Below, piece after piece: positions 1 to 64,000 of a stretch of 64,000 nucleotides of DNA. Both the position numbers and the translations under genes were made by a program. Source of the DNA: Ceratodon purpureus (taxonomy: Eukaryota; Streptophyta; Bryopsida; Pseudoditrichales; Ditrichaceae). The notes under the pieces are model-generated. The model saw only the letters and a list, made by a program, of their open reading frames with translations, did no database searches and was not told where the DNA came from. Position 1 is the stretch's first letter, and each line of letters starts with the position of its first letter. The DNA is taken from positions 13,048,892 to 13,112,891 of the forward strand of contig CM026424.1 in assembly GCA_014871385.1 (NCBI GenBank), in the 5' to 3' direction.

Positions 1-2200
1 GCGTTACTTATGCACTGCATTATTTATGCAGGAAAGCAAAAAGTAACAGATGGTGTGTGTATAATGTGAATATTTTGAAGACACTCAAGAACACTATCTT
101 CTAATTATAAAGGATTAGACTAAAGTAATTGTAATAAAATATAGGACTAAAAAATTGTTATGCAAACTGTCTTCATTGGTAGAATTAAAGTATTGATCTT
201 ATTATTTATAAATATAGTATTTAAAAAATTTAATTATTTTATTAAGCACCAATCCTAAACAGTGTTTGAATTTGAGGGCATGCTTATAAAGTGGAGCATT
301 TAAGGTTAATGGCAGTCCTATCAATTTTATATATGAATTACCTACGTACTTTTCAAGTATAAATTTTAGTGTCAACAAATTTTTCATGTGGTAATTTAGT
401 TATCGCAATTTCAAATTAAGTACTCCTCAAGTGCAAAAAAATGTGAATTTTTTGTAAATGTTATTTGTTAATAGGACTTAAATTTGAAGTAAGTTCATTT
501 CGGCAATTGTATACATGTTTTAATTCAAAAAGAATTAATTTCATAGAAATAAGAAGATGTTTTCACAACCATCCTAAGTATTTCATAAATACAATTGATT
601 TATCAAAAATTAGTGCTTATATTTACTAAATCTTATGTTATATTTTATTGAGGTAAAATGCAATAATATCTTATTCTATGATTTAATAAATAAGAATATC
701 TATTTCCTTGAATTATTTAACTATCTTTTTTATTACATAACATGAATTACAAATAAATCTAAGATTTTTGTACAATTTGCATAAAACGAATATGTAGTAC
801 ATTGAAAGTTATTTATTTTAATTTAACTATATAATAATGCAATGGAAATCTTTCTTGCTAATTCCGAAATTCTATAGTAGAATTCTGCGATTTATACAAA
901 CCTCAAATCATTCACAATGTTAGGTACGTTATTGCTTTTATTTTCGTTTATACCAAAAGATTTACATGGTCAGCTGTGTATTATTATACATAAAGAGGTA
1001 GTGAACCCGAATTTTATTGATTTGTTATTTACGCGAAAATTTTATTTAAAAAATTGATCGTTACGTTCATATTTTGATTTTGCATAGAAATCAAAATCCT
1101 TAATTTTTTTTAATTCTTCTTTGAAATCGGATAGTGCCATTTAAATGAAATTCAGCAAAGACGAAAATAAAAATCCTAATACCAAAAAAAAATGATTAGA
1201 AAAAAACTATGGAATAGTTCATATATATGTAATAAGTATATCAAAATAAATATTTATAGATTTAGAAATTCTCTAATATTTAAATATCACATTTTAATTA
1301 CATTTGTTATAGCATGATTTATTTCAATAAATTTCTAATGACGTCTTGAATAAACAATTATAATTAGCATAGCGACTATGCCTTAAACGAAGGTTTGCCT
1401 TTAATAACTAATAATAAGAATTTTTAAAATTATAATACGAATAAGTTATACACTTTAGGGTATTGGTTCTTGTTCAATTATAAGATTATATGTCATATCA
1501 TTATATGAACGTATATAAATATTTAGAATGAAGTTAAATTCTAGGCTTATTCTTATATGAAGATTACTAATTTTGCACCTAGATTAGATTCTGTTTTATG
1601 TTATTAACTTTTGTTCCTTTTGTAGTTTTTTATAATTTTAATTATGAAATTAAGATTTTATTATTTATTTGGAGACATATATTAAAGGTTCTATTGCGAA
1701 AGGAAAATACATCGAACGAAGAACATGCTTGTGGAAATCGAATCAGAATTCGAGAACTTAGGATTTTATATACGTCATAAAGCATTAACGAAAACTCGCA
1801 TATCGCAAACCAAAATTTAGTGAAGATACTCCAACAACTTCTAAACCACTATGATTCTTTTAGAATCATTGCATTGGCTCTAATCTAAAGAACTGTTTAC
1901 AATAAACTTAAGTGTATTGATTACCACCTTTTGAACAAAGATCCTCGAATTAAAAATAACAGATGTGAGAAGGTCATGGTTTCATATTATTGAGAATTGT
2001 TTATTTATTTTTTATTTTTCGGTTGAAATGGTGAATTTCCCTTTGCAAAAGATAAGTTACATCGCTTGGAAACGAAGTCGGGCAAATTCAACCGGATTAT
2101 TGATTAATTTAATTGCAAGAAGGATGAGCTTTTGATGCTTGATATCAGATTGATCCAATCCATGGGTATTCTGCAAGCTTATAGTTTAAAAAAAAAAAAT
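1..2200. other. AT-rich intergenic DNA, no gene seen
   Basis: This stretch is very AT-rich with many stop codons in all frames and only short chance ORFs. I see no domain, RNA gene or convincing repeat boundary in it. Confidence 0.6.
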
Positions 2201-3751
2201 CGTGAAAAAATTCCGCACCATTGACACAATTTGTATTCCCCATCCTATATTTTACTTCGGCCGCAATTTCATTCAGTATGGGGTAATTCCAAACTGCAGA
2301 TTATGTACACGAATTCGGAATTCGAATATGCACGCGATCACGATAGTTCACCTGTCCTCAATAAGCAGCACAGTATGTGAAATTGTAATGCGGGTTCTCT
2401 CACGTGCTCGGCATACTGGTGAAAGAGATTATGGACGAGGGTCGAATATTTCAGTTCGGGATAAATGGTCATTGGTTTATTGTGTTTGAGTAATTCCTGG
2501 TATGAAGGATGTTAGTGTTGTATTATTTAGTAATTTAATGCTTGATTATGTTTTATTTTGGTTTTCATACAAGAGATGATGATATGTTGTGATTGAGATG
2601 GATATGAATAAGTTGTGGTGTGTTTACTATTTGAGTTGGCATGACTAGTTATCTCAGGTGGGGCAAAAGGCACCTACGAACAAAAATTGGATTTCTATCG
2701 TGTGGAAATCCAAATTGAGTCTCGCATTAGATGTAAGAAATCCCCCCGATGAGCCGTTTGCAAAGCAACAAGCACTCGATAAATGTCATTGTCCATGGAA
2801 AAACCAACCCGGTTAAAAATTGAAGGGTTTGGACCCTATCACCAAAATTCTAATGTAGTCATGAAATCAAACTTCTGAAGGTTTTAGCCAAAAAATCCAA
2901 GAGCAGAAATCTTCGATTCAGTATATCCGTGACGGGTGCTAATTTTTGTTTTTAAGTATTGTTTTTAAAGTGAACTAGTGATTGTTCCATTATAATTAGA
3001 AAACACAACACTGCAAGACCAGGCCCAGTAAAGCGGATCTAGCAAAGAAGATTTATAGTAAGCGTAAACCTCGACTTCGAATTGCCCTCCATGATTTCAG
3101 ATGCATACCTCAGCTTTAGTGAATGTGTAAAGTCTTGTGGACTACTGTTGCACTTGTTATGAGTATTACGTTACAAGGCCTCGGTGCGAAATTTTATTTG
3201 GACAACGCCGGAACCACCGTTTGTTCGGAAAAGCACGCAGTATGTTGACTATTTCCTGCCATTTTACTTGAGATGTGGAATCATGAATCACCTTTAAAAT
3301 ACGTGCAATCCTTTGCAATGGATTTATTGAACATTTCCCTCCACAAACTTTAGTGTTAGATGTCTGTAAATCATCCGGGTATTCCTGATTCGAAAAGTGA
3401 GTCATTTAAGACTGCTAACTGAGGTCAAAATCGCAGAATTTACATACAACATAAGCTCTATAGGAAAAATATATGATTTGATAATTAACTTTTTGAAACT
3501 GCGAGTACCGATTAATAACAAGACCAGTATATCGATATCTAATATTTTCAAAATCTGAGGAAACATTTAATAATATTTCATACTCGGGTATTAAAAGTTT
3601 CTCCGAAACACGGAATCTGACCGTGGTTAAATGGATAACCTGTTCAAAACTAATTCCTTGCTACTATGGAAGTCTATTGGCAAAACGTACTGTGGATTTA
3701 ATAACCCCCTTCCGGTTTATCGAGTATCTAGGTAGACATCGATGAATAGAG
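2201..3751. other. Gene-free flank left of the accessory element
   Basis: Base composition becomes more balanced than in the first 2 kb, which may mean that the accessory element starts here rather than at 3.75 kb. There are short ORFs (2202-2489 +, 3166-3405 -) without recognisable motifs. An EcoRI-like double palindrome (GAATTCGGAATTC) lies near 2311. No copy of the GGCGCC palindrome typical of the element occurs here. I found no terminal inverted repeat. Confidence 0.4.
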
Positions 3752-4821
3752 CTAATCGGCTAATCTCTGGCGCTTCGGTACTGGAGCGGGGGAAGTTTCT
3801 CCATCAGACTTGGCATCTTCATCTTGGGCGGCGAATATGTTCCCAACGCTGTCGTTGTCTGCCGATCCAAAGTTCATGTTAGATGCCATGCAAATTAATT
3901 CATAAAGCAACTGATATTAACATGTTACGTGCATGAAAATAGCAAACATCGTTTCGCACCATTGTCACTGTCCTCTTCAGAAGAGGAACTGCCACTCGTG
4001 CTCACGGATTCAGACTCAGAGGGAACGAAGGAAGGAAATCCATAAGTTCGCAACCAGCATGTGGGAAATGGCTCCCTGCAAGCCTGGCGGGAGCAGTCTG
4101 GGTATACAGCAACGCGAACGGCCAAGCAAAAAATATGATAATAGTGACCACATGGTGCCTTGTGAGCTTCACTTGCTGGGAAGCCCTCGTCGCACATTTC
4201 GCATCTGCGCCCATCATCAACAACTGGAACTCTTGGTACGTGAACACGTCGTGAGAGTGTCAGATGGGTGTGGACGGCATAGTTGTCGAGAATGTCTCCC
4301 ACAAGCTCGTACTCTGCCCTTTGCTCATCGACGACTTCGCGGTAAAATGCTGTCTCCCGTTCTGCCTCTAGAAGCATAGCAATAAGTGAACTGAATGTCG
4401 AGAATCCGGAGTGGTTGCGGAGATTTGTCTCCGCCCTAGAGCGCTCACGCTTCAACTCAGACAACATCTCTCGAAGATCCAACAGATTGGCCCTTGTCTC
4501 CTTGCGAACGTCAGGATCCACCGTAGTGGCGTCGATCTTATTGGCCTGCGCCAATGCGTCCTTGACAGAATCAGCGCATAACATAAAACGATTGTGCGTG
4601 TCGTGGAGAATTCCCTCGAGCTCCGCTATCTCAGTGCATCGCTCATCCTCGTCGGGAAGCGACGGACCTTGGACAGCCAACTCCTCCCGTAGCATTCTCT
4701 CCCGAACCTCGGTGAGCGCAAGCCTGTTGCCAGCGTCATTGGCAAGTCTTAACTTGTGACCTCGAATCGCTGAAATCCTAGATCGGCGCGGGGATACCCT
4801 TATCGCTGGCTCACCAGACAT
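3752..4821 (-). CDS. RING-finger protein of the accessory element, two exons
   Basis: Exon 1 (4821-3960) starts at an ATG encoding MSGEPAIRV. It has an arginine-rich N-terminus, a long helical/coiled-coil middle (about residues 35-180) and a RING-like zinc module: CEMC, then CGHYYHIFC, then C-x4-C (about residues 208-255). After this comes a serine/acidic tail. Read without splicing, the ORF stops at 3925. An alternative joins a GT donor at 3959 to an AG acceptor at 3859 in frame and adds an acidic tail ending in the basic PKRQRLAD, a likely nuclear signal. RING proteins of this type usually act as E3 ubiquitin ligases. Substrate and partner are unknown. The gene lies 1.1 kb downstream of the transposase gene on the same strand. 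The RING is certain enough; the splice is inferred. Confidence 0.65.
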
Positions 4822-5329
4822 AACTAAACCCTTATCACAGGCCCGAACTCTCTGGAACTTCTACACGTGAGGCAGCTAACTCGACAACGAGAAATAAAGG
4901 AAACCAACCTAACAACTCGTATAGACACTCGAATAGAGACGAAAAAAGAAACGTAAAATCAAGGGAGGACAATCGCAAATGAGGGGTGAGAAATCCGCAG
5001 ACCAGAGTGGGTTATATTGTATCCGCAGTACCACGCCATCTCCAAACATTTGGGTCCCAGTTTTGAATTTGATTTCCGGCATAAAGAACACTGGCGACGC
5101 CGGCGCCATTTCAAACGTGATATCATCATAAGATCCGAAATAACTATGAGGCGCGTCTCGATAGTAACCCCAGCCTCCGATTTCGTTTACTCTGGTTATG
5201 AATTTGTTGGCCAGACGATGAAATTCACATTTCGTCAAGTAAATGAGTTTCATTCGTCCCCGGTAGCTGATTATCAGTCTTTGATAACAAACATGGTCGT
5301 CGGAAATAATGGAATTTCGGGAGTGGTTA

Positions 5330-5345
5330 ATGGCGCCGGCGCCAT
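5330..5345. repeat. Perfect palindrome copy
   Basis: This is an exact 16-mer of the consensus in the spacer downstream of the transposase gene. It sits in a segment related to the one around 5535. Confidence 0.9.
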
Positions 5346-5534
5346 CACAAACCCTGTCCAGTAAGCTGATAAGGAATTCCTTGTACAAATGTCCTAGTGA
5401 AGTTGTTCTATAGTTCTGGTTCTCTGAACATCTTGATCCGTTGAGAATTCGAACCGGTTGGAAATTCATCAACATAGATAGGAAATCGTAAACAGATACA
5501 TCGGATTGCAATATTGGAAATTCAGGAGGGGTTA

Positions 5535-5550
5535 ATGGCGCCGGCGCCAT
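5535..5550. repeat. Perfect palindrome copy
   Basis: This is an exact 16-mer, 205 bp from the copy at 5330 and with related flanks. Confidence 0.9.
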
Positions 5551-5948
5551 CTCAAACCATGTACATTAAGCTGATAACGCTTCCAAAAAATAATTTCAAA
5601 AAAATCAAAAAGAAAATAAAAAAAAAACACACAAAGAAACTATGATAAGGAGACCCTCGAACCTGACCGGCTGAGAATTCACTTACAACGATGTGAAATC
5701 ATATGAATACTCTCACCTCAAACCTTCAATTACCAAGAACCGCAAAAGTATTTTTCGTAAGCCTTGTGAGATTGGGACACGATATTGCATGCTTCATGCA
5801 CAAAGTAAAGAATATCAAAATAGTGAAATGACTAAATTGTATTAATAGTCGAGTCACTCCATTACATGAATTTAACGCTACCTCTGACTGACCACTGCAG
5901 AGAAATAGCTCTTGGCGCCGGCGCCGTCCTCGCTTGCAGACTTTCAGA

Positions 5949-8900
5949 TCAACCACATAAGCTCCTCCAAGTTTTGATAATGTCATCTACTTCCACCCGA
6001 CTTAAAGTAGCTTGGTGTGGTCGTTCGTCCGTCAATGGCAGGCCGAGGAAGACATTGTAAAGGTGGTACATATGCTTACAAGTCGCGAAGAAGTGACCAG
6101 CTTTGTTATCAGTGACACTACCAACAAAGAACTCGCAAGTGCAGGACGGAGTTTCACATATCGAAATTCTGTAAGTGACTGGCTTATTGTAAGTCCTTGA
6201 TATGGTGTGGAATGCAAACTGGTATGTGCTGTTCTCCTCATTTTGCTGCAGGAGTTGAATCTGAGCTCGCAACATTAGCCCCTCCTTCCTACGGTTCTCC
6301 CCAGCATCTGTAATCGATCTACGATTTACACGCTTTCCACATCGCCGAAGAGGTCTCTTCGTTGGGTCATGATCTGACTGAGAAAGGTATCTAGGATTCT
6401 CTAACTGGCTACCGGCGTTAGGGTTCCCTAAAACATCCGGAGTTGATGATGTGCTTACCAATATGAAACCTGCGGCACCTAATGCTGACGCCTCTGCATC
6501 AGTTAACTTCGTACCAGATTCAACTGGCCAGATATTCGGTAGTCTAGGTGGCTTTCCACCTTTTAGAAGCTGGACGTGGTCACAACTGACGCAACCTGTT
6601 ACCGAGGATGCGCAGAACCAAAAGTTCTGGAAACTCTTTTTGTATCGTACCTCACTGCACCCGTAAAAACATGGTGCTGCATATGAAATATCAATATCCG
6701 GCTTTATGCTTCGACCACATGTATCCCATCGTCCATTCCGAAGCACCACTGCAGCGCACCTTGGATTCTCATGTGGTAAACACCTTCGAATCGCCCAAAG
6801 TTTGTGATCTGTCTCTTTTTCGACTACCATTAAACCGTACTGAATAGCATACGAAAATCCATTAATGAAGGTAGGACTTGTGATGCCCATGGAAGGACCG
6901 GGGGTTCCCATAACATCTCCGAAATGAGACCCTCTCATCTGATTCCCGAAGATATTGTCACCCCGAGGATAAACCGAGCCATGCCACCCCGGAGATTGCA
7001 ATGCTGCAAGTCCAGGGTTATATGAGTTCGTTGGGACGCCATCTGCAACCATTCCCTCACTTCCTCTCCAGCAAGGTGGCCTCATAGAATTTGCTCCTGG
7101 ATTTGAAGTTGTCGCATAGTCTGCACCACGGTCTTGAGTCCCAGTGTTTTCCCAGCGCCGGGGTGTCCCTGGGTTGGCCATTGAACCGATTGTACGTCTC
7201 AACTCACACCTAGGCGATGGCGACACGATAGTCTCGGGCCGAAATGGAACTCCATTGTACAGCTGATTTGATGATGGTTCTAGAGAGCTTGTCCTGACAA
7301 GTCCGTTTAGATAACCTCCTTGGGTCTGACTCGGAAGGTCGTGGTGCGGTGTTCGAAAGGGCTCCTGGTTCCCCAAGGTATTCAATCTAGGAGTTGGCAT
7401 TGGAGGGCGTCTTCCATTGGTGCCGTTAAATATCCTTGGATCAGACATGCTCTCCGATCGGGCTCCCCCCCTCGGGTGCTGTTCCGAGGAATATAACATG
7501 CTGGATGGCGCCGGCGCCATCTGGTAGGGGCCGGGTTGGTGATTTCCGTGATGAATGGTTTGTGGACGATGGTCTGCGCTTGCCCCCGGCGCTGTTCCCA
7601 ATGCCGAAGTTGAGTATTTACTGAGATTCATATCGTGAGGATTCTGCAGATGAGTTGGCGCCGGCGCAGTAGCTCCCCCAGGTGGACCAGATTTACGATG
7701 GTGGGAGATGTCGGGATAGGGCTGGGTGGATGCTGCCTGCGCCATTGCCGGAGGCGACTGTGTGAACATGCTTGGATAGGAAATGTTCGGATTGGGATAA
7801 CGGGATGGCGCCGGCGCCATTCGATGAGTAGTATCGGTATGCTTGAACGATGGTGCACAATCCCTGGAAGCCCGTAATGGGGATACGTGAGGGAGTTGTC
7901 CAGGATCTGCTTCACCAAAGTTTACCTCATCTGGGACGGTCGAAGGAAAAGTCGGATCGGATAGCGACGGAGGCGGTCTTCTCTGTGAAGTATACCTACG
8001 TCCCCGACTTGGTCCTGGGACCACTGTGCTTGTATTTGGACTTGGCTGAAATCTGAGTGGCTTCCTAATTGTGCGGCTGTCCTTGTCAGGTCTGTGAGAT
8101 CGGGCAACTCTTCGCTTTCCAGCTTTCGTACTGAACCTAACGCTCTGTGTCCTGTCCATTTCGCCCTCCAATCCCAACCCTCTCGAGTGAAACGGAGTTC
8201 CCTCAACGGCTGTCTTCACAGCTGCTGCTACTCGCTCCGGTCTGTGAGATCTTGCTAGTGTTCTAAGAATTAAATCTGCCTTGGATGGGCCAGAGCCACG
8301 TACCTCACCCTTTGATGCTGCTGAACAGAACTGCTGTTGTAGCAGCGATCGGGTCATGTCCTCTGCACATACGGTGTATAGGTCCATTTTTACTTTCAGT
8401 CCGCTGGCAGAGGTTGCCCACATTGAACTATGTACCGGTTCGCACAAATTCGTGTTTGGGACAAGTGCCTCACTTTCAAGGTCTAGGTCAAGCTCGTTCA
8501 GATGGTGATATGCGAAGAGCGTGCGTCTTGCCATCCACCATGTCATCCACCCCTGCATGTGCTTTACGTTGTCTTTGTGAACCGCACCTGAGGTCGCCCA
8601 CCAATTCTGGAGGTCCAAAGCTATCTCTAGAAATTCCTGATTAGTCGGAGCTAGAGCCCATCGCTTGCACTTCTCAGCATGATGGGTCCTGTACTGATCT
8701 ATAACCCACTTGTTAGTGTGATCTCGGATACTTTGAACAAAATGGAAGTAGCATGTCCGTAAGATTGGATCGTTTGGATTGGAGAGAACCCCCTCCTCGT
8801 GCAATTCCGAACCGAAGCCCTCTGCTGATCCATACACTGATTTCACAGCGTTATAGTTTGCTGGTGCTGCATCTGCCATAAACCCTTTGAACTTCGGTTT

Positions 8901-10787
8901 TGCTTGGCCACTCCTAATAACGGTTTCGTTTAGAAGCTCCCAAAACTTTATCTGGTTTTCAGTATTTTCCAGCTTCATTTCGCAAACCGCAATTGTCAAT
9001 AATCTACCTAAGTTATGATCATACACGTGAGCGGCCATTGTAGTCCAGTGATGAACTCTCTTGATATGATCGAACATTATGAAGCTGTCTTTCAAGTCTC
9101 CGGTCGTCAAGCGCTTTACTAAAGCAACACCGCTGCCAATGCCCACCGTGGACATTTTAAACACATACTTGACTCCGGTGTGTGATTGGCCAGGAAAATG
9201 ACTATCTTGAATATAACTGTACCGTGAGTATTTCTTCAACGCGAATATGCACCGCTCCTGATCGGACCTGAACTTTGTTACCACGTACTTTACCCTACCT
9301 TTGTCGTGATATGGTGGTGCATTCTCCAAAAGATCCATAAGCTGCTCCTCGGATAGTATCTCCTGATCCTGAACAGAAGTTGACTGCATAATCAAATCTA
9401 GAAAGTTCCGGTGTGCACATCGGAACCCCACCCAACCAGGAGCATTCATGAGCCAAGGCTGGTCATCAAGGAACCGGTGGATCGTGTCAGTCATGTTGGC
9501 ATACGCAACCCGACTTCTCCCCGGAGGAGATGGATGGTTGTGCGTACCCGCGTGGACAACAGCACGTGTGTACCTATTCGAATCGTGGTTTACAACCCAG
9601 AGAATACTAGGGCACTGGCTAAGACAAGTCGGCGTCCATCTACAGAATGAGCACCTCCAATCGCCATCCTGTGGAGCTTCCCCAGCCTTTGGCCTCGTTT
9701 GACAGCGCCCTTCCCAATACAGTGTGTTGGCCTCGCCATGGATGTCGACGTGGCTACAATCCGGATTTCTACAGAAGAATGCTCCGCTGCAAAAGGATTT
9801 TCGAACACGAACTCCGGCATCATCCAAGCGCCTCGACTTGTAACTGTTGGATTTCACCCACGGATGTCCATCGAAAGAAATATCGGTCGAGATAGTGTCA
9901 TCCCCAACAATCGGCGGAATCTCAAATATATGGTTCCCATCGTACACCTTCGGCATATACTGGCATTTTGTCCTAGGAAATTGTTCAAATGGCATGGTAG
10001 CAAATTCACCTGTACAACCGCGAGCGTTCAGGTCCAGCAAGATCTCCAAGATTGAGGATGCTCCTGGAGAATGTGCTGCCTCTTGCTCCGCCATAGCTGC
10101 ATTTGGCGTGGACGATGGGGATGGGGACCGTCTTGCAGACTCGTTGAGTTGTTGGGACGGCTGTACCTGTTCCTGCCGCAAAGCATCGTGATGTTGTGAT
10201 TCAGGCCCTTCATCTCTAGGAGATGCATGTTCGAGTCCAAGTACTGGAGACTGGTATTCGGTTTCGGCGGAATCTAAGATAGGATCACATTGTCTGGATT
10301 GGTCTGCCTCGTCACCGATACTCTCAATTGGATAATCATCTATGCAGAGAGATCTCTTGGTCTGAGCACTAAACTTTCGATTCAAGGACGCTCCATGGAA
10401 CTCAAGGCTACCACCCGAAAACTCGCTGTCATAGTTAGATGTCTCCTCGGAGGTAGTTTGTAGCTGGGCCATTGGAGAGGGTGTTTTAAGGGGCCGACTT
10501 GGATCTGCTATGTATGGCTGTTTCTGATTATCTCCGAAGATTATGAATGAACCCCCATCTCGAACAGGTAAATGAAACACAGGCTCACCATCCTTTGCCT
10601 CTGGCCAGTAGTTCCCACTAAGAGCACCACCTATGTCTATGCGCGTGATGTGAATGCTACCCACTGCCAGTTTAAACGCTATGGCCAACTCCAACTCTGG
10701 GATGTCTATCTCAGCATCTGCACATGAATACTTCAGATGCTGAATACCGCCAGATAGGCGAATGATCACCTCGCTTGGTACTGCCAT
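5949..10787 (-). CDS. MULE-like DDE transposase with SWIM zinc finger (1612 aa, single exon)
   Basis: The ORF starts at ATG (MAVPSEVIIRL) and is intact. Residues 1-90 form a compact domain I cannot name. A cysteine/histidine cluster (about 330-425) ends in H-x-G-x-H-N-H-P, as in the WRKY/GCM1-like fingers that precede MULE catalytic cores. The core has an Asp in FIMFDHIKRVHHW (about 573), an Asp in FMADAAPANYN (about 639), the C-x2-H signature CYFHF (about 680) and a Glu in TNLCEPVHSSMW (about 783). This matches the D-D-E spacing of MULE-type transposases. A Pro/Ser/Gly-rich linker (about 880-1230) contains three MAPAP-like runs coded by the GGCGCC palindrome. A second Cys cluster (about 1330-1400) and a SWIM finger (CTC at about 1549, CKH at about 1570) close the protein. 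The likely role is to cut and rejoin the element's ends. The linker length and second Cys cluster are unusual for MULEs; relation to KDZ-type transposases is an alternative. Confidence 0.8.
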   Translation of the reverse strand: MAVPSEVIIRLSGGIQHLKYSCADAEIDIPELELAIAFKLAVGSIHITRIDIGGALSGNYWPEAKDGEPVFHLPVRDGGSFIIFGDNQKQPYIADPSRPLKTPSPMAQLQTTSEETSNYDSEFSGGSLEFHGASLNRKFSAQTKRSLCIDDYPIESIGDEADQSRQCDPILDSAETEYQSPVLGLEHASPRDEGPESQHHDALRQEQVQPSQQLNESARRSPSPSSTPNAAMAEQEAAHSPGASSILEILLDLNARGCTGEFATMPFEQFPRTKCQYMPKVYDGNHIFEIPPIVGDDTISTDISFDGHPWVKSNSYKSRRLDDAGVRVRKSFCSGAFFCRNPDCSHVDIHGEANTLYWEGRCQTRPKAGEAPQDGDWRCSFCRWTPTCLSQCPSILWVVNHDSNRYTRAVVHAGTHNHPSPPGRSRVAYANMTDTIHRFLDDQPWLMNAPGWVGFRCAHRNFLDLIMQSTSVQDQEILSEEQLMDLLENAPPYHDKGRVKYVVTKFRSDQERCIFALKKYSRYSYIQDSHFPGQSHTGVKYVFKMSTVGIGSGVALVKRLTTGDLKDSFIMFDHIKRVHHWTTMAAHVYDHNLGRLLTIAVCEMKLENTENQIKFWELLNETVIRSGQAKPKFKGFMADAAPANYNAVKSVYGSAEGFGSELHEEGVLSNPNDPILRTCYFHFVQSIRDHTNKWVIDQYRTHHAEKCKRWALAPTNQEFLEIALDLQNWWATSGAVHKDNVKHMQGWMTWWMARRTLFAYHHLNELDLDLESEALVPNTNLCEPVHSSMWATSASGLKVKMDLYTVCAEDMTRSLLQQQFCSAASKGEVRGSGPSKADLILRTLARSHRPERVAAAVKTAVEGTPFHSRGLGLEGEMDRTQSVRFSTKAGKRRVARSHRPDKDSRTIRKPLRFQPSPNTSTVVPGPSRGRRYTSQRRPPPSLSDPTFPSTVPDEVNFGEADPGQLPHVSPLRASRDCAPSFKHTDTTHRMAPAPSRYPNPNISYPSMFTQSPPAMAQAASTQPYPDISHHRKSGPPGGATAPAPTHLQNPHDMNLSKYSTSALGTAPGASADHRPQTIHHGNHQPGPYQMAPAPSSMLYSSEQHPRGGARSESMSDPRIFNGTNGRRPPMPTPRLNTLGNQEPFRTPHHDLPSQTQGGYLNGLVRTSSLEPSSNQLYNGVPFRPETIVSPSPRCELRRTIGSMANPGTPRRWENTGTQDRGADYATTSNPGANSMRPPCWRGSEGMVADGVPTNSYNPGLAALQSPGWHGSVYPRGDNIFGNQMRGSHFGDVMGTPGPSMGITSPTFINGFSYAIQYGLMVVEKETDHKLWAIRRCLPHENPRCAAVVLRNGRWDTCGRSIKPDIDISYAAPCFYGCSEVRYKKSFQNFWFCASSVTGCVSCDHVQLLKGGKPPRLPNIWPVESGTKLTDAEASALGAAGFILVSTSSTPDVLGNPNAGSQLENPRYLSQSDHDPTKRPLRRCGKRVNRRSITDAGENRRKEGLMLRAQIQLLQQNEENSTYQFAFHTISRTYNKPVTYRISICETPSCTCEFFVGSVTDNKAGHFFATCKHMYHLYNVFLGLPLTDERPHQATLSRVEVDDIIKTWRSLCG
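7505..7520. repeat. Perfect palindrome copy inside the transposase linker
   Basis: This is an exact 16-mer within coding sequence, read in frame as QMAPAPSS at about residues 1089-1096 of the transposase. Confidence 0.9.
7805..7820. repeat. Perfect palindrome copy inside the transposase linker
   Basis: This is an exact 16-mer within coding sequence, read in frame as RMAPAPSR at about residues 989-996 of the transposase. A near copy at 7655-7668 gives TAPAPTH. Confidence 0.9.
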
Positions 10788-11450
10788 TTCTATTAGGCAC
10801 GGTCTGTATCAACTCGCTATACAACTACAGTCAGAAAAAATTTCACAGCTGCCAACGTTAAGCTATTGTGGTTGGATAAGAAGACTTCACTCTGCAACCG
10901 AAGTCAACAGTATACTGTTCGCCGTTAGTTATATACTTACTTCCAGATTATGGTTGAACTATTTTTAACGAATCGATTTGTTTGCTTTGAATTAGCATTA
11001 CTTACATACTCCGTGAAGAACGGTCCTGTGTTGATTTAATTTAGACCACCGCCGCCTATGCACAGCTTTGTAGATTATTTGAATTCCAAATCGGCCTATG
11101 ATCATGCGGAATAGCCGCCGAAGTTTTTTCCAAATGAATTATGAAACCGTTGGGGCAATTCATCGGGGAGAGTGGAAGGCGTAACGGAACTGTAAGCGTG
11201 AAGTCTGTTTTGAATAACAACCAATGCCGTTCGATCCACAAGGATAAATAGGCCAGGTCAGTTGACCATGTCCCCACATGCGAACCCTAGCTTGCCCCAT
11301 CATCTTGTCGACATCAGTTTGCGAGTACTTGCTGTCGTTGATCCAGATCTCCAAGTTTTGTGGTTGTCTTAGGTCCAGTGCGTTGTCCGCGTGCTCTCTC
11401 TTGCTGCAATGTTTTCAATTGATAGCATCCTGAACGGTTCCGCGGCAACT
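10788..11450. promoter_or_regulatory. Divergent promoter region between transposase and ParB-methyltransferase genes
   Basis: These 0.66 kb separate two genes transcribed away from each other, so the region should hold both promoters and 5' leaders. No GGCGCC palindrome is present here, although many lie on both sides. No clear TATA box could be assigned. The short ORFs here are not convincing. Confidence 0.45.
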
Positions 11451-14400
11451 ATGGCGCCTCGAAGGGGATCGTCGATGAAGGGAGGCAAAGCCAAGCGAGG
11501 CGCGGAGTCGCTGGGTGGCGTTCGGAAGAAAAATCGCAAGAACCCCCCGGACGACAGTGTTACAGAAGTAAGTTCAATCCCTTACCCTGTTCTCGGATCC
11601 CATGTTTTGATGTGACATACCACATCATGGTATGCTTTGGCGCTGGCGCCATACAGGTTGCAATTGTCGCCATGATCAAAGTCCTCAGTCAGCTCTCAAG
11701 TATGGGGTGTCGTCGGACCATGATTGTAATCTATAGTCATCTCAATAGGTCTCGAATCACATCAATGGGTGTGTGGGTGAGCGTGATATAAACTGTGTAG
11801 CGGTGGTGGGTTTTTGGTAGGTCGTTCTTTGCTGAGATTCTTGCAACTACTACGATTGACCGAATGTGTCCATTGTATTTTCCGGATGTGTCTTCTTAGC
11901 GGGATTGTTGTGTGTCACAAGCAAATTACAGATTTGTTGGGTCGACTTGAATAAGGGTCATCGCTGCGTCCAGCCATTACTGTAGGTGCCTTGAATTTAG
12001 GTGTAAATTTTATTCCTGATCTTGTGACTTGCTTGCTTTCGTCTTATGTTTGTGAGGTTATGGTGCGTGAGGTTATGGTGCATGAGGTTATGTTGCGTGA
12101 GGATACCGCATATGGTGCCGGCGCGTGTAGATATGTTTCGAATGAGAGGTGGTCTTTACACTGAGCTTTCCAATCTGTATGCATAATCTACAATGTAATA
12201 TTGCTTGTGATTTGTAGTTAAAATGTTAGACCGATTCGGCCAATCATCTGTTATTAATTTCTGAGTCGTTTCTGCTCTGACTATGATTCTTATTAGTTCT
12301 CACATCCTGCGACATATTCGTATTAAGTCGGGTCTTTTCTGAAAATCTCTGCAGAGTACTATGAAATAGGGTATGTTCTCACAGCAGACTGGATTTGATT
12401 GTTCTTGACGCCTATCGCCAGCAGATTTCGAAATTCATTAAATCTTGTGAAATGAGGGTTATCTCACAGTCCAGCCAATGAGTTAGTTTGTTTAGATATG
12501 CACCGACTTCCTTTATAACTTCTTTGGCGACCTTATGGATTTTTTTGCGAGAGGTTAGAGCATATGGTGCCGGCGCCATTAGAAATGATTTTAAGGGCGG
12601 ATGCGAAAATTGGAATGTGGTATACCTTGTTCGGCCCATGCTTCGTAATCGAGACGTTTCTGCTTCGTCTATTTTCCTTGCTCTTGGGTCGTTGCTCTTG
12701 GGTCGTATGCGGTTTTTGTCCCTTATGAACTGGATTGGGGCATCTTCTTGTGGCTGTTGCGCAGCAGAAGTAATATTAGAGATTTCTATCAACGGATTGA
12801 AATACAGTCATGGTAGACTCGAGCCAGTGCTTTTGACGTAACGCAGTTTATATTATACTGCCAAATGATGTGACCGGAATGTTTTCGTTTTGAATCATCA
12901 TGGATTAAGTCCTGTTTTTGATTCGGATTAGTCTTCCTACCAACATACATCTCTCTGAAGAGTCGTTAAGAGTTTGTTTGGTCATGATACGGATATAAGT
13001 GAATGGAGAATGGAGAAGCGGCATGAGTGCTCGCAATCTGAAAATCAGAGCATCTGGGACCGGCGCCAGTTGCTTACTCTTCCACGACAGATGGCAAAGA
13101 CTCGGAAATCTGTCAACCGTAAAGTAACTTCGCCATTTCGGTATTGTTATGTTGGTCATATGGAGCAGGCGCCATCTGTTCCAGAGAATTTACAGTTCCA
13201 TTAGTATCCTGCTAGGTTTGGGGTGTGGTCGTTTGTATTTCATATCTTACGTGTTTGTTAATATTAATCTCATCGGTCCAATTATTTGAGTGGCGTGAAA
13301 TAGGGCATATGGATCTGGCGCCATTTGAATTGTGCATGAAGTTATTATTCGGTGACGGTTTGGTTTTGTATCGATGTTTGCAATGGTGGCGCCAAGTGCA
13401 GCCCGAGATTTTGGTTGCAAAGGGTTCTTGTGGAACTACCGGATATTAGTCCGAGCGCAGGATTGTGTTTGGTTATACTAATTCATTTATTCAGCTTGCT
13501 TTGGTTAGCTTAATGCGTCGGGTCTGTGTCGGTAAATGTGTTCAAGGAACTAGTTTTATGACTAATTAATCTTCGATGTAATTATACCGCTATTGAGAGT
13601 TCAGCCAATCCAGTTTTCATTGAATTCCAGCAATTTTCTGATGTCATTGATTTGTAATGCTTGCCTCATTGGTATTTGAACGAACTTGCAGAACACGCAC
13701 CCTGGATTCACTGCCGAATCCGGCGAAGGCGAAAGCGAACCTGATCACGAGGATGATGCTAATGAGGTCGCTATCGACAGAACTTTGGACCCCAATCCGA
13801 CAGTGACCTCGTTTGAGCAATTTCAAGAGAGTTTGTTTAACCAGGTTAACATCAACAAGCACTTGGCGAGTCACAAGCTTAAACCCTTGAGCCTGGAAAT
13901 TCCCCTTTGTCGACTTATGCCTACTACGTGGGTTCGGCAAGCCTTACCAGCGGATGTTCAGACTGTATACGATGGATTTGACATTGGAAATTGGGGGACT
14001 AATTTCTGGGTTACATGTTGTGGGGGACCCGGATTATATCCTCGTGAAGGTTTCGAAGATATCCAGCGATGGTCACATATGTCAGAGGAATTCGACGTTG
14101 AGCTTAGAACAAAGTGTTTGAGCGATCCCGAGCACGCGGATGTCTATGAAGCAATGATTGGCCGATATGTTCACGTATGGGATGGCAACCATCGGGCAAT
14201 AGCTTGGATGCGACATATCCAGGATCACAACAGTGATCCAATCAAAGTGAATTGTTTCGTTTTGAAAGAGGAAGAGTCTGACAGAGGCTGGATTTCCAAC
14301 TTCATGCGGGATATCAATGAGTAAGCCCCTCAAATCTTGAGTCAAGTGCGTGAGAAGGTTAGGAGACTGTAATTTCTGTTTTGCATCCCTTTCCGTTTAT

Positions 14401-17400
14401 TGCTCATCATTGTTTTGTATTGGTCGGTTTTGTATGGGTAAATATCTTTCAGTCCAACTGTTTAGGATGGTCTGTTTCCTTCTTGTCCAGGACCGGGATA
14501 GCTAGGAGTTGAATTGGCTTCCGAACCATAGCTTCTCCATTATGCTAAATTCTCGGTGTTGCGTGTCACCTCAGTGGAACTGCGAACACGACTGTGAAAA
14601 AACAACTTGCGCATACTCTTTTTGAGGTCATGCAGATAGCGAAACGAGACCCTAAGGAATACGAGCCTTACTTTACTGAGGCAGAGATCAATCGAATCAA
14701 AGACGTTTGCAAAGGACGGTGGTATAACATGACTTGTGATGCAGTCACCGAAGTCTATTTCAAGGTGCCCCGTTCTAACCTTTGTATATCATTCCGTTTT
14801 AAATAACCTCAACCCGAAGTTCGACCAATTCTCTCAATTGAATGGTTTGTGACTGTATGCCTAGCTTTAGAAATTGGTATGATTTATATGTTTGATTGTA
14901 GGGGACATTGAATGCGGCGCATGTATCGAAGTCGATGACCATATTTCACTTAGAGTTTGGAATATCTGAGTTTCGGAATTATTAACCATTCTACTGGGAC
15001 GTGTTTGAACTGTGCAAGCACTGACGCTGGAATTTGCTATTGGACAGCGTGAAATCCTAGTCGCCGAACGTGAAGCTGTCAAAGCATTAAAGGACAAGCA
15101 TCCGCTTCCCACTGCTATGATGATTGAGGAAGCGAAACATTCTGCAGCTCAGTCGATCAGAAAAGAGAAGACCGAACACATGAAGAAAATATTTCGGTTG
15201 TGCAATCCGAAGTACCACCCCCACCTGATTGACGAGCTCGATATTCACTCTCGAACGAATTCTCGAAAGATTGGGGCTATGACAGTGGATAATCTGGGCA
15301 TTCTTGTTGGGGTTCAAGGGGTGGATATAACGAGAGTGCTGAAGTTATGGAATAGTACAAGCGAAGAGAAGCTTAAGTATCACTTCCCCGACCTCGACTT
15401 TACAAGGGCTGCGTTTCAGAAATGGCTGAATCGCCGGGCTTGGTGGGAGCAGGTTATCCACATTCTCAACCCAATAGCATTTGCAAATACTGGGTTTCTT
15501 GTCTTTTTCCCCTCGAGTGGCCATAGCTTGTGGTCTTTATTTCAGAAAATTATATTTGATTTATTGTAGACCTGCGTTACAATTGCCTTTACGCTGCTTA
15601 GTTCTCCACTACAACTTTCACTGACATAGTAGTTTATTTCGAAGCAGATGGGTACGAGGGCGTTGGAGTTGACCCTTGAGTTGGCTGGAAAATCGAAAGG
15701 TGAGAAGGGAATCGGAATTTTGCGAGCTGAAGTGCTGAAGCCATTGTTCGATGAGTACTTTGACCGCGTGATGGTGTTTGGGTTCGAGAAGTACTTCCCG
15801 GAAATCTTTTCTGGGGATTGTGGACCGGTGAGGCATAAAGCCTGGAAGGATCAGACGAATTATCACCAAGGGGAGATGGCGGTTCGTCGTTTCATAATGA
15901 GATTTGTCAGGTGGGTCTTTGAAGCTCACAGCCTCATTCCTAAAGAAGATGGCGACATAAGCAAGTTTCCAATTTTCGCAGACTGGCTCTTGACAAAGCC
16001 CAGCGTCTTCGCCGCTATACACGAAAGTCCCCCACATCTCAAGTACCTCGGATGGTACATTGAGAGTATTGGTGAGGAGCGGTACTTCCTTGATTCAAAG
16101 GACAGGGAGATTTATGAAATAGTAGAAAGGGAGATAGAAGCCGTGAGATCTGCCCCGCTCTGCGAGAAGGCTAAGGCGCTGGATGCGACATTTGATGCAA
16201 CCCTCGAGAGGATGACGAATATGATCGAAACGGCTGATTTGGAAGGAGATCGAAATGGAGGAGCTGAAACGGTAGATGGCACTGCCTGTCGACTATCTTC
16301 TACACTTCTTTCTGCCTTATCCGGTTCGTTGGAAACTGTTTACGTTCCGAGAGACGAGTCTGAAATTGCTACTAACAGTGCGCTGGACACTCATTACGGA
16401 CCAATATTGTTTACTGAGCTGCAGGTCCTTATTGGTGCCAAAGCTGCTACAAAAGCTGGATTGGAGACTCCTCTCAAGGAAACGAATCAAGAGCAGTCGA
16501 ATGCTATCATTTCGGATATTCTCCAACAGGTCGAGTCGATCAATGGAAATAGTCATGCCGATGAGGATTGCACCCTTACCGGTGCCACCGAAGGCAAGCA
16601 GCGTGCATCCTCTCCCCATGGGATGGAGTTGCGACCAAGAAATGTCAAGTCAGCTCAGGTCTCTGAAGGAGAAGCCATTCCATCGAACCCTCTTTCCCTT
16701 GCCACGGTCCCGAAGAAGTCGTCTTCGAGGTCTTTGAAGAAACCTGCCAAACCCGGACCCGACGTATCTCAAATGAAGTTCTCTGCTTTGCCCATTGAAG
16801 GCGTTGCAGGGACTGTGAAACTAACAATGAATATCGCATTTGAGAGCCTCTTAGAAGGGATCGACCGTTCGGTGTTCGCAACCTTTCTTGCCGCAATCAA
16901 GCAGGTTATTTCGTAATCTTTTTTCTCTCTCTTAATATGTCACTTTCAGACTCAACTGTTCTTCAGTTCGTATGAAGTATTCCTCGCCTTATGTCTTGGC
17001 GACTGGCGCCAGCGCCGTCTGACGTTTTATTTCGGATGACTCTTTGTGCTTTTGTTGATTTATCTTGGATTGTGAGATTAGATAATTTCCTGATCAGTAC
17101 AGTATTGCGAACTTTACTGTTTATTGATTAATAAACCTAAACCCAGCAATGGTTACTTAGAGTACGGGTTATGATATTACCTGGGGACTTATTCAATCAT
17201 AGTGCTGTTCATTCTACTAGTTGCGGTTCCGTTGTATGAATTTAGCTCGTTATTTTATCCAGGTCCATCTAACTGTCCTGTCATCTGATTGATGCCGGCG
17301 CAAGATGCTGCTCGAGCTGTTACCATCTTGTCCTCGTAACTTATGGTCTTAGCCGGGCCTTGGCAGTCGGTTTATTAGCTAGGAGCTAATTGAGCATGTC

Positions 17401-18732
17401 TGAATGTCCTTGTCATTTTTTATTTCCCATGGGCTATCTTTTTGCTGATTTCGGACTGGTATTGGAAGAGATGGACCTTTTCACGCCGGCGCCAGATGGA
17501 CTCCTATTGTAGATCGAACCTTGCTGGTTGTTCATACTTGACATTGATCGGAACTATGGACTTGTTGCGAGACAACTATGTTTGCAGGGTCCAAGCTCCA
17601 TATGTTCATTCATTTTTTTAAGTTCTGCTCGAGTCTACGCTGTTGGCGCCGGCGCGATGTGTCCTACCTATGCTCATCTTATTATGCCTGGCTCATGTGA
17701 CAGATTAATGGTGGGAGGCTTCGGCAGCATGATAAGGTCGCAAGCAGAAATTGCGTGGACCTCATCATCTGTGATACACCAGACAACAGCCCCATTCCCG
17801 GATATGACAACGGGGCACTCCCGCATGAATCGAAGACTCCCGCTTGGAATATGGTGAAGAAGACAACATTTCCAGCTATATTTCACATCGCGGATGCCGT
17901 CTTAGCGGACTCGGGTGTTATACTTCTATTTGTTCCTGCTGAGGAGCAGCCTTTGCTTACGACGGGGACTTGGAATAATGAATGGGAGTGTTTAAGGACG
18001 TTCTACGTCGTGAACCACAGACCGTTTTTCCCTACATGGGTAATGTCTTCCTACTTTATGCCCGCAAGTTTTCTGATGTTATCAATCCGTACCTAGGTTA
18101 CATGTTCTGAAGTATACTAATAGCCCGATCAATCCTACTCTACAGAAGCGACTTTTCAAAGCAAAAGTATATCGGCGAAAGTGTATGAGCCAGGTGAATT
18201 TTCGTTTTCAAGAGATCGCTAGCAAGGTTATGGACTGGAGTGCCGAGTCATCGGATGTGCTCGAGAATGTTGTTACTGACGACAACTTGCTCAGATGTAA
18301 GGAGACGAAGTCGTATCGCGGTTCCAAACAGAAGGCTCCGGCATTCATGGAAACCATGATAGAGATCTGCACCGGAAAGGGGAGCGCCGTCCTGGACCTG
18401 ACCGCGGCTGTGGGTAAGCTGACTGCATTTCTTAAAGTAGTACTTTAGTAACATTACGGTTTGGACGAGACCTAATCTACCAATCGTTCTGCACAGGTTC
18501 ATCGGTGCAGGCATGTGAGCTTAGTGGCCGTCACATTCTTGCACTTGAGGAGGACACAGCCGCTTTTAACATGTTTCTATCGGACAACGCGATCGAGCCT
18601 AGCGCTGACATTGGTACGGAGGATAATCGGATTCTTTCGCTGCAACAGCACTTACACGACCTCGACGGGACGTACTCAACCGCAAATGTCCAGTCTGCGT
18701 TAAGTGGCAATTCGCTTGGCATGGCTAGCTAA
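11451..18732 (+). CDS. ParB-like domain fused to a DNA amino-methyltransferase-like domain, multi-exon gene
   Basis: Exons with matching phase are 11451-11567, 13692-14320, 14575-14764, (about 14890-15018 unresolved), about 15019-15452, 15648-16904, 17704-18039, 18146-18413 and 18497-18732. The product is about 1,180 residues. The start at 11451 (MAPRRGSSMKGG) is followed by a basic stretch; an ATG at 11409 is an alternative. About residues 100-230 resemble ParB/sulfiredoxin domains: LEIPLCRLMP, then VWDGNHRAIAWM (ParB box DGxHR). A helical, lysine-rich middle follows. The last three exons resemble N4-cytosine/N6-adenine methyltransferases: VDLIICDTPDN in the place of the [D/N/S]PP[Y/F/W] catalytic motif, and VLDLTAAVGGSSVQA then GRHILALEED for the SAM-binding end. 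Bacterial and phage ParB-methylase fusions are known; I know of no described plant case. The catalytic motif is altered, so activity is uncertain. Confidence 0.7.
12052..12106 (+). repeat. 15-bp minisatellite in intron 1
   Basis: The unit GTGAGGTTATGGTGC is repeated about three and a half times with small changes (starts at 12052, 12067, 12082, 12097). It lies in the long first intron of the ParB-methyltransferase gene, just before a palindrome copy at 12112. Confidence 0.8.
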
Positions 18733-18953
18733 TCTATGCATCTCATGTTCAGAATAGTGGCTGCCAAACGTCAGCCACATGTATTGCATGTAGTCTTAGC
18801 ATCGACACAGAAGGATAATGTTAGGCACCATTTATGTTTGTTCCTACTCCTGTAATAACATATCATTCTTACTACCCTCGCATGCTTATGTCACTACTAC
18901 ATCCTTCGTCGATGTCTAAGGTTTCATCACCGCTCACGGCATGACTGATCATA

Positions 18954-19529
18954 TTACTCACTGTCACTCACTATATCTTCCCAGAACTTGGAAATCATCT
19001 CGAAGTCTTTGAATGCTGTACCTGAACTTCCGCCTTCCTCGTTTGTTGCTTCCACCGCGTCGATAGCGAAATCCTCATAGCGATACCCCGGATATCGTTC
19101 GTTGCTGTTGGATGGAAGACTCGCCCCCTGTGCAGATTGCATGTCACGGTTTCGGGGTGACATGGATATAATTGCGCTTAGCTCTGAGTGCCATACACAG
19201 CAGCAGTCTGCACATTGTTCACTCGATATGAATTACTAGTATACAATACTCGAGATCTAGTTTAAGCAATGTGCGGCCAAGCATTGGGCCAATCTACGTC
19301 GTTTATTGCGTCGGTCTAGTTCAAGCGATAGACAATGGCAATGTCACAAACCTAGAAAAATCGAAGGAGAGGGGTCAAGCAAATAGTAGCATCCCCCGGC
19401 GTTCAGCGTACCTGGGAGCCCATGTTCCGGCGATCGTCTCCTCCTCGCGCTGAGTGTAGTAGCCCACCGTGACCCAGGGCGCATCCTACGTCTTGAGGCT
19501 TTCCTCGCTCTACGCCTCTTTGGTGCCAT
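18954..19529 (-). CDS. Small two-exon basic/acidic protein of the accessory element
   Basis: Exon 1 starts at the ATG whose complement ends at 19529 and encodes a very basic segment (MAPKRRRARKASRRRMRPG...RRRRSPEHGLP). It ends at a good donor (CCCAG/GTACGC) near 19411. A following exon from about 19180-19220 down to the stop at 18954 reads ELSAIISMSPRNRDMQ... and ends acidic (KFWEDIVSDSE); two AG acceptors fit the phase. The N-terminus suggests DNA or RNA binding or a nuclear signal. It faces the ParB-methyltransferase gene tail to tail. No family is recognised. The opening MAPKRRR resembles the MAPRRG start of the ParB-methyltransferase protein. Confidence 0.45.
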
Positions 19530-21921
19530 TCTGGATAGCAAGCTGTGAAAGAGTCAGTCGTGATCTCCAGCTTCAGGCTGTCTTCATCTCCAGAAGGTTT
19601 TATTGTATGATAAACCCCGGTGTAAGTGTTCACTCACATTAGATCAGTGAGTGTTTACTCATTGAGGGCAAGATGCGCTGCATTGCATCCCCGCACGAGT
19701 CCCTAGGTTACCAATGGCCACAATCTTGGAGGCGCCAATTTGGAACACAATTGTAATCGTTCATGGGGACTTGTGTTTTCGCCATAATGAATAAAGATTC
19801 GTACATCTGAATTTAAGATTTTATAGTTTTCATTGTTTCCCTCCTCCCTGAATGTAAGGGTTGAATTACTGGCATTTTGGTGTGCAAATATACGCGTCCT
19901 ATCCTTTCCTTGACGGGCCAAGGCTTCCAATGTTGATCTCAGGATTGTTTAGGATGATGATTCTAGTGCGCTTAATCTTATTGTTGTCATCCGGGTTAGA
20001 ACTGTTGGAGACCTGGCAAATATTAAAAATTTCACCAATGGTTGATTTATCTGTATTATAGTCTTGGAATTTAGAATCCCTTGTTCATATATCGATATTT
20101 TTTAGGTGCATGTTGCTGGTTGTCAGTTTCGACATGGCCCTTACTTGTTTGTGGTGTCTGACGTTGCAGAATTTCTACCTGCTTCTGTTTGTCAAGTGGC
20201 GCTGGCGCCATTATGCTTTGTTTCTTAATGTCATTAAGTTCTTTGTGAGTTTGATATTACGGTCATTATGATTCACTTGTGAAGGACGATTTTAGCTAGA
20301 TACTTGTTCGAGCTCTTCGTTCAATCATGTACTTCAGGGTATTGAACCCTTCATTTGGTGGGCTGATTTGATTCCAGCACAAACATTAGTCGTTTGGCGC
20401 CCGCGCCAGGTGAGTATTGATATCCAATCGAAGGTTCTGTTCTTTGAACTCGGAGGTACCGTTATTACTCAAGGCGTGTTTCAGATATCGCCCAATTTCG
20501 GCACATGCTTCTTGTAATCTGTAATCAAATTGTGGTGTTATTGAGTTATGATCGTTGGTGTGGATCCGATACACATTATTGGTCATATTCTGGTCGATTT
20601 GTTTATTAATCGCCGAAGCTATATGGTCAGAGCTTATTCGTCGATCCGAGCAACGAAAGAGCTACCCAATGTAGCAGTGGCCCCTTATTCGTAAGCTTCC
20701 GTCGCTTCTCCGACTCTGGTGTAGCTCAATGGTTCTGCATGGGCTCTATTATACGGGATCCAGTATGAAATACTGGATGATAGTATTGAATACGGGGTAC
20801 AGTAGTTTATACTGGATGATGTATTCGTAGTCAATTATTAGTTCGTCCACTTCTGTCGTATGGTATTGGTACATGCTCGGGGTGCGGATGTCTCGTTTAT
20901 CTCCTGATGAAAGCTGGTTCTCGTCGCCAACCACTGGTGGTCCCGGTTTCTTATTTGATTTTTTTCTGTCAGTTGTCAGGCTCGCTCACACCCTAAACGA
21001 CCCACTCCGAAAAGCTGTCCTCACATGTAATCAGGTTGTGTGATGGATGTTTGGTCCTTCAGAAGTGTCCAGTTTACAGCATGTTTATCTTAAGAAGTTT
21101 GGCAATTTTTCAGATAAATCTTCCAGATTTTCCATTTTGACCAATCTGGAAAAGCATTTGCCAGGAGAGGAATCCTGCCTTGTCTTCTTCATCTGTGATA
21201 TTTAATACTTTCTACTTCCAATAAACTCCACCCAATGCATAACGACATGTAACATGGTCCAAAGCCTGAGTCTGTCTGTATGTTGTTTTGTCGTCTTTGG
21301 CATACATGAGAGAGCGAAAGTTTGTTTGAACATAAGCCTTCAAAAGTTCAAGTTATGTCTCATTTAAAGCTTCAATTCCTCCTCCCCTGAGATTGCTTTA
21401 ATTATGCAACAATAGAATTGCAAGAAAGATTTGGATTCTGGAATATGACTGCTGAGCGCAGGTTCTAAAGTCAATGCGCTGCTCCCAAAACATATATTCA
21501 AAACTTGTGAAGGATCAGCATTCAGGTCCGGTGTCATAACTTACAACTTGTAACTCCAATTCAATATGGTATAATGTTGTTTCCTTATCTGCTTGTCATA
21601 AAATTTGATGTACTACCAAACAGCAGTGTAGATCCCCACTGTGATTCGAATGACCGAAGCAAATTTGTAATAGGTTAGTACTGACTTGGATTTACGTATG
21701 ATTCCTATGTTTGTTTGTCCACAAGCATCTGGATGTTTCCTGCCACTCAGCCCACTATCATGTTATTATCTTCAAATTTGAATGTGGCCAGGCTGAATTA
21801 TTGGATCCAAGTCTACGGACAAGAGTAAAACCTCCAAGCTCAATGAAGAGTATTCAATAACTTAGACCAGAAATGTGCTAAAGAGTTGGCAAGATTATAC
21901 TGTATGAACCTGTAAAACTTA
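19530..21921. other. Right flank of the accessory element, gene-free
   Basis: Palindrome variants at 20197 and 20394 extend the element at least to 20.4 kb. A small inverted repeat (CCAGTAT/ATACTGG) lies near 20760 with echoes to 20820. A minus ORF of 66 codons (20386-20586) starts near a palindrome but has no domain. After about 20.95 kb the sequence returns to ordinary AT-rich intergenic DNA. I could not identify a terminal inverted repeat or target-site duplication. Confidence 0.45.
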
Positions 21922-22186
21922 GAGCATCCCCAGTAGTCTAGTAAGCCTGTAAGCCTGTAATCATGACAAAGTCGTTCTCCCAAACCTGAGTGTCTTTCTG
22001 AAGCAAAACATTCCAAAACCGTTTACAAGCCCCCTAAAAAACCTTCCAAAATCAAGTTTCAACCTGTAAATTATAGGCTTACAAGCTTGAATACAGGCTT
22101 TTCACCTGCTGGCCTGAACCGCTATTCACGTCTTTCCACTTCTTTCCGCTTTCAGGTTTACAGTACAAGCCTTACTGGGGATGCTC
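21922..22186. mobile_element. Tourist/PIF-Harbinger-like MITE (265 bp)
   Basis: The ends are inverted copies: GAGCATCCCCAGTA at the left and TACTGGGGATGCTC at the right. Both are flanked by the 3-bp direct repeat TTA, the target duplication typical of PIF/Harbinger elements. The interior has repeated AAGCCTGTAA motifs near the left end and no coding capacity, so it would depend on a transposase encoded elsewhere. The well-kept ends suggest fairly recent insertion. Confidence 0.8.
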
Positions 22187-24072
22187 TTAATAGGAAATAT
22201 AACATGGCAGATTCAAGTCACTTCTCGCAAATGGAAACAGAATGTGTGCAATGCATTGCTTGATACTGTATCTCAAGTCTGAGGCTTAGCGGTGGAATAA
22301 ATCGGCACTTTATTCATGCCGGTTTCCTTTGAAGAGCGGAGTTTTCTTCTTATGTTTCCCTCCTTTCAAGTCTTGGTTCTTGGGACCTCTTGGCAGCATT
22401 GTTCTAAGGAGAATACATGCAATTTATGAATGCAGATCCAGATAAATGTCAAGGTTATGTAAAGCATGGGTAGGCAATGGACATTCTACAAAAAATCAAA
22501 TTTATAACACTTCTAAATTCCTTTCGATTTTTACATTGTGTAGTGTGTTCTATATAATCTCACTCAACACATCTTATGTATTTTGTATGAATACAGATAG
22601 AAAGTAATGTACAAACATGCATCTACAAAGAAATTAAATCGCATTTTTGAGAAAATTCCTAAGTGATGTAATTTTTTAAAATCTTTTTAAATCACATCTT
22701 AGATTGAGATATTCAAATAAATAATATTGAAAGTGTTGCAAGTATGTACTGCATGATTGGATCATCCAATTCATTAATCATTTGGAACATAACATTCTAT
22801 TAAGACATTCATCAATTTCAAAATTGATGGTTCACAAGAACATATTTGTGCTATTATAGGTGACTTCTATTTTTCTTTTTCAAATTGGCTAAGGCTATTC
22901 AAAAAAGCAATGGACCTATAATGTGTATCACCAACTTCAGAATTATTTTTTGTAATCTTCATCGTATTTCTTTGTATTCAAATAATAATAATTCTAAACC
23001 TTGAATATATATATCTGGATTGGATTTCAAGTTGATATTATTGATAAGAAAATTTAAGTGTTGTCATGTTTTTCTTCTGGATGATTATTTTTTAAATTAA
23101 TACGATTATTTTTGGATATGAAACTGATCCATTGTTCTTATTTTGGGTTTTATGGCATCAAAATATATTTAATGTTAAATTTTCCAATAAAATAATTCAA
23201 TTCACAATTCTTGATTTAAAATTTATCTATGAGTTGTGTAGGGATTAAATTAAAAATAACATAAAATGATACATTAATTCTATAAAAATTTGATTTATAG
23301 TATTAAAATTTAATTTAATGTTACATTCTAAATATTTAAACACCATTTAAAAATATTCCCTCATCTAGAAATAGTGTTTATTTATCTACTAAATTCCTAC
23401 ATTTGCGTCTCTGAAATCTACAAATACATATAATGCAATATATTAAGAAATTAGATGGGATATAAATAGCATACAAGGTGGGGTGACAAATCACATGACT
23501 GTTCTACCAGCAAGTGAGTTAATGGCTGTGCGAGAAGTATAAGTTAATTAACTGCAGAGTGCCAGGCTTCCTTACCTGACTCAGTGGAAAGATTGTGGAC
23601 ACTTCTTCCAGTATCCTTACAGATATGTTTAAGTGAAGGACAACCCCTCCAGAGCTCCAGGTCCTTATCTTGGGATCTTGGGGCCGGTTCAGACTCGGCC
23701 AAATTTGAGAGGAGAAGCATGATTCCACTATATTTCTCAGGGAGTGTGGAACAATTTTTCCATTTTTAAGCAAGATTTTGTGTACTCCCTTTTCATTTTG
23801 AAAATGTGGTGTTTTTAATGAGACATTTCACCTAGTCTCAACTTCGGGTTTTTTTTTTCTTGAAGTGTAATTTTTGTAAAATTAATTGCGCTTCTAATGA
23901 TGGTAATTTTACCCTCTAATTTTAGGTTAGTCAAAAGATAGGTTTTGGTTTGCAGTGAGCTTTATAGTGACCCACTACAGATGCCCCAAAGGGCAGAAAT
24001 ATGACTCGGGCAGGAACTGGTCCCACTACCTTAGGACAAATTCGAAATTGCGGGTACTTCTTCCAACTTGTA
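22187..24072. other. AT-rich intergenic DNA
   Basis: No gene is seen. A minus-strand ORF of 84 codons (23519-23773) and its plus-strand shadow have no recognised motif. The remainder is low-complexity AT-rich sequence. Confidence 0.5.
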
Positions 24073-25830
24073 TTAACCCCTTAAGAACAGAGGGGCACTT
24101 CCACAGTTTTTGAATCTAAAGAGTGTCATACCTGCATCTTCTAATGTGACACAAATTTGAGAATCACCTTAAGCAATTTGACCTATAAGGTCCATGAAAG
24201 CAAAAATTGCTTTTCGCTATTTTGGGCAGCCTAGATGAAGGGGGTTAAAGTTACATTTTTGCCTAAGATTTTACTGGATGCTCCCTTTACTGTAATGTGT
24301 ACGTCGTAAAATTTGCAAAGTCAAATTCCAAATTTGAACCTTCATCTAGAAATTTTAGATTTTAAATCAACTTTGGGAAGTTTAAAAATAGGTTTTTTTT
24401 TCAAAATAATGATAGAAATATGTTCATAATTAACCAAATCACTACTCAAATCCCAAAGTGACCCAAGTCAAAAAGTTTATCAATTTTTCAAGGGCAGCCT
24501 CCAAAAATTACAGAAGCAAGCTTCAAAGTTTATTGGAATTTTACATTTTTTCCTTTTAAAAATTCTCAAAATTTGAGATTTAAGAATTTTTCAATTTCTT
24601 TTTTATCCAAAATTCAAAAAATCATAGATATGACTTCTCACCATTCACTTTTTTACTAAACCAAAAAACTTAAACGTTATTCAAGTTTTATCATATTGTG
24701 GTTTTTGTACCTTCTTCTAGAAAATAATTTGCATGAAGGCCAAAAAATCATAAGGAATCTCTAAAATATTGCATGGAGGTCTCCAACTTAGCTACCTACA
24801 TGGAAAAAAATATGAACAAGATGTTTGGAGTAACAATCATCAAGCCCTCCTTTGCACCATTTAGACTATGCCTTTCTAGCAAAGCTGAAAAAATCTTTTC
24901 AATTAACTTTGAACGTTATAATCTCACAAATGGTAAAGACCCAATGCTTGTAATATGACCTAGTGTTATTGCAAGTAATTAGGTTCAAACTCTTACGGTT
25001 GGATATACCAAAAAAGTAAAAATGATTCGAAACATATATCAATTTCCACAAGGTGGTCAAAAATTGCAGTTTTTGATTTTAGAGGTCCCAAAACACGTTG
25101 GACATTGAGGGGTTAACCATAACATCTTTGAAAGTACTTGGTTCCCAAAATCCGTTCCAAATTTTGGATTTGAGGAAGCAACGGATTGGAAGATAATAAC
25201 ATGTGAAGTTTGGAAGATTAATGAATTTATGAAATACTAATAGTGAGTTTATGCGTTTGATTGAATATTGCTACTTCATAAATTTATAAAAACTTTGCAG
25301 CTAAAGCTGATTCTCTTCTCTAATATGTTAGAAACATTCACATTTTTTCTTAAGATTTTTCTTGAGTTACCAATTTGGAAAAAATGGGTTGACTTAAGTG
25401 TCACTCTGAATTTTATTTTTTTCAACATGGAGTTGTTCTTGCACTTTTTGGCAAATTCAAAAGGGTTTCTTATAAATCCAAAATAGTGAAGCCATAAAGC
25501 AGTGGTCATAGAAGCATTTCAAAAAAAATAACACTAAAAAAAAAAATCCATAGAGATCCTCATTTCAGTGCACAATGTGCTCAAAGTATAGGGAAATGCA
25601 ATGCTCATTTGCTCTCCCATGTATTTGGTTGACTTCATTATAAAAACACCGTCACCATCCAACTATTTTTTTATGTCTAAAATCAAGGGTGCACTTTCTT
25701 AGTGAGATTTTAGCGTATCCTTTCTGCCAACTTGATTCTAAAAAGGTTAGGAACAAGAAACACTCAAATCTGACCCTTCTAGGGCATCTGGCGTTGCCCA
25801 TAAGTGGTCGCTTTGTCCTTTAGGGGTTAA
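24073..25830. mobile_element. Possible piggyBac-like DNA transposon relic with TTAA ends
   Basis: The left boundary reads TTAACCCCTTAAGAACA. The right boundary, read on the other strand, is TTAACCCCTAAAGGACA. The two agree at most positions over about 20 bases, and both carry TTAA, the target site duplicated by piggyBac elements, with CCC next to it. The interior (about 1.75 kb) is AT-rich, has no long ORF and contains further reverse-oriented GGGGTTAA motifs at about 24241 and 25110, so nested or repeated ends are possible. No transposase is recognisable. Confidence 0.35.
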
Positions 25831-26059
25831 GTAATCACTCAATTTTGACGCTAATTGAGTTTCACAAAGACAAATATAAGACCAACACTTATCTGTTGTT
25901 TAAATATGGTACTATAAGTCGATAGCAAGTTCATTTATAAATAATTTTTAAAAAAAATTTAAAATTTTTTAAGGATAGAAAGACAAAAATATGAGAAATT
26001 ACTATATGTCATATTTGTCTACTTTTAATCCATCTAAGGCTACTATGAGTAAATTATTT

Positions 26060-27007
26060 TTAACCCCGAAAGGAAAAAGTGGCAAAATTGGGCTTTTTTT
26101 AGAGTTTGGGCATGTACCTTGGACTTAAATTTAAATCAATATTTAATAAAGCTTTTTGTGAACGTTTGCCATAACAAGGACTTTGAAGGATTTATTTTTT
26201 TATTTTTTTATTTTTTTCAATCAGACATTTCAAAAAATAATTATGGTATCCGAAGTGGAATTTTATGTTTGGTGGGCAATTTGGGCATGCATTCTAAATA
26301 CATTTGTTACCTCTGAGATTTTTTCTATAAATACTTAATGTTGTCATCTTTGATATTTTTTACAATAAACTTGTTTTAGTACAAAATGTTCAGTCAACAA
26401 AATATCAAAGTTTTCTCACCATTTTGGGCAATGTACTAATTTTTAATTTTTTTTTTTATATAAAAGTTAGAAAAGATCTTATTTTAGATTATTTCTTTTT
26501 TTCACTTAAAAGATGGACATCAATATTTACTTTGAATGTTTGGATTGGGACTTTATTAAATAATGGAATTTCTAGGAAAGAAATAAGATATAGCATTCTT
26601 GTATATTCAACTTAATAAAACATTGTTTTTAAGATGCTACACTTGACTTTTGTGTGTGATTTTTTTTAATTTTTTTTATGATATTAGCTAACTTAGTCTC
26701 CTTTGATATGCACCAAAACCCCCAAAATCCATAATGCAAAGAACCTAAGAAAAAAAAGTTAGAGTGTGTCAACCTAGTCAAAAATCTTGTCAAAAAAGTT
26801 TGTTTTCAAATTTCAATCGCTATAATCTTCTTATATCTACGGCTGATTATGATGAAATTTTTTGAGTTGTTTACCAGAATAATCTAGTTGAAGATCTTAA
26901 GGTTTGGATTTGAAAAGAATGATTTTTAGTCATTTATGCTTTTTACATTGGAAATGGTAGCTTTGGAGCGTTTTTTTGGTGAAACATAATCAAGGAATTT
27001 TAGGGGT
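26060..27007. repeat. Second TTAACCCC...GGGGTTAA interval
   Basis: The left motif TTAACCCCGAAAGGA followed by AAGTGGC resembles the complement of the right end at 25.83 kb (TTAACCCCTAAAGGA). A reverse motif AGGGGTTAA closes the interval near 27007. This may be a second, more decayed member of the same family. The right end matches less well. Confidence 0.25.
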
Positions 27008-27679
27008 TAAAAAAACAAGAACCGAAAAACTAAATTTCTGGGAGACTTACCTTATTCTCCAGAATAAAATAAAATAAAATTTGTCAAGGGTGAATGAACC
27101 TGCTGTCGACATAAGGTAGTCAAGTTCACCAGATAGCGTTAGTGAGAACTTGGAAGTGACTAACCATATTTTATTGTATGCATAGAGTTAATGATTGTAC
27201 TCGTATTATTTTGAAAATCTGGGCACAAGCTGTAGGCATAGCAGGATCCAATGTGCCATCAAAGCCTAAGTTACCTATCATGTAGTGGTGTTTCTGAAGC
27301 ATTGGGATGTAGGCAAGTTGCAACAACCTTGAGCATGGGAGCTCTTGGTTTGAACTTCAGATATGTCTCCAAAGTTATATCAAATAAATGCAACACAGGC
27401 CTTCTGTTTACTTCACGTAAGATTTCCACAGTCTGGGCACCTTGTAAAGGGTCATCCTTTGACCACAATGGACTGGGTCAACCCATTCTTGACTCTTCGA
27501 CAAGGGTTCTATTACAATCTTCCAATCTGACTATTTTGGTTTAGAAATCTGTATGCTCCTGAAAATAATTGAACATTGCCTTCATGTGTTGTTCATCTTG
27601 AGGACATCTGTATAAGTAGATGTCGGTGGATAAACATTTGTATAGAAATCTCCCTTTGCACCAAGTTGAGTAACTTAAA
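27008..27679. other. Intergenic DNA with a possible gene fragment
   Basis: A minus-strand open stretch (27468-27271) encodes a peptide with ordinary protein-like composition (ETYLKFKPRAPMLKVVATCL), and its plus-strand shadow (27251-27544) is also open. I recognise no family. It could be an exon-sized fragment of a captured gene. Confidence 0.2.
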
Positions 27680-28139
27680 TTCCAAAAACATGACTCTCAA
27701 CCTGTTTTCCTTCTTCGACATGATACCCAAGTGAATTGGCAATATACCCGTCCCGCTAGGGGCAGGTTTGTATAGGTTTTACTTTTCGGTTGTACTCAAT
27801 CTCTTCTGTCGCCAGCCTCTTGGGGCTCGGTTTAAACGATGTGTATGTTTTGTCCCTGTTGCTTTGACAGTGGTAATAAAGATACCATTTGTTCCAAAAA
27901 AATAAAAAATTCCAAAAACATGACTCTCAACCTGTTTTCCTTCTTCGACATGATACCCAAGTGAATTGGCAATATACCCGTCCCGCTAGGGGCAGGTTTG
28001 TATAGGTTTTACTTTTCGGTTGTACTCAATCTCTTCTGTCGCCAGCCTCTTGGGGCTCGGTTTAAACGATGTGTATGTTTTGTCCCTGTTGCTTTGACAG
28101 TGGTAATAAAGATACCATTTGTTCCAAAAAAATAAAAAA
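27680..28139. mobile_element. Two identical tandem 230-bp retroposon-like units
   Basis: Units 27680-27909 and 27910-28139 appear identical base for base. Each starts with TTCCAAAAACATGAC, and a third copy of TTCCAAAAACAT follows at 28140. Each unit ends in GGTAATAAAGATACCA, then an A-rich tail (AAAAAAATAAAAAA). The arrangement is short direct repeat, unit, short direct repeat, unit, short direct repeat. This fits a truncated LINE or SINE-like insertion with a target duplication of about 12-15 bp that was later doubled, or two insertions at one site. No coding capacity. Confidence 0.75.
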
Positions 28140-28151
28140 TTCCAAAAACAT

Positions 28152-29935
28152 TTGTGGGCAAGTTAATGTGAAGCAAGTGGATGTCCAAAATTATTTATTA
28201 AAAATTGCTGCAATTTGACATCCCTGATTTTCTTGAAACATCATATACAATATAAGAAGAGAGTGGGTTTTTTTCTATGGTTTATTTGAATTCCACCAAA
28301 GTATGGAATTATTTGAACTCCATTATATTCCCATTTTTTTCTTTACATTTTTTTCTCACAAAGGAATTTTTTGTCCCTCAATCCTGATATTTGTACATTG
28401 GACATATTTTTAACAAACCAAAATATTCTAGTTTCAGCAGCTAATAATAGTTTATCTTAGACATCTCCTAACCCTACATGGCTCAAACAATTCAATTCCT
28501 TTGGAACTGCGACTTGCCAAGAGTTTTAAAATTTACTCTCTTACTGCAAATGGAGCTAAACGTCATACCATTGTCTAACTTGAATGAGCCATCTTACCGA
28601 AGTCCTTTCAAAGTGAATGTACTTTAAAACTACTTCACTACATGTGTGGTTTCTTTTTATGGTCTAGTGTGCCCATCTCAAGAAAATGGACAAAGTTATA
28701 CCCTGTACCTATCCAAAAGTTGTGAAACAAAGTTCTCATTTCTACCTGACCAGTTGCAAGCTTTTTGAATGACTCTGATTAACAATTTAATCTCTGTAAA
28801 CAGCATCTACTAATGCAAACTAATTACACTGAAACTTGCACACTTTCAGCAAATTCCAACAAGGTATCATATTATTATGTTACAGCCAGCTTCCTGATGT
28901 TCAAAGATGAACCCAACTTGAATACATTCACATCAATCTGCTCACACTCTACAATAATGTTTAATGACAGAATACAAAGTCAAGCAATCACATCACTGGA
29001 TAAACTCAAGCTAGGTCTGTCCTTCGAGAGACGTTGAGAACTTGAGATGGATTAGACTGTCTACTACCAATTCATAACTATCCAAACACACTAGCTAGCT
29101 GAGATATCACATCCTTGGTTCAAACATCTCAGTTTTCACTACTTTGTGAAAGGAAAAATCAAAATGAAAACCTGGCCCACAGTCTGATGTAAACAGTGTG
29201 AAGTCACCACTGATTGAGAGCAGCTTGTTGAAACTTTGTCACACTTTGCTCTCATCACACGAATGATGGTCCAACCCAGATCATGAAATCAAACACATCA
29301 AGCAATCCCTGAACTTCCTCTCCTCAGATTGATTGTGTCACCCACCCCATCGAATTCCAAGAATTGGTGGCTTAAAATCCTCTTAATATACAAAACTCCC
29401 ATAAAATGATTGTCCCTACCCTTCAATGCTTTGGGAGTCTCAGAGAGTTCTCAGCTGAAAGTAAACTCTGATCCTTGAATCAAAATGGCAAGATACAAAA
29501 CACCCATACCATACTCAAAACCTCAAAAACAATATCATACACCAAAAACATACATTTTAGCCTCTGAAATCTTTCAAGACAGAGAATTAAGTGTATAAGT
29601 GTATGAATGTATAAGTTTGGGCACTACCGGGAAGACATGTCATTTTCATTTACTATTTTGAGGATTATGCCCAGTGTTGAATGATTTTAGTCACACAAAG
29701 CAAGAAAAAGAGCGTTTTTCCGCATTCTACTTCATGATAAGCCACACTTTTCAAATGAAAAACAAGTTTACTGGTAGTTGGGAAGACACTTAATTCTCTA
29801 CCTAATGTGTATACTTCCCCAAACTTAGCATCAAGTCTTCAATCAAAGTGGAAAAAGTATAAAAGCAAGCTACAAGAGCTGAAATTGAGAGAAGGAGACC
29901 AAATGAAGGCTATGTAACTTAACACAAAATTGATG
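28152..29935. other. AT-rich intergenic DNA upstream of the DUF688-like gene
   Basis: No gene is seen. The sequence has many stops in all frames, and a 74-codon ORF at 28813-29037 has no motif. The distal promoter of the next gene probably lies at its right end. Confidence 0.5.
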
Positions 29936-32192
29936 AATCATGTTGGAGCAGCTTCAGTACAGCGTCTGACTTTGCAGAAGCAGGACAGCGATGGCGGCGC
30001 ATCACTCTCTCTGACACCGCCTTCTCTCCTCTCGCCTTCCCTCCTCTCTCTCATCTCTCTCTCATCTCTCATGTCTCCGCTCTGCGCCATCCACCTTCAC
30101 ATTATTCCTGCTGCACCTGACGTCCAATGTTATCAGTGACGACGTTCTTCTTCTCTTCATCAGCTTTATCAGTCAACACTAGCTCCACTAGAAAGGTCCC
30201 TCCTTGCTCAGTGGCTCCTCGGCTTGATTGGTGTCGATCTTCTGCAGCTTGGCTTTTGGTTGCTCCTTGCACCGACCTTGCGAGGTGTAGGATCGAACAG
30301 TGGCGGCGAAGAACAATACTCTAGTTTCCAAGTGAGTTGCTTCACTGTGCATACGTCGAGGTAGAGAAGTTGAAAGTGTAGATAATTCGGTTGCTGATTG
30401 TTGTGCGATGTTTGTTGCATGGCATTGCTTAGCTTCGCTGTCTGCGTTGATCGTCTTCTGCTGAGCTGTTTACCTTGGCCGGGATTGTACTGAGGTTTGG
30501 TGGTTATGGTATTTGTGCTTGCCTTGCCGAAGGTGCATAATGAGGAGGCTGAGAGACTATAGTTGCCTCTGATTCGTGCTAGTGTCTAGTTGGGTCCGTT
30601 ATCGTTTGCCTTTTTGCGCTTGAAGCTGTTTGGGCTTCGGTGCTTTGATGGCATTGCGAAGAAAGAATTGCAGGCTACATTGTGCCAGTCCTTTTATGCT
30701 GTTAGTTGCGTCTTAGTGCAAACTTTCCAAACTCGTCGCCTTGGCCATGGCCACCTCTGTCTAGACTGCAGGGCACCCCGGCTGTCAGTATTGTAATTTT
30801 TTCTTGAGAGTTGAATATAGCGAGATCAATGGTTCGTGATACGACTTCCGCTCGTCTGAAGAAACTTGCGGGTCAGACATTCCTGTTACTGTCGTGGTAA
30901 GGCCGCGTTGCTCATCCAAAACTTTCGGAAGTCATTGCCGGAACCTTCATAGGCTAAGCTGAATGGAAGTGTAGTTGAAAAATTTATCTTCTAATTTTTC
31001 GAAAGTGTTCAGAAACGTACTCTGTTTAGTCTGGTTTACAGAGTAGTTTTAGAGTGTGCAATATGGGCGTTCAAAAGAAGTCAAGCAAAGAATAGCGTGA
31101 ATCGACACTGATTGGCACCCTCACCAGGAACTTCAAAATACCAAAAACATGAGTACACAAGTCCGTGGTCAGGCTGGATCTTCGCCCAAAAGATTGACAT
31201 CCCTTCTTGAATATGTCGCCAGCTACAAAGGACGAGAGCAATTCATAGGAAATTGACCACTCGTTCTCAAAGTTGAGTTAGCTATCCGAAGGTCTAGTTT
31301 TTAACCTTTCTATCTTCCTGGTCTTGCATTCTTTCAGAGCGATGACATCCTCGAAGCTTGTCTTCGTAGGCTATTCTATCTTCGTTTACACCGAAGTTGA
31401 TTCATGCCCGCTAATGAGCAAATTTCGAAGGACCAGAAGCGAACAGCCCCTGTGGATGTTTGAGATTAGTTCGAGGATTCTAGATTTCATGTCTTTCATA
31501 GCGTTCCTATGTTGTCCGCCCTTATTATTTGATTCTTCAGGTAATTTTAAATCCTATTTTTATATGGACTAAATTGTAACCGATGCTAACATGTTTTTGT
31601 TGATTTCAGAAGACCATTTCCTAGGCTGTTATCAACCTGAGTGATTTTGTAGTGAGGCCTTAATTAGAGCACCTATCAGGCGTCAATGCCGTCTTTTCGG
31701 CTCTCATTCTCTCATCAGTGGCTACAAATTTCTAGTTGTCGACTTCATCGAGTGACATAATCAGAATCTATTATTCGAAATTCAGTTTTCTTGTTTCTTG
31801 TCCAGAAAATGATGTCGACCTTAACGTGAGTTGCTTGCAGGATACAGAGGTTTCGAGCAATGTGAAAATCGTTTCTTAGAAACTCAAGAAATCTATGAGC
31901 TGTGCGCGTAGAGCAGTGGGCGCTGCATATACCTGGGAACACCAACTTTCACCATACCCGTCAACCAACGACAAGTAGTTTTCTGGCTGTAAGTGATAAC
32001 TGCTTTTGATTGAAACATCATGTTACTTTGCCTTGACAGCTGACAATTATGATATTGTGGTACCCATATAGCCTAAGCTTGACTTGTTGCTCACTAATCC
32101 TAAATCAACTTTCTCTTCGGGCAATGCAAATGACTGTTCGAAATATCTGATTGAGGTACCTTCTGATATTTAATGAAGGCTTTTTAACTGCG
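29936..32192 (+). promoter_or_regulatory. Promoter and long 5' leader region of the DUF688-like gene
   Basis: A strongly pyrimidine-rich block (about 30003-30080, repeated CTCTCTC/CATCTCTCTC) marks a likely transcription start and leader of plant type. GC content then rises, and short ORFs between 30.1 and 31.6 kb show no domain. Introns within a 5' leader are likely, because the first coding ATG I accept is at 32193, some 2 kb further on. Confidence 0.4.
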
Positions 32193-34161
32193 ATGAATTT
32201 ACCGGGCGGAAGCTACGTCTCTCGAAGTGGAAGGTCGTCGCGAAGCTGGAGCAACTCTACTGACAAGGTTCCCTTACATGTTGCACGAAACTGTGGACAT
32301 AAGAACCCAAGTCCTGAGATCAAGATTGAGGACATGGCCTCGGTGTACTCTGATGCTGGAGAGACTTTCGCATCTCGGCCCAGCAATGCAGCAAGCATTC
32401 CAGCCTATGAGGATGGCCAGGATGCAGTATCGGCTGGCCTCTACACCAACACGCAGCGTCGCAGCGATTCAGACTCCCGCGATTTCATTCTGAAAAGGTT
32501 CTTGCCTGCAGCACAGGCAATGGCTGCAACTGGAGTAAACTCATCTGCATTAACGTCGTCTGAAAACAGGTGACCGCCTGTCGATCTACTATCTTAGAGG
32601 TGAAATAGTTTGAGCCAGCCTTTTCATAGCAATTGTGTACCCTTATCCTCTCCTCGTCAGTCATGATTCTCTCATATTTTTATTCATGTTAATGCTGTAC
32701 CATGTTTTCCCATTGCTTTCTGAAACTCCGGGCCCCAACTCATCATTAAACTTTTGAGTGCAGGCCTCAGAAAAAATCTAGCGATGTTTCAAATGCACGT
32801 TTAGGATCTTCTGCATCAGGATCAAGCAAAAGCAAGAAACGATTCGACAACCTTGAAATCAAGCAAGATATTCGCGGTGAAGGACTTGATCATGATGAGG
32901 GTGAGGAGATCAAGGCTTGTGGATTCCCTCTGCACTTGGGGAGGCTGACTCTCCAGCACTTCAGATACAGCTTCTGGACTTCAAGATCAAGTAGCCGCAG
33001 CAAGCCGGCGCATCATTCTACCACCAAGGTTTCCCCGAAAAAGATTCAAGAGGAACCAAGTGACGACTCTGACGACTTGTTTTGGTCCGATGAGGTGAAT
33101 TAACTTCACAAACAATCATCATCTAAGTTTCTTAAATTTCTGCTAGTGTAATATAATTTCTGCTCTTCACTTCACTTGTTCATTCCATCTCAAAGAACAT
33201 AACATATCAACCCTGGTGACTTCGAATTCCACAGGAAGGTTTCGACGACGCAGGGAGCCATGCCGAGATGTCAGGTGCAGGTGGCATGAATCATCGCGGG
33301 GAGACTAGCATGTCATCCGAGGCCGTGAGGAAGCGTCTGGCAGCAGAGATGCTTGTCCGCCCAACCCGACTGCACTCAATGGAAACAGTGCACACACCCG
33401 ATCACCGAGGATTCCTAGGATTGCCCAAATCAACGAAGCTCACCAGTGGAGAGATGGAACAAGCCCGGCAAGTGGACCGTTTGGGAGCCAGGCTGACTCG
33501 AATGATAAGCAAGACAAATTACATGGAGTCACGCAATGGATCAGCTCGAATGTTCGAGCACGATGAAACAGATCAAGCAGGGAGCTCCAGTCAAGGCCCG
33601 TCTACAACAACATCATCGTCTTCAGTCGAAGCACCACGAACCAAGTGGGTGGATGCAGTTTCATCTCTGATGCCTCCTCCTTCTCCCAAGATGCCTTCAG
33701 AATCATGGCTGTCGAACACCCTCCCACCGGAGAGATTCATGGAAGTAAAAAAGCTGTCCCGCAAGTCTCTTGGCAGCTACATCCCCATCAAGCCTCCTCT
33801 GAAGCCGTTGTCTACCGAGCGGCACCAGCCAAATCGTGAGGTCTGTATCAATCATCTAGTCACTGATACTAACTTCCACAGTCTATTCTGTATAGCAATA
33901 TATAGTATCTAGATATGGTGGCTCCGGTTACGGTGGCTGACAGGTTTCTTTCCCATCTCGCAGGGAGTTTCGACAATTCGCCTTCGGCAATCCTGCAGCC
34001 TCAAGGAACATTTACAAGGCAGGTACGAAGATTTGTAAAAAACAGACAGAGAACTTTCAAACAGAGATTACTTACACTTACATCAAGTACTACAAAATGA
34101 ACGACTGAACACTCAGATTACTGACAAACATGGTTGCTGATGAATTTCAGACAGGTACTGA
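32193..34161 (+). CDS. DUF688-like plant protein
   Basis: In-phase exons are 32193-32569, 32764-33094, 33235-33840, about 33968-34022 and 34151-34161, giving about 460 residues. The start (MNLPGGSYVSRSGRSSRSW) follows an in-frame upstream region without a better ATG. Features are an RDFILKRFLPAAQAMA motif (about residue 105), which is the best family mark of DUF688-type plant proteins, a serine/lysine-rich middle, PSDDSDDLFWSDE, and a C-terminal block with LGSYIPIKPPLKPL and NREFRQFAFGNPAASRN. The last two exons are short; the proposed end is KADRY. The function is not known; the low-complexity charged sequence suggests a scaffold or nuclear protein. Family assignment is from memory of the motif, and the exon joins are from splice consensus and phase. 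Confidence 0.65.
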
Positions 34162-34427
34162 GATCAGCTTCCATGCAAGAGGTCTAGTCCTGGAGCTTGC
34201 ACAAATTTCTTTTAAGGATGACAAATATTTTGCATTACAAGTGGGAGGTCTACAATTTTGTGATCCTGTCTTAGGATCCATCACTCTCAGCATAGGTCAA
34301 TTCCATCTGAACCGATGCTTGTTGAGTCTTGCCGACCCTCAGCTTGAGTATTATCAATAGATGTGGGTTAGGCAACAGAGTAGGAAACATTCTAAACTAC
34401 AATTGGAAAATATTACGATGAGGTGAA

Positions 34428-34976
34428 TCACAGGACAACTGGAATTTTGCTATGTCTTGACCAATGCTTCCCGCATGGCTTCCCATGTTCATGGACACAA
34501 AAATAGTTCTCAGTATCTCTTGGATCGTGTGAAATTCTATCAAAACTATCTTCTGGATCCATTCTAGCAATCGGTCTACATTTTGAACCATTAACAATTG
34601 GTCGTCGATGTGAACTGTTAGCAACCGATTGAGCCTGTGAACCTCGGTTGTGTCTTCTAAGTTGTGCATCTTCAATTAGCTTCCACGATGGAGTCCTTTT
34701 TCTTAAGCTTGGGCTTCTTTTCCCTTTTGAAAGGGCACAGAAATTTAATACGTTAGGAAATTCATTATCTTCACCAGTTTGTATCATTTTACCCTTCTTG
34801 TCTGTGTTCTCTTTGATATCAGAAACATCTAGGTTTGTTGAGGAACAAGCCACATCCAGTTTTACAACCATTGTTGTTCCATTATCGCCTTTTGTTGAGG
34901 AACAAGCCACATCCAGTTCTACAACCATTGTTGTTCCATTATCGCCTTCATTTGGTTTTCCTTGATTATCATCCAT
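34428..34976 (-). CDS. Unidentified 182-aa ORF with internal duplication
   Basis: The ORF opens at MDDNQGKPNEGDNG and ends at 34428. Two consecutive 19-residue repeats (GDNGTTMVVELDVACSS type) lie at the N-terminus, coded by a 57-bp tandem repeat at 34834-34947. The C-terminal half is Arg/Ser/His-rich with short basic runs (SLRKRTPSWK). It is convergent with the DUF688-like gene, whose stop is about 270 bp away. No family is recognised. It could be a real small gene, one exon of a larger minus-strand gene, or a chance ORF in the neighbour's 3' region. Confidence 0.35.
   Translation of the reverse strand: MDDNQGKPNEGDNGTTMVVELDVACSSTKGDNGTTMVVKLDVACSSTNLDVSDIKENTDKKGKMIQTGEDNEFPNVLNFCALSKGKRSPSLRKRTPSWKLIEDAQLRRHNRGSQAQSVANSSHRRPIVNGSKCRPIARMDPEDSFDRISHDPRDTENYFCVHEHGKPCGKHWSRHSKIPVVL
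34834..34947. repeat. 57-bp tandem duplication
   Basis: Two copies start at 34834 and 34891 (each begins TTTGTTGAGGAACAAGCCAC) and differ at few positions. The period is a multiple of three and keeps the minus-strand ORF open. Confidence 0.85.
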
Positions 34977-36703
34977 GATGCCTTAAACGAGATTTAATAT
35001 CAAATAAGAAATATTACTATCTAAATATAAAGAAACAAGTGAATATAAATAAATGAGATATCTCTCTTCTGTGCACTTCCTTTAATATATATACTATTTT
35101 ATACCTCTTTTACTTTCACTGCAAAAGCTTCAATAAAATCAACATCATCTTGTATATTTTACTTTTATCCAAAATAAATAAATCTTTTACTTAACCAAAA
35201 ATTTACCAGAATTTTGTGAAGAGAAAAATTGTTCACTATTACCAGGCACTCAAAACAGTGTACTGCTCTTGAATACCATGAACCTCCAACTGTAAATGAC
35301 ACTAATCAACTAAAAACACCGAAATTAATACATAATCAATGAACCCCAAATTAGACCACCACCCTCTTTCAGAAACCTGCCACAGGATCCAGTCTGCATG
35401 GCCCCCTTACCACCCCTTCCCCAGCTGGCCAGGCATCCCAAGCAACCCAACAGAACCCCTCCCTCATCCACCAAAACTCATCAAAAAACTCAACAAAACA
35501 TCATTCATCTCACCTAATATCATCCAAAACCCCATCATTCATCCAAAATATAACCGTTACCCTGGCGACGCGGAGCCCAAACGGCTCTCTGGGACGCCGC
35601 CAGGAGCCCCCATTATTGCACCCGAGGCAGCCGATCCAACGGCGCATGGGCCCCGGGGGCCTCATCGGACGGCCCAGCGTGGCCGCGGAGCGATGAGTCG
35701 GGATGCGTTACCGTGCGCGACTGGCAGCGCAACAGTGGCGTCGGGTGCCGTTGCGAAGCGCATCCCATCCCATCCCAGCTGATGATGGCGATGGCGGACG
35801 GATGCACCAGTGAAGTGAACCCACAGTAATGACTCAACTGAAACTAGCACTTCATGTCGAGCACTACAAGCTCCCGCCTTTAGCTTTTGCAGCTCGGAGC
35901 TCACAGTTTGCTGCAGGTGATCGATCATTACGTTTGTAGTACTACTGCATACACTGTCTAGGATTGGGTAGAGTAGCTTGTGTCCTTCGGGTTTCGTGCC
36001 GTTGGGTTAACTTACTTAGCTCAGTTTGTGTGGCAGTGTCGGAGAGGAGTCGAGGTCACGTTGGTGCCTGCAGCTGAGGTTACTGACACTGGTGTCGATC
36101 AGTCTAGAAAAGTTTCGAGCTTGGGTTGGAGTTTTTTGATTGTCTGATTGGGTGGGGGTTTTTTTGGTGGAGACCGTTGGGTGGGGGAATTGAGCTGTAG
36201 TTTGTGGTTGAGGAGATGTTTTTGGGACCGTTGCTTGGAGTTTGGTGATGGAGAGGTGAGAGGGGTCGAGGATAAGGGCATTGTTTGGGAGCTGGGTTGG
36301 GCTGTGGTGAAAGTGAGGTTTTTGGTGCATGTGCATTGTATGGTGGTGAGTGGGGGTGACATTGTGTGTTTTCGGTGTCGTGGAGAGTGCAGTCCTGTGA
36401 GAGGGATATGTGGTACTGGTTCGTGAGTTGGTTGCTTTGAGGAGCACATCGTCTCGTCGTGGGTCTTATTAGATATGAGTGGGTTGAGAGGGTGGCATTG
36501 TCGTGAGCAACGTCACATCAGAAGGAGCTGTCTTGTCATGAGGAGAGATTAGGCAAGTTAGGAGCTTTGTAAAGCAGTTTGATTAGGTATTGTTAGGCAC
36601 CACTTCGCATACACAATATACCAGGGAGCTTTATGGTTTTAGCTGTCATTTGTAGACGTAAATGCTTATGAGGGAGCTTTAGGATTTGATGTAGGTGGTC
36701 GGG
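34977..36703. promoter_or_regulatory. Intergenic DNA and promoter/leader of the LRR receptor kinase
   Basis: AT-rich to about 35.3 kb, then a C-rich stretch and a GC-rich island (about 35560-35780) that breaks the AT-rich background and probably marks the promoter. From 36.1 to 36.4 kb the plus strand is G/T-rich (GGGTGGGGG runs). ORFs at 35339-35782 (+) and 36016-36447 (-) have biased composition only and no domain. The 5' leader may contain introns. Confidence 0.4.
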
Positions 36704-39163
36704 ATGGTGTTCACCAAGCAACACAAGTGGTTGGACACGAGAGTGGGATGGTGTGTCGTTCTATTCTTGGTTCATTTTCTCGCAGTTGGTGCGCAAGACC
36801 CCGACACTCTGCCCAACACTGATGGAATACCGGCGTCTCCTCAAGAGGTGATTGCCTTGCTACGCTTCAAGCATACTCTCGTCGACCCGCGTAATGTGCT
36901 GGTGAGCTGGAACGAGAGCGGGGTTGGGGCATGCTCTGGAACTTGGGTTGGTATCAAGTGTGCGCAAGGGCGCATCATCTCCATTGCTCTGTCGTCGAAG
37001 CGGCTGAGCGGTTCCATTGCACCCGAGATTGGCAACCTTGTGGGTCTCCGGAAGCTCAACCTTCATGACAATGCGATTACTGGAGCTATACCCACCGCGC
37101 TGGCCACGATTACGACGCTGCGGGGCGTGGCATTGTTCAATAACCTCTTCACAGGCACTATCCCCACTGGGTTTGGGAGCCTGCCATTGCTGCAAGCCTT
37201 CGATGTTGAGAACAATGACCTCTCTGGTCCTATTCCATCGGACCTAGCAAACGCTCCCGGTCTCAACATACTCAACCTGAGCAGGAACAACCTGAGTGGA
37301 ACAATCCCTGCGGAGTATGGCGCCTTCCAGGGCGCGTACCTGGATTTAGGGTTCAACAACTTGACTGGGCCACTTCCGGAGAATTGGACAGCTCCCAGGC
37401 TGACGGAATTTTATGTGACCAACAACAATCTGACTGGCTCCCTTCCTGATGGTCTCGGATTTGTGCGCACTTTGAAGGTCCTGAACGTGGCACAAAACGA
37501 TCTCTCAGGGGCTATCCCTCCCTCGTATGGAAACCTTTCCGCGCTTGGCACTCTCGACATCCGGTCGAACAACTTGAGTGGCCAATTTCCTCCTTCGTTC
37601 GCTAGCTTGCCGCTCACAGGCCTAAATGTCACATACAATAACCTCAGTGGCCCTATTCCAGCGTTTGCTACAGCATTCAACATAAGCTCATACCAACCCG
37701 GAAATCCTGGCTTATGTGGATTTCCGACCCTGCTAGCATGCCCTCTCTTGAGTCCCGCACCGTCTCCAGCGACTCCAGAGGGTGCAGCGTCGAAGGGGAA
37801 GAAACTAAGCACCCTCAGTATTGTGTTCATTGCATTGGGCAGTGCACTCGGTTTAATCCTGCTGATAGCCGTGATCATCATGCTATTCTGCTGCTGTTGC
37901 AGAAAAAGAGCGGCAGCTGGTGGGGCTGCCGGTGGAGATAAGCCGGAGAGGTCTCCAGAGAGGGAAGCCGACACAGGTGGCAGGCTGGTTCACTTTGAAG
38001 GGCCGCTTCAGTTCACGGCTGATGATCTCCTCTGTGCCACAGCGGAAGTGTTGGGCAAGAGTACATATGGAACTGTGTATAAAGCAACGTTGGAGAATGG
38101 TAGTCATATTGCCGTGAAACGGTTACGTGAGGGCATTGTGAAGTCTCAGAAGGATTTCACCAAGGAGGTGGATGTCCTCGGAAAGATCAGACATCCCAAC
38201 TTGCTTTCCTTGAGGTCGTATTATTGGGGCCCCAAGGATGAGAAGCTGCTGGTCTATGACTACATGCCCGGTGGAAGCTTGGCTGCATTCCTTCATGGTA
38301 TGTTTCTGAGTTTTACCTGTGTTTTCATCTATGAAATTTCAGATGTGGTTTAGAGTTGTTTCTTTTTGTAAACATCAAAGTGATTGACATCGTGGTATGG
38401 CATAATTGCAGCTCGGGGACCGGAAACAGCTCTAGATTGGGACACAAGAATTAGAATAGCAGAAGGTGCAGCTCGGGGACTAATTCATCTTCACCAGAAC
38501 GAGAGCATCGTTCATGGAAACCTGACAGCTTCTAACATACTTCTCGACACAAGAGGACCCGGAATCACTGCTTGTATATCAGATTTCGGTCTCTCCCGTC
38601 TCATGACTCCGGCTGCTAACGCTAATGTAGTGGCGACTGCTGGGTCCCTTGGTTACAGGGCCCCTGAGCTCACCAAGCTTAAGAAAGCAACGACGAAGTC
38701 TGATGTCTACAGCTTCGGCATTGTCTTGCTGGAGCTCCTTACTGGTACACACTCTATACTCTCTCCCATCATCCAGAAAACGTTTTGTCTATCAGAGCTT
38801 CAGATTTCATTTGTATCACTGTTGACATTCATGAACCTGATTAAAAAAAATCTTCTTCGATCAACAGGGAAGGCGCCTCAAGATGTAAGCTCAACTGATG
38901 GAGCCCTTGATCTGCCTGACTATGTGGCAAGCATAGTGAAGGAGAATTGGACCGCTGAGGTATTTGATGTGGAACTGATGAAAGGCTCCAATGCTCCCTC
39001 TGAGGAAGAGTTGATGACGGCTCTGCAACTAGCCATGCGGTGCGTGTCTCCTCCCCCAGCTGATCGCCCAGAAATGGACGAAATTATCCGATCTCTCCAG
39101 GAGCTTCACCCGCGAGAGCGGTTTCAATCCCCCCGAACGGCATCCGAGGGAACTTCAGCCTGA
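36704..39163 (+). CDS. LRR receptor-like kinase, IMK2/IMK3 (MRLK) type
   Basis: Exons are 36704-38297, 38412-38744 and 38868-39163, all in phase, giving about 740 residues. The ATG at 36704 precedes a signal peptide ([15 protein letters not shown]). An LRRNT domain with [18 protein letters not shown] is followed by about ten leucine-rich repeats of the plant type (N-x-LSG-x-IP), a membrane helix ([20 protein letters not shown]) with a Cys-rich stop, and a kinase domain. The kinase keeps the AVK lysine and SDFG. The catalytic loop reads HGNLTASN instead of HRD...N, so the catalytic Asp is missing, as in atypical or weak kinases of this family. The likely role is a plasma-membrane receptor signalling with a partner kinase. 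A GC-rich island upstream suggests steady expression. Confidence 0.9.
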
Positions 39164-41724
39164 AAAATGATCTTTCTGTTTTCTTGTACCATTTTGACTC
39201 TTGCTTCCTCTCCAACTACTATCACCTTCTAGCATCACCATTCTGCTATGGTCATAGTACTTGGAGGGATCAAAATATATATCGTAAGGTGGGTTCAACA
39301 TTGATATTACTACTAGCCACCTCAGCATGTGTAGAGGCATCTAATCTCAAGTCCAGCATGGAACCAGGCTCTTTTACTACAGAGATGGGATCCAAATTTT
39401 GGTCGAGGGGCCGGATTAGATGGAGTCTGGAGTACTGGTTACATGGATTTCAGGTGGATGGTAATTCATGCGGCGTTGCTGGACATGCAAGCACCTTGCC
39501 TATGCATAGGAAGCAATGTACATAGGAAGGAGAGGAGAGAAGAACTGATTACCTTGATATATAGTTGTCTCATTCTTCGAATCAAGCTTGTAACACTAGC
39601 ATGTGATTTCACACTCACATATTAATCGAAAAATCTCCTCATTTTTCATTCTTCTCCTGATCTGCCAATCCTTGCAATTATTTACTTACACATGTTGGAG
39701 AACTAGTTTGAAGAAAAGAGCTACTTTGTGGACCCAATGCACACCAAAATCAGTGCAATACAACAAAAACATCTCAATTATTAACATATACATGTTGGAG
39801 AAATCCACGCATTTGTTCACATGATCTGCAACTGAGACATTAAAATGAGGACAGGAACTTTTGAGCAGGTCAGTCACCTTCTAGAAACGAAACAAGGCTA
39901 TTATAATGTGCAATGTGTGGCATTCACCGGCATGAAAGCCTTGACAAAACATGTGAGTATGGACAGAATTAACCACTTCCAGTGCACTTGTTGCTTGACA
40001 ATATATTTGAGCTTTTTTCTATAGAAATGGAGGGTGTCTTGAGAAGGATAGATTTCGACCTCTTAGTGACTTTTATTCACCGAAAAGCTATATTCTACTT
40101 CAGCGATTTTTTCATTGAATTTTTGTTCGACGTCAGGGCATTTTATTTCCATGCTTTGGCGGATACTCAGCTGACAACTTAAACTATTATCATGTCGCCA
40201 AGTTCTAAAATTTGGAAGTAAAATGATATTTCATCCATCTTAGTATAATTTTCATCCAAAACCTAGCTTCTTTATTTAGTTTTCCAATGAAATTATGTTT
40301 CAAGTATGGCTTTCTCATCCTTGTTTTTTTATTTTTTACCAAAAATTCATAAAAGGCTTTTATCCAAAAAAAAAATTGCTTCCAAAAATGTCTATTTGAA
40401 GCTAGAGAAAATAGGAAAAAAACATTGGTTTTTCTTTGCAACTAGATTTGGATTGTAAAGCCCTTACGAACATATAAACATAAATATTTAAACTTATATA
40501 TTTGGACATATAGATATTAAACGACTTAAATATTTTAAAGAATAATGATGTAGTTTAAATTAGGGTGATACAAAAAAAATGGTCTAGCATTAACAAACAT
40601 TGTATTAGATATAGCAAGTTCTTTTGAATTGTACATTTATGTACTTTCAATGTGCTGATTTATTTGGTATTAATATGTGAAAAAAAACATTTGATGTTTT
40701 CAAAGATAATGTTGTATTTTTTGACATTCTAGGAGACATAATTTCAATACATCTTTATTTATTTTCAAAGATTTGTAGATCATAGAATTAATTCTTGTTT
40801 TTTTTTTCTTTGTGATATGTGTGTGTAAAGTGCAAATGTATCATTCAATTGATTGGGTTTGCAATTATATCTATTGAACTTGATTAAAAAATTATGGAAC
40901 TTATTCTATTTAAATAATAGGTTTAGGGTTTTTGAACTACAAATCCTAACAACAAATATTTATGAAAATACTTCAATTCTCCTCTGATATTATTTCAATT
41001 TGATTTTGCTTCATTGACAGTTCTGAATATTATTTCAATTGCATATAACAAATGCAATGTTTGTGATCACATAAACTGATTACATACAATAGAAAATAAT
41101 GTTTTGTGGTTGAAGTTTCAATGAAATATTATATAGATTGAGGTATTTATGAAGAATCAAACAAGAACACAAACTTATCAATGCATAACTGAAAACAATA
41201 GTAGCTGGTAACAAGCCTACATATTTATTGCAATATCTGCCAACAAGAAAAAAGTATTCTACTTCAAGTATACACATTGTCGTTTCAAATATTGATTACA
41301 ATATAGTTTATCTGATATTATACTACAATTTATAATAAAATAATTGGGTACAGAATAATAGAGCTCATTAATAATTTCAAATTTGATATTATGAGTTGCA
41401 AAATAAAATAATAAAATTAATTACTTGTAATTTTAAAATCTTTTTATAGTTTTGTTTAACTAAAATTGTATAATTTTCAAAACAACTTTTCTATGTACGG
41501 CTTTTACAAAAATCTTTGTATTGAAAATATAGTTACAATCAATTTTTTATTCTTTGTAATAGACTCCTTTAAGATTGAATGTATGTTTGGTTTTGCATAC
41601 GTAAGTATCTTTTACAAATATGTTTTTTTCAATTTTTATTCCACAATATTTTCTATCAATTCTATTCTAAAATTTAATTTCACTTATTTAATTGTTATTC
41701 ATTTCTGATTTCAGGATTAAGACC
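39164..41724. other. 3' region of the kinase gene and AT-rich intergenic DNA
   Basis: The first 400 bases are probably the kinase 3' UTR. The rest is AT-rich with chance ORFs only. An acceptor-like TTTCAG at 41710-41714 just before the next ATG suggests that the WEB-family gene has an intron in its 5' leader. Confidence 0.5.
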
Positions 41725-44700
41725 ATGGCGGAGATTGACACAGCAGCTCCTTTTGCTTCAGTAAAGGACGCTATTTGTATGTTTGGTGAACACTCTACTA
41801 ATACAATACAACGTGCATTTCCCACAACTAATGCTTTACAATTAGAGGTTTGGTTTTTCTTAACATCTTAACCTAATTTTAATAAATTGGTATTTATTTT
41901 TAAATCACCCAAACTATTAACTATTCATCTTTCACTCACTTTCTAATTATATTTTACAACCATCTTATGATATCTACATTTTAAAACCATACATCGTTGA
42001 TAACTACAACCATCTTTTTATGATTATATAATCATCCATAATATCTTATATAAAGAATTTATCATATACTTCATCTTCAAAAAAATTAAGAAAATAAAGG
42101 GATTTCTAAAAGTTAAAGACTGTAATAATTATTAACATTGTTGACAAATCTAAAAAAAAAAAAAAAAAAAAACATTTTAACTACCAAAATAATCTATTAG
42201 AGCTTTCAAATGATTTTAAAACTGTATTTCCATTTATTGAAAAATGTATATTCTGCTTGTTCCATCAACTAAATATTTTAAAACATTCATTACTAGTTTT
42301 TAAAATGTTTAACAATGAAATACTACATGGTATTTTTTATGAACTATTGAACAGTTTTGTATTACATGTTGATTCAGAAAATTCACTCTTTAGAAGAAGA
42401 ACTAAATCAATTACGTGAAGAATACACAAACATACAAAATCAACTTATAACAGCTGAAACTGCTACAACTGATCCATTGAAAGAGCTTGTTGAAACCACA
42501 ATTCCACTTGAAGAAAGTAAAACTACAACAGAATTTATGATTTCTTCAAGGATTTCTTCATTGGAATTACAATTGGATGCAACACTCAAACATGAATCTC
42601 AAAGAGCACAAGAAATGGAATGTTACCGCGAAGAAATGAAGAAACTCTCTAACGAGCTCAAAGTTCTCAAAGCACAACACATAAGCACATTGGATATGCT
42701 CACGAGCTCCCAAAATGAAAACGATAAACTCCGGGATGATTTTGTACGCGAAACCGAAATAATAACAAGCAGACATGAACAATATCTTGTGGAGCAAGAG
42801 AATGTTGCAAAAGAACATATGAAAAATCTTCTTGAAGATTTACTTGCTACAAAAGATATGCTTACAAAAGCTAATGCGGCACGAAAGAAAATGGAGGAAG
42901 AATTTCAAATTGATGAAGGAACAAATCTTCAAGGAATGAAAGAAGAATTTTACAATTCTACGATTTTAATTGAGCAACTAAAGAATGAATTGCAGGATGC
43001 GGAGGATAAACAAGAAGGAATCATCTTGGCTGTTGAAAGATTGAAGGATGAACTTCTAGCCGCAAAAGAATCGGAAAGGAAGGCCCTGCAAAGAGAGAAT
43101 GATGCAAATATTGCAATGAAAAGTATGAAAATTGAAGTTGAGGATTCTAAATTTGCAAAAGAAAAGGTAGCTACTAAATTCATTTATTATACAGATTAAA
43201 GTCTTAAATAAGACAATGATAAGACAAAATAGAGTTATTAGTAAAGACATTAAGTATTTGATTTAGATACCATATGTTTTGATTAAACATAATCCTACTT
43301 GCTCACTGTAAGTAGTGAATAGAAATGGAAGAACTTGGTGGTCCCTTTATACTAGGTGTGTAAAAGCTTGGTGGTCTCTAAATTCAAAAATAATTAGCTT
43401 TTGAGAATAAAATGGTGGTAGAACTAGTTTTCCTTTACTTTAGAAATCACCAAGCTCTTACTTCCAGAATATAATAAGACCACTAAGATCTTCCATTAAC
43501 TATTTGGTGTAAAAGATAATGATACAATAAAGCCAAACTCATGATATCTTCATAAAACTCAAGGTCTCTTTAAGATTAACTCTATTATGAAAAACTGGTT
43601 AGAATTCTAGTAGAAAGTATAAATTACATATTATTCTTGAAATTATGGTTATATAGGCTTTTGTTTTACTTGATTTAAGGTTAGAATGATGGCAATTCAA
43701 CTTGAAGATGTGAATTCAAAACTAAAAAATGCTACGCAAGAAGAACAAAATCTATTGGCATCTTTAGCATCACTTAGAGCTGAATTGAAAAATGCAAACA
43801 ATGAAGTCCAAAATTTGAAAAAGGAAGTTGAAGATACAACTATTGAAATGGAAGAACAGATAAATCATCTTCAAGATGATTTAAATGCAGCAGTTCTTAG
43901 AGAAACAAAATCAAAAATTTGTATATCAAATTTGAATGAAGCTCTACAACAGGTCAATATTTTGCACCTTAGTCAATTTTGAGAATATAAAAAATTAATG
44001 AAATAAAAATACCCATTTACATAAAAAAAAATTTCAATGTCAATTTTTTTATAAATGATATTCATTTTTCAAATGCTACTTAAATTTGATAAATTAGGTG
44101 ACCGCGGAAGCAGTTGAAGCAAAGGCTGCTGCAATTCAAGCATCAGACGAAGTTGTAGCAAAGACTCAAGAATTAGAAGAAACATTATTACATAATCAAA
44201 CTTTAGAATGTCGTCTTCAAGCATCTATCAAAGAAACAGATGCTGCAAAAGCTGCGGAAGTTTTTGCTCACACGGAGGTTTTTTCTATCTTTATATTATT
44301 TTTGAATAAATTTGGAACACTGAATGAAGATTCTGAAACATGTGATCAATTGGTGGTATTGATTTTTTTAGATATTTTACTAAAAAACTTGATAAAACTA
44401 TGACAAAAAAAAATTTAATGATAAATAGTTATGGTTTTAAGCATTTAATCATACATTTCAAATCAAGAAAAACTAATGGAAAGAAAAATTGTTATTATTG
44501 TAGGTCAAATTTCTCAGGAAAAAAATCAATAACAGTATGGATGTCAATAGAAATGGAGAAGATTCAATAACAATTTCTTATGATGAATATGAGACAATGG
44601 CAAAGAAAGTTATCGATTCAGAAAATCTAGCCAAGAAACGAATAGTAGCTGCTATAGCTCAAGTACATCAATAAATATTTTTTACAAATTGAAATTTCCA

Positions 44701-45432
44701 AATAAATTATTTTATTTATATATTTTATTAAATAAATCCTTACAATCCTATGTCAGTTATAAATTCATTCTAATTGTACTTATATTAATTTGCTCTTTTT
44801 TTATAACATGAAAAAACCACTCAACATAAAATAATAAGTAAGTCATTCCATTCCAAAAAATAAATATAAATATATATCATTCCATTCTAATAAAAAAATA
44901 AAAAATGATAATTATTATTAAATATTAATTAATAAAATATATTTAATATTAAACATACATCATTCCATACTTTCTTTAGGCTGATGCATCAAAAGCAAGT
45001 GAATTGGAAATTTCTAAAAAATTAGAATCAATAAAGAATTTATTAGAGAGGAGTCAGATAGCCATGAAGCAAGCTGTGCAAGTGGCGGAGGCAGCTGAAG
45101 CTGCAAAGTCTGCAGTTGAAGGAGAATTAAGGAAATGGAGGTCGGAGAATGAACAAAGGCGTAAAGCCGCCGTGGCCGCGGTCATGGCAGTGGGAAGCAC
45201 TGAAGATTCCAAACATGATTGTTCTGTTGTAATTGGAGATAACTCATTCTTCAAGAGTGGAACAATTGGTAATGAATCCACTAGAGGGTTGTCCAATGGT
45301 AGCCCAAATGCTTTGCAACCGAAGGAGTCGTTGGCTCAATTGTTGCGTTATAGCTTTTCCAAAGATGAAAAAATTAAGAAAAATTTACTTTCTACAAAGA
45401 TTAGCGCCTACTTTAACAAAAGGATAAAATAG
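41725..45432 (+). CDS. WEB-family coiled-coil protein
   Basis: Six exons join without phase conflict: 41725-41847, 42378-43166, 43680-43952, 44098-44277, 44504-44662 and 44980-45432, giving 658 residues. The N-terminus (APFASVKDAICMFGE) matches the short conserved opening of WEB1/PMI2-type proteins. The bulk is heptad-rich coiled coil (Glu/Lys/Leu), followed by ISYDEYETMAKKV, the family's SYEEYE-like block, and an Ala-rich segment (AVQVAEAAEAAKSAVEGEL) before a basic tail. Known members steer light-driven chloroplast movement with partner coiled-coil proteins; whether this one does is inferred. The codon third positions are much more AT-rich than in the neighbouring kinase and HEMA genes. A splice acceptor right before the ATG indicates a leader intron. 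Confidence 0.85.
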
Positions 45433-46721
45433 AATTTATTTGTGTAGTAGATGTTTGAGGATGGATGTAGGTGATGAGTTCTACGACAATGTTAATTTTT
45501 GTAACAAATGAATTTAAGAGCACTCTAATAATTTATATTTGTATTTTGAAGTCGAAGGGGAAGCAAAGGTGTTATTATAATTATTTAAGCATTAAAAGAT
45601 AATGCATTGAAAATTTTATTTTGATAATAAGTAAAACATGTATTGAATAACCTAACAAATGTATCTTAATTTTGTATCTAAATTTTTGAAATGAAGGAAC
45701 ATTTACCCCTGTCAGGCCATATTGTAGTTTTGAAATGAAACTGAAACTCTTGAAAGAAATTAACAAGATGCACGATTCCATGGAGAAGCAACATTCATTA
45801 ATATTATAACATCAGGTGATGGCAACAATTTAATTATGAATGGAAGTTGTACTTCTGACACAGAATGATCATCTGCACATGTCTAACTTCAGGAATTTTG
45901 AGATATTTGAATCATATTATGAAACTTGGTTTCACAAGGTATGAGTATTCCTGAAAACAAACATCGCTCCTCCATCTGCTTCAGCGATTCAAAACCCACA
46001 TGTAGACATTGTGAAATCATGCATCAACAATCATTGATGGTTTGGGCTTCGCACTCATGCGCTTGAATTTCCTTGCAGGACGCTAATTTCACAAACCTGT
46101 ATCAAAAACATGAATTCTGACAATTGAGAACGGGAATCATATCATTGAACTTCGCATTTCCGTGGTAAACGAGAACTGGGTCGAGTAAAACAATATAGAT
46201 TTAGCATGGCTGCTAAATTGCACTAAGAACATAGACTGAAGAACCAATAAAACTAGGCACAAAACTCAGACTAGATCAATAAATATGCAAGATGGGCAAC
46301 TCATTCAGTAACTCAAATCTGATCGGAATATCACATATAACAATAGAATCGTCCAGACCGGGTTTGCCTTTACAATGCACTCTACAGATCTACACGGTGG
46401 CCCTCTGTATGAAACTAGGCACGTACATGCCTGCCTATAATACACCTGCTCAAAACTACCAATCCTTCGAATACTGTTTTGCCTGATTCAGTATCCTACA
46501 AAAATCGTGATACAAGCTTGACAACACGTTTTGTGTCGCAGGACTTATACGTCCAAAAATACTTTGATCTAAGCCATAAATGCTTTTTTGTGTTTGACTG
46601 GACAGAAACAAGATTCAATACTACAACTGCTACCACAAATAATCAGACAATTTTTAAGTGTGTCTTTGATCTTACGCTAAACTTTTTGTAGGTAAGTTGT
46701 GCTAAAGATGAGATACCCTGA
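45433..46721. other. Convergent 3' ends of the WEB-family and deacetylase genes
   Basis: No gene is seen. The two genes point at each other here, so both 3' UTRs and polyadenylation signals lie in this 1.3 kb. The small ORFs are unremarkable. Confidence 0.5.
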
Positions 46722-48988
46722 CTAACAACAAGCACAAGAATGATCATGCCTGGAAGGATGGTGGTGCTTCATCTGGCCCCTCAACCAGATATCATAGAGA
46801 AGCCTTTTCCGACCCCATTTCCACCAAACTGGACCACCCGTATGTCGTCTCTTCGGGCTCTTCCTTTCACCGCCTTTGGACCAAGTGTCTAGAAGAGCCC
46901 CCAACTTTAAAAAAGTCGCATCCTGCAACTGAGACCAGTATCGTCCATGAGTCATGAACACTTCCAACATAGCTGCTGCTCCTGCTGGAGATGGCTGCAG
47001 ATCGTCGGGTAATGGTCGAGGACTTGATCCTTGAAGTACCTGACGAAAAAACTACATGTCAGCACTTCATTCCACGCTTACTCTTGTGGTAGCATCACAA
47101 CATAGGCCACATCATGAAAATAACTAGGAAGATCATAAACGAACAAAAATGAAAACAAGTTTCAAGACAGAATTCAAGCATCTTCGTTACAGGAGTATCA
47201 TTGCTGACAGCATGCTAATTACCTTCATGACGGCAGCTGCAGACGCAGAAATAGACCGCAAATTATAACCTCCTTCCAGAACAACAAGGAGCCGACCACC
47301 TGAGAGAGTACTCAACATAGACGTCATTTGCGCATAGCCATCGGGTGTGACATCACAACCTCCCAGTGGATCGCCCCTTGCAGCATCAAATCCAGCTGAA
47401 ATGATTGTTATATCCGGTTCAAATTGGCGAGCAATTGGCATCACTATGTGCTCAAATACTAAAAGATAATCCTTATCACCAATCCCACTACAGCTCCATG
47501 GTATGTTTACGCAAAATCCTTCACCAAGGCCACTTCCAACTTTATCTGCTGAGCCCGTTCCAGGATAGAATTTACCAGCTTCGTGCCTGTCATACAAATT
47601 CTCATGGTGAGCCTCAGAAACAAGCCAAAAAAATGAAGAAAAGAAACGCTTGATACAAAAACTACAAAGGTGAAAGCTTAGGAAATAAAACCTCACCGAT
47701 GCACAGATATATAAAGTACTGTTGGATCTTGTTCAAAAATCTCTTGGGTTCCATTGCCGTGGTGAACATCCCAATCAACGATAAGAACTTTTTTAGCCCC
47801 GGCAAGCTGTGCAGCCCGGGCAGCCACAGCGGCATTGTTGTGCAAGCAGAACCCCATGACCGTTTCCTGTTCAGCATGATGACCAGGTGGTCTGATAACT
47901 GCGAAACCATTGTGGGCCTTTCCCGTCATTATAGCTGATGCTAGATCTACACAAATACCAGCTGCTAGCCTCGCCGCCAGAGCCGAGTGCTTGTTGGCAT
48001 AAGTGTCAGGAGTGAAATAAGTCAAACTATTTTCTTCTGTCGATTGCACCGCGCTTACGTGCTCGGCGGTATGGACCAACTCTAACTCAGCTTGGGTAGC
48101 TTCTCTGGCAGGTATTGAAAAGCATCCTCCCGAAAGTAACCCAGAAGCTTGTAAACCGCCCATGATAGCTCGCAATCTGCTTGGGCGCTCAGGGTGGGTT
48201 TTTCCAGTTTCCTCATGTAATAACATTCTCTCATCAAAACCAAGAGCTGTTTTCCTTTTTTCCCCGGACATGAAGGTGCCTGCGATGTTGAAGAAGGCAG
48301 CTTATAATGTCAAATGTTACAGACATGCAGATTTGCTTGAATAAACACGTAACCTCAAAAACTAGCATCAAGACTTATTTACGAAATCAAAAAATGAGAT
48401 ATCGCTCTTCAAACTACCTGAAAACACCAAGTTCTTTGACAGGATCTCAGCAGAACTTGTCTCTTCCTTTCTCGCGGATTTCACACTCTCCTCGCCACCT
48501 GCACCCCAAGAATATGGACCATTTCAAGACGACTTTTCAAAATAATTATACTAGACCTGCAGCAACATCAAGCACAGAAGAAAATATATAACGCCATAGT
48601 ATGTAAAGATGCCAAGTATTTGTAATCCATACACAGCTAATGGCGACATTCAGGGCGAGCACGCACGCTCCTTGGGAAACAAGTAGGCCATACCTGCTGG
48701 TTCAGATGCTGGTTCAGATAATACAGCCATGAACCCTCGCTCCAAAATTCCTGAATCACGATGTTCATTACACTTCCAGCATTGGACATTCTCATCTGGA
48801 TTTGGAATGGTGCAGTTGGTACAACTCCAACGATCGTCGTGATGGTGTGGTTGCCATTCCTCATCTTCAGATTCGTCCTCATCGTCATCTCCAGAAGGAT
48901 CAATCCCATGCATTGCAAGAAACGCTGCTAGTGGGTGCTCACCTGAAGCATATTCTAGCTCGCCCTCAGCAGGGCTGTTCGCATCCAT
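46722..48988 (-). CDS. HDA15: Class II histone deacetylase with RanBP2 zinc finger, HDA15 type
   Basis: Exons on the minus strand are 48988-48694, 48279-47697, 47586-47223 and 47039-46722, all in phase, giving 519 residues. The first exon has an acidic segment and a RanBP2-type finger (WSCTNCTIPNP...CWKCNEHR), the mark of plant HDA15. The catalytic domain opens at LGFDERMLLHEE and keeps RPPGHHAE, the zinc/catalytic block VDWDVHHGNGTQ and AGFDAARGDPLGG, so it should be active. The tail ends KHHHPSRHDHSCACC and is His/Cys-rich. It removes acetyl groups from histone lysines in the nucleus; in seed plants HDA15 works with PIF factors to repress chlorophyll and light genes (family knowledge). An acceptor (ATGCTAG) just upstream of the ATG shows a leader intron. 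Confidence 0.9.
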
Positions 48989-50270
48989 CTCTGTGCCTAG
49001 CATATCCAAGCAAACCAGCACATGTGAGCCTCATGTGTTTCCCATTCAACCATCCTCCCCTACCAATGCATCAACTCCTAAAAAACAATATCAGTACTCT
49101 CGAAGTGATCAAAGACCAACAACACATAAGCAACCCAACTGGATGTAACATCCAGAGTCACAATGACAGAACCATCCAGCCCCCAGGTACACATGACCAC
49201 CAACCCTAGTTGGAAACAAACCTGACTCGGTAACCGAACATCTACACACTCGTCATGTGTTTAAAGAAACGGTCCACCCACATAACATGGACACTACGGA
49301 TCGTCCACGCTCACCCTCAACAACCACCCACATGCTCACATGTACTTGAGGGCAAGATTCCAGCAGTTACACAGAACAAAAAAAAAAAAAAACAGACTCT
49401 CCAACACTGAAGGAAAAAAATTAAAAAATTATAATACTATACCAATAGAGCCAGCATGGAGAGCTCCAATGCAGAGCTTCCCCATGCACAAGAAAAACCA
49501 AAACTCTCACAAAATATTACTAGTCATTTTTGTAATCACAAACCGATCCAATAATCAATGATCCAAAAACGACCCAAGGAACTCGAATGTCTGACTCGTC
49601 TGCTCAACGGCTTCACAACCCGAGGCACGAGCAAAGATTCTCTCCACATGGCACACATTTTTATGTAAACAAAGAAGAAAGTACATACATCACCATGAAA
49701 CCCTAACCCTAGAAACCCTAGAATTCACATTTTACCGAACCTGATTACGAGAGCGAGATCCGAGCATAAAAAGACGGACGAACGACAAAGCCGAACATGG
49801 CCCGACATGAGCCGTGAGAGGGACGATCGATTTGCAACAAACCCTAGCACGGAAGCGGGAATCGGAGACATGGGTGGGGGAGGGGAGAGGAGGGGGGGGG
49901 TGGGCAATCCGAGGGCGACCCACCTGCGGCAGCGGGGCGGGGAGGCGGAATTGCGGTGTGGATCGGGTGCAGAGATATCGGTGGGGCGGAGGGCGTAGCG
50001 CGTGGTGAGCGCATCGTCGCAACGGCCGGCACGCCCCCCCGCGCTGCCCCACGTCCAGGCGAGGCTGCCTTCGCTGCGTTCCTGCCCAGCCTCTGCCCGC
50101 CTCTTTCTTTCCGGCCCGGAAAGAAATCTTTCGAGCCTCCAAGTCTTCCACTCTTGGTTTTTGGGCTCCTTGAAATGGCTTCCCTAAGACCGTTGGCCGT
50201 GTGACGTATGGGTTTGTGCTTCGAATTTCTCAGCGGGATATACGAGTCATGGAGGCATACTTGACATGAG
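48989..50270 (-). promoter_or_regulatory. Leader intron, 5' UTR and promoter of the deacetylase gene
   Basis: The sequence is mostly ordinary from 49.0 to 49.7 kb (leader intron), then becomes GC-rich at about 49.75-50.15 kb, the likely transcription start zone. Telobox-like motifs (AAACCCTA repeats) occur at about 49700-49725 and 49838-49846; such motifs are common in plant 5' leaders. Long ORFs across the GC-rich block (for example 49844-50320 on the minus strand) have low-complexity composition and are not genes. Confidence 0.55.
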
Positions 50271-50485
50271 GTAGGATGCTGCAAAACCGTAAACGACGGA
50301 AAACCGTTAACATGTAGCAAGTTTGTTCATTCTAGGATAGAAATGTAGCCCTACATTACATGTCTTAATTTTCTGTGACCTAAAAATTAAGCCATGTATT
50401 AGAGAGCTACATTATTAACCTGATATGAACATATGTTATGGATGTTAACGGTTTTTTGTCGTATATGGTTTTGTAGCATTCTACC
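50271..50485. mobile_element. Inverted-repeat (MITE-like) element
   Basis: The left arm GGTAGGATGCTGCAAAACCG and the right arm, complement GGTAGAATGCTACAAAACCA, continue as a match of about 45 bases ending near GTTAACAT. The whole can fold into one long hairpin with a loop of about 120 bases. A 9-bp direct repeat (TGACATGAG) occurs at 50262 and again at 50498; the right one is 12 bases past the arm, so it is only a possible target duplication. A 9-bp duplication would suit a MULE-derived element. Confidence 0.6.
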
Positions 50486-50554
50486 TTAGATTGCCCATGA
50501 CATGAGGGTTTGACTCTATCGCAAGCATTTCATTAAGCGCCATTTTATACTTTT

Positions 50555-50865
50555 GAGCTCAATTAAGGGTTGGATCAAACTCTTCAAATTTCAATCAGTA
50601 TGATTGTTTGACTTTTTCGAATCAAATCCAAAGGTTTTATATTGAGGTCCGACGAGAACTTCAATTTATACCATTAGGCATTCTATGGCTCCCAAATGTT
50701 TGGGCCTTAGTACGTGATGCAATTGAGACAAAGTTTTCCCTAGACCAAAGTCTCAACTTGGACCTAAACTCTGAGCTCGACTGGAGGCTGGAAAAATGTT
50801 GAATCCGGCCCACCTTCCGACTAGCTTCAGATTGTATATAAAGTTGGCCTTAGACCCACTCTACA
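50555..50865 (+). repeat. Diverged direct repeat, copy 1
   Basis: This segment aligns with 52085-52390 in the same orientation over about 300 bases with many changes. Shared landmarks include GAACTTCAATTTAT, AATTGAGACAA, ACTGGAGG and ATGTTGAATCCG/ATGTTCAATCCG. The family is not identified. Confidence 0.55.
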
Positions 50866-52084
50866 CACTAGTAGGGGTTGAATGGAAGGTTGGCATGATT
50901 CAAATAGTCTGAGTTGTCAATCCATGTTTAAACTTTAAGCTAAGGGAAACCTAGTTCCAACAATATCAAATTGGTTCAAAGATTTTGACGCCAAAATGGT
51001 GGCACGTAGGACGCGACATAGGATAAATTGAAGTTTCAATTTGGCCTTCATATAAAACCCTTGGGCTAAATTTGAAAAAAAATTAAGTGATCTTATTGAT
51101 TATAGTTTTGAACTAGTGTTGTTAATGAAATCTATAATGTTTCACATAAGGGACTTATAATTCTATAAATGAGATTTATAAAATTCACACATGATATTTT
51201 GGATTAGTTTGTATTTTTAAATAAATGTAGGTTCATTCTACCATCAAGATGTCTGTCAACACAAAATAAGGTAGTAATACAACATTATTAAAAAAATTAA
51301 ATTAAAAAAATGTATTTAATAATTTAATTTCATAAAAGGAATGTCATTTAACAAGTTATATTTTTATATAAATATAATAATAAGAAATGCCTACATTCAT
51401 GGTTATACAAAGAAAATAATAGAACATATATATTATAAATATATATATATATTACTAAAATATTTATAAAATTAATTATTATAATAACTAGATTACATAA
51501 TGGCCTATAGTTATCGTTGGTGCTACATCATTTCTATGATCAACTATAAATTTATGAATATATATATTTAGAATTTATGAATATATATATTTAGAATTTT
51601 GAATAAACATATTTTTTTGATTAGTTTAATCTTTAATTCCCATTGATTTTAGTCACTTTTACAAGAATGAAAGGATATGATTCAAATTAATTTTGGCAGA
51701 AAGAAAAATTAAATATACTTAGCATTGATTGTTGTAAGATAGATATGACAATAAATACTACAATCAAAGGCCATAAATTCCCATATTTTAAAATTTGAAA
51801 AGCCACTCAATCAATATAAAGTGTATTATCTCAATTTTTTTGTACAAAATCTTATGAGGAAACAAGCTTCTTACACATATTAACCCCTTATTGGTTCATA
51901 AGAATGCCAGATCCTTCATTCAATTATGTGCCCTAATTTCATACTATCTCTTCTTAGAGCAAGTTATAGTTATATAGAAAGCTTACAAACAAATATGTTT
52001 TCAAAGATTTCATTAAATTTTATCAATAAAAAATTTAGAAAATCTTATAACCAATTTCTTGAAATATTCTTTCCGCATGATTAA
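50866..52084. other. AT-rich intergenic DNA
   Basis: No gene is seen. TA-rich runs near 51430-51460 and a short tandem repeat (TATGAATATATATATTTAGAA, twice, about 51553-51600) are the only structure noted. Confidence 0.5.
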
Positions 52085-52390
52085 GGACCAATTTATAATT
52101 AGGGCCATATTAAGGGCCGGCCCAAACTCTTTAAATATTTAATCAATAAGATCCCTCAATTTTTTCATATTGGGCCCAACCAGAACTTCAATTTATCATA
52201 AGGGGCATCGTAATTGGCACTATTTTGCCACAAAAATGTTTGGTCTATTTGATGGAATTGAGACAAGGTTATTGTTGGCCCAAACTTTCAACTTAGACCC
52301 GAGTTTGGAACAAACTGGAGGATAAATACATGTTCAATCCGCCACTCATCTCCATGTTGTGTGTAAAATGGTCATTAGAGTGTGACGTAA
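52085..52390 (+). repeat. Diverged direct repeat, copy 2
   Basis: This is the partner of the segment at 50555-50865, about 1.5 kb downstream. The DNA between them is AT-rich and non-coding. The pair may be two copies of one old interspersed repeat. Confidence 0.55.
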
Positions 52391-53651
52391 AACTATTTGC
52401 AAGACTGGAAGATTTAAACTTCAAATTTAAGTTTCTAAAACCTGTTAAACAATAAAAATATGATTTAAAAAAAAAATAAAAATACAGTTTGTAATTCTAT
52501 TAGAGATGGAGCACCTTCTTGCACTATGACCTAAATTATTTGATTTCAAAAACTGACAAGCATATACTAGTGAGATTGTTTGTTCACTGCTTTGAAACAA
52601 TTTATACATTGGTTTGGTCATAATTTACTTATTACTATAAAAGCTATACTAATTTTTAATATTAGAGATAAAAACATTTAAAGAAAATTGTGTTTTTAAT
52701 GAACCTTATTTCCTAACCAGACGAACATATCTCTTTAACCAGTACAAGCCATATTTTTAAAAACTTAAATTATTGTTTAGAAGTTCATGCACCTTCCAGA
52801 AGTCATATTCAGGTGTGTGCAAGGAATCAGAGTTCTTCCTTGGCATTGGGGAATCCTAATAGGGATGAGGGGCTCTATCCAAATCTAGCGCAGGGGATGG
52901 GGCAATTAGGAAAATCATTGGCTGCGGTTCACAAGGATATGGATACTTTTTCATATACTACTTGGCTTTGGCATTGGTTTCTGCATCAATTCATGGTGTT
53001 TTTGAATGTATTCACGCAGGTCCTCCTCACATCCTCTCATGCTCAGCTGGGATCCATTTCTTTGAAATTCAGTTAACTAAGGTAGCCTGTCCTACAACCA
53101 ACCACTTAAGCAATCTGACCTATATTTAGATGTGGCAAATCCAAAAAAAATTTATGACCGCATTTGAAATAGGATTTCATGGGGATTGCAAAAAAATTTA
53201 ACATATAATTTGCATTTCTCAATTTTATACAAAATCCCAAAGTGCAAAGTAACTGTCACCCATACTTGATATACTATTCTCCTATGATCAAACTGTGGAG
53301 GTCCTATTTCTATTGAAGGTCAAACCTAAAACCAACCACTAGAAGATGCATGAATAGAAAACTACTCCTGCCTACAATCAATCATGCTGAAAATGACAAC
53401 TAGTGACTCGCGTGCTCCCACCCCATACTCCACTCCACATCCACCCAAAACCAACCATGCAAGGACCCTAAATTTGCGCAAATCAAACAGAATTCACATA
53501 ATTCAGTTTACACTCTAGTTGGTTACAGGACAAATCAACCTAATGGTTTTGGAGTGGTGGTTGGTATTATGGCATGCTACCTTAGTTTCTTTGAACTCTG
53601 ATGTACATAACATTATTAAGCTCATATAGAATTTTAATGAATTACATACAT
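52391..53651. other. Intergenic DNA with a repeat shared with the 24 kb region
   Basis: The motif AAGCAATCTGACCTAT near 53109 closely matches AAGCAATTTGACCTAT near 24173, with similar surroundings, so both places hold copies of one interspersed repeat. A plus-strand ORF at 52813-53076 has no recognised domain. Confidence 0.4.
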
Positions 53652-54275
53652 GGGCAATGGTAAGCTTGAGGTATCCAAAAAAGTTGTCCACGAACAATTG
53701 CACTCAGTGCTGGTGTGTCAAAAAAATCCATATTTTAATTTTAATAAAATAAGACTTCATTAGATGTGATTTTAGTTGTCTGTACTTATAACATATCAAG
53801 AAAAAAAAAAAAAAAATAATCAAAGATTTTGAAGTATTTTTATTTTATTTTTTAGTTAAAAAAGTAAGTTATGTCCACCTAACCTAGAATCCATAGAATC
53901 AAGCAAATGGAATATCAAACAATTTTACTTTTATATATTTTTTTGAATATGACCTACATCTAATTGTGTAAAGTACAAAATAATTTATTTCATTATTAAA
54001 AAAATTAGTTAATTGTGCACTTCAATGCTTGCAAATCCCAAAATTCATCTTTTTTTTCCTCATCTACGAATGGATACAAAAAATTAATTTTTTTTCAAAA
54101 AACACTCTATAGGCATATATGTTTTGATTCCATTGAGGTGCATGATTTCTTACTTTCCATTTTAGGGTCTTTTTACTTGATTGAAATGAACAAATTAGAC
54201 AAACTTTGAAGGTTTTAAACAAAAATAATCTAATTAGTGTGTCCAAAAAGTGATACCCCAAGCTTACCATTGCCC
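53652..54275. mobile_element. Terminal-inverted-repeat element (624 bp, non-autonomous)
   Basis: The left end GGGCAATGGTAAGCTTG continues as AGGTATC. The right end is its near-exact complement, read as GGGCAATGGTAAGCTTG then GGGTATC. About 24 of 25 bases match. The interior is AT-rich without coding capacity. No clear target duplication is visible, so the superfamily is open. Confidence 0.65.
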
Positions 54276-55642
54276 ACATATTGGAGTGAACCTTGTAGGG
54301 CCCTTATATTTACCTTACACAAAACCTCCATCGACCTTGTATGAACTTTGTATAGACCTTGCATGAGTTTTCTACCAACATTATTGTAACATCATAATAA
54401 GTTTGCCACTTGGTACTTGAATACACATTTTTTTGGGGAAAAATAAGGTCCACTTTTTAAAAATTGAATTTCTTGATTTTTGTTTTCTAAGTAAAAAATG
54501 ACCAAAATTGACCTCAAATATCTCAGAAACAACAAAATATTACACAAAATAGATTACTCTATTTTTTTTTGTCTTCATAATATTTTAATTTATACATTTT
54601 TTATTTTCAAAATTTTTAGTACTACAGTATGTAAACTTCTTGTGACCTTGTAAATACTATAGAAAATTAACTTGTTTTGATTGATTATTAGTAAGTCTAA
54701 TCATTATATAGGCTTTACTTAAAGATTAAGGTATCAAAAAACTTCAAATATTCTTGACTCCATAAAAAATAGTCAAATAGTCTTAGCAAAAGAATGAAGA
54801 TGTGCATGAACTTGGAAGGTCTGGGCTTGAGATAATTATATTACACGGAAATAAAAGAGTATTTGTGATATTAGGAACTTTCAAAAGATTTAATCTAGAA
54901 TTTACCACAATCACAATAAGTTCATTTGCTTATAATGGACTGTAAAAAATGACAACTCAAAATCCAAGGATTTTTTGTCTACCCACTACTTTCATCCTTG
55001 AGTACACCATTGTCTAGTGATTACATGTCTCTGCCCCCAAACAGAGCCAAAAAACACAAACACCAGCTACTCTGTCAAACAGACTAAACCGATCATTCTA
55101 AGACGAGCATAGTTCCATTGCATGTTGTCACCTTCGATAGATGGTTGCAGAGAAGCGTTGAGGACACCCCTGCTCATCGAAATTAGTCATCTGATTTATC
55201 GCCATCACTGTTGGTTGCTCGACGTTAGTCTTAGCCGTGTGCAACGTCCATTTGTGCGGCCACAACATTTCTATTCACACTGCAGCGGAAAGCTCAAAGG
55301 AACACAGTACATAACTTCACAAGTTAGTAAATAAAATATCTTCATACCCATCCGCCAGGAGAAATGAAAAGTCTAGCAGTACGTGCCCCACACGGCCTGT
55401 AACTTAAACCTTATTCCGATCACTCTCACAAACTGATGAGTCATTTGATCTTTGAAATTTGAAGCATCCATTGCAACCGAGCATATCCAGCCACTGCCAC
55501 ACACTCACCAATCCACCAACAGTAAAACGGACAAACAACTCAGGCTTCTGTGTGTGCACAAATAGATAGGCCAAGTTGGCATTCCCACAGCCCTTCAACC
55601 AACCTTCCCTGAAAGATTTTGCCTTTTACATCGCCATCATGA
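54276..55642. other. AT-rich intergenic DNA
   Basis: No gene is seen. The sequence turns less AT-rich after about 55.0 kb. Confidence 0.5.
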
Positions 55643-56119
55643 GTGTCAACACATCACAACTCAATTGGGTCACTGTGCCGAGGGAGCATGATAAAAGGAC
55701 AAACTGGTTGGAATGATATTCTTCCAAATATTATGTGCAGTGATGAGTCGAGCGGAATATGCCATGGACCATGGACCGCCACAAGCTCCGTGAACAGGAG
55801 CTGTTCCGGGCTACTCTTGGCACCTCGGAAACCATCGATCTCGCATGTTTTTAAGTGGCCGAATCCAAACGAATGGTGGATGGTCGAGGTCTCTGACGAT
55901 GGTTCCATTGCAGGGATTGTACTTGTGGCTAAGAGTGGGTGGGCCTCATGCCGCTTGAAGACAATGTCACGGTGTCGTTTTAAAGGCAACCGCTTCTGTT
56001 TCTTGGTGCTGATTGGAAGAGAAACCTTTCAATGCCACCATGATTTTAATCTTGGTGCTCAACGTCTTGCAGTTTGGTTTTGTGAAAGTTTTATGTCCCA
56101 CGTCAGCGGACTGATCTGA
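55643..56119. other. Unidentified ORF open on both strands
   Basis: A 158-codon ORF runs on the plus strand (55643-56119), and a 111-codon ORF (55989-55654) runs on the minus strand over the same DNA. Both have balanced composition inside an otherwise AT-rich stretch. The minus peptide (PLKRHRDIVFKRHEAHPLL... HGPWHIPLDSS) looks more protein-like. I recognise no family, and I cannot decide the strand or whether it is coding. Confidence 0.3.
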
Positions 56120-57216
56120 TTGCGATGATAAATGCGTTTAGACTTACAATAATTTTGCATGCATCGAAAAAATCTTGGAATTAATATGTGCACATTGAAC
56201 TACATTCTGTGTTACTGAAAATGAATGTTCTCGGCATTTGCTAAGATGAATTTTATTTAAGAAGTTTATATATCCAAACTCTACACAGATATATCAATAC
56301 AATACACAATTCAATGATATCAAACATAATTCTTTTTTAACCTTAAGATTCTCGTTGTTTTTTAAAAGAATACTGGATTAAAATACTACAATCGGCACCA
56401 TGATAAATCAAATCTTTGGAGTGACCCTTCTTATAAAATATATATTTTCTTTCATTAAAAAATATTCATAATAACTTAACATATTTAGTTAACCCCTAAG
56501 TTTCCAAGCAACCATTTTCTGGTTGCTACCCATTTTCACAGTTCAAGATTTACTATATAAAAACTACTTTCAGTTTTCAAGATTTTGTGAAATAATTTTA
56601 GAACCACTTTACAACAAATCCTAAGTTCTGTTGAAATCTACATTTTTTCCAGCACCATGATGGTTCAATTTCATCAATTTTACCGTCAGCCCCGGTGAAA
56701 CCCAATCCAGAATTTAGTGTAGATAAACAAAGCCGCTGCACAGGGCGTGGCCTCCGTCATCCACCACACCACGCACAGCGCCCGAAGTCCCCGAAGCGCC
56801 CCCAGTGAGGATGCTTCGCGGCCGATCGGACGGCGCGATGCGCACCATGATCCTAATCGGAGGGCGAAATCCTGAAACCAGCCAATCCTGGAACTCCGCT
56901 AGACTCGCCCAGCATCCCCTTCCCGCAAGCTCTGCAGCAGCGTCGTCGCTCAGGTTCCGGCTCAGACTGCTCGCCGTCGTCGTCGTCGTCTTGCTGGTCG
57001 ACGCCCTCATGTGGCCCATTTGTGGCTGCAATTCCCTCACCGCCCACCCCACCGTGGCCTCCATCCTCCTGCATGCCACCTCCACATTCACTCTCCTCAT
57101 TTCACCACTCACACTGCTAGCTTCGATTGTCTAGACCCGGAAGTTGCAGTTCTAGACATCGGGAATATGTGCTAGCAGTGATCGAGTCTAGACATTGGAT
57201 TGGGGACTGCGGAGTC
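56120..57216. promoter_or_regulatory. Intergenic DNA and GC-rich promoter of the HEMA gene
   Basis: AT-rich to about 56.7 kb, then a GC-rich block to the HEMA start. ORFs cover this block on both strands (56714-57112 -, 56805-57134 +), with composition biased by GC content. The minus one (MSGEMRRVNVEVACRRMEA) could be a divergent small gene, but nothing identifies it. Confidence 0.45.
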
Positions 57217-60024
57217 ATGGCGACGATGAGGGCCGGCGTGGTGGCACCTGCATTTGTGGAAGGCGGGGTGGTGAAGGGGGTGAGCGTGCGGAGGGTGAGG
57301 ATTGGCAGGTCCTGTGTGTGGGGGTCGACCAGGGGGTTCGGGAGCTCCGTGAAGCTGGTGCAGGGGAAGGATGGCAGGGCGAAGGGCGCGCGGGCGGATA
57401 TGTCTGGGCCTGAGGGATTGCCAATTATGCCTCCCAGCCACCGGATTAAGGCGGCCAGTGTTTCGGCGTTTCAGGAGTTTCAGAATGCGAGAGCCAATCG
57501 TGAGTTTCTAGAGCAATGGTCTCGGGGTGTGGTTGTTGGGAATTGGATATGGTGTGTGGTTTTGGATATGGTATTAGGATTGTTGGTGTCGGGATTGGTG
57601 CATCGGTTTCCGGCAATCCTTATGACGACGACATTCTGAGCGAAGCGCAGGATTAGTGGGTGTTTGAGCTTCTGGGGGCATTTGCAAATGCTAGGATGTA
57701 GTTGATGCTGGAGCAGGTACTGGATTGAACGTAATTCAGTATCCTTATCCATTGTCTCTAGCCTGTTGAGAAGGAGCTTCTTCACCGATTTCCTTAGGTT
57801 GAAGGCGTAATAGCACGGAGCTTTGGATTACAGCTAGAACTTAAGAGGGAGATCTTACTGAAATAGAATGATAGAGCTGGGTAGCTGAGTGCACAACCTC
57901 AATCTTGATCCTGGAGCCTGGCCTTATCTGTTAGAAAAGTGGTGACTTAGTGGTGCCATTGTTAGTGCTTCTACGAAACTATGTTGGGAAGTCCTCAAGA
58001 CGTTTGTAGATAAGTTTGGTTAGTGATGAGAGTGGATTTTCTGACCGGTCGTAACCCCCTCGCGTGTGCAGGGTATACGAAAGTGAAGAGCAGCATCATG
58101 GTATTGGGCTTGAGTATTCATACGACGCCTGTGGAGATGCGTGAGAAGCTTGCGGTACCCGAAGCTGAGTGGCCTCGTGCTATTGACGAGCTCTCAAGCC
58201 AGAACCATATTGAGGAAGCCGGCGTTCTCAGTACCTGTAATCGGTTTGAGATTTACGTTGTGGCTGTCTCGTGGAACAGAGGAGTCAAGGAGGTTACTGA
58301 GTGGATGTCAAAGGTGATTTACCCCATCCGGAGATATTAATGACCTCTATTGTGCTCTTTCTTCAACAATTGGCTGGAAGAGCCAGTTAAATCTGAATTT
58401 GAATCTGTGGATGCCGACACGCCAGTATTAACCATTAATATTTGTTTGAGCTTTGTAGACAAGTGGCATCTCGGTTGAGGATTTGATGGAACACTTATTT
58501 ATCCTGCGGGACCAGGATGCGACTCAGCATTTGTTCAGAGTCGCTTCAGGACTGGACTCCTTGGTTCTTGGAGAAGGCCAGATTCTTGCGCAGGTGAGAG
58601 GAATTTTCTATCTGATATTGAAGTCCTGCGAGTTATGTCGGTTGTGAGTTAGTGATAAAATGTCGAGTAAAATTTGATCTGTGCAATTAGTTTGCTATGA
58701 GCAGATGGTTGCTCTTGAGTCGACGAAATGATGAATTATCCAACAAGTCACGGCGGCACTAGCCATGAGCGGGTGTGAGCAATTACTCACAAAGTTGTCT
58801 TGATTCCCCTCTACTGTGCAGGTCAAGCAAGTTTTGAAGGTTGGGCAAGAGGTTTCTGGTTTCGGTCGTAACCTCACAGGTTTATATAAGCAAGCCATCA
58901 CTGCCGGAAAGCGAGTAAGAACAGAGACGAACATCTCTGCTGGAGCTGTTTCTGTCAGCTCGGCAGCAGTGGAGTTGGCTGTCATGAAGCTCCCACCAGG
59001 TGGTGTTTCACGAGTGAATGTGGCGATTGTGGGTGCTGGGAAAATGTCGAAGTTGCTGGTGAAGCATTTGATTTCGAAAGGATGTACACGTATGATTATC
59101 GTGAATAGGTCAGAGCAAAGAGTTCTGGATCTACAGGAGGAATTCCCAGACGCAAAAATTGTGTACGAGCCTCTCAGTGAAATGTTGCGGTGTACTGGAG
59201 AAGCTGACCTTGTCTTTACAAGTACTTCATCTGAGGTTCCCCTGTTCATGAAGGAGAATGTGGAGACTTTGTCTCCTGCATCCCAGGTATGTTTTTTTTC
59301 ACAAGTCTCTCAAGATCTGTTTTCCTTCACATTTGGTTGTGAATTAAGCACATCAAGTCGGTGTTCGTTTCTATTTTATTTTTGTGACTGTTTTCACGAA
59401 ATAACGATTGTCGACGTAGTGATTATCTGCATAATTTTTAGAGATTTCACGGGGAGTTAAGTTTGGTTCATTCTCTTGTACTCGGCCTAACTTTACATTT
59501 GTACACAGGCTAGCGGTGGTGTGAGGCACTTTATTGATATTTCAGTACCGAGGAATGTAGCAGCCTGTCTCTCCGACTTGGCAAACACCCGTGTATACAA
59601 TGTGGACGACTTGAAGGAAGTGGTAGCTGCAAACAAGGAGGACAGGAGAAGGAAGGCTGCTGATGCTCAAGTTATTATCGATGATGAAATTCAGAACTTC
59701 GAGGCCTGGAGGGATTCTTTAGAGACCGTGCCGACCATTAAGAAGTTGCGGTCTTATGCTGAGCGCGTCAGACAAGCAGAACTGGAGAAGTGCTTGAGCA
59801 AAATGCCAGAAGATTTGACGGCAAAGCAGAAACGGTCTATTGAAGATTTAAGTAGGGGCATTGTTAACAAGTTGCTTCATGGTCCCATGCAGCACTTGAG
59901 GTCAGACGGAACAGACTCGAAGACGGTGGGCGAGACAATTGAGAACATGCATGCACTGGAAAGGATGTTCGACCTTGGATCAGAAGTCCTTGTTGTGGAG
60001 ACAAAAGCAAAGGCGAAGAAGTAA
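57217..60024 (+). CDS. HEMA: Glutamyl-tRNA reductase, chloroplast
   Basis: Five exons (57217-57499, 58072-58313, 58459-58593, 58822-59286, 59509-60024) join in phase to 546 residues. An N-terminal Ser/Arg/Val-rich transit peptide (about 60 residues) precedes the mature enzyme. The catalytic Cys is in STCNRFEIY (about residue 160), the signature [15 protein letters not shown] follows, the NADPH-binding loop is [14 protein letters not shown], and the C-terminal dimerisation helices end in KAKAKK. The enzyme reduces glutamyl-tRNA(Glu) to glutamate-1-semialdehyde with NADPH in the plastid. This is the first committed and most regulated step of chlorophyll and heme synthesis. The open frame continues upstream to 57127, but the ATG at 57217 gives the proper transit peptide. 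Five exons is more than the usual three of seed-plant HEMA genes. Confidence 0.95.
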
Positions 60025-61800
60025 CTTCTTGTAGCTGCATTCACAGTTTTGTACACTAGGAAAAATTTCCAATATTGAGAAGCTACCACTCAGGTATTTG
60101 TCGACATTGTCATGTGTCCAGGATGTTGAGTGCATAGCCACGAAAGTCGATCGAAGTCCTGTCCTGGGACCTTAGACTCTCGGTTTCTGGGTAAAGGTAC
60201 AGCATGCCATGTGTTCATATTGTAGAAGAGCTGTCGTTGAGTTACTTGTTCACTCTTGTTGTCAAAGGGACAACTCGATCATTGTATCAATAAACGGCAT
60301 TGACGGGTTTTCCTTCATGCTATATAGAGCATCATTGATTCTAGGCTGAGATCCTTCATTGAGGCATGTTCTTGTCTCGCTCTTAAGAATTCGTTCATAT
60401 TTTCTACTTCCAATGTCTTATAATCACCTCCATCTCAAACACTCTCCTGTTCTATCAATCAGGATGTGTGCAGTGATCTCAAAAAATACAAGTATCTAAT
60501 ACCAGTAGATATGCTTAACTCATGGTATCCATCAATCTTCGAAGCCATGAGTAGGGTCATAGTGGAAATTCAAAGCAAATGAAATCATGCCCTTGAATTG
60601 CGGCCGACTAACCGAAGCGTATGTAAACCGAAGGAAATTTTATCTGTCGGTAGCCTAAATACAAATGGTTTTCAGACGATTGTGATATGAAGGATGTCAA
60701 TTGAACCAGATTAGGGATTAGATGTGCTGTATGACGGGAAGATTTTTACCCACTCTCTAGAGAAGCTGAGTTGTGCCGCTGCCGGTCATAGCGTGTTGTC
60801 CATACCCAAACTCACAGTTCAGGCAGGTATGACTGCGCCCACCTTCTCGGCTCATCACACTTCTAGCGCTTCGCTTGTCTTCTTTTATACAGCACTTGGT
60901 CGCATGCATTCAGCTCCCACATTACGTATGTCTTCTCTCTCTTTTGCTCACTCTTGTTCATCTGCATGCATGTATGCAGCTGATCATTGCTCCAGACAAG
61001 GTGTTTAAATGCGTGCTGTGGTTGGTTGATGGTGGTGGTAGAGAGGGCTAATACAGGAAGTTTTGATGAAGGTAGGAGCACTTTCTTTGCAGAAGCTGTC
61101 TAAGGAAACAGTTAGTTTGCACATGTGAAGAGAAAACCTGTCGGCCGCCGATCGGCTCTTGATTTAGGTCAAGAAATGCGCATCAGGTATTCCACGCAGA
61201 AATGAAGGACGAGCTACTCCGAAATGCTGGCCGTAATGGGTCCTGACTCCGCACCGACCCTCCTCGTCATTTGTGCAGAAGGCGACTAGGGAGTCAAGAC
61301 AGCAATTATGCAGGTCGACTGGCGGATGGCAATTCAACACCCTTGTCAGCCTATGTAACTCAGAATTGATGACCCAAGTGCGTCTTGCCTCAGACACTCA
61401 GACCCACTTTTCAACTGCACCGTTCGGCGCATTGAACCTTCAAGAGTGGACGAAGCATGGCCCTAAACTTTTGAGCAGATGGCAGAGCACGAAAAGACTC
61501 ACAGGTACATGAAGAGAGAACAAATGCTTTGCTTCTTATTCTGGTTCACTTGCGAAGATCATAAGAGTATGTAGCAGAATCGACACTTGTAGAGCGAGGT
61601 ATGCGCCATGTGGCTTCCACGATAGAGCGTTTGTATCGTTATTCTCGCGCCATATTCCCCAATTTGAAGTTGCAAATTAAGATTGACTTAGCGGAGGACA
61701 GGGAGATTTGGCACAATTTTTTATGTTCGAGGGTTGGCCGGGCAAATGCTCGGTACGACTTGATCTGATATAGAGCGCCGGGGCGGCGGGGCGGGTCGTA
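60025..61800. other. 3' region of HEMA and intergenic DNA
   Basis: The HEMA 3' UTR probably ends near 60.3 kb (AATAAA at about 60288). Beyond that only short ORFs occur (for example 60724-61008 +), without domains. Confidence 0.5.
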
Positions 61801-63869
61801 TTTAGGTGAGGCTCTATAAATGGGGAGAGTTTTTGATGGCGATGTGCAGTGCATGCCGTGCGAATTCCCAGGTGACCAGGAGTTGTATTCGGATAGTCTC
61901 GTCCATGGAGAGACGTCTTCCAAACTCTTCCTCTGGACGCCCTCAAGGTGGTGACCCCACCTCACCCCCCTTCCCTCCAGAGTTGGCGGTCTCTATATTC
62001 GCTAAATATATATGATAGATCTTGACTGATTCGACTTGTAGGTGCTGTTTCATTAACTTATTCGTAATTACCTTACTCCTTGGGTGCAATCAGCTCGAGA
62101 GGCGCTCAATGGTATATGATGTCAGTGAATGATTCAAATACATGAAGGGGGAGGGGGGGTTTGCTACCTCGAGATGGGGTTAGCAACGTGTGTAAGAAGT
62201 TAGGGTTTGATTAAGTCTTCGCAGCAGAAGTTTTACTTAACTATCAATATTTGACATGGGTGTAGTGATGATGACGATCATATGTGATGGCATTGTGGTT
62301 TCTGAATGAAGATTGTATGTGCCGAGGTTGAGAGCACCCACGGAGGTATTAACAGTATACAGTAATCTTAACGGATTTTGATTCTGCTTTGTAAAAGTTC
62401 ACAATATTGATGACAGTATTGCTAGTGCAGGTCGAACCGAAATAGGCAAGCTGTGTTTCGTTTGGTGACGAAGACAAGTCATCCTCAGGATTGTGCTGAA
62501 GAAAAGCTTCAAGGTACTGTATGAAAATTCACTATTGCAGTTGATAGAAACGGTTCACTGTAGGTGGAGCCATTTGGATAGATTGACAAAATTGTTTCAT
62601 CTCCTGCTGAAGCTTGGATTTCATCTGTTGTCGGTGCCTCTGATGCAATACCACATGATATCGATCCAGAACTGTCTCTGAACAGTATGTACCAACTCCC
62701 AATTCAATTTTACAGCGACACCCTGTCCCAGTGTCCTCCACTTTGAGATTAAATAGTACTGTAGAGACTAATTCAGGTCACTGTTTTAATGCGTGCATGG
62801 CAGAGAAGTAATTCCACCTTAGCACCTTACATGCTAAATAAATGTCAATTTCCTTGTTTCATTAAAGTGGGACCGACCAGTCCTCTTGCATTTGCTCAAA
62901 GGTCTGAATCTGCTCCAAAAGAGATGCGAGACAGAAGTGGGATGCCCTCTCGTCCTGCTACTCCGGATGCACCAGTCTGGCTGTGTCCTTTCAGGCTCTT
63001 GTCAGATATCTTTCCAGTTTTCTTTCCTTTGCCGAGTTAGCCATCTGCATCACCTGTGTGCGAGTTTGCTCTTTGAGTCATGCAGGAGAGAGTGCAGGAA
63101 TGTAGGATTGTGAATTTGAAGAGAAGTTTTGTAATCATAGAGCTGATGGTTTAGGCTCGGTGAGAGTTGAGAGAATTTGTTCGAAATACAGATGAAGTAT
63201 TGGGGACGCTACTTCACTGGATTGAATCCTCTTGTAGCTTTGTAAGCATTACTACCGGCAATCTAAGATAACATTTTGAGAGTATATGGGGATTTACAGG
63301 ACATGGCGTGTCTTGAACAGGAAAGGGATACTTGGAGCTGATTTCACGATACTCTTGTGGTCTCCCTATGGCATTGGAGGTTGAACTTCAGCGCTATCAT
63401 GCACATACACATTTGCAGTAAGTAGGTTAATTTACTCGGAGATTGAAACTAGAACTTTGAAGACTGGTTCTGCAACGCGAGCTTGAATCTCTTGGAGTTC
63501 TTTTGATGTTTTAGGGGCACGTATGAAGCTCAGGACTGGTTGAACAATTTCAGTCTTGACACCTTCATGAGTTGACGGTTGGAGGCTGTAATCTGGGTTG
63601 TTAGCAGTCGGCTATTTATTGATTATGCACTCAAGAATGCACGCCAGAGGAGGACTTGGGTTGTTGTTATGTACCATTGAAACGGTTTCTGGTTGTTGCT
63701 TGACAGGACATTTCTCACATGCTGAGGGGATCTATGGCCAAAGATGACAGCTCTGAGAGTGATTTTGTCGAGGAGAGGAGACTTTTGCAAGGACACGCTT
63801 TCGCAATGTCAACAAACCCATGACGGGCTTGGCCCACCGCTGGAGTGATGAAGGCAGATCTTAACCACC
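61801..63869 (+). promoter_or_regulatory. Possible promoter and intron-bearing leader of the gene at the window edge
   Basis: A TATAAAT box-like sequence lies at about 61815, and a short upstream ORF starts at 61836 (MAMCSACRANSQV, about 60 codons). GC content is moderate and there are several good splice-site consensus sequences. No domain is seen. Linking this region with the ATG at 63870 is inference. Confidence 0.3.
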
Positions 63870-64000
63870 ATGGGTGAACCGCAATCTACTGCGCAGAAAC
63901 TTAACAGGAAAGGAGCACGAAAACAAGGAAGACCGTCGTCCGCAATGAAGCCCGAGCAGTTTGCTCAAGGCGAACGAGTCAGGCCTTTCAAACCCTTGAA
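63870..64000 (+). CDS. 5' end of an unidentified gene, cut by the window edge
   Basis: An ATG in an ideal context (CCACCATGGG) opens a frame that stays open for 43 codons to the end of the window. The peptide is basic and Gln/Lys/Arg-rich (MGEPQSTAQKLNRKGARKQG...). No family is recognised from so short a piece. Confidence 0.35.
   Translation, partial: MGEPQSTAQKLNRKGARKQGRPSSAMKPEQFAQGERVRPFKPL

Follow-up and report, generated by a model that had tools for sequence, protein, structure and literature searches.

Within a 64,000-nucleotide stretch of the Ceratodon purpureus genome (contig CM026424.1; hereafter the window), the plus strand at 11451–18732 carries a spliced gene of 8 exons, predicted to encode a protein of 1145 amino acids with a ParB-like region at its N-terminus and a methylase-like region at its C-terminus (Table 1). 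The initial annotation had placed a single spliced gene here, and its gene ends were retained, whereas the exon count and the start of exon 7 were corrected. All splice sites tested around exons 2–5 are kept in 6/6 copies of the gene, and those of exons 6–8 in 9/9 copies, including the exon 7 acceptor at 18144–18145, with the sole exception of the exon 8 acceptor (8/9). An acceptor for exon 7 at 18111, which reads AG in only three of nine copies, was replaced by the one at 18144, and a candidate micro-exon between exons 3 and 4 was discarded, its acceptor being AA in two of six copies. A transcript ending between the two halves, which the initial annotation had named as one observation that would refute the fusion, is not suggested by the copies: the candidate stop, a TAA at 16914 past the exon 5 donor, is missing from the six other copies examined, and in relatives the exon-5-like and methylase-like parts lie within one unbroken open reading frame (ORF), so a gene end at this stop was rejected. 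The likeness to exon 5 was seen against L048 (blastp E 1.8e-8) and with a profile of five relatives (E 5e-6), each in a single comparison. The copy at C6:108.8 Mb lacks exon 1 owing to a deletion.

Table 1 Features of the locus and of its carrier element (window positions).
Feature	Position	Strand	Remarks
Part of element inside the window	1–21022		Right end the same in 5 copies including this one
311-aa ORF, possibly RING-like	3925–4860	-	Inside element; Pfam RING at no better than E 0.68
Four GGCGCCGGCGCC-type palindromes	5096–5925		At 5096, 5332, 5537, 5914
1619-aa ORF, presumed MULE-like transposase	5949–10808	-	Head-to-head with the ParB-methylase-like gene
Three palindromes inside the 1619-aa ORF	7507–7818		At 7507, 7657, 7807
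Exon 1	11451–11567	+	Start codon, basic N-terminus; predicted, weakest exon
Five palindromes, intron 1	11639–13173		At 11639, 12114, 12566, 13056, 13162
Exon 2, ParB-like region	13692–14320	+	DGNHR box at 14181–14195; dN/dS 0.06–0.20
Exon 3	14575–14764	+	Gap-free in six copies; purifying selection
Exon 4	15048–15452	+	Acceptor and donor kept in 6/6 copies; dN/dS 0.00–0.13
Exon 5, middle domain and linker	15648–16904	+	Splice sites kept; part resembles L048 relative
Three palindromes, intron 5	17005–17656		At 17005, 17482, 17645
Exon 6, methylase-like	17704–18039	+	Motif IV DLIICDTPDN at 17758–17787; dN/dS 0.03–0.07
Exon 7, methylase-like	18146–18413	+	Motif I DLTAAVG from 18395; dN/dS 0.03–0.18
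Exon 8 and stop codon	18497–18732	+	Acceptor kept in 8/9 copies
Two palindromes near the right end	20198–20407		At 20198, 20396
Right 35-bp terminal inverted repeat	20988–21022	-	32/35 identical to the left repeat
Right 9-bp target-site duplication ACATGTAAT	21023–21031		Adjoins the right end of the element

Comparison of copies indicates that the gene is genuine and not a chance product. In six copies, exons 2–4 align without gaps at an identity of 0.89–0.99, whereas introns 2–4 show an identity of 0.67–0.97, mostly with insertions or deletions, and dN/dS for exons 2–4 and 6–8 is mostly 0.00–0.20, far below 1, against 0.45–0.79 for a control intron read as a frame, indicating that these exons are under purifying selection while the introns decay. 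The two halves are also transmitted together. Among the best 65 of 150 rows of the window family, 63 have exons 6 and 7 downstream of exon 2 and in its orientation, a wrong order or strand occurs in none (chance expectation for the right order 0.2), and exon 2 is free of stops in 54. A distant class likewise conserves the order in eight of nine rows, and another (class 3) in 23 of 28, the latter hand-picked among rows of ~43% identity with others in that range left out, and it stays fixed in distant families whose exon 2 is merely 21–26% identical. The proposal of one intron-bearing fusion gene is thus supported: its splice sites are conserved, and its two halves are both under selection and keep their order.

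The gene lies within a 45,097-bp transposon with terminal inverted repeats (TIRs), at G000:C4:13024817–13069913, corresponding to window positions −24074 to 21022; its ends, TIRs and target-site duplications (TSDs) confirm the earlier suggestion of a location inside a mobile element. The TSD measures 9 bp in five of six elements, including this one; the remaining element has 8 bp, its ninth position being ambiguous. Elements of the Mutator superfamily (MULEs), which include the VANDAL elements, are marked by TIRs and a TSD of ~9–11 bp, and both are found in this carrier. Zinc-finger-like (C-x2-H), DDE-like (D-D-E) and SWIM-like (CTC..CKH) patterns are visible by eye in the 1619-aa ORF, although a Pfam scan returned no match, including to the MULE transposase and SWIM profiles. 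This transposase-like ORF is the head-to-head partner of the gene in 56 of 65 copies.

The element is further distinguished by a dispersed palindrome of the GGCGCCGGCGCC type, which occurs 32 times in its 45 kb and not once in 43 kb outside. None of the 32 falls within the 3,438 bp of ParB-methylase-like exons and eight fall within the 3,844 bp of its introns; the sites are mostly non-coding, yet three of the 17 in the window lie inside the 1619-aa ORF. Genome-wide, we counted 775 sites with at most one mismatch, compared to none for a reversed control. Among 50 sites listed out of these 775, 20 have a relative no more than 10 kb away and 40 have one no more than 50 kb away (members being the C1–C4 rows), against expectations of 0.6 and 2.6 that assume independent random positions and are optimistic because the 50 listed sites are clustered. 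Moreover, the palindrome is kept while the surrounding intron decays: motif identity is 0.83–0.94 in intron 1, compared to 0.52–0.57 for the remaining intron (four copies), and 0.89–0.92 in intron 5, compared to 0.72–0.73 (three copies), in seven distinct comparisons among copies several of which are closely related to each other.

Element families differ in their dyad motif. A CTCGGATCCGAG dyad occurs 15 times in L048 and three times in L073, both of distant families, and like GGCGCCGGCGCC it is strongly enriched genome-wide (1,882 sites versus 8 for the control). Two weaker cases, each read from a single sequence (one of 6.5 kb, one of 7 kb), are an L091 dyad, GCTGCGTGC-N5-GCACGCAGC, whose copies are partly tandem duplicates, and an imperfect L049 dyad, GTTCGGCACAGAAC; the searches made found no methylase part close to the L049 member, and no repeated palindrome was found in L092. 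The window-family motif is not strictly private, because some distant class-3 members also have ATGGCGCCGGCGCCAT sites at a distance of ~3 kb.

In bacteria, ParB attaches to palindromic sites called parS. By analogy, our preferred reading, to which as a whole we give about an even chance, is that the ParB-methylase-like gene serves a giant (45-kb) DNA transposon of MULE-like type as an accessory gene, and that its product recognises the element encoding it at parS-like sites. The ParB-like region would bind the dispersed palindrome as ParB binds parS, the bound protein would mark or coat its own element, and this marking would, for instance, counter host silencing or license transposition, much like VANC acting on the VANDAL motif; the methylase-like part may sense AdoMet, play a structural role or have an altered chemistry. 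A broader version, which we put forward tentatively and regard as doubtful in its entirety, would be a plant transposon self-identity system, in which, throughout a large and diverse set of elements, each family's own ParB-methylase-like protein co-diverges with a matching dyad, nucleates on parS-like sites, spreads and shields only its family from silencing, with a methylase fold that is non-catalytic or chemically altered.

The part that the methylase-like region plays is central to the first alternative, in which an active N4-cytosine or N6-adenine methylase is steered by the ParB-like domain and the palindromes are, or contain, methylation sites. Exons 6–8 are strongly conserved, and with the corrected exons they match PF01555 (N6/N4 methylases) at E 1.3e-4, although the 22.4 bits stay below the curated cut-off of 26.7. 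A PHROG DNA methyltransferase match reached E 3.3e-5, with PHROG 67 spanning residues 16–237 of joined exons 6–8, the query being the first exon model with 11 intron-derived residues before exon 7. PF01555 gave 1e-4 and 8e-5 with that first model, and E 0.0016 for its full-length protein, which holds the 11 intron residues and one extra residue after exon 5. In keeping with the beta order, motif IV comes ahead of motif I, and in the L066 member PF01555 positions 25–188 are matched at E 0.066. At the family level, an amino-methyltransferase-like C-terminal part, as the initial annotation had proposed, is hence supported, while its catalytic motif IV departs from the expected form. The canonical amino-methyltransferase motif IV is [DNS]PP[YFW]. 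All nine members read (window, L048, L066–L070, L073, L074) instead have D-[TVL]-P-[DE], none has DPP[YFW], and in six aligned members the G-S-G position of motif I is taken by S-T-G or A-V-G. In addition, scans of L048, L069, L073 and L074 gave no PF01555 match. Because DPP[YFW] is absent from motif IV of every member read, canonical N4/N6 methylation has probably been lost, and the domain is probably inactive or of altered chemistry. An active methylase has been proposed for the corresponding protein of the Ectocarpus transposon Sola1-1_Ec32 (PMC12477816); for the moss protein we consider it unlikely.

The palindromes could also be binding sites of the transposase, with the ParB-methylase-like protein having another role. 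En/Spm elements carry TnpA-binding motifs, and both the recurrent pairing of the 1619-aa ORF with the gene and the three sites inside that ORF would suit such an arrangement. The sites, however, extend over the whole 45 kb, introns of the ParB-methylase-like gene included, instead of gathering at the element ends, and the distant L048 and L073 families again pair a dyad motif with a ParB-methylase-type gene, which makes this explanation improbable in our judgement.

Self-recognition through parS-like sites would depend on the identity of the N-terminal region. The DGNHR box on which the initial annotation based a ParB/Srx-type domain is present, but comparison of exon 2 with ParB/Srx profiles yielded no significant match: PF02195 (ParB) met its cut-off nowhere in the genome and in 0/23 members, and a Pfam scan of the window's exon 2 matched no family. 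PHROG ParB-like matches are non-significant (E 0.08 or worse). Unrelated families, themselves weakly matched, outscore ParB in some members: Pfam TehB (6/23, best E 0.0089), phrog_34256 of unknown function (7/23, best E 0.0021) and a single NCBIfam match (E 0.0043). Two AlphaFold2 models have mean pLDDT values of 34.8 and 32.5, too low for fold assignment. With hhalign against 12 bacterial ParB-like proteins, a short in-register alignment gave P 0.0024, against 0.42 for the reversed control, but a longer version scored 22.5 out of register (best of 100 column shuffles 18.6); we do not take either as support for a ParB identity. These results would fit a fusion in which a DNA-binding protein unrelated to ParB/Srx precedes the methylase-like domain and the DGNHR box is convergent. 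Against this, G-N-H-R and the following A-W are invariant in 23/23 members, a PHROG ParB-like match covers this stretch in five of ten members scanned singly, and the same two-domain architecture occurs on bacterial plasmids and, according to PMC12477816, in algae. We therefore judge a non-ParB origin rather unlikely, and the ParB label, which rests on the DGNHR box and the non-significant profile matches, plausible but unproven. That the gene is captured host sequence, or cargo that does nothing for the element, is very improbable: MULEs do capture genes, but near copies are under strong purifying selection and the gene persists with fixed order across families with highly diverged exon 2.

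The kind of protein is not new, and the novelty initially claimed for it was too strong. According to PMC12477816, the Ectocarpus giant transposon Sola1-1_Ec32 encodes a ParB-like and N4C/N6A-methyltransferase accessory protein, similar proteins occur on green and red algal transposons (Iyer et al. 2011; Petroll et al. 2025, cited therein), and the proposal made for these algal proteins is that they bind the element carrying them and modify it; the passages describing them name no target site. As described there, the Ectocarpus protein shares with that of the moss a two-domain make-up, a length of ~1100 aa and a position opposite in strand to the transposase of a giant transposon, the moss transposase being recognised by eye. 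The moss type differs in its plant host, its MULE-like 45-kb element and its 9-bp TSD, and its non-canonical motif IV and element-wide palindromes set it apart from the algal proteins by their descriptions, not their sequences. What is new is the occurrence in a plant, on a giant MULE-like element, together with the non-canonical yet conserved motif IV and dyad motifs that vary from one element family to another.

In Arabidopsis, VANDAL elements encode the anti-silencing proteins VANC (PMC5735166), with which the moss system shares a transposon accessory gene and a short motif, varying between families, amassed in the non-coding DNA of the element, apart from the three sites in the moss ORF. 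VANC is backed by experimentally demonstrated motif binding and methylation loss, whereas the moss side is a pattern in sequence. Since many selected copies and candidate target palindromes that vary between families are at hand, the binding proposal can be tested in a plant using a single purified protein and a handful of oligonucleotides; if true, VANC would no longer be the only example of a plant transposon that recognises itself by sequence, and the new example would be assembled from parts of prokaryotic type.

Searches with moss-type proteins against phages gave nothing beyond chance-level matches (E 0.4 or worse), and scans of viral contigs and, with exon 2, of prokaryote genomes found no relatives. 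Two plasmid-borne bacterial fusions from Candidatus Chlorohelix, annotated as DNA methyltransferases (L083, L084), share the arrangement of the moss protein, with a ParB-type domain first and an amino-methylase (motif IV, then I) second, but they are intronless and have a canonical DPPY and FAGSGST, L083 matching PF01555 at E 2e-35. Like bacterial parS, the moss sites are dyad-symmetric and lie in the DNA encoding the protein, although they are more numerous and dispersed, and ParB homology is only plausible. Two loci labelled cyanobacterial (L073, L074) look like eukaryote contamination.

Reading frames and splice signals in the window (G000:C4:13048892-13112891, in a searched genome of 362 Mb on 151 contigs) define a ParB-methylase gene of eight exons and 1145 aa. 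This keeps the one spliced gene proposed in the initial annotation, including its ends, and revises its exon count. All splice sites tested, those of exons 2–8, are conserved across copies, except that the exon-8 acceptor is lost in one of nine; two alternative splice sites were ruled out because the copies lack them. Exons 2–4 aligned gap-free with six copies (identity 0.89–0.99), introns 2–4 aligned with the six at 0.67–0.97 with indels in most, and exons 6–8 were gap-free in all nine copies examined (0.77–1.00). Comparison with six copies for exons 2–5 and nine for exons 6–8 thus supports the predicted eight-exon model.

Features of the ParB-methylase gene and of the flanking part of the window
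Feature	Window position	Strand	Basis
Exon 1	11451-11567	+	frames/splice signals, window copy alone
Exon 2	13692-14320	+	frames/splice signals, six copies
Exon 3	14575-14764	+	frames/splice signals, six copies
Exon 4	15048-15452	+	frames/splice signals, six copies
Exon 5	15648-16904	+	frames/splice signals, six copies
Exon 6	17704-18039	+	frames/splice signals, nine copies
Exon 7	18146-18413	+	frames/splice signals, nine copies
Exon 8	18497-18732	+	frames/splice signals, nine copies
LRR receptor kinase-like gene (outside element)	36695-39163		by eye
Histone deacetylase-like gene (outside element)	47187-48301		by eye
Glutamyl-tRNA reductase-like gene (outside element)	58804-60024		by eye

An in-frame TAA directly beyond exon 5 might have ended the transcript before the methylase part in the window copy, an outcome raised initially as evidence against a fusion; this TAA was found in none of the six other copies examined. 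In relatives, a single long ORF holds exon-5-like and methylase-like parts together. By blastp, exon 5 matched one relative, L048, at E 1.8e-8; it matched a profile built from five single-ORF relatives at E 5e-6, and four single ORFs of relatives individually at a weak E of 0.17–0.55.

With the window copy as reference, dN/dS was 0.06–0.20 in seven of eight comparisons for exon 2 (the eighth saturated), 0.00–0.06 in five of six for exon 3 (the sixth, 0.52, from three changes), 0.00–0.13 in six of six for exon 4, 0.03–0.07 in seven of seven for exon 6, 0.03–0.18 in six of seven for exon 7 (the seventh saturated) and 0.07–0.19 in five of six for exon 8 (the sixth without synonymous change); for comparison, intron 4 treated as a reading frame gave 0.45–0.79. 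Exon 5, compared with the C6:108.8 Mb copy only, differs by 13 non-synonymous and 12 synonymous substitutions (ratio ~0.3), and that copy has an in-frame stop there. The copy is partly broken, since ~2 kb that would hold exon 1 and the beginning of the transposase-like ORF are missing from it. In-frame stops occur in 11 of the first 65 exon-2 matches, all 11 on C6 (110.5 Mb), presumably the sex chromosome; those outside C6 carry none.

Exon-2 relatives are many in the genome (150 scored of 1,569 candidates), and queries from two distant relatives recovered more. In 63 of the first 65 matches, exons 6 and 7 follow on the same strand, at most 12 kb downstream (random expectation 0.2), and no other order of exons 2, 6 and 7 was found. 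The same linkage is seen in 8/9 members of one distant class, in 23 of 28 hand-picked members of another and, by eye, in the relative L073, where a 4.7-kb stretch holds the segments in this order. This conserved arrangement in the window family, the distant classes and L073 indicates that the two halves are co-inherited as one unit across great divergence.

The C-terminal methyltransferase-like fold suggested at first was recovered in part: exons 6–8 matched PF01555 (N6_N4_Mtase) at E 1.3e-4, with 22.4 bits lying below the cut-off of 26.7, and PHROG DNA methyltransferases at E 3.3e-5 and 6e-4 with a query including 11 intron residues. Among relatives, PF01555 matched L068 (E 0.0014), L066 (E 0.066) and L067 (E 0.14), with no match in L048, L069, L073 or L074. 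Motif IV precedes motif I and, set against canonical methylase patterns, is altered, with D-[TVL]-P-[DE] in all nine moss-type members read (window, L048, L066-L070, L073, L074), whereas L083 and L084, ParB-methylase fusions from bacteria, show DPPY at this motif. Motif I is DLTAAVG in the window gene and DLTASTG, DLSASTG, DLNASTG or DLTTSTG in five other aligned members. The change in motif IV speaks against N4/N6 methylation of the ordinary kind. By eye, two cyanobacterial ParB-domain proteins (L080, L081) seem to carry a C-terminal degenerate methylase-like stretch without DPPY, and catalytic-motif loss after ParB fusion may have occurred in bacteria too.

Of the ParB/Srx-type domain with a DGNHR box described initially, the G-N-H-R, with an A-W after it, is invariant in 23/23 members. 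A Pfam search of exon 2 gave no match; the PHROG family 'ParB-like partition protein' was matched by 11/23 aligned members, at E 0.08 or worse, and its match fell on the DGNHR stretch in five of ten members scanned singly. In some members it was surpassed by phrog_34256 (unknown function; 7/23 members, best E 0.0021), by Pfam TehB (6/23, best E 0.0089) or by the one NCBIfam match (E 0.0043) among exon-2 members. These profile matches are weak, aligning profiles with 12 bacterial ParB-like proteins gave an ambiguous result, and two structure predictions gave no confident model (mean pLDDT 34.8 and 32.5); we therefore regard the ParB identity of exon 2 as a lead rather than a result.

The C6 copy and the window share sequence from past the left window edge up to 21022, three further copies have the same right end, and a search with the right terminus recovered matching left termini. 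The element spans 45,097 bp, with 35-bp TIRs (32/35 identical) and a perfect 9-bp TSD; five more elements measure 42.3–49.3 kb, with TSDs of 9 bp in four and 8 bp (ninth ambiguous) in one. On the opposite strand, a 1619-aa ORF is the head-to-head partner of the ParB-methylase gene in 56/65 copies. By eye, this ORF shows a DDE pattern of MULE type and a SWIM-like C..C..H, while a Pfam search of it matched no model. The assignment to MULEs is based chiefly on these patterns and the length of the TSD. Five ORFs in the left 24 kb gave no convincing Pfam match. A very AT-rich stretch within the element (window -3500 to 2000, comprising L051 and the window start; 18–29% GC in 1- to 2-kb steps) is common to the C6 copy, and its L051 portion is palindrome-free. 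At G000:C9:15898524-15899966, a transposase-like relative lies inside an open frame of a reported 4,610 aa, far above the others. The part of the window beyond the element contains ordinary plant genes, as judged by eye.

With ≤2 mismatches allowed, the element contains 32 copies of the palindrome GGCGCCGGCGCC and the 43 kb of window outside it 0; the count within the window is 17 versus 0.2 expected from shuffles. None of the 32 sites lies in exons of the ParB-methylase gene, eight lie in its introns and three in the 1619-aa ORF. Genome-wide, the 16-mer ATGGCGCCGGCGCCAT (≤1 mismatch) has 775 sites and its reversed control 0. Among 50 listed sites of the 775, all exact and on C1–C4, 20 lie ≤10 kb from a relative (0.6 at random) and 40 ≤50 kb (2.6 at random); with additional relatives counted, six lie >50 kb from any member. 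Motif identity was 0.83–0.94 versus 0.52–0.57 for the remainder of intron 1 (four copies) and 0.89–0.92 versus 0.72–0.73 for that of intron 5 (three distinct copies), a comparison somewhat biased towards the motif by picking sites that match in the window. Sites were counted in 13 of 30 window-family loci, and each of the 13 carries 2–6 palindrome sites in 3.6 kb. At window 7507-7818, three palindromes are translated as MAPAP-like peptides in the transposase-like ORF, so the palindrome may be selected as DNA even within coding sequence.

The element is mobile; its second gene is under strong selection, and a dyad motif is retained in its DNA, mostly outside coding sequence. Bacterial ParB reads parS. 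In ParB-parS and VANC a protein reads a motif, and the same is proposed here from the sequence pattern: the simplest link would be that the ParB-methylase protein reads the dyad motif of its own element, which could then lead to shielding from silencing, licensing of transposition or DNA modification. VANC reads its own motif in VANDAL elements (PMC5735166). The only study identified as naming the ParB-methylase combination concerns an Ectocarpus transposon and cites green and red algal cases as well (PMC12477816). Titles and abstract openings, with most subscription papers outside reach, described no plant ParB-methylase gene and no target palindromes. The novelty first claimed for a plant intron-bearing fusion in a mobile element is accordingly narrower: transposon-borne ParB-methylase genes are known from algae, and the plant gene and candidate target palindromes are seemingly new.

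Other families carry other dyads. L048 has 15 copies of CTCGGATCCGAG in 6 kb and L073 has three; genome-wide, CTCGGATCCGAG occurs 1,882 times versus 8 for the control. L048 (G000:C2:1385000-1390999) has CTCGGATCCGAG clusters at 97–632 and 3689–4906, on either side of a single-exon 568-aa methylase-like ORF, the upstream cluster being fairly regularly spaced at ~86 bp. GCTGCGTGC-N5-GCACGCAGC occurs three times in the relative L091, plus two variants, some as tandem duplicates; the imperfect dyad GTTCGGCACAGAAC occurs five times in L049, and a search for repeated words in L092 found none. Since some members of class 3, distant relatives at ~43% identity, lie ~3 kb from ATGGCGCCGGCGCCAT sites, the mapping of motif to family is not one to one. 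L073 and L074, AVDCRST_MAG81 contigs binned as a cyanobacterium, hold seemingly intron-bearing relatives of the ParB-methylase gene, L073 with the CTCGGATCCGAG motif as well; these contigs look like eukaryote contamination, perhaps from a moss.
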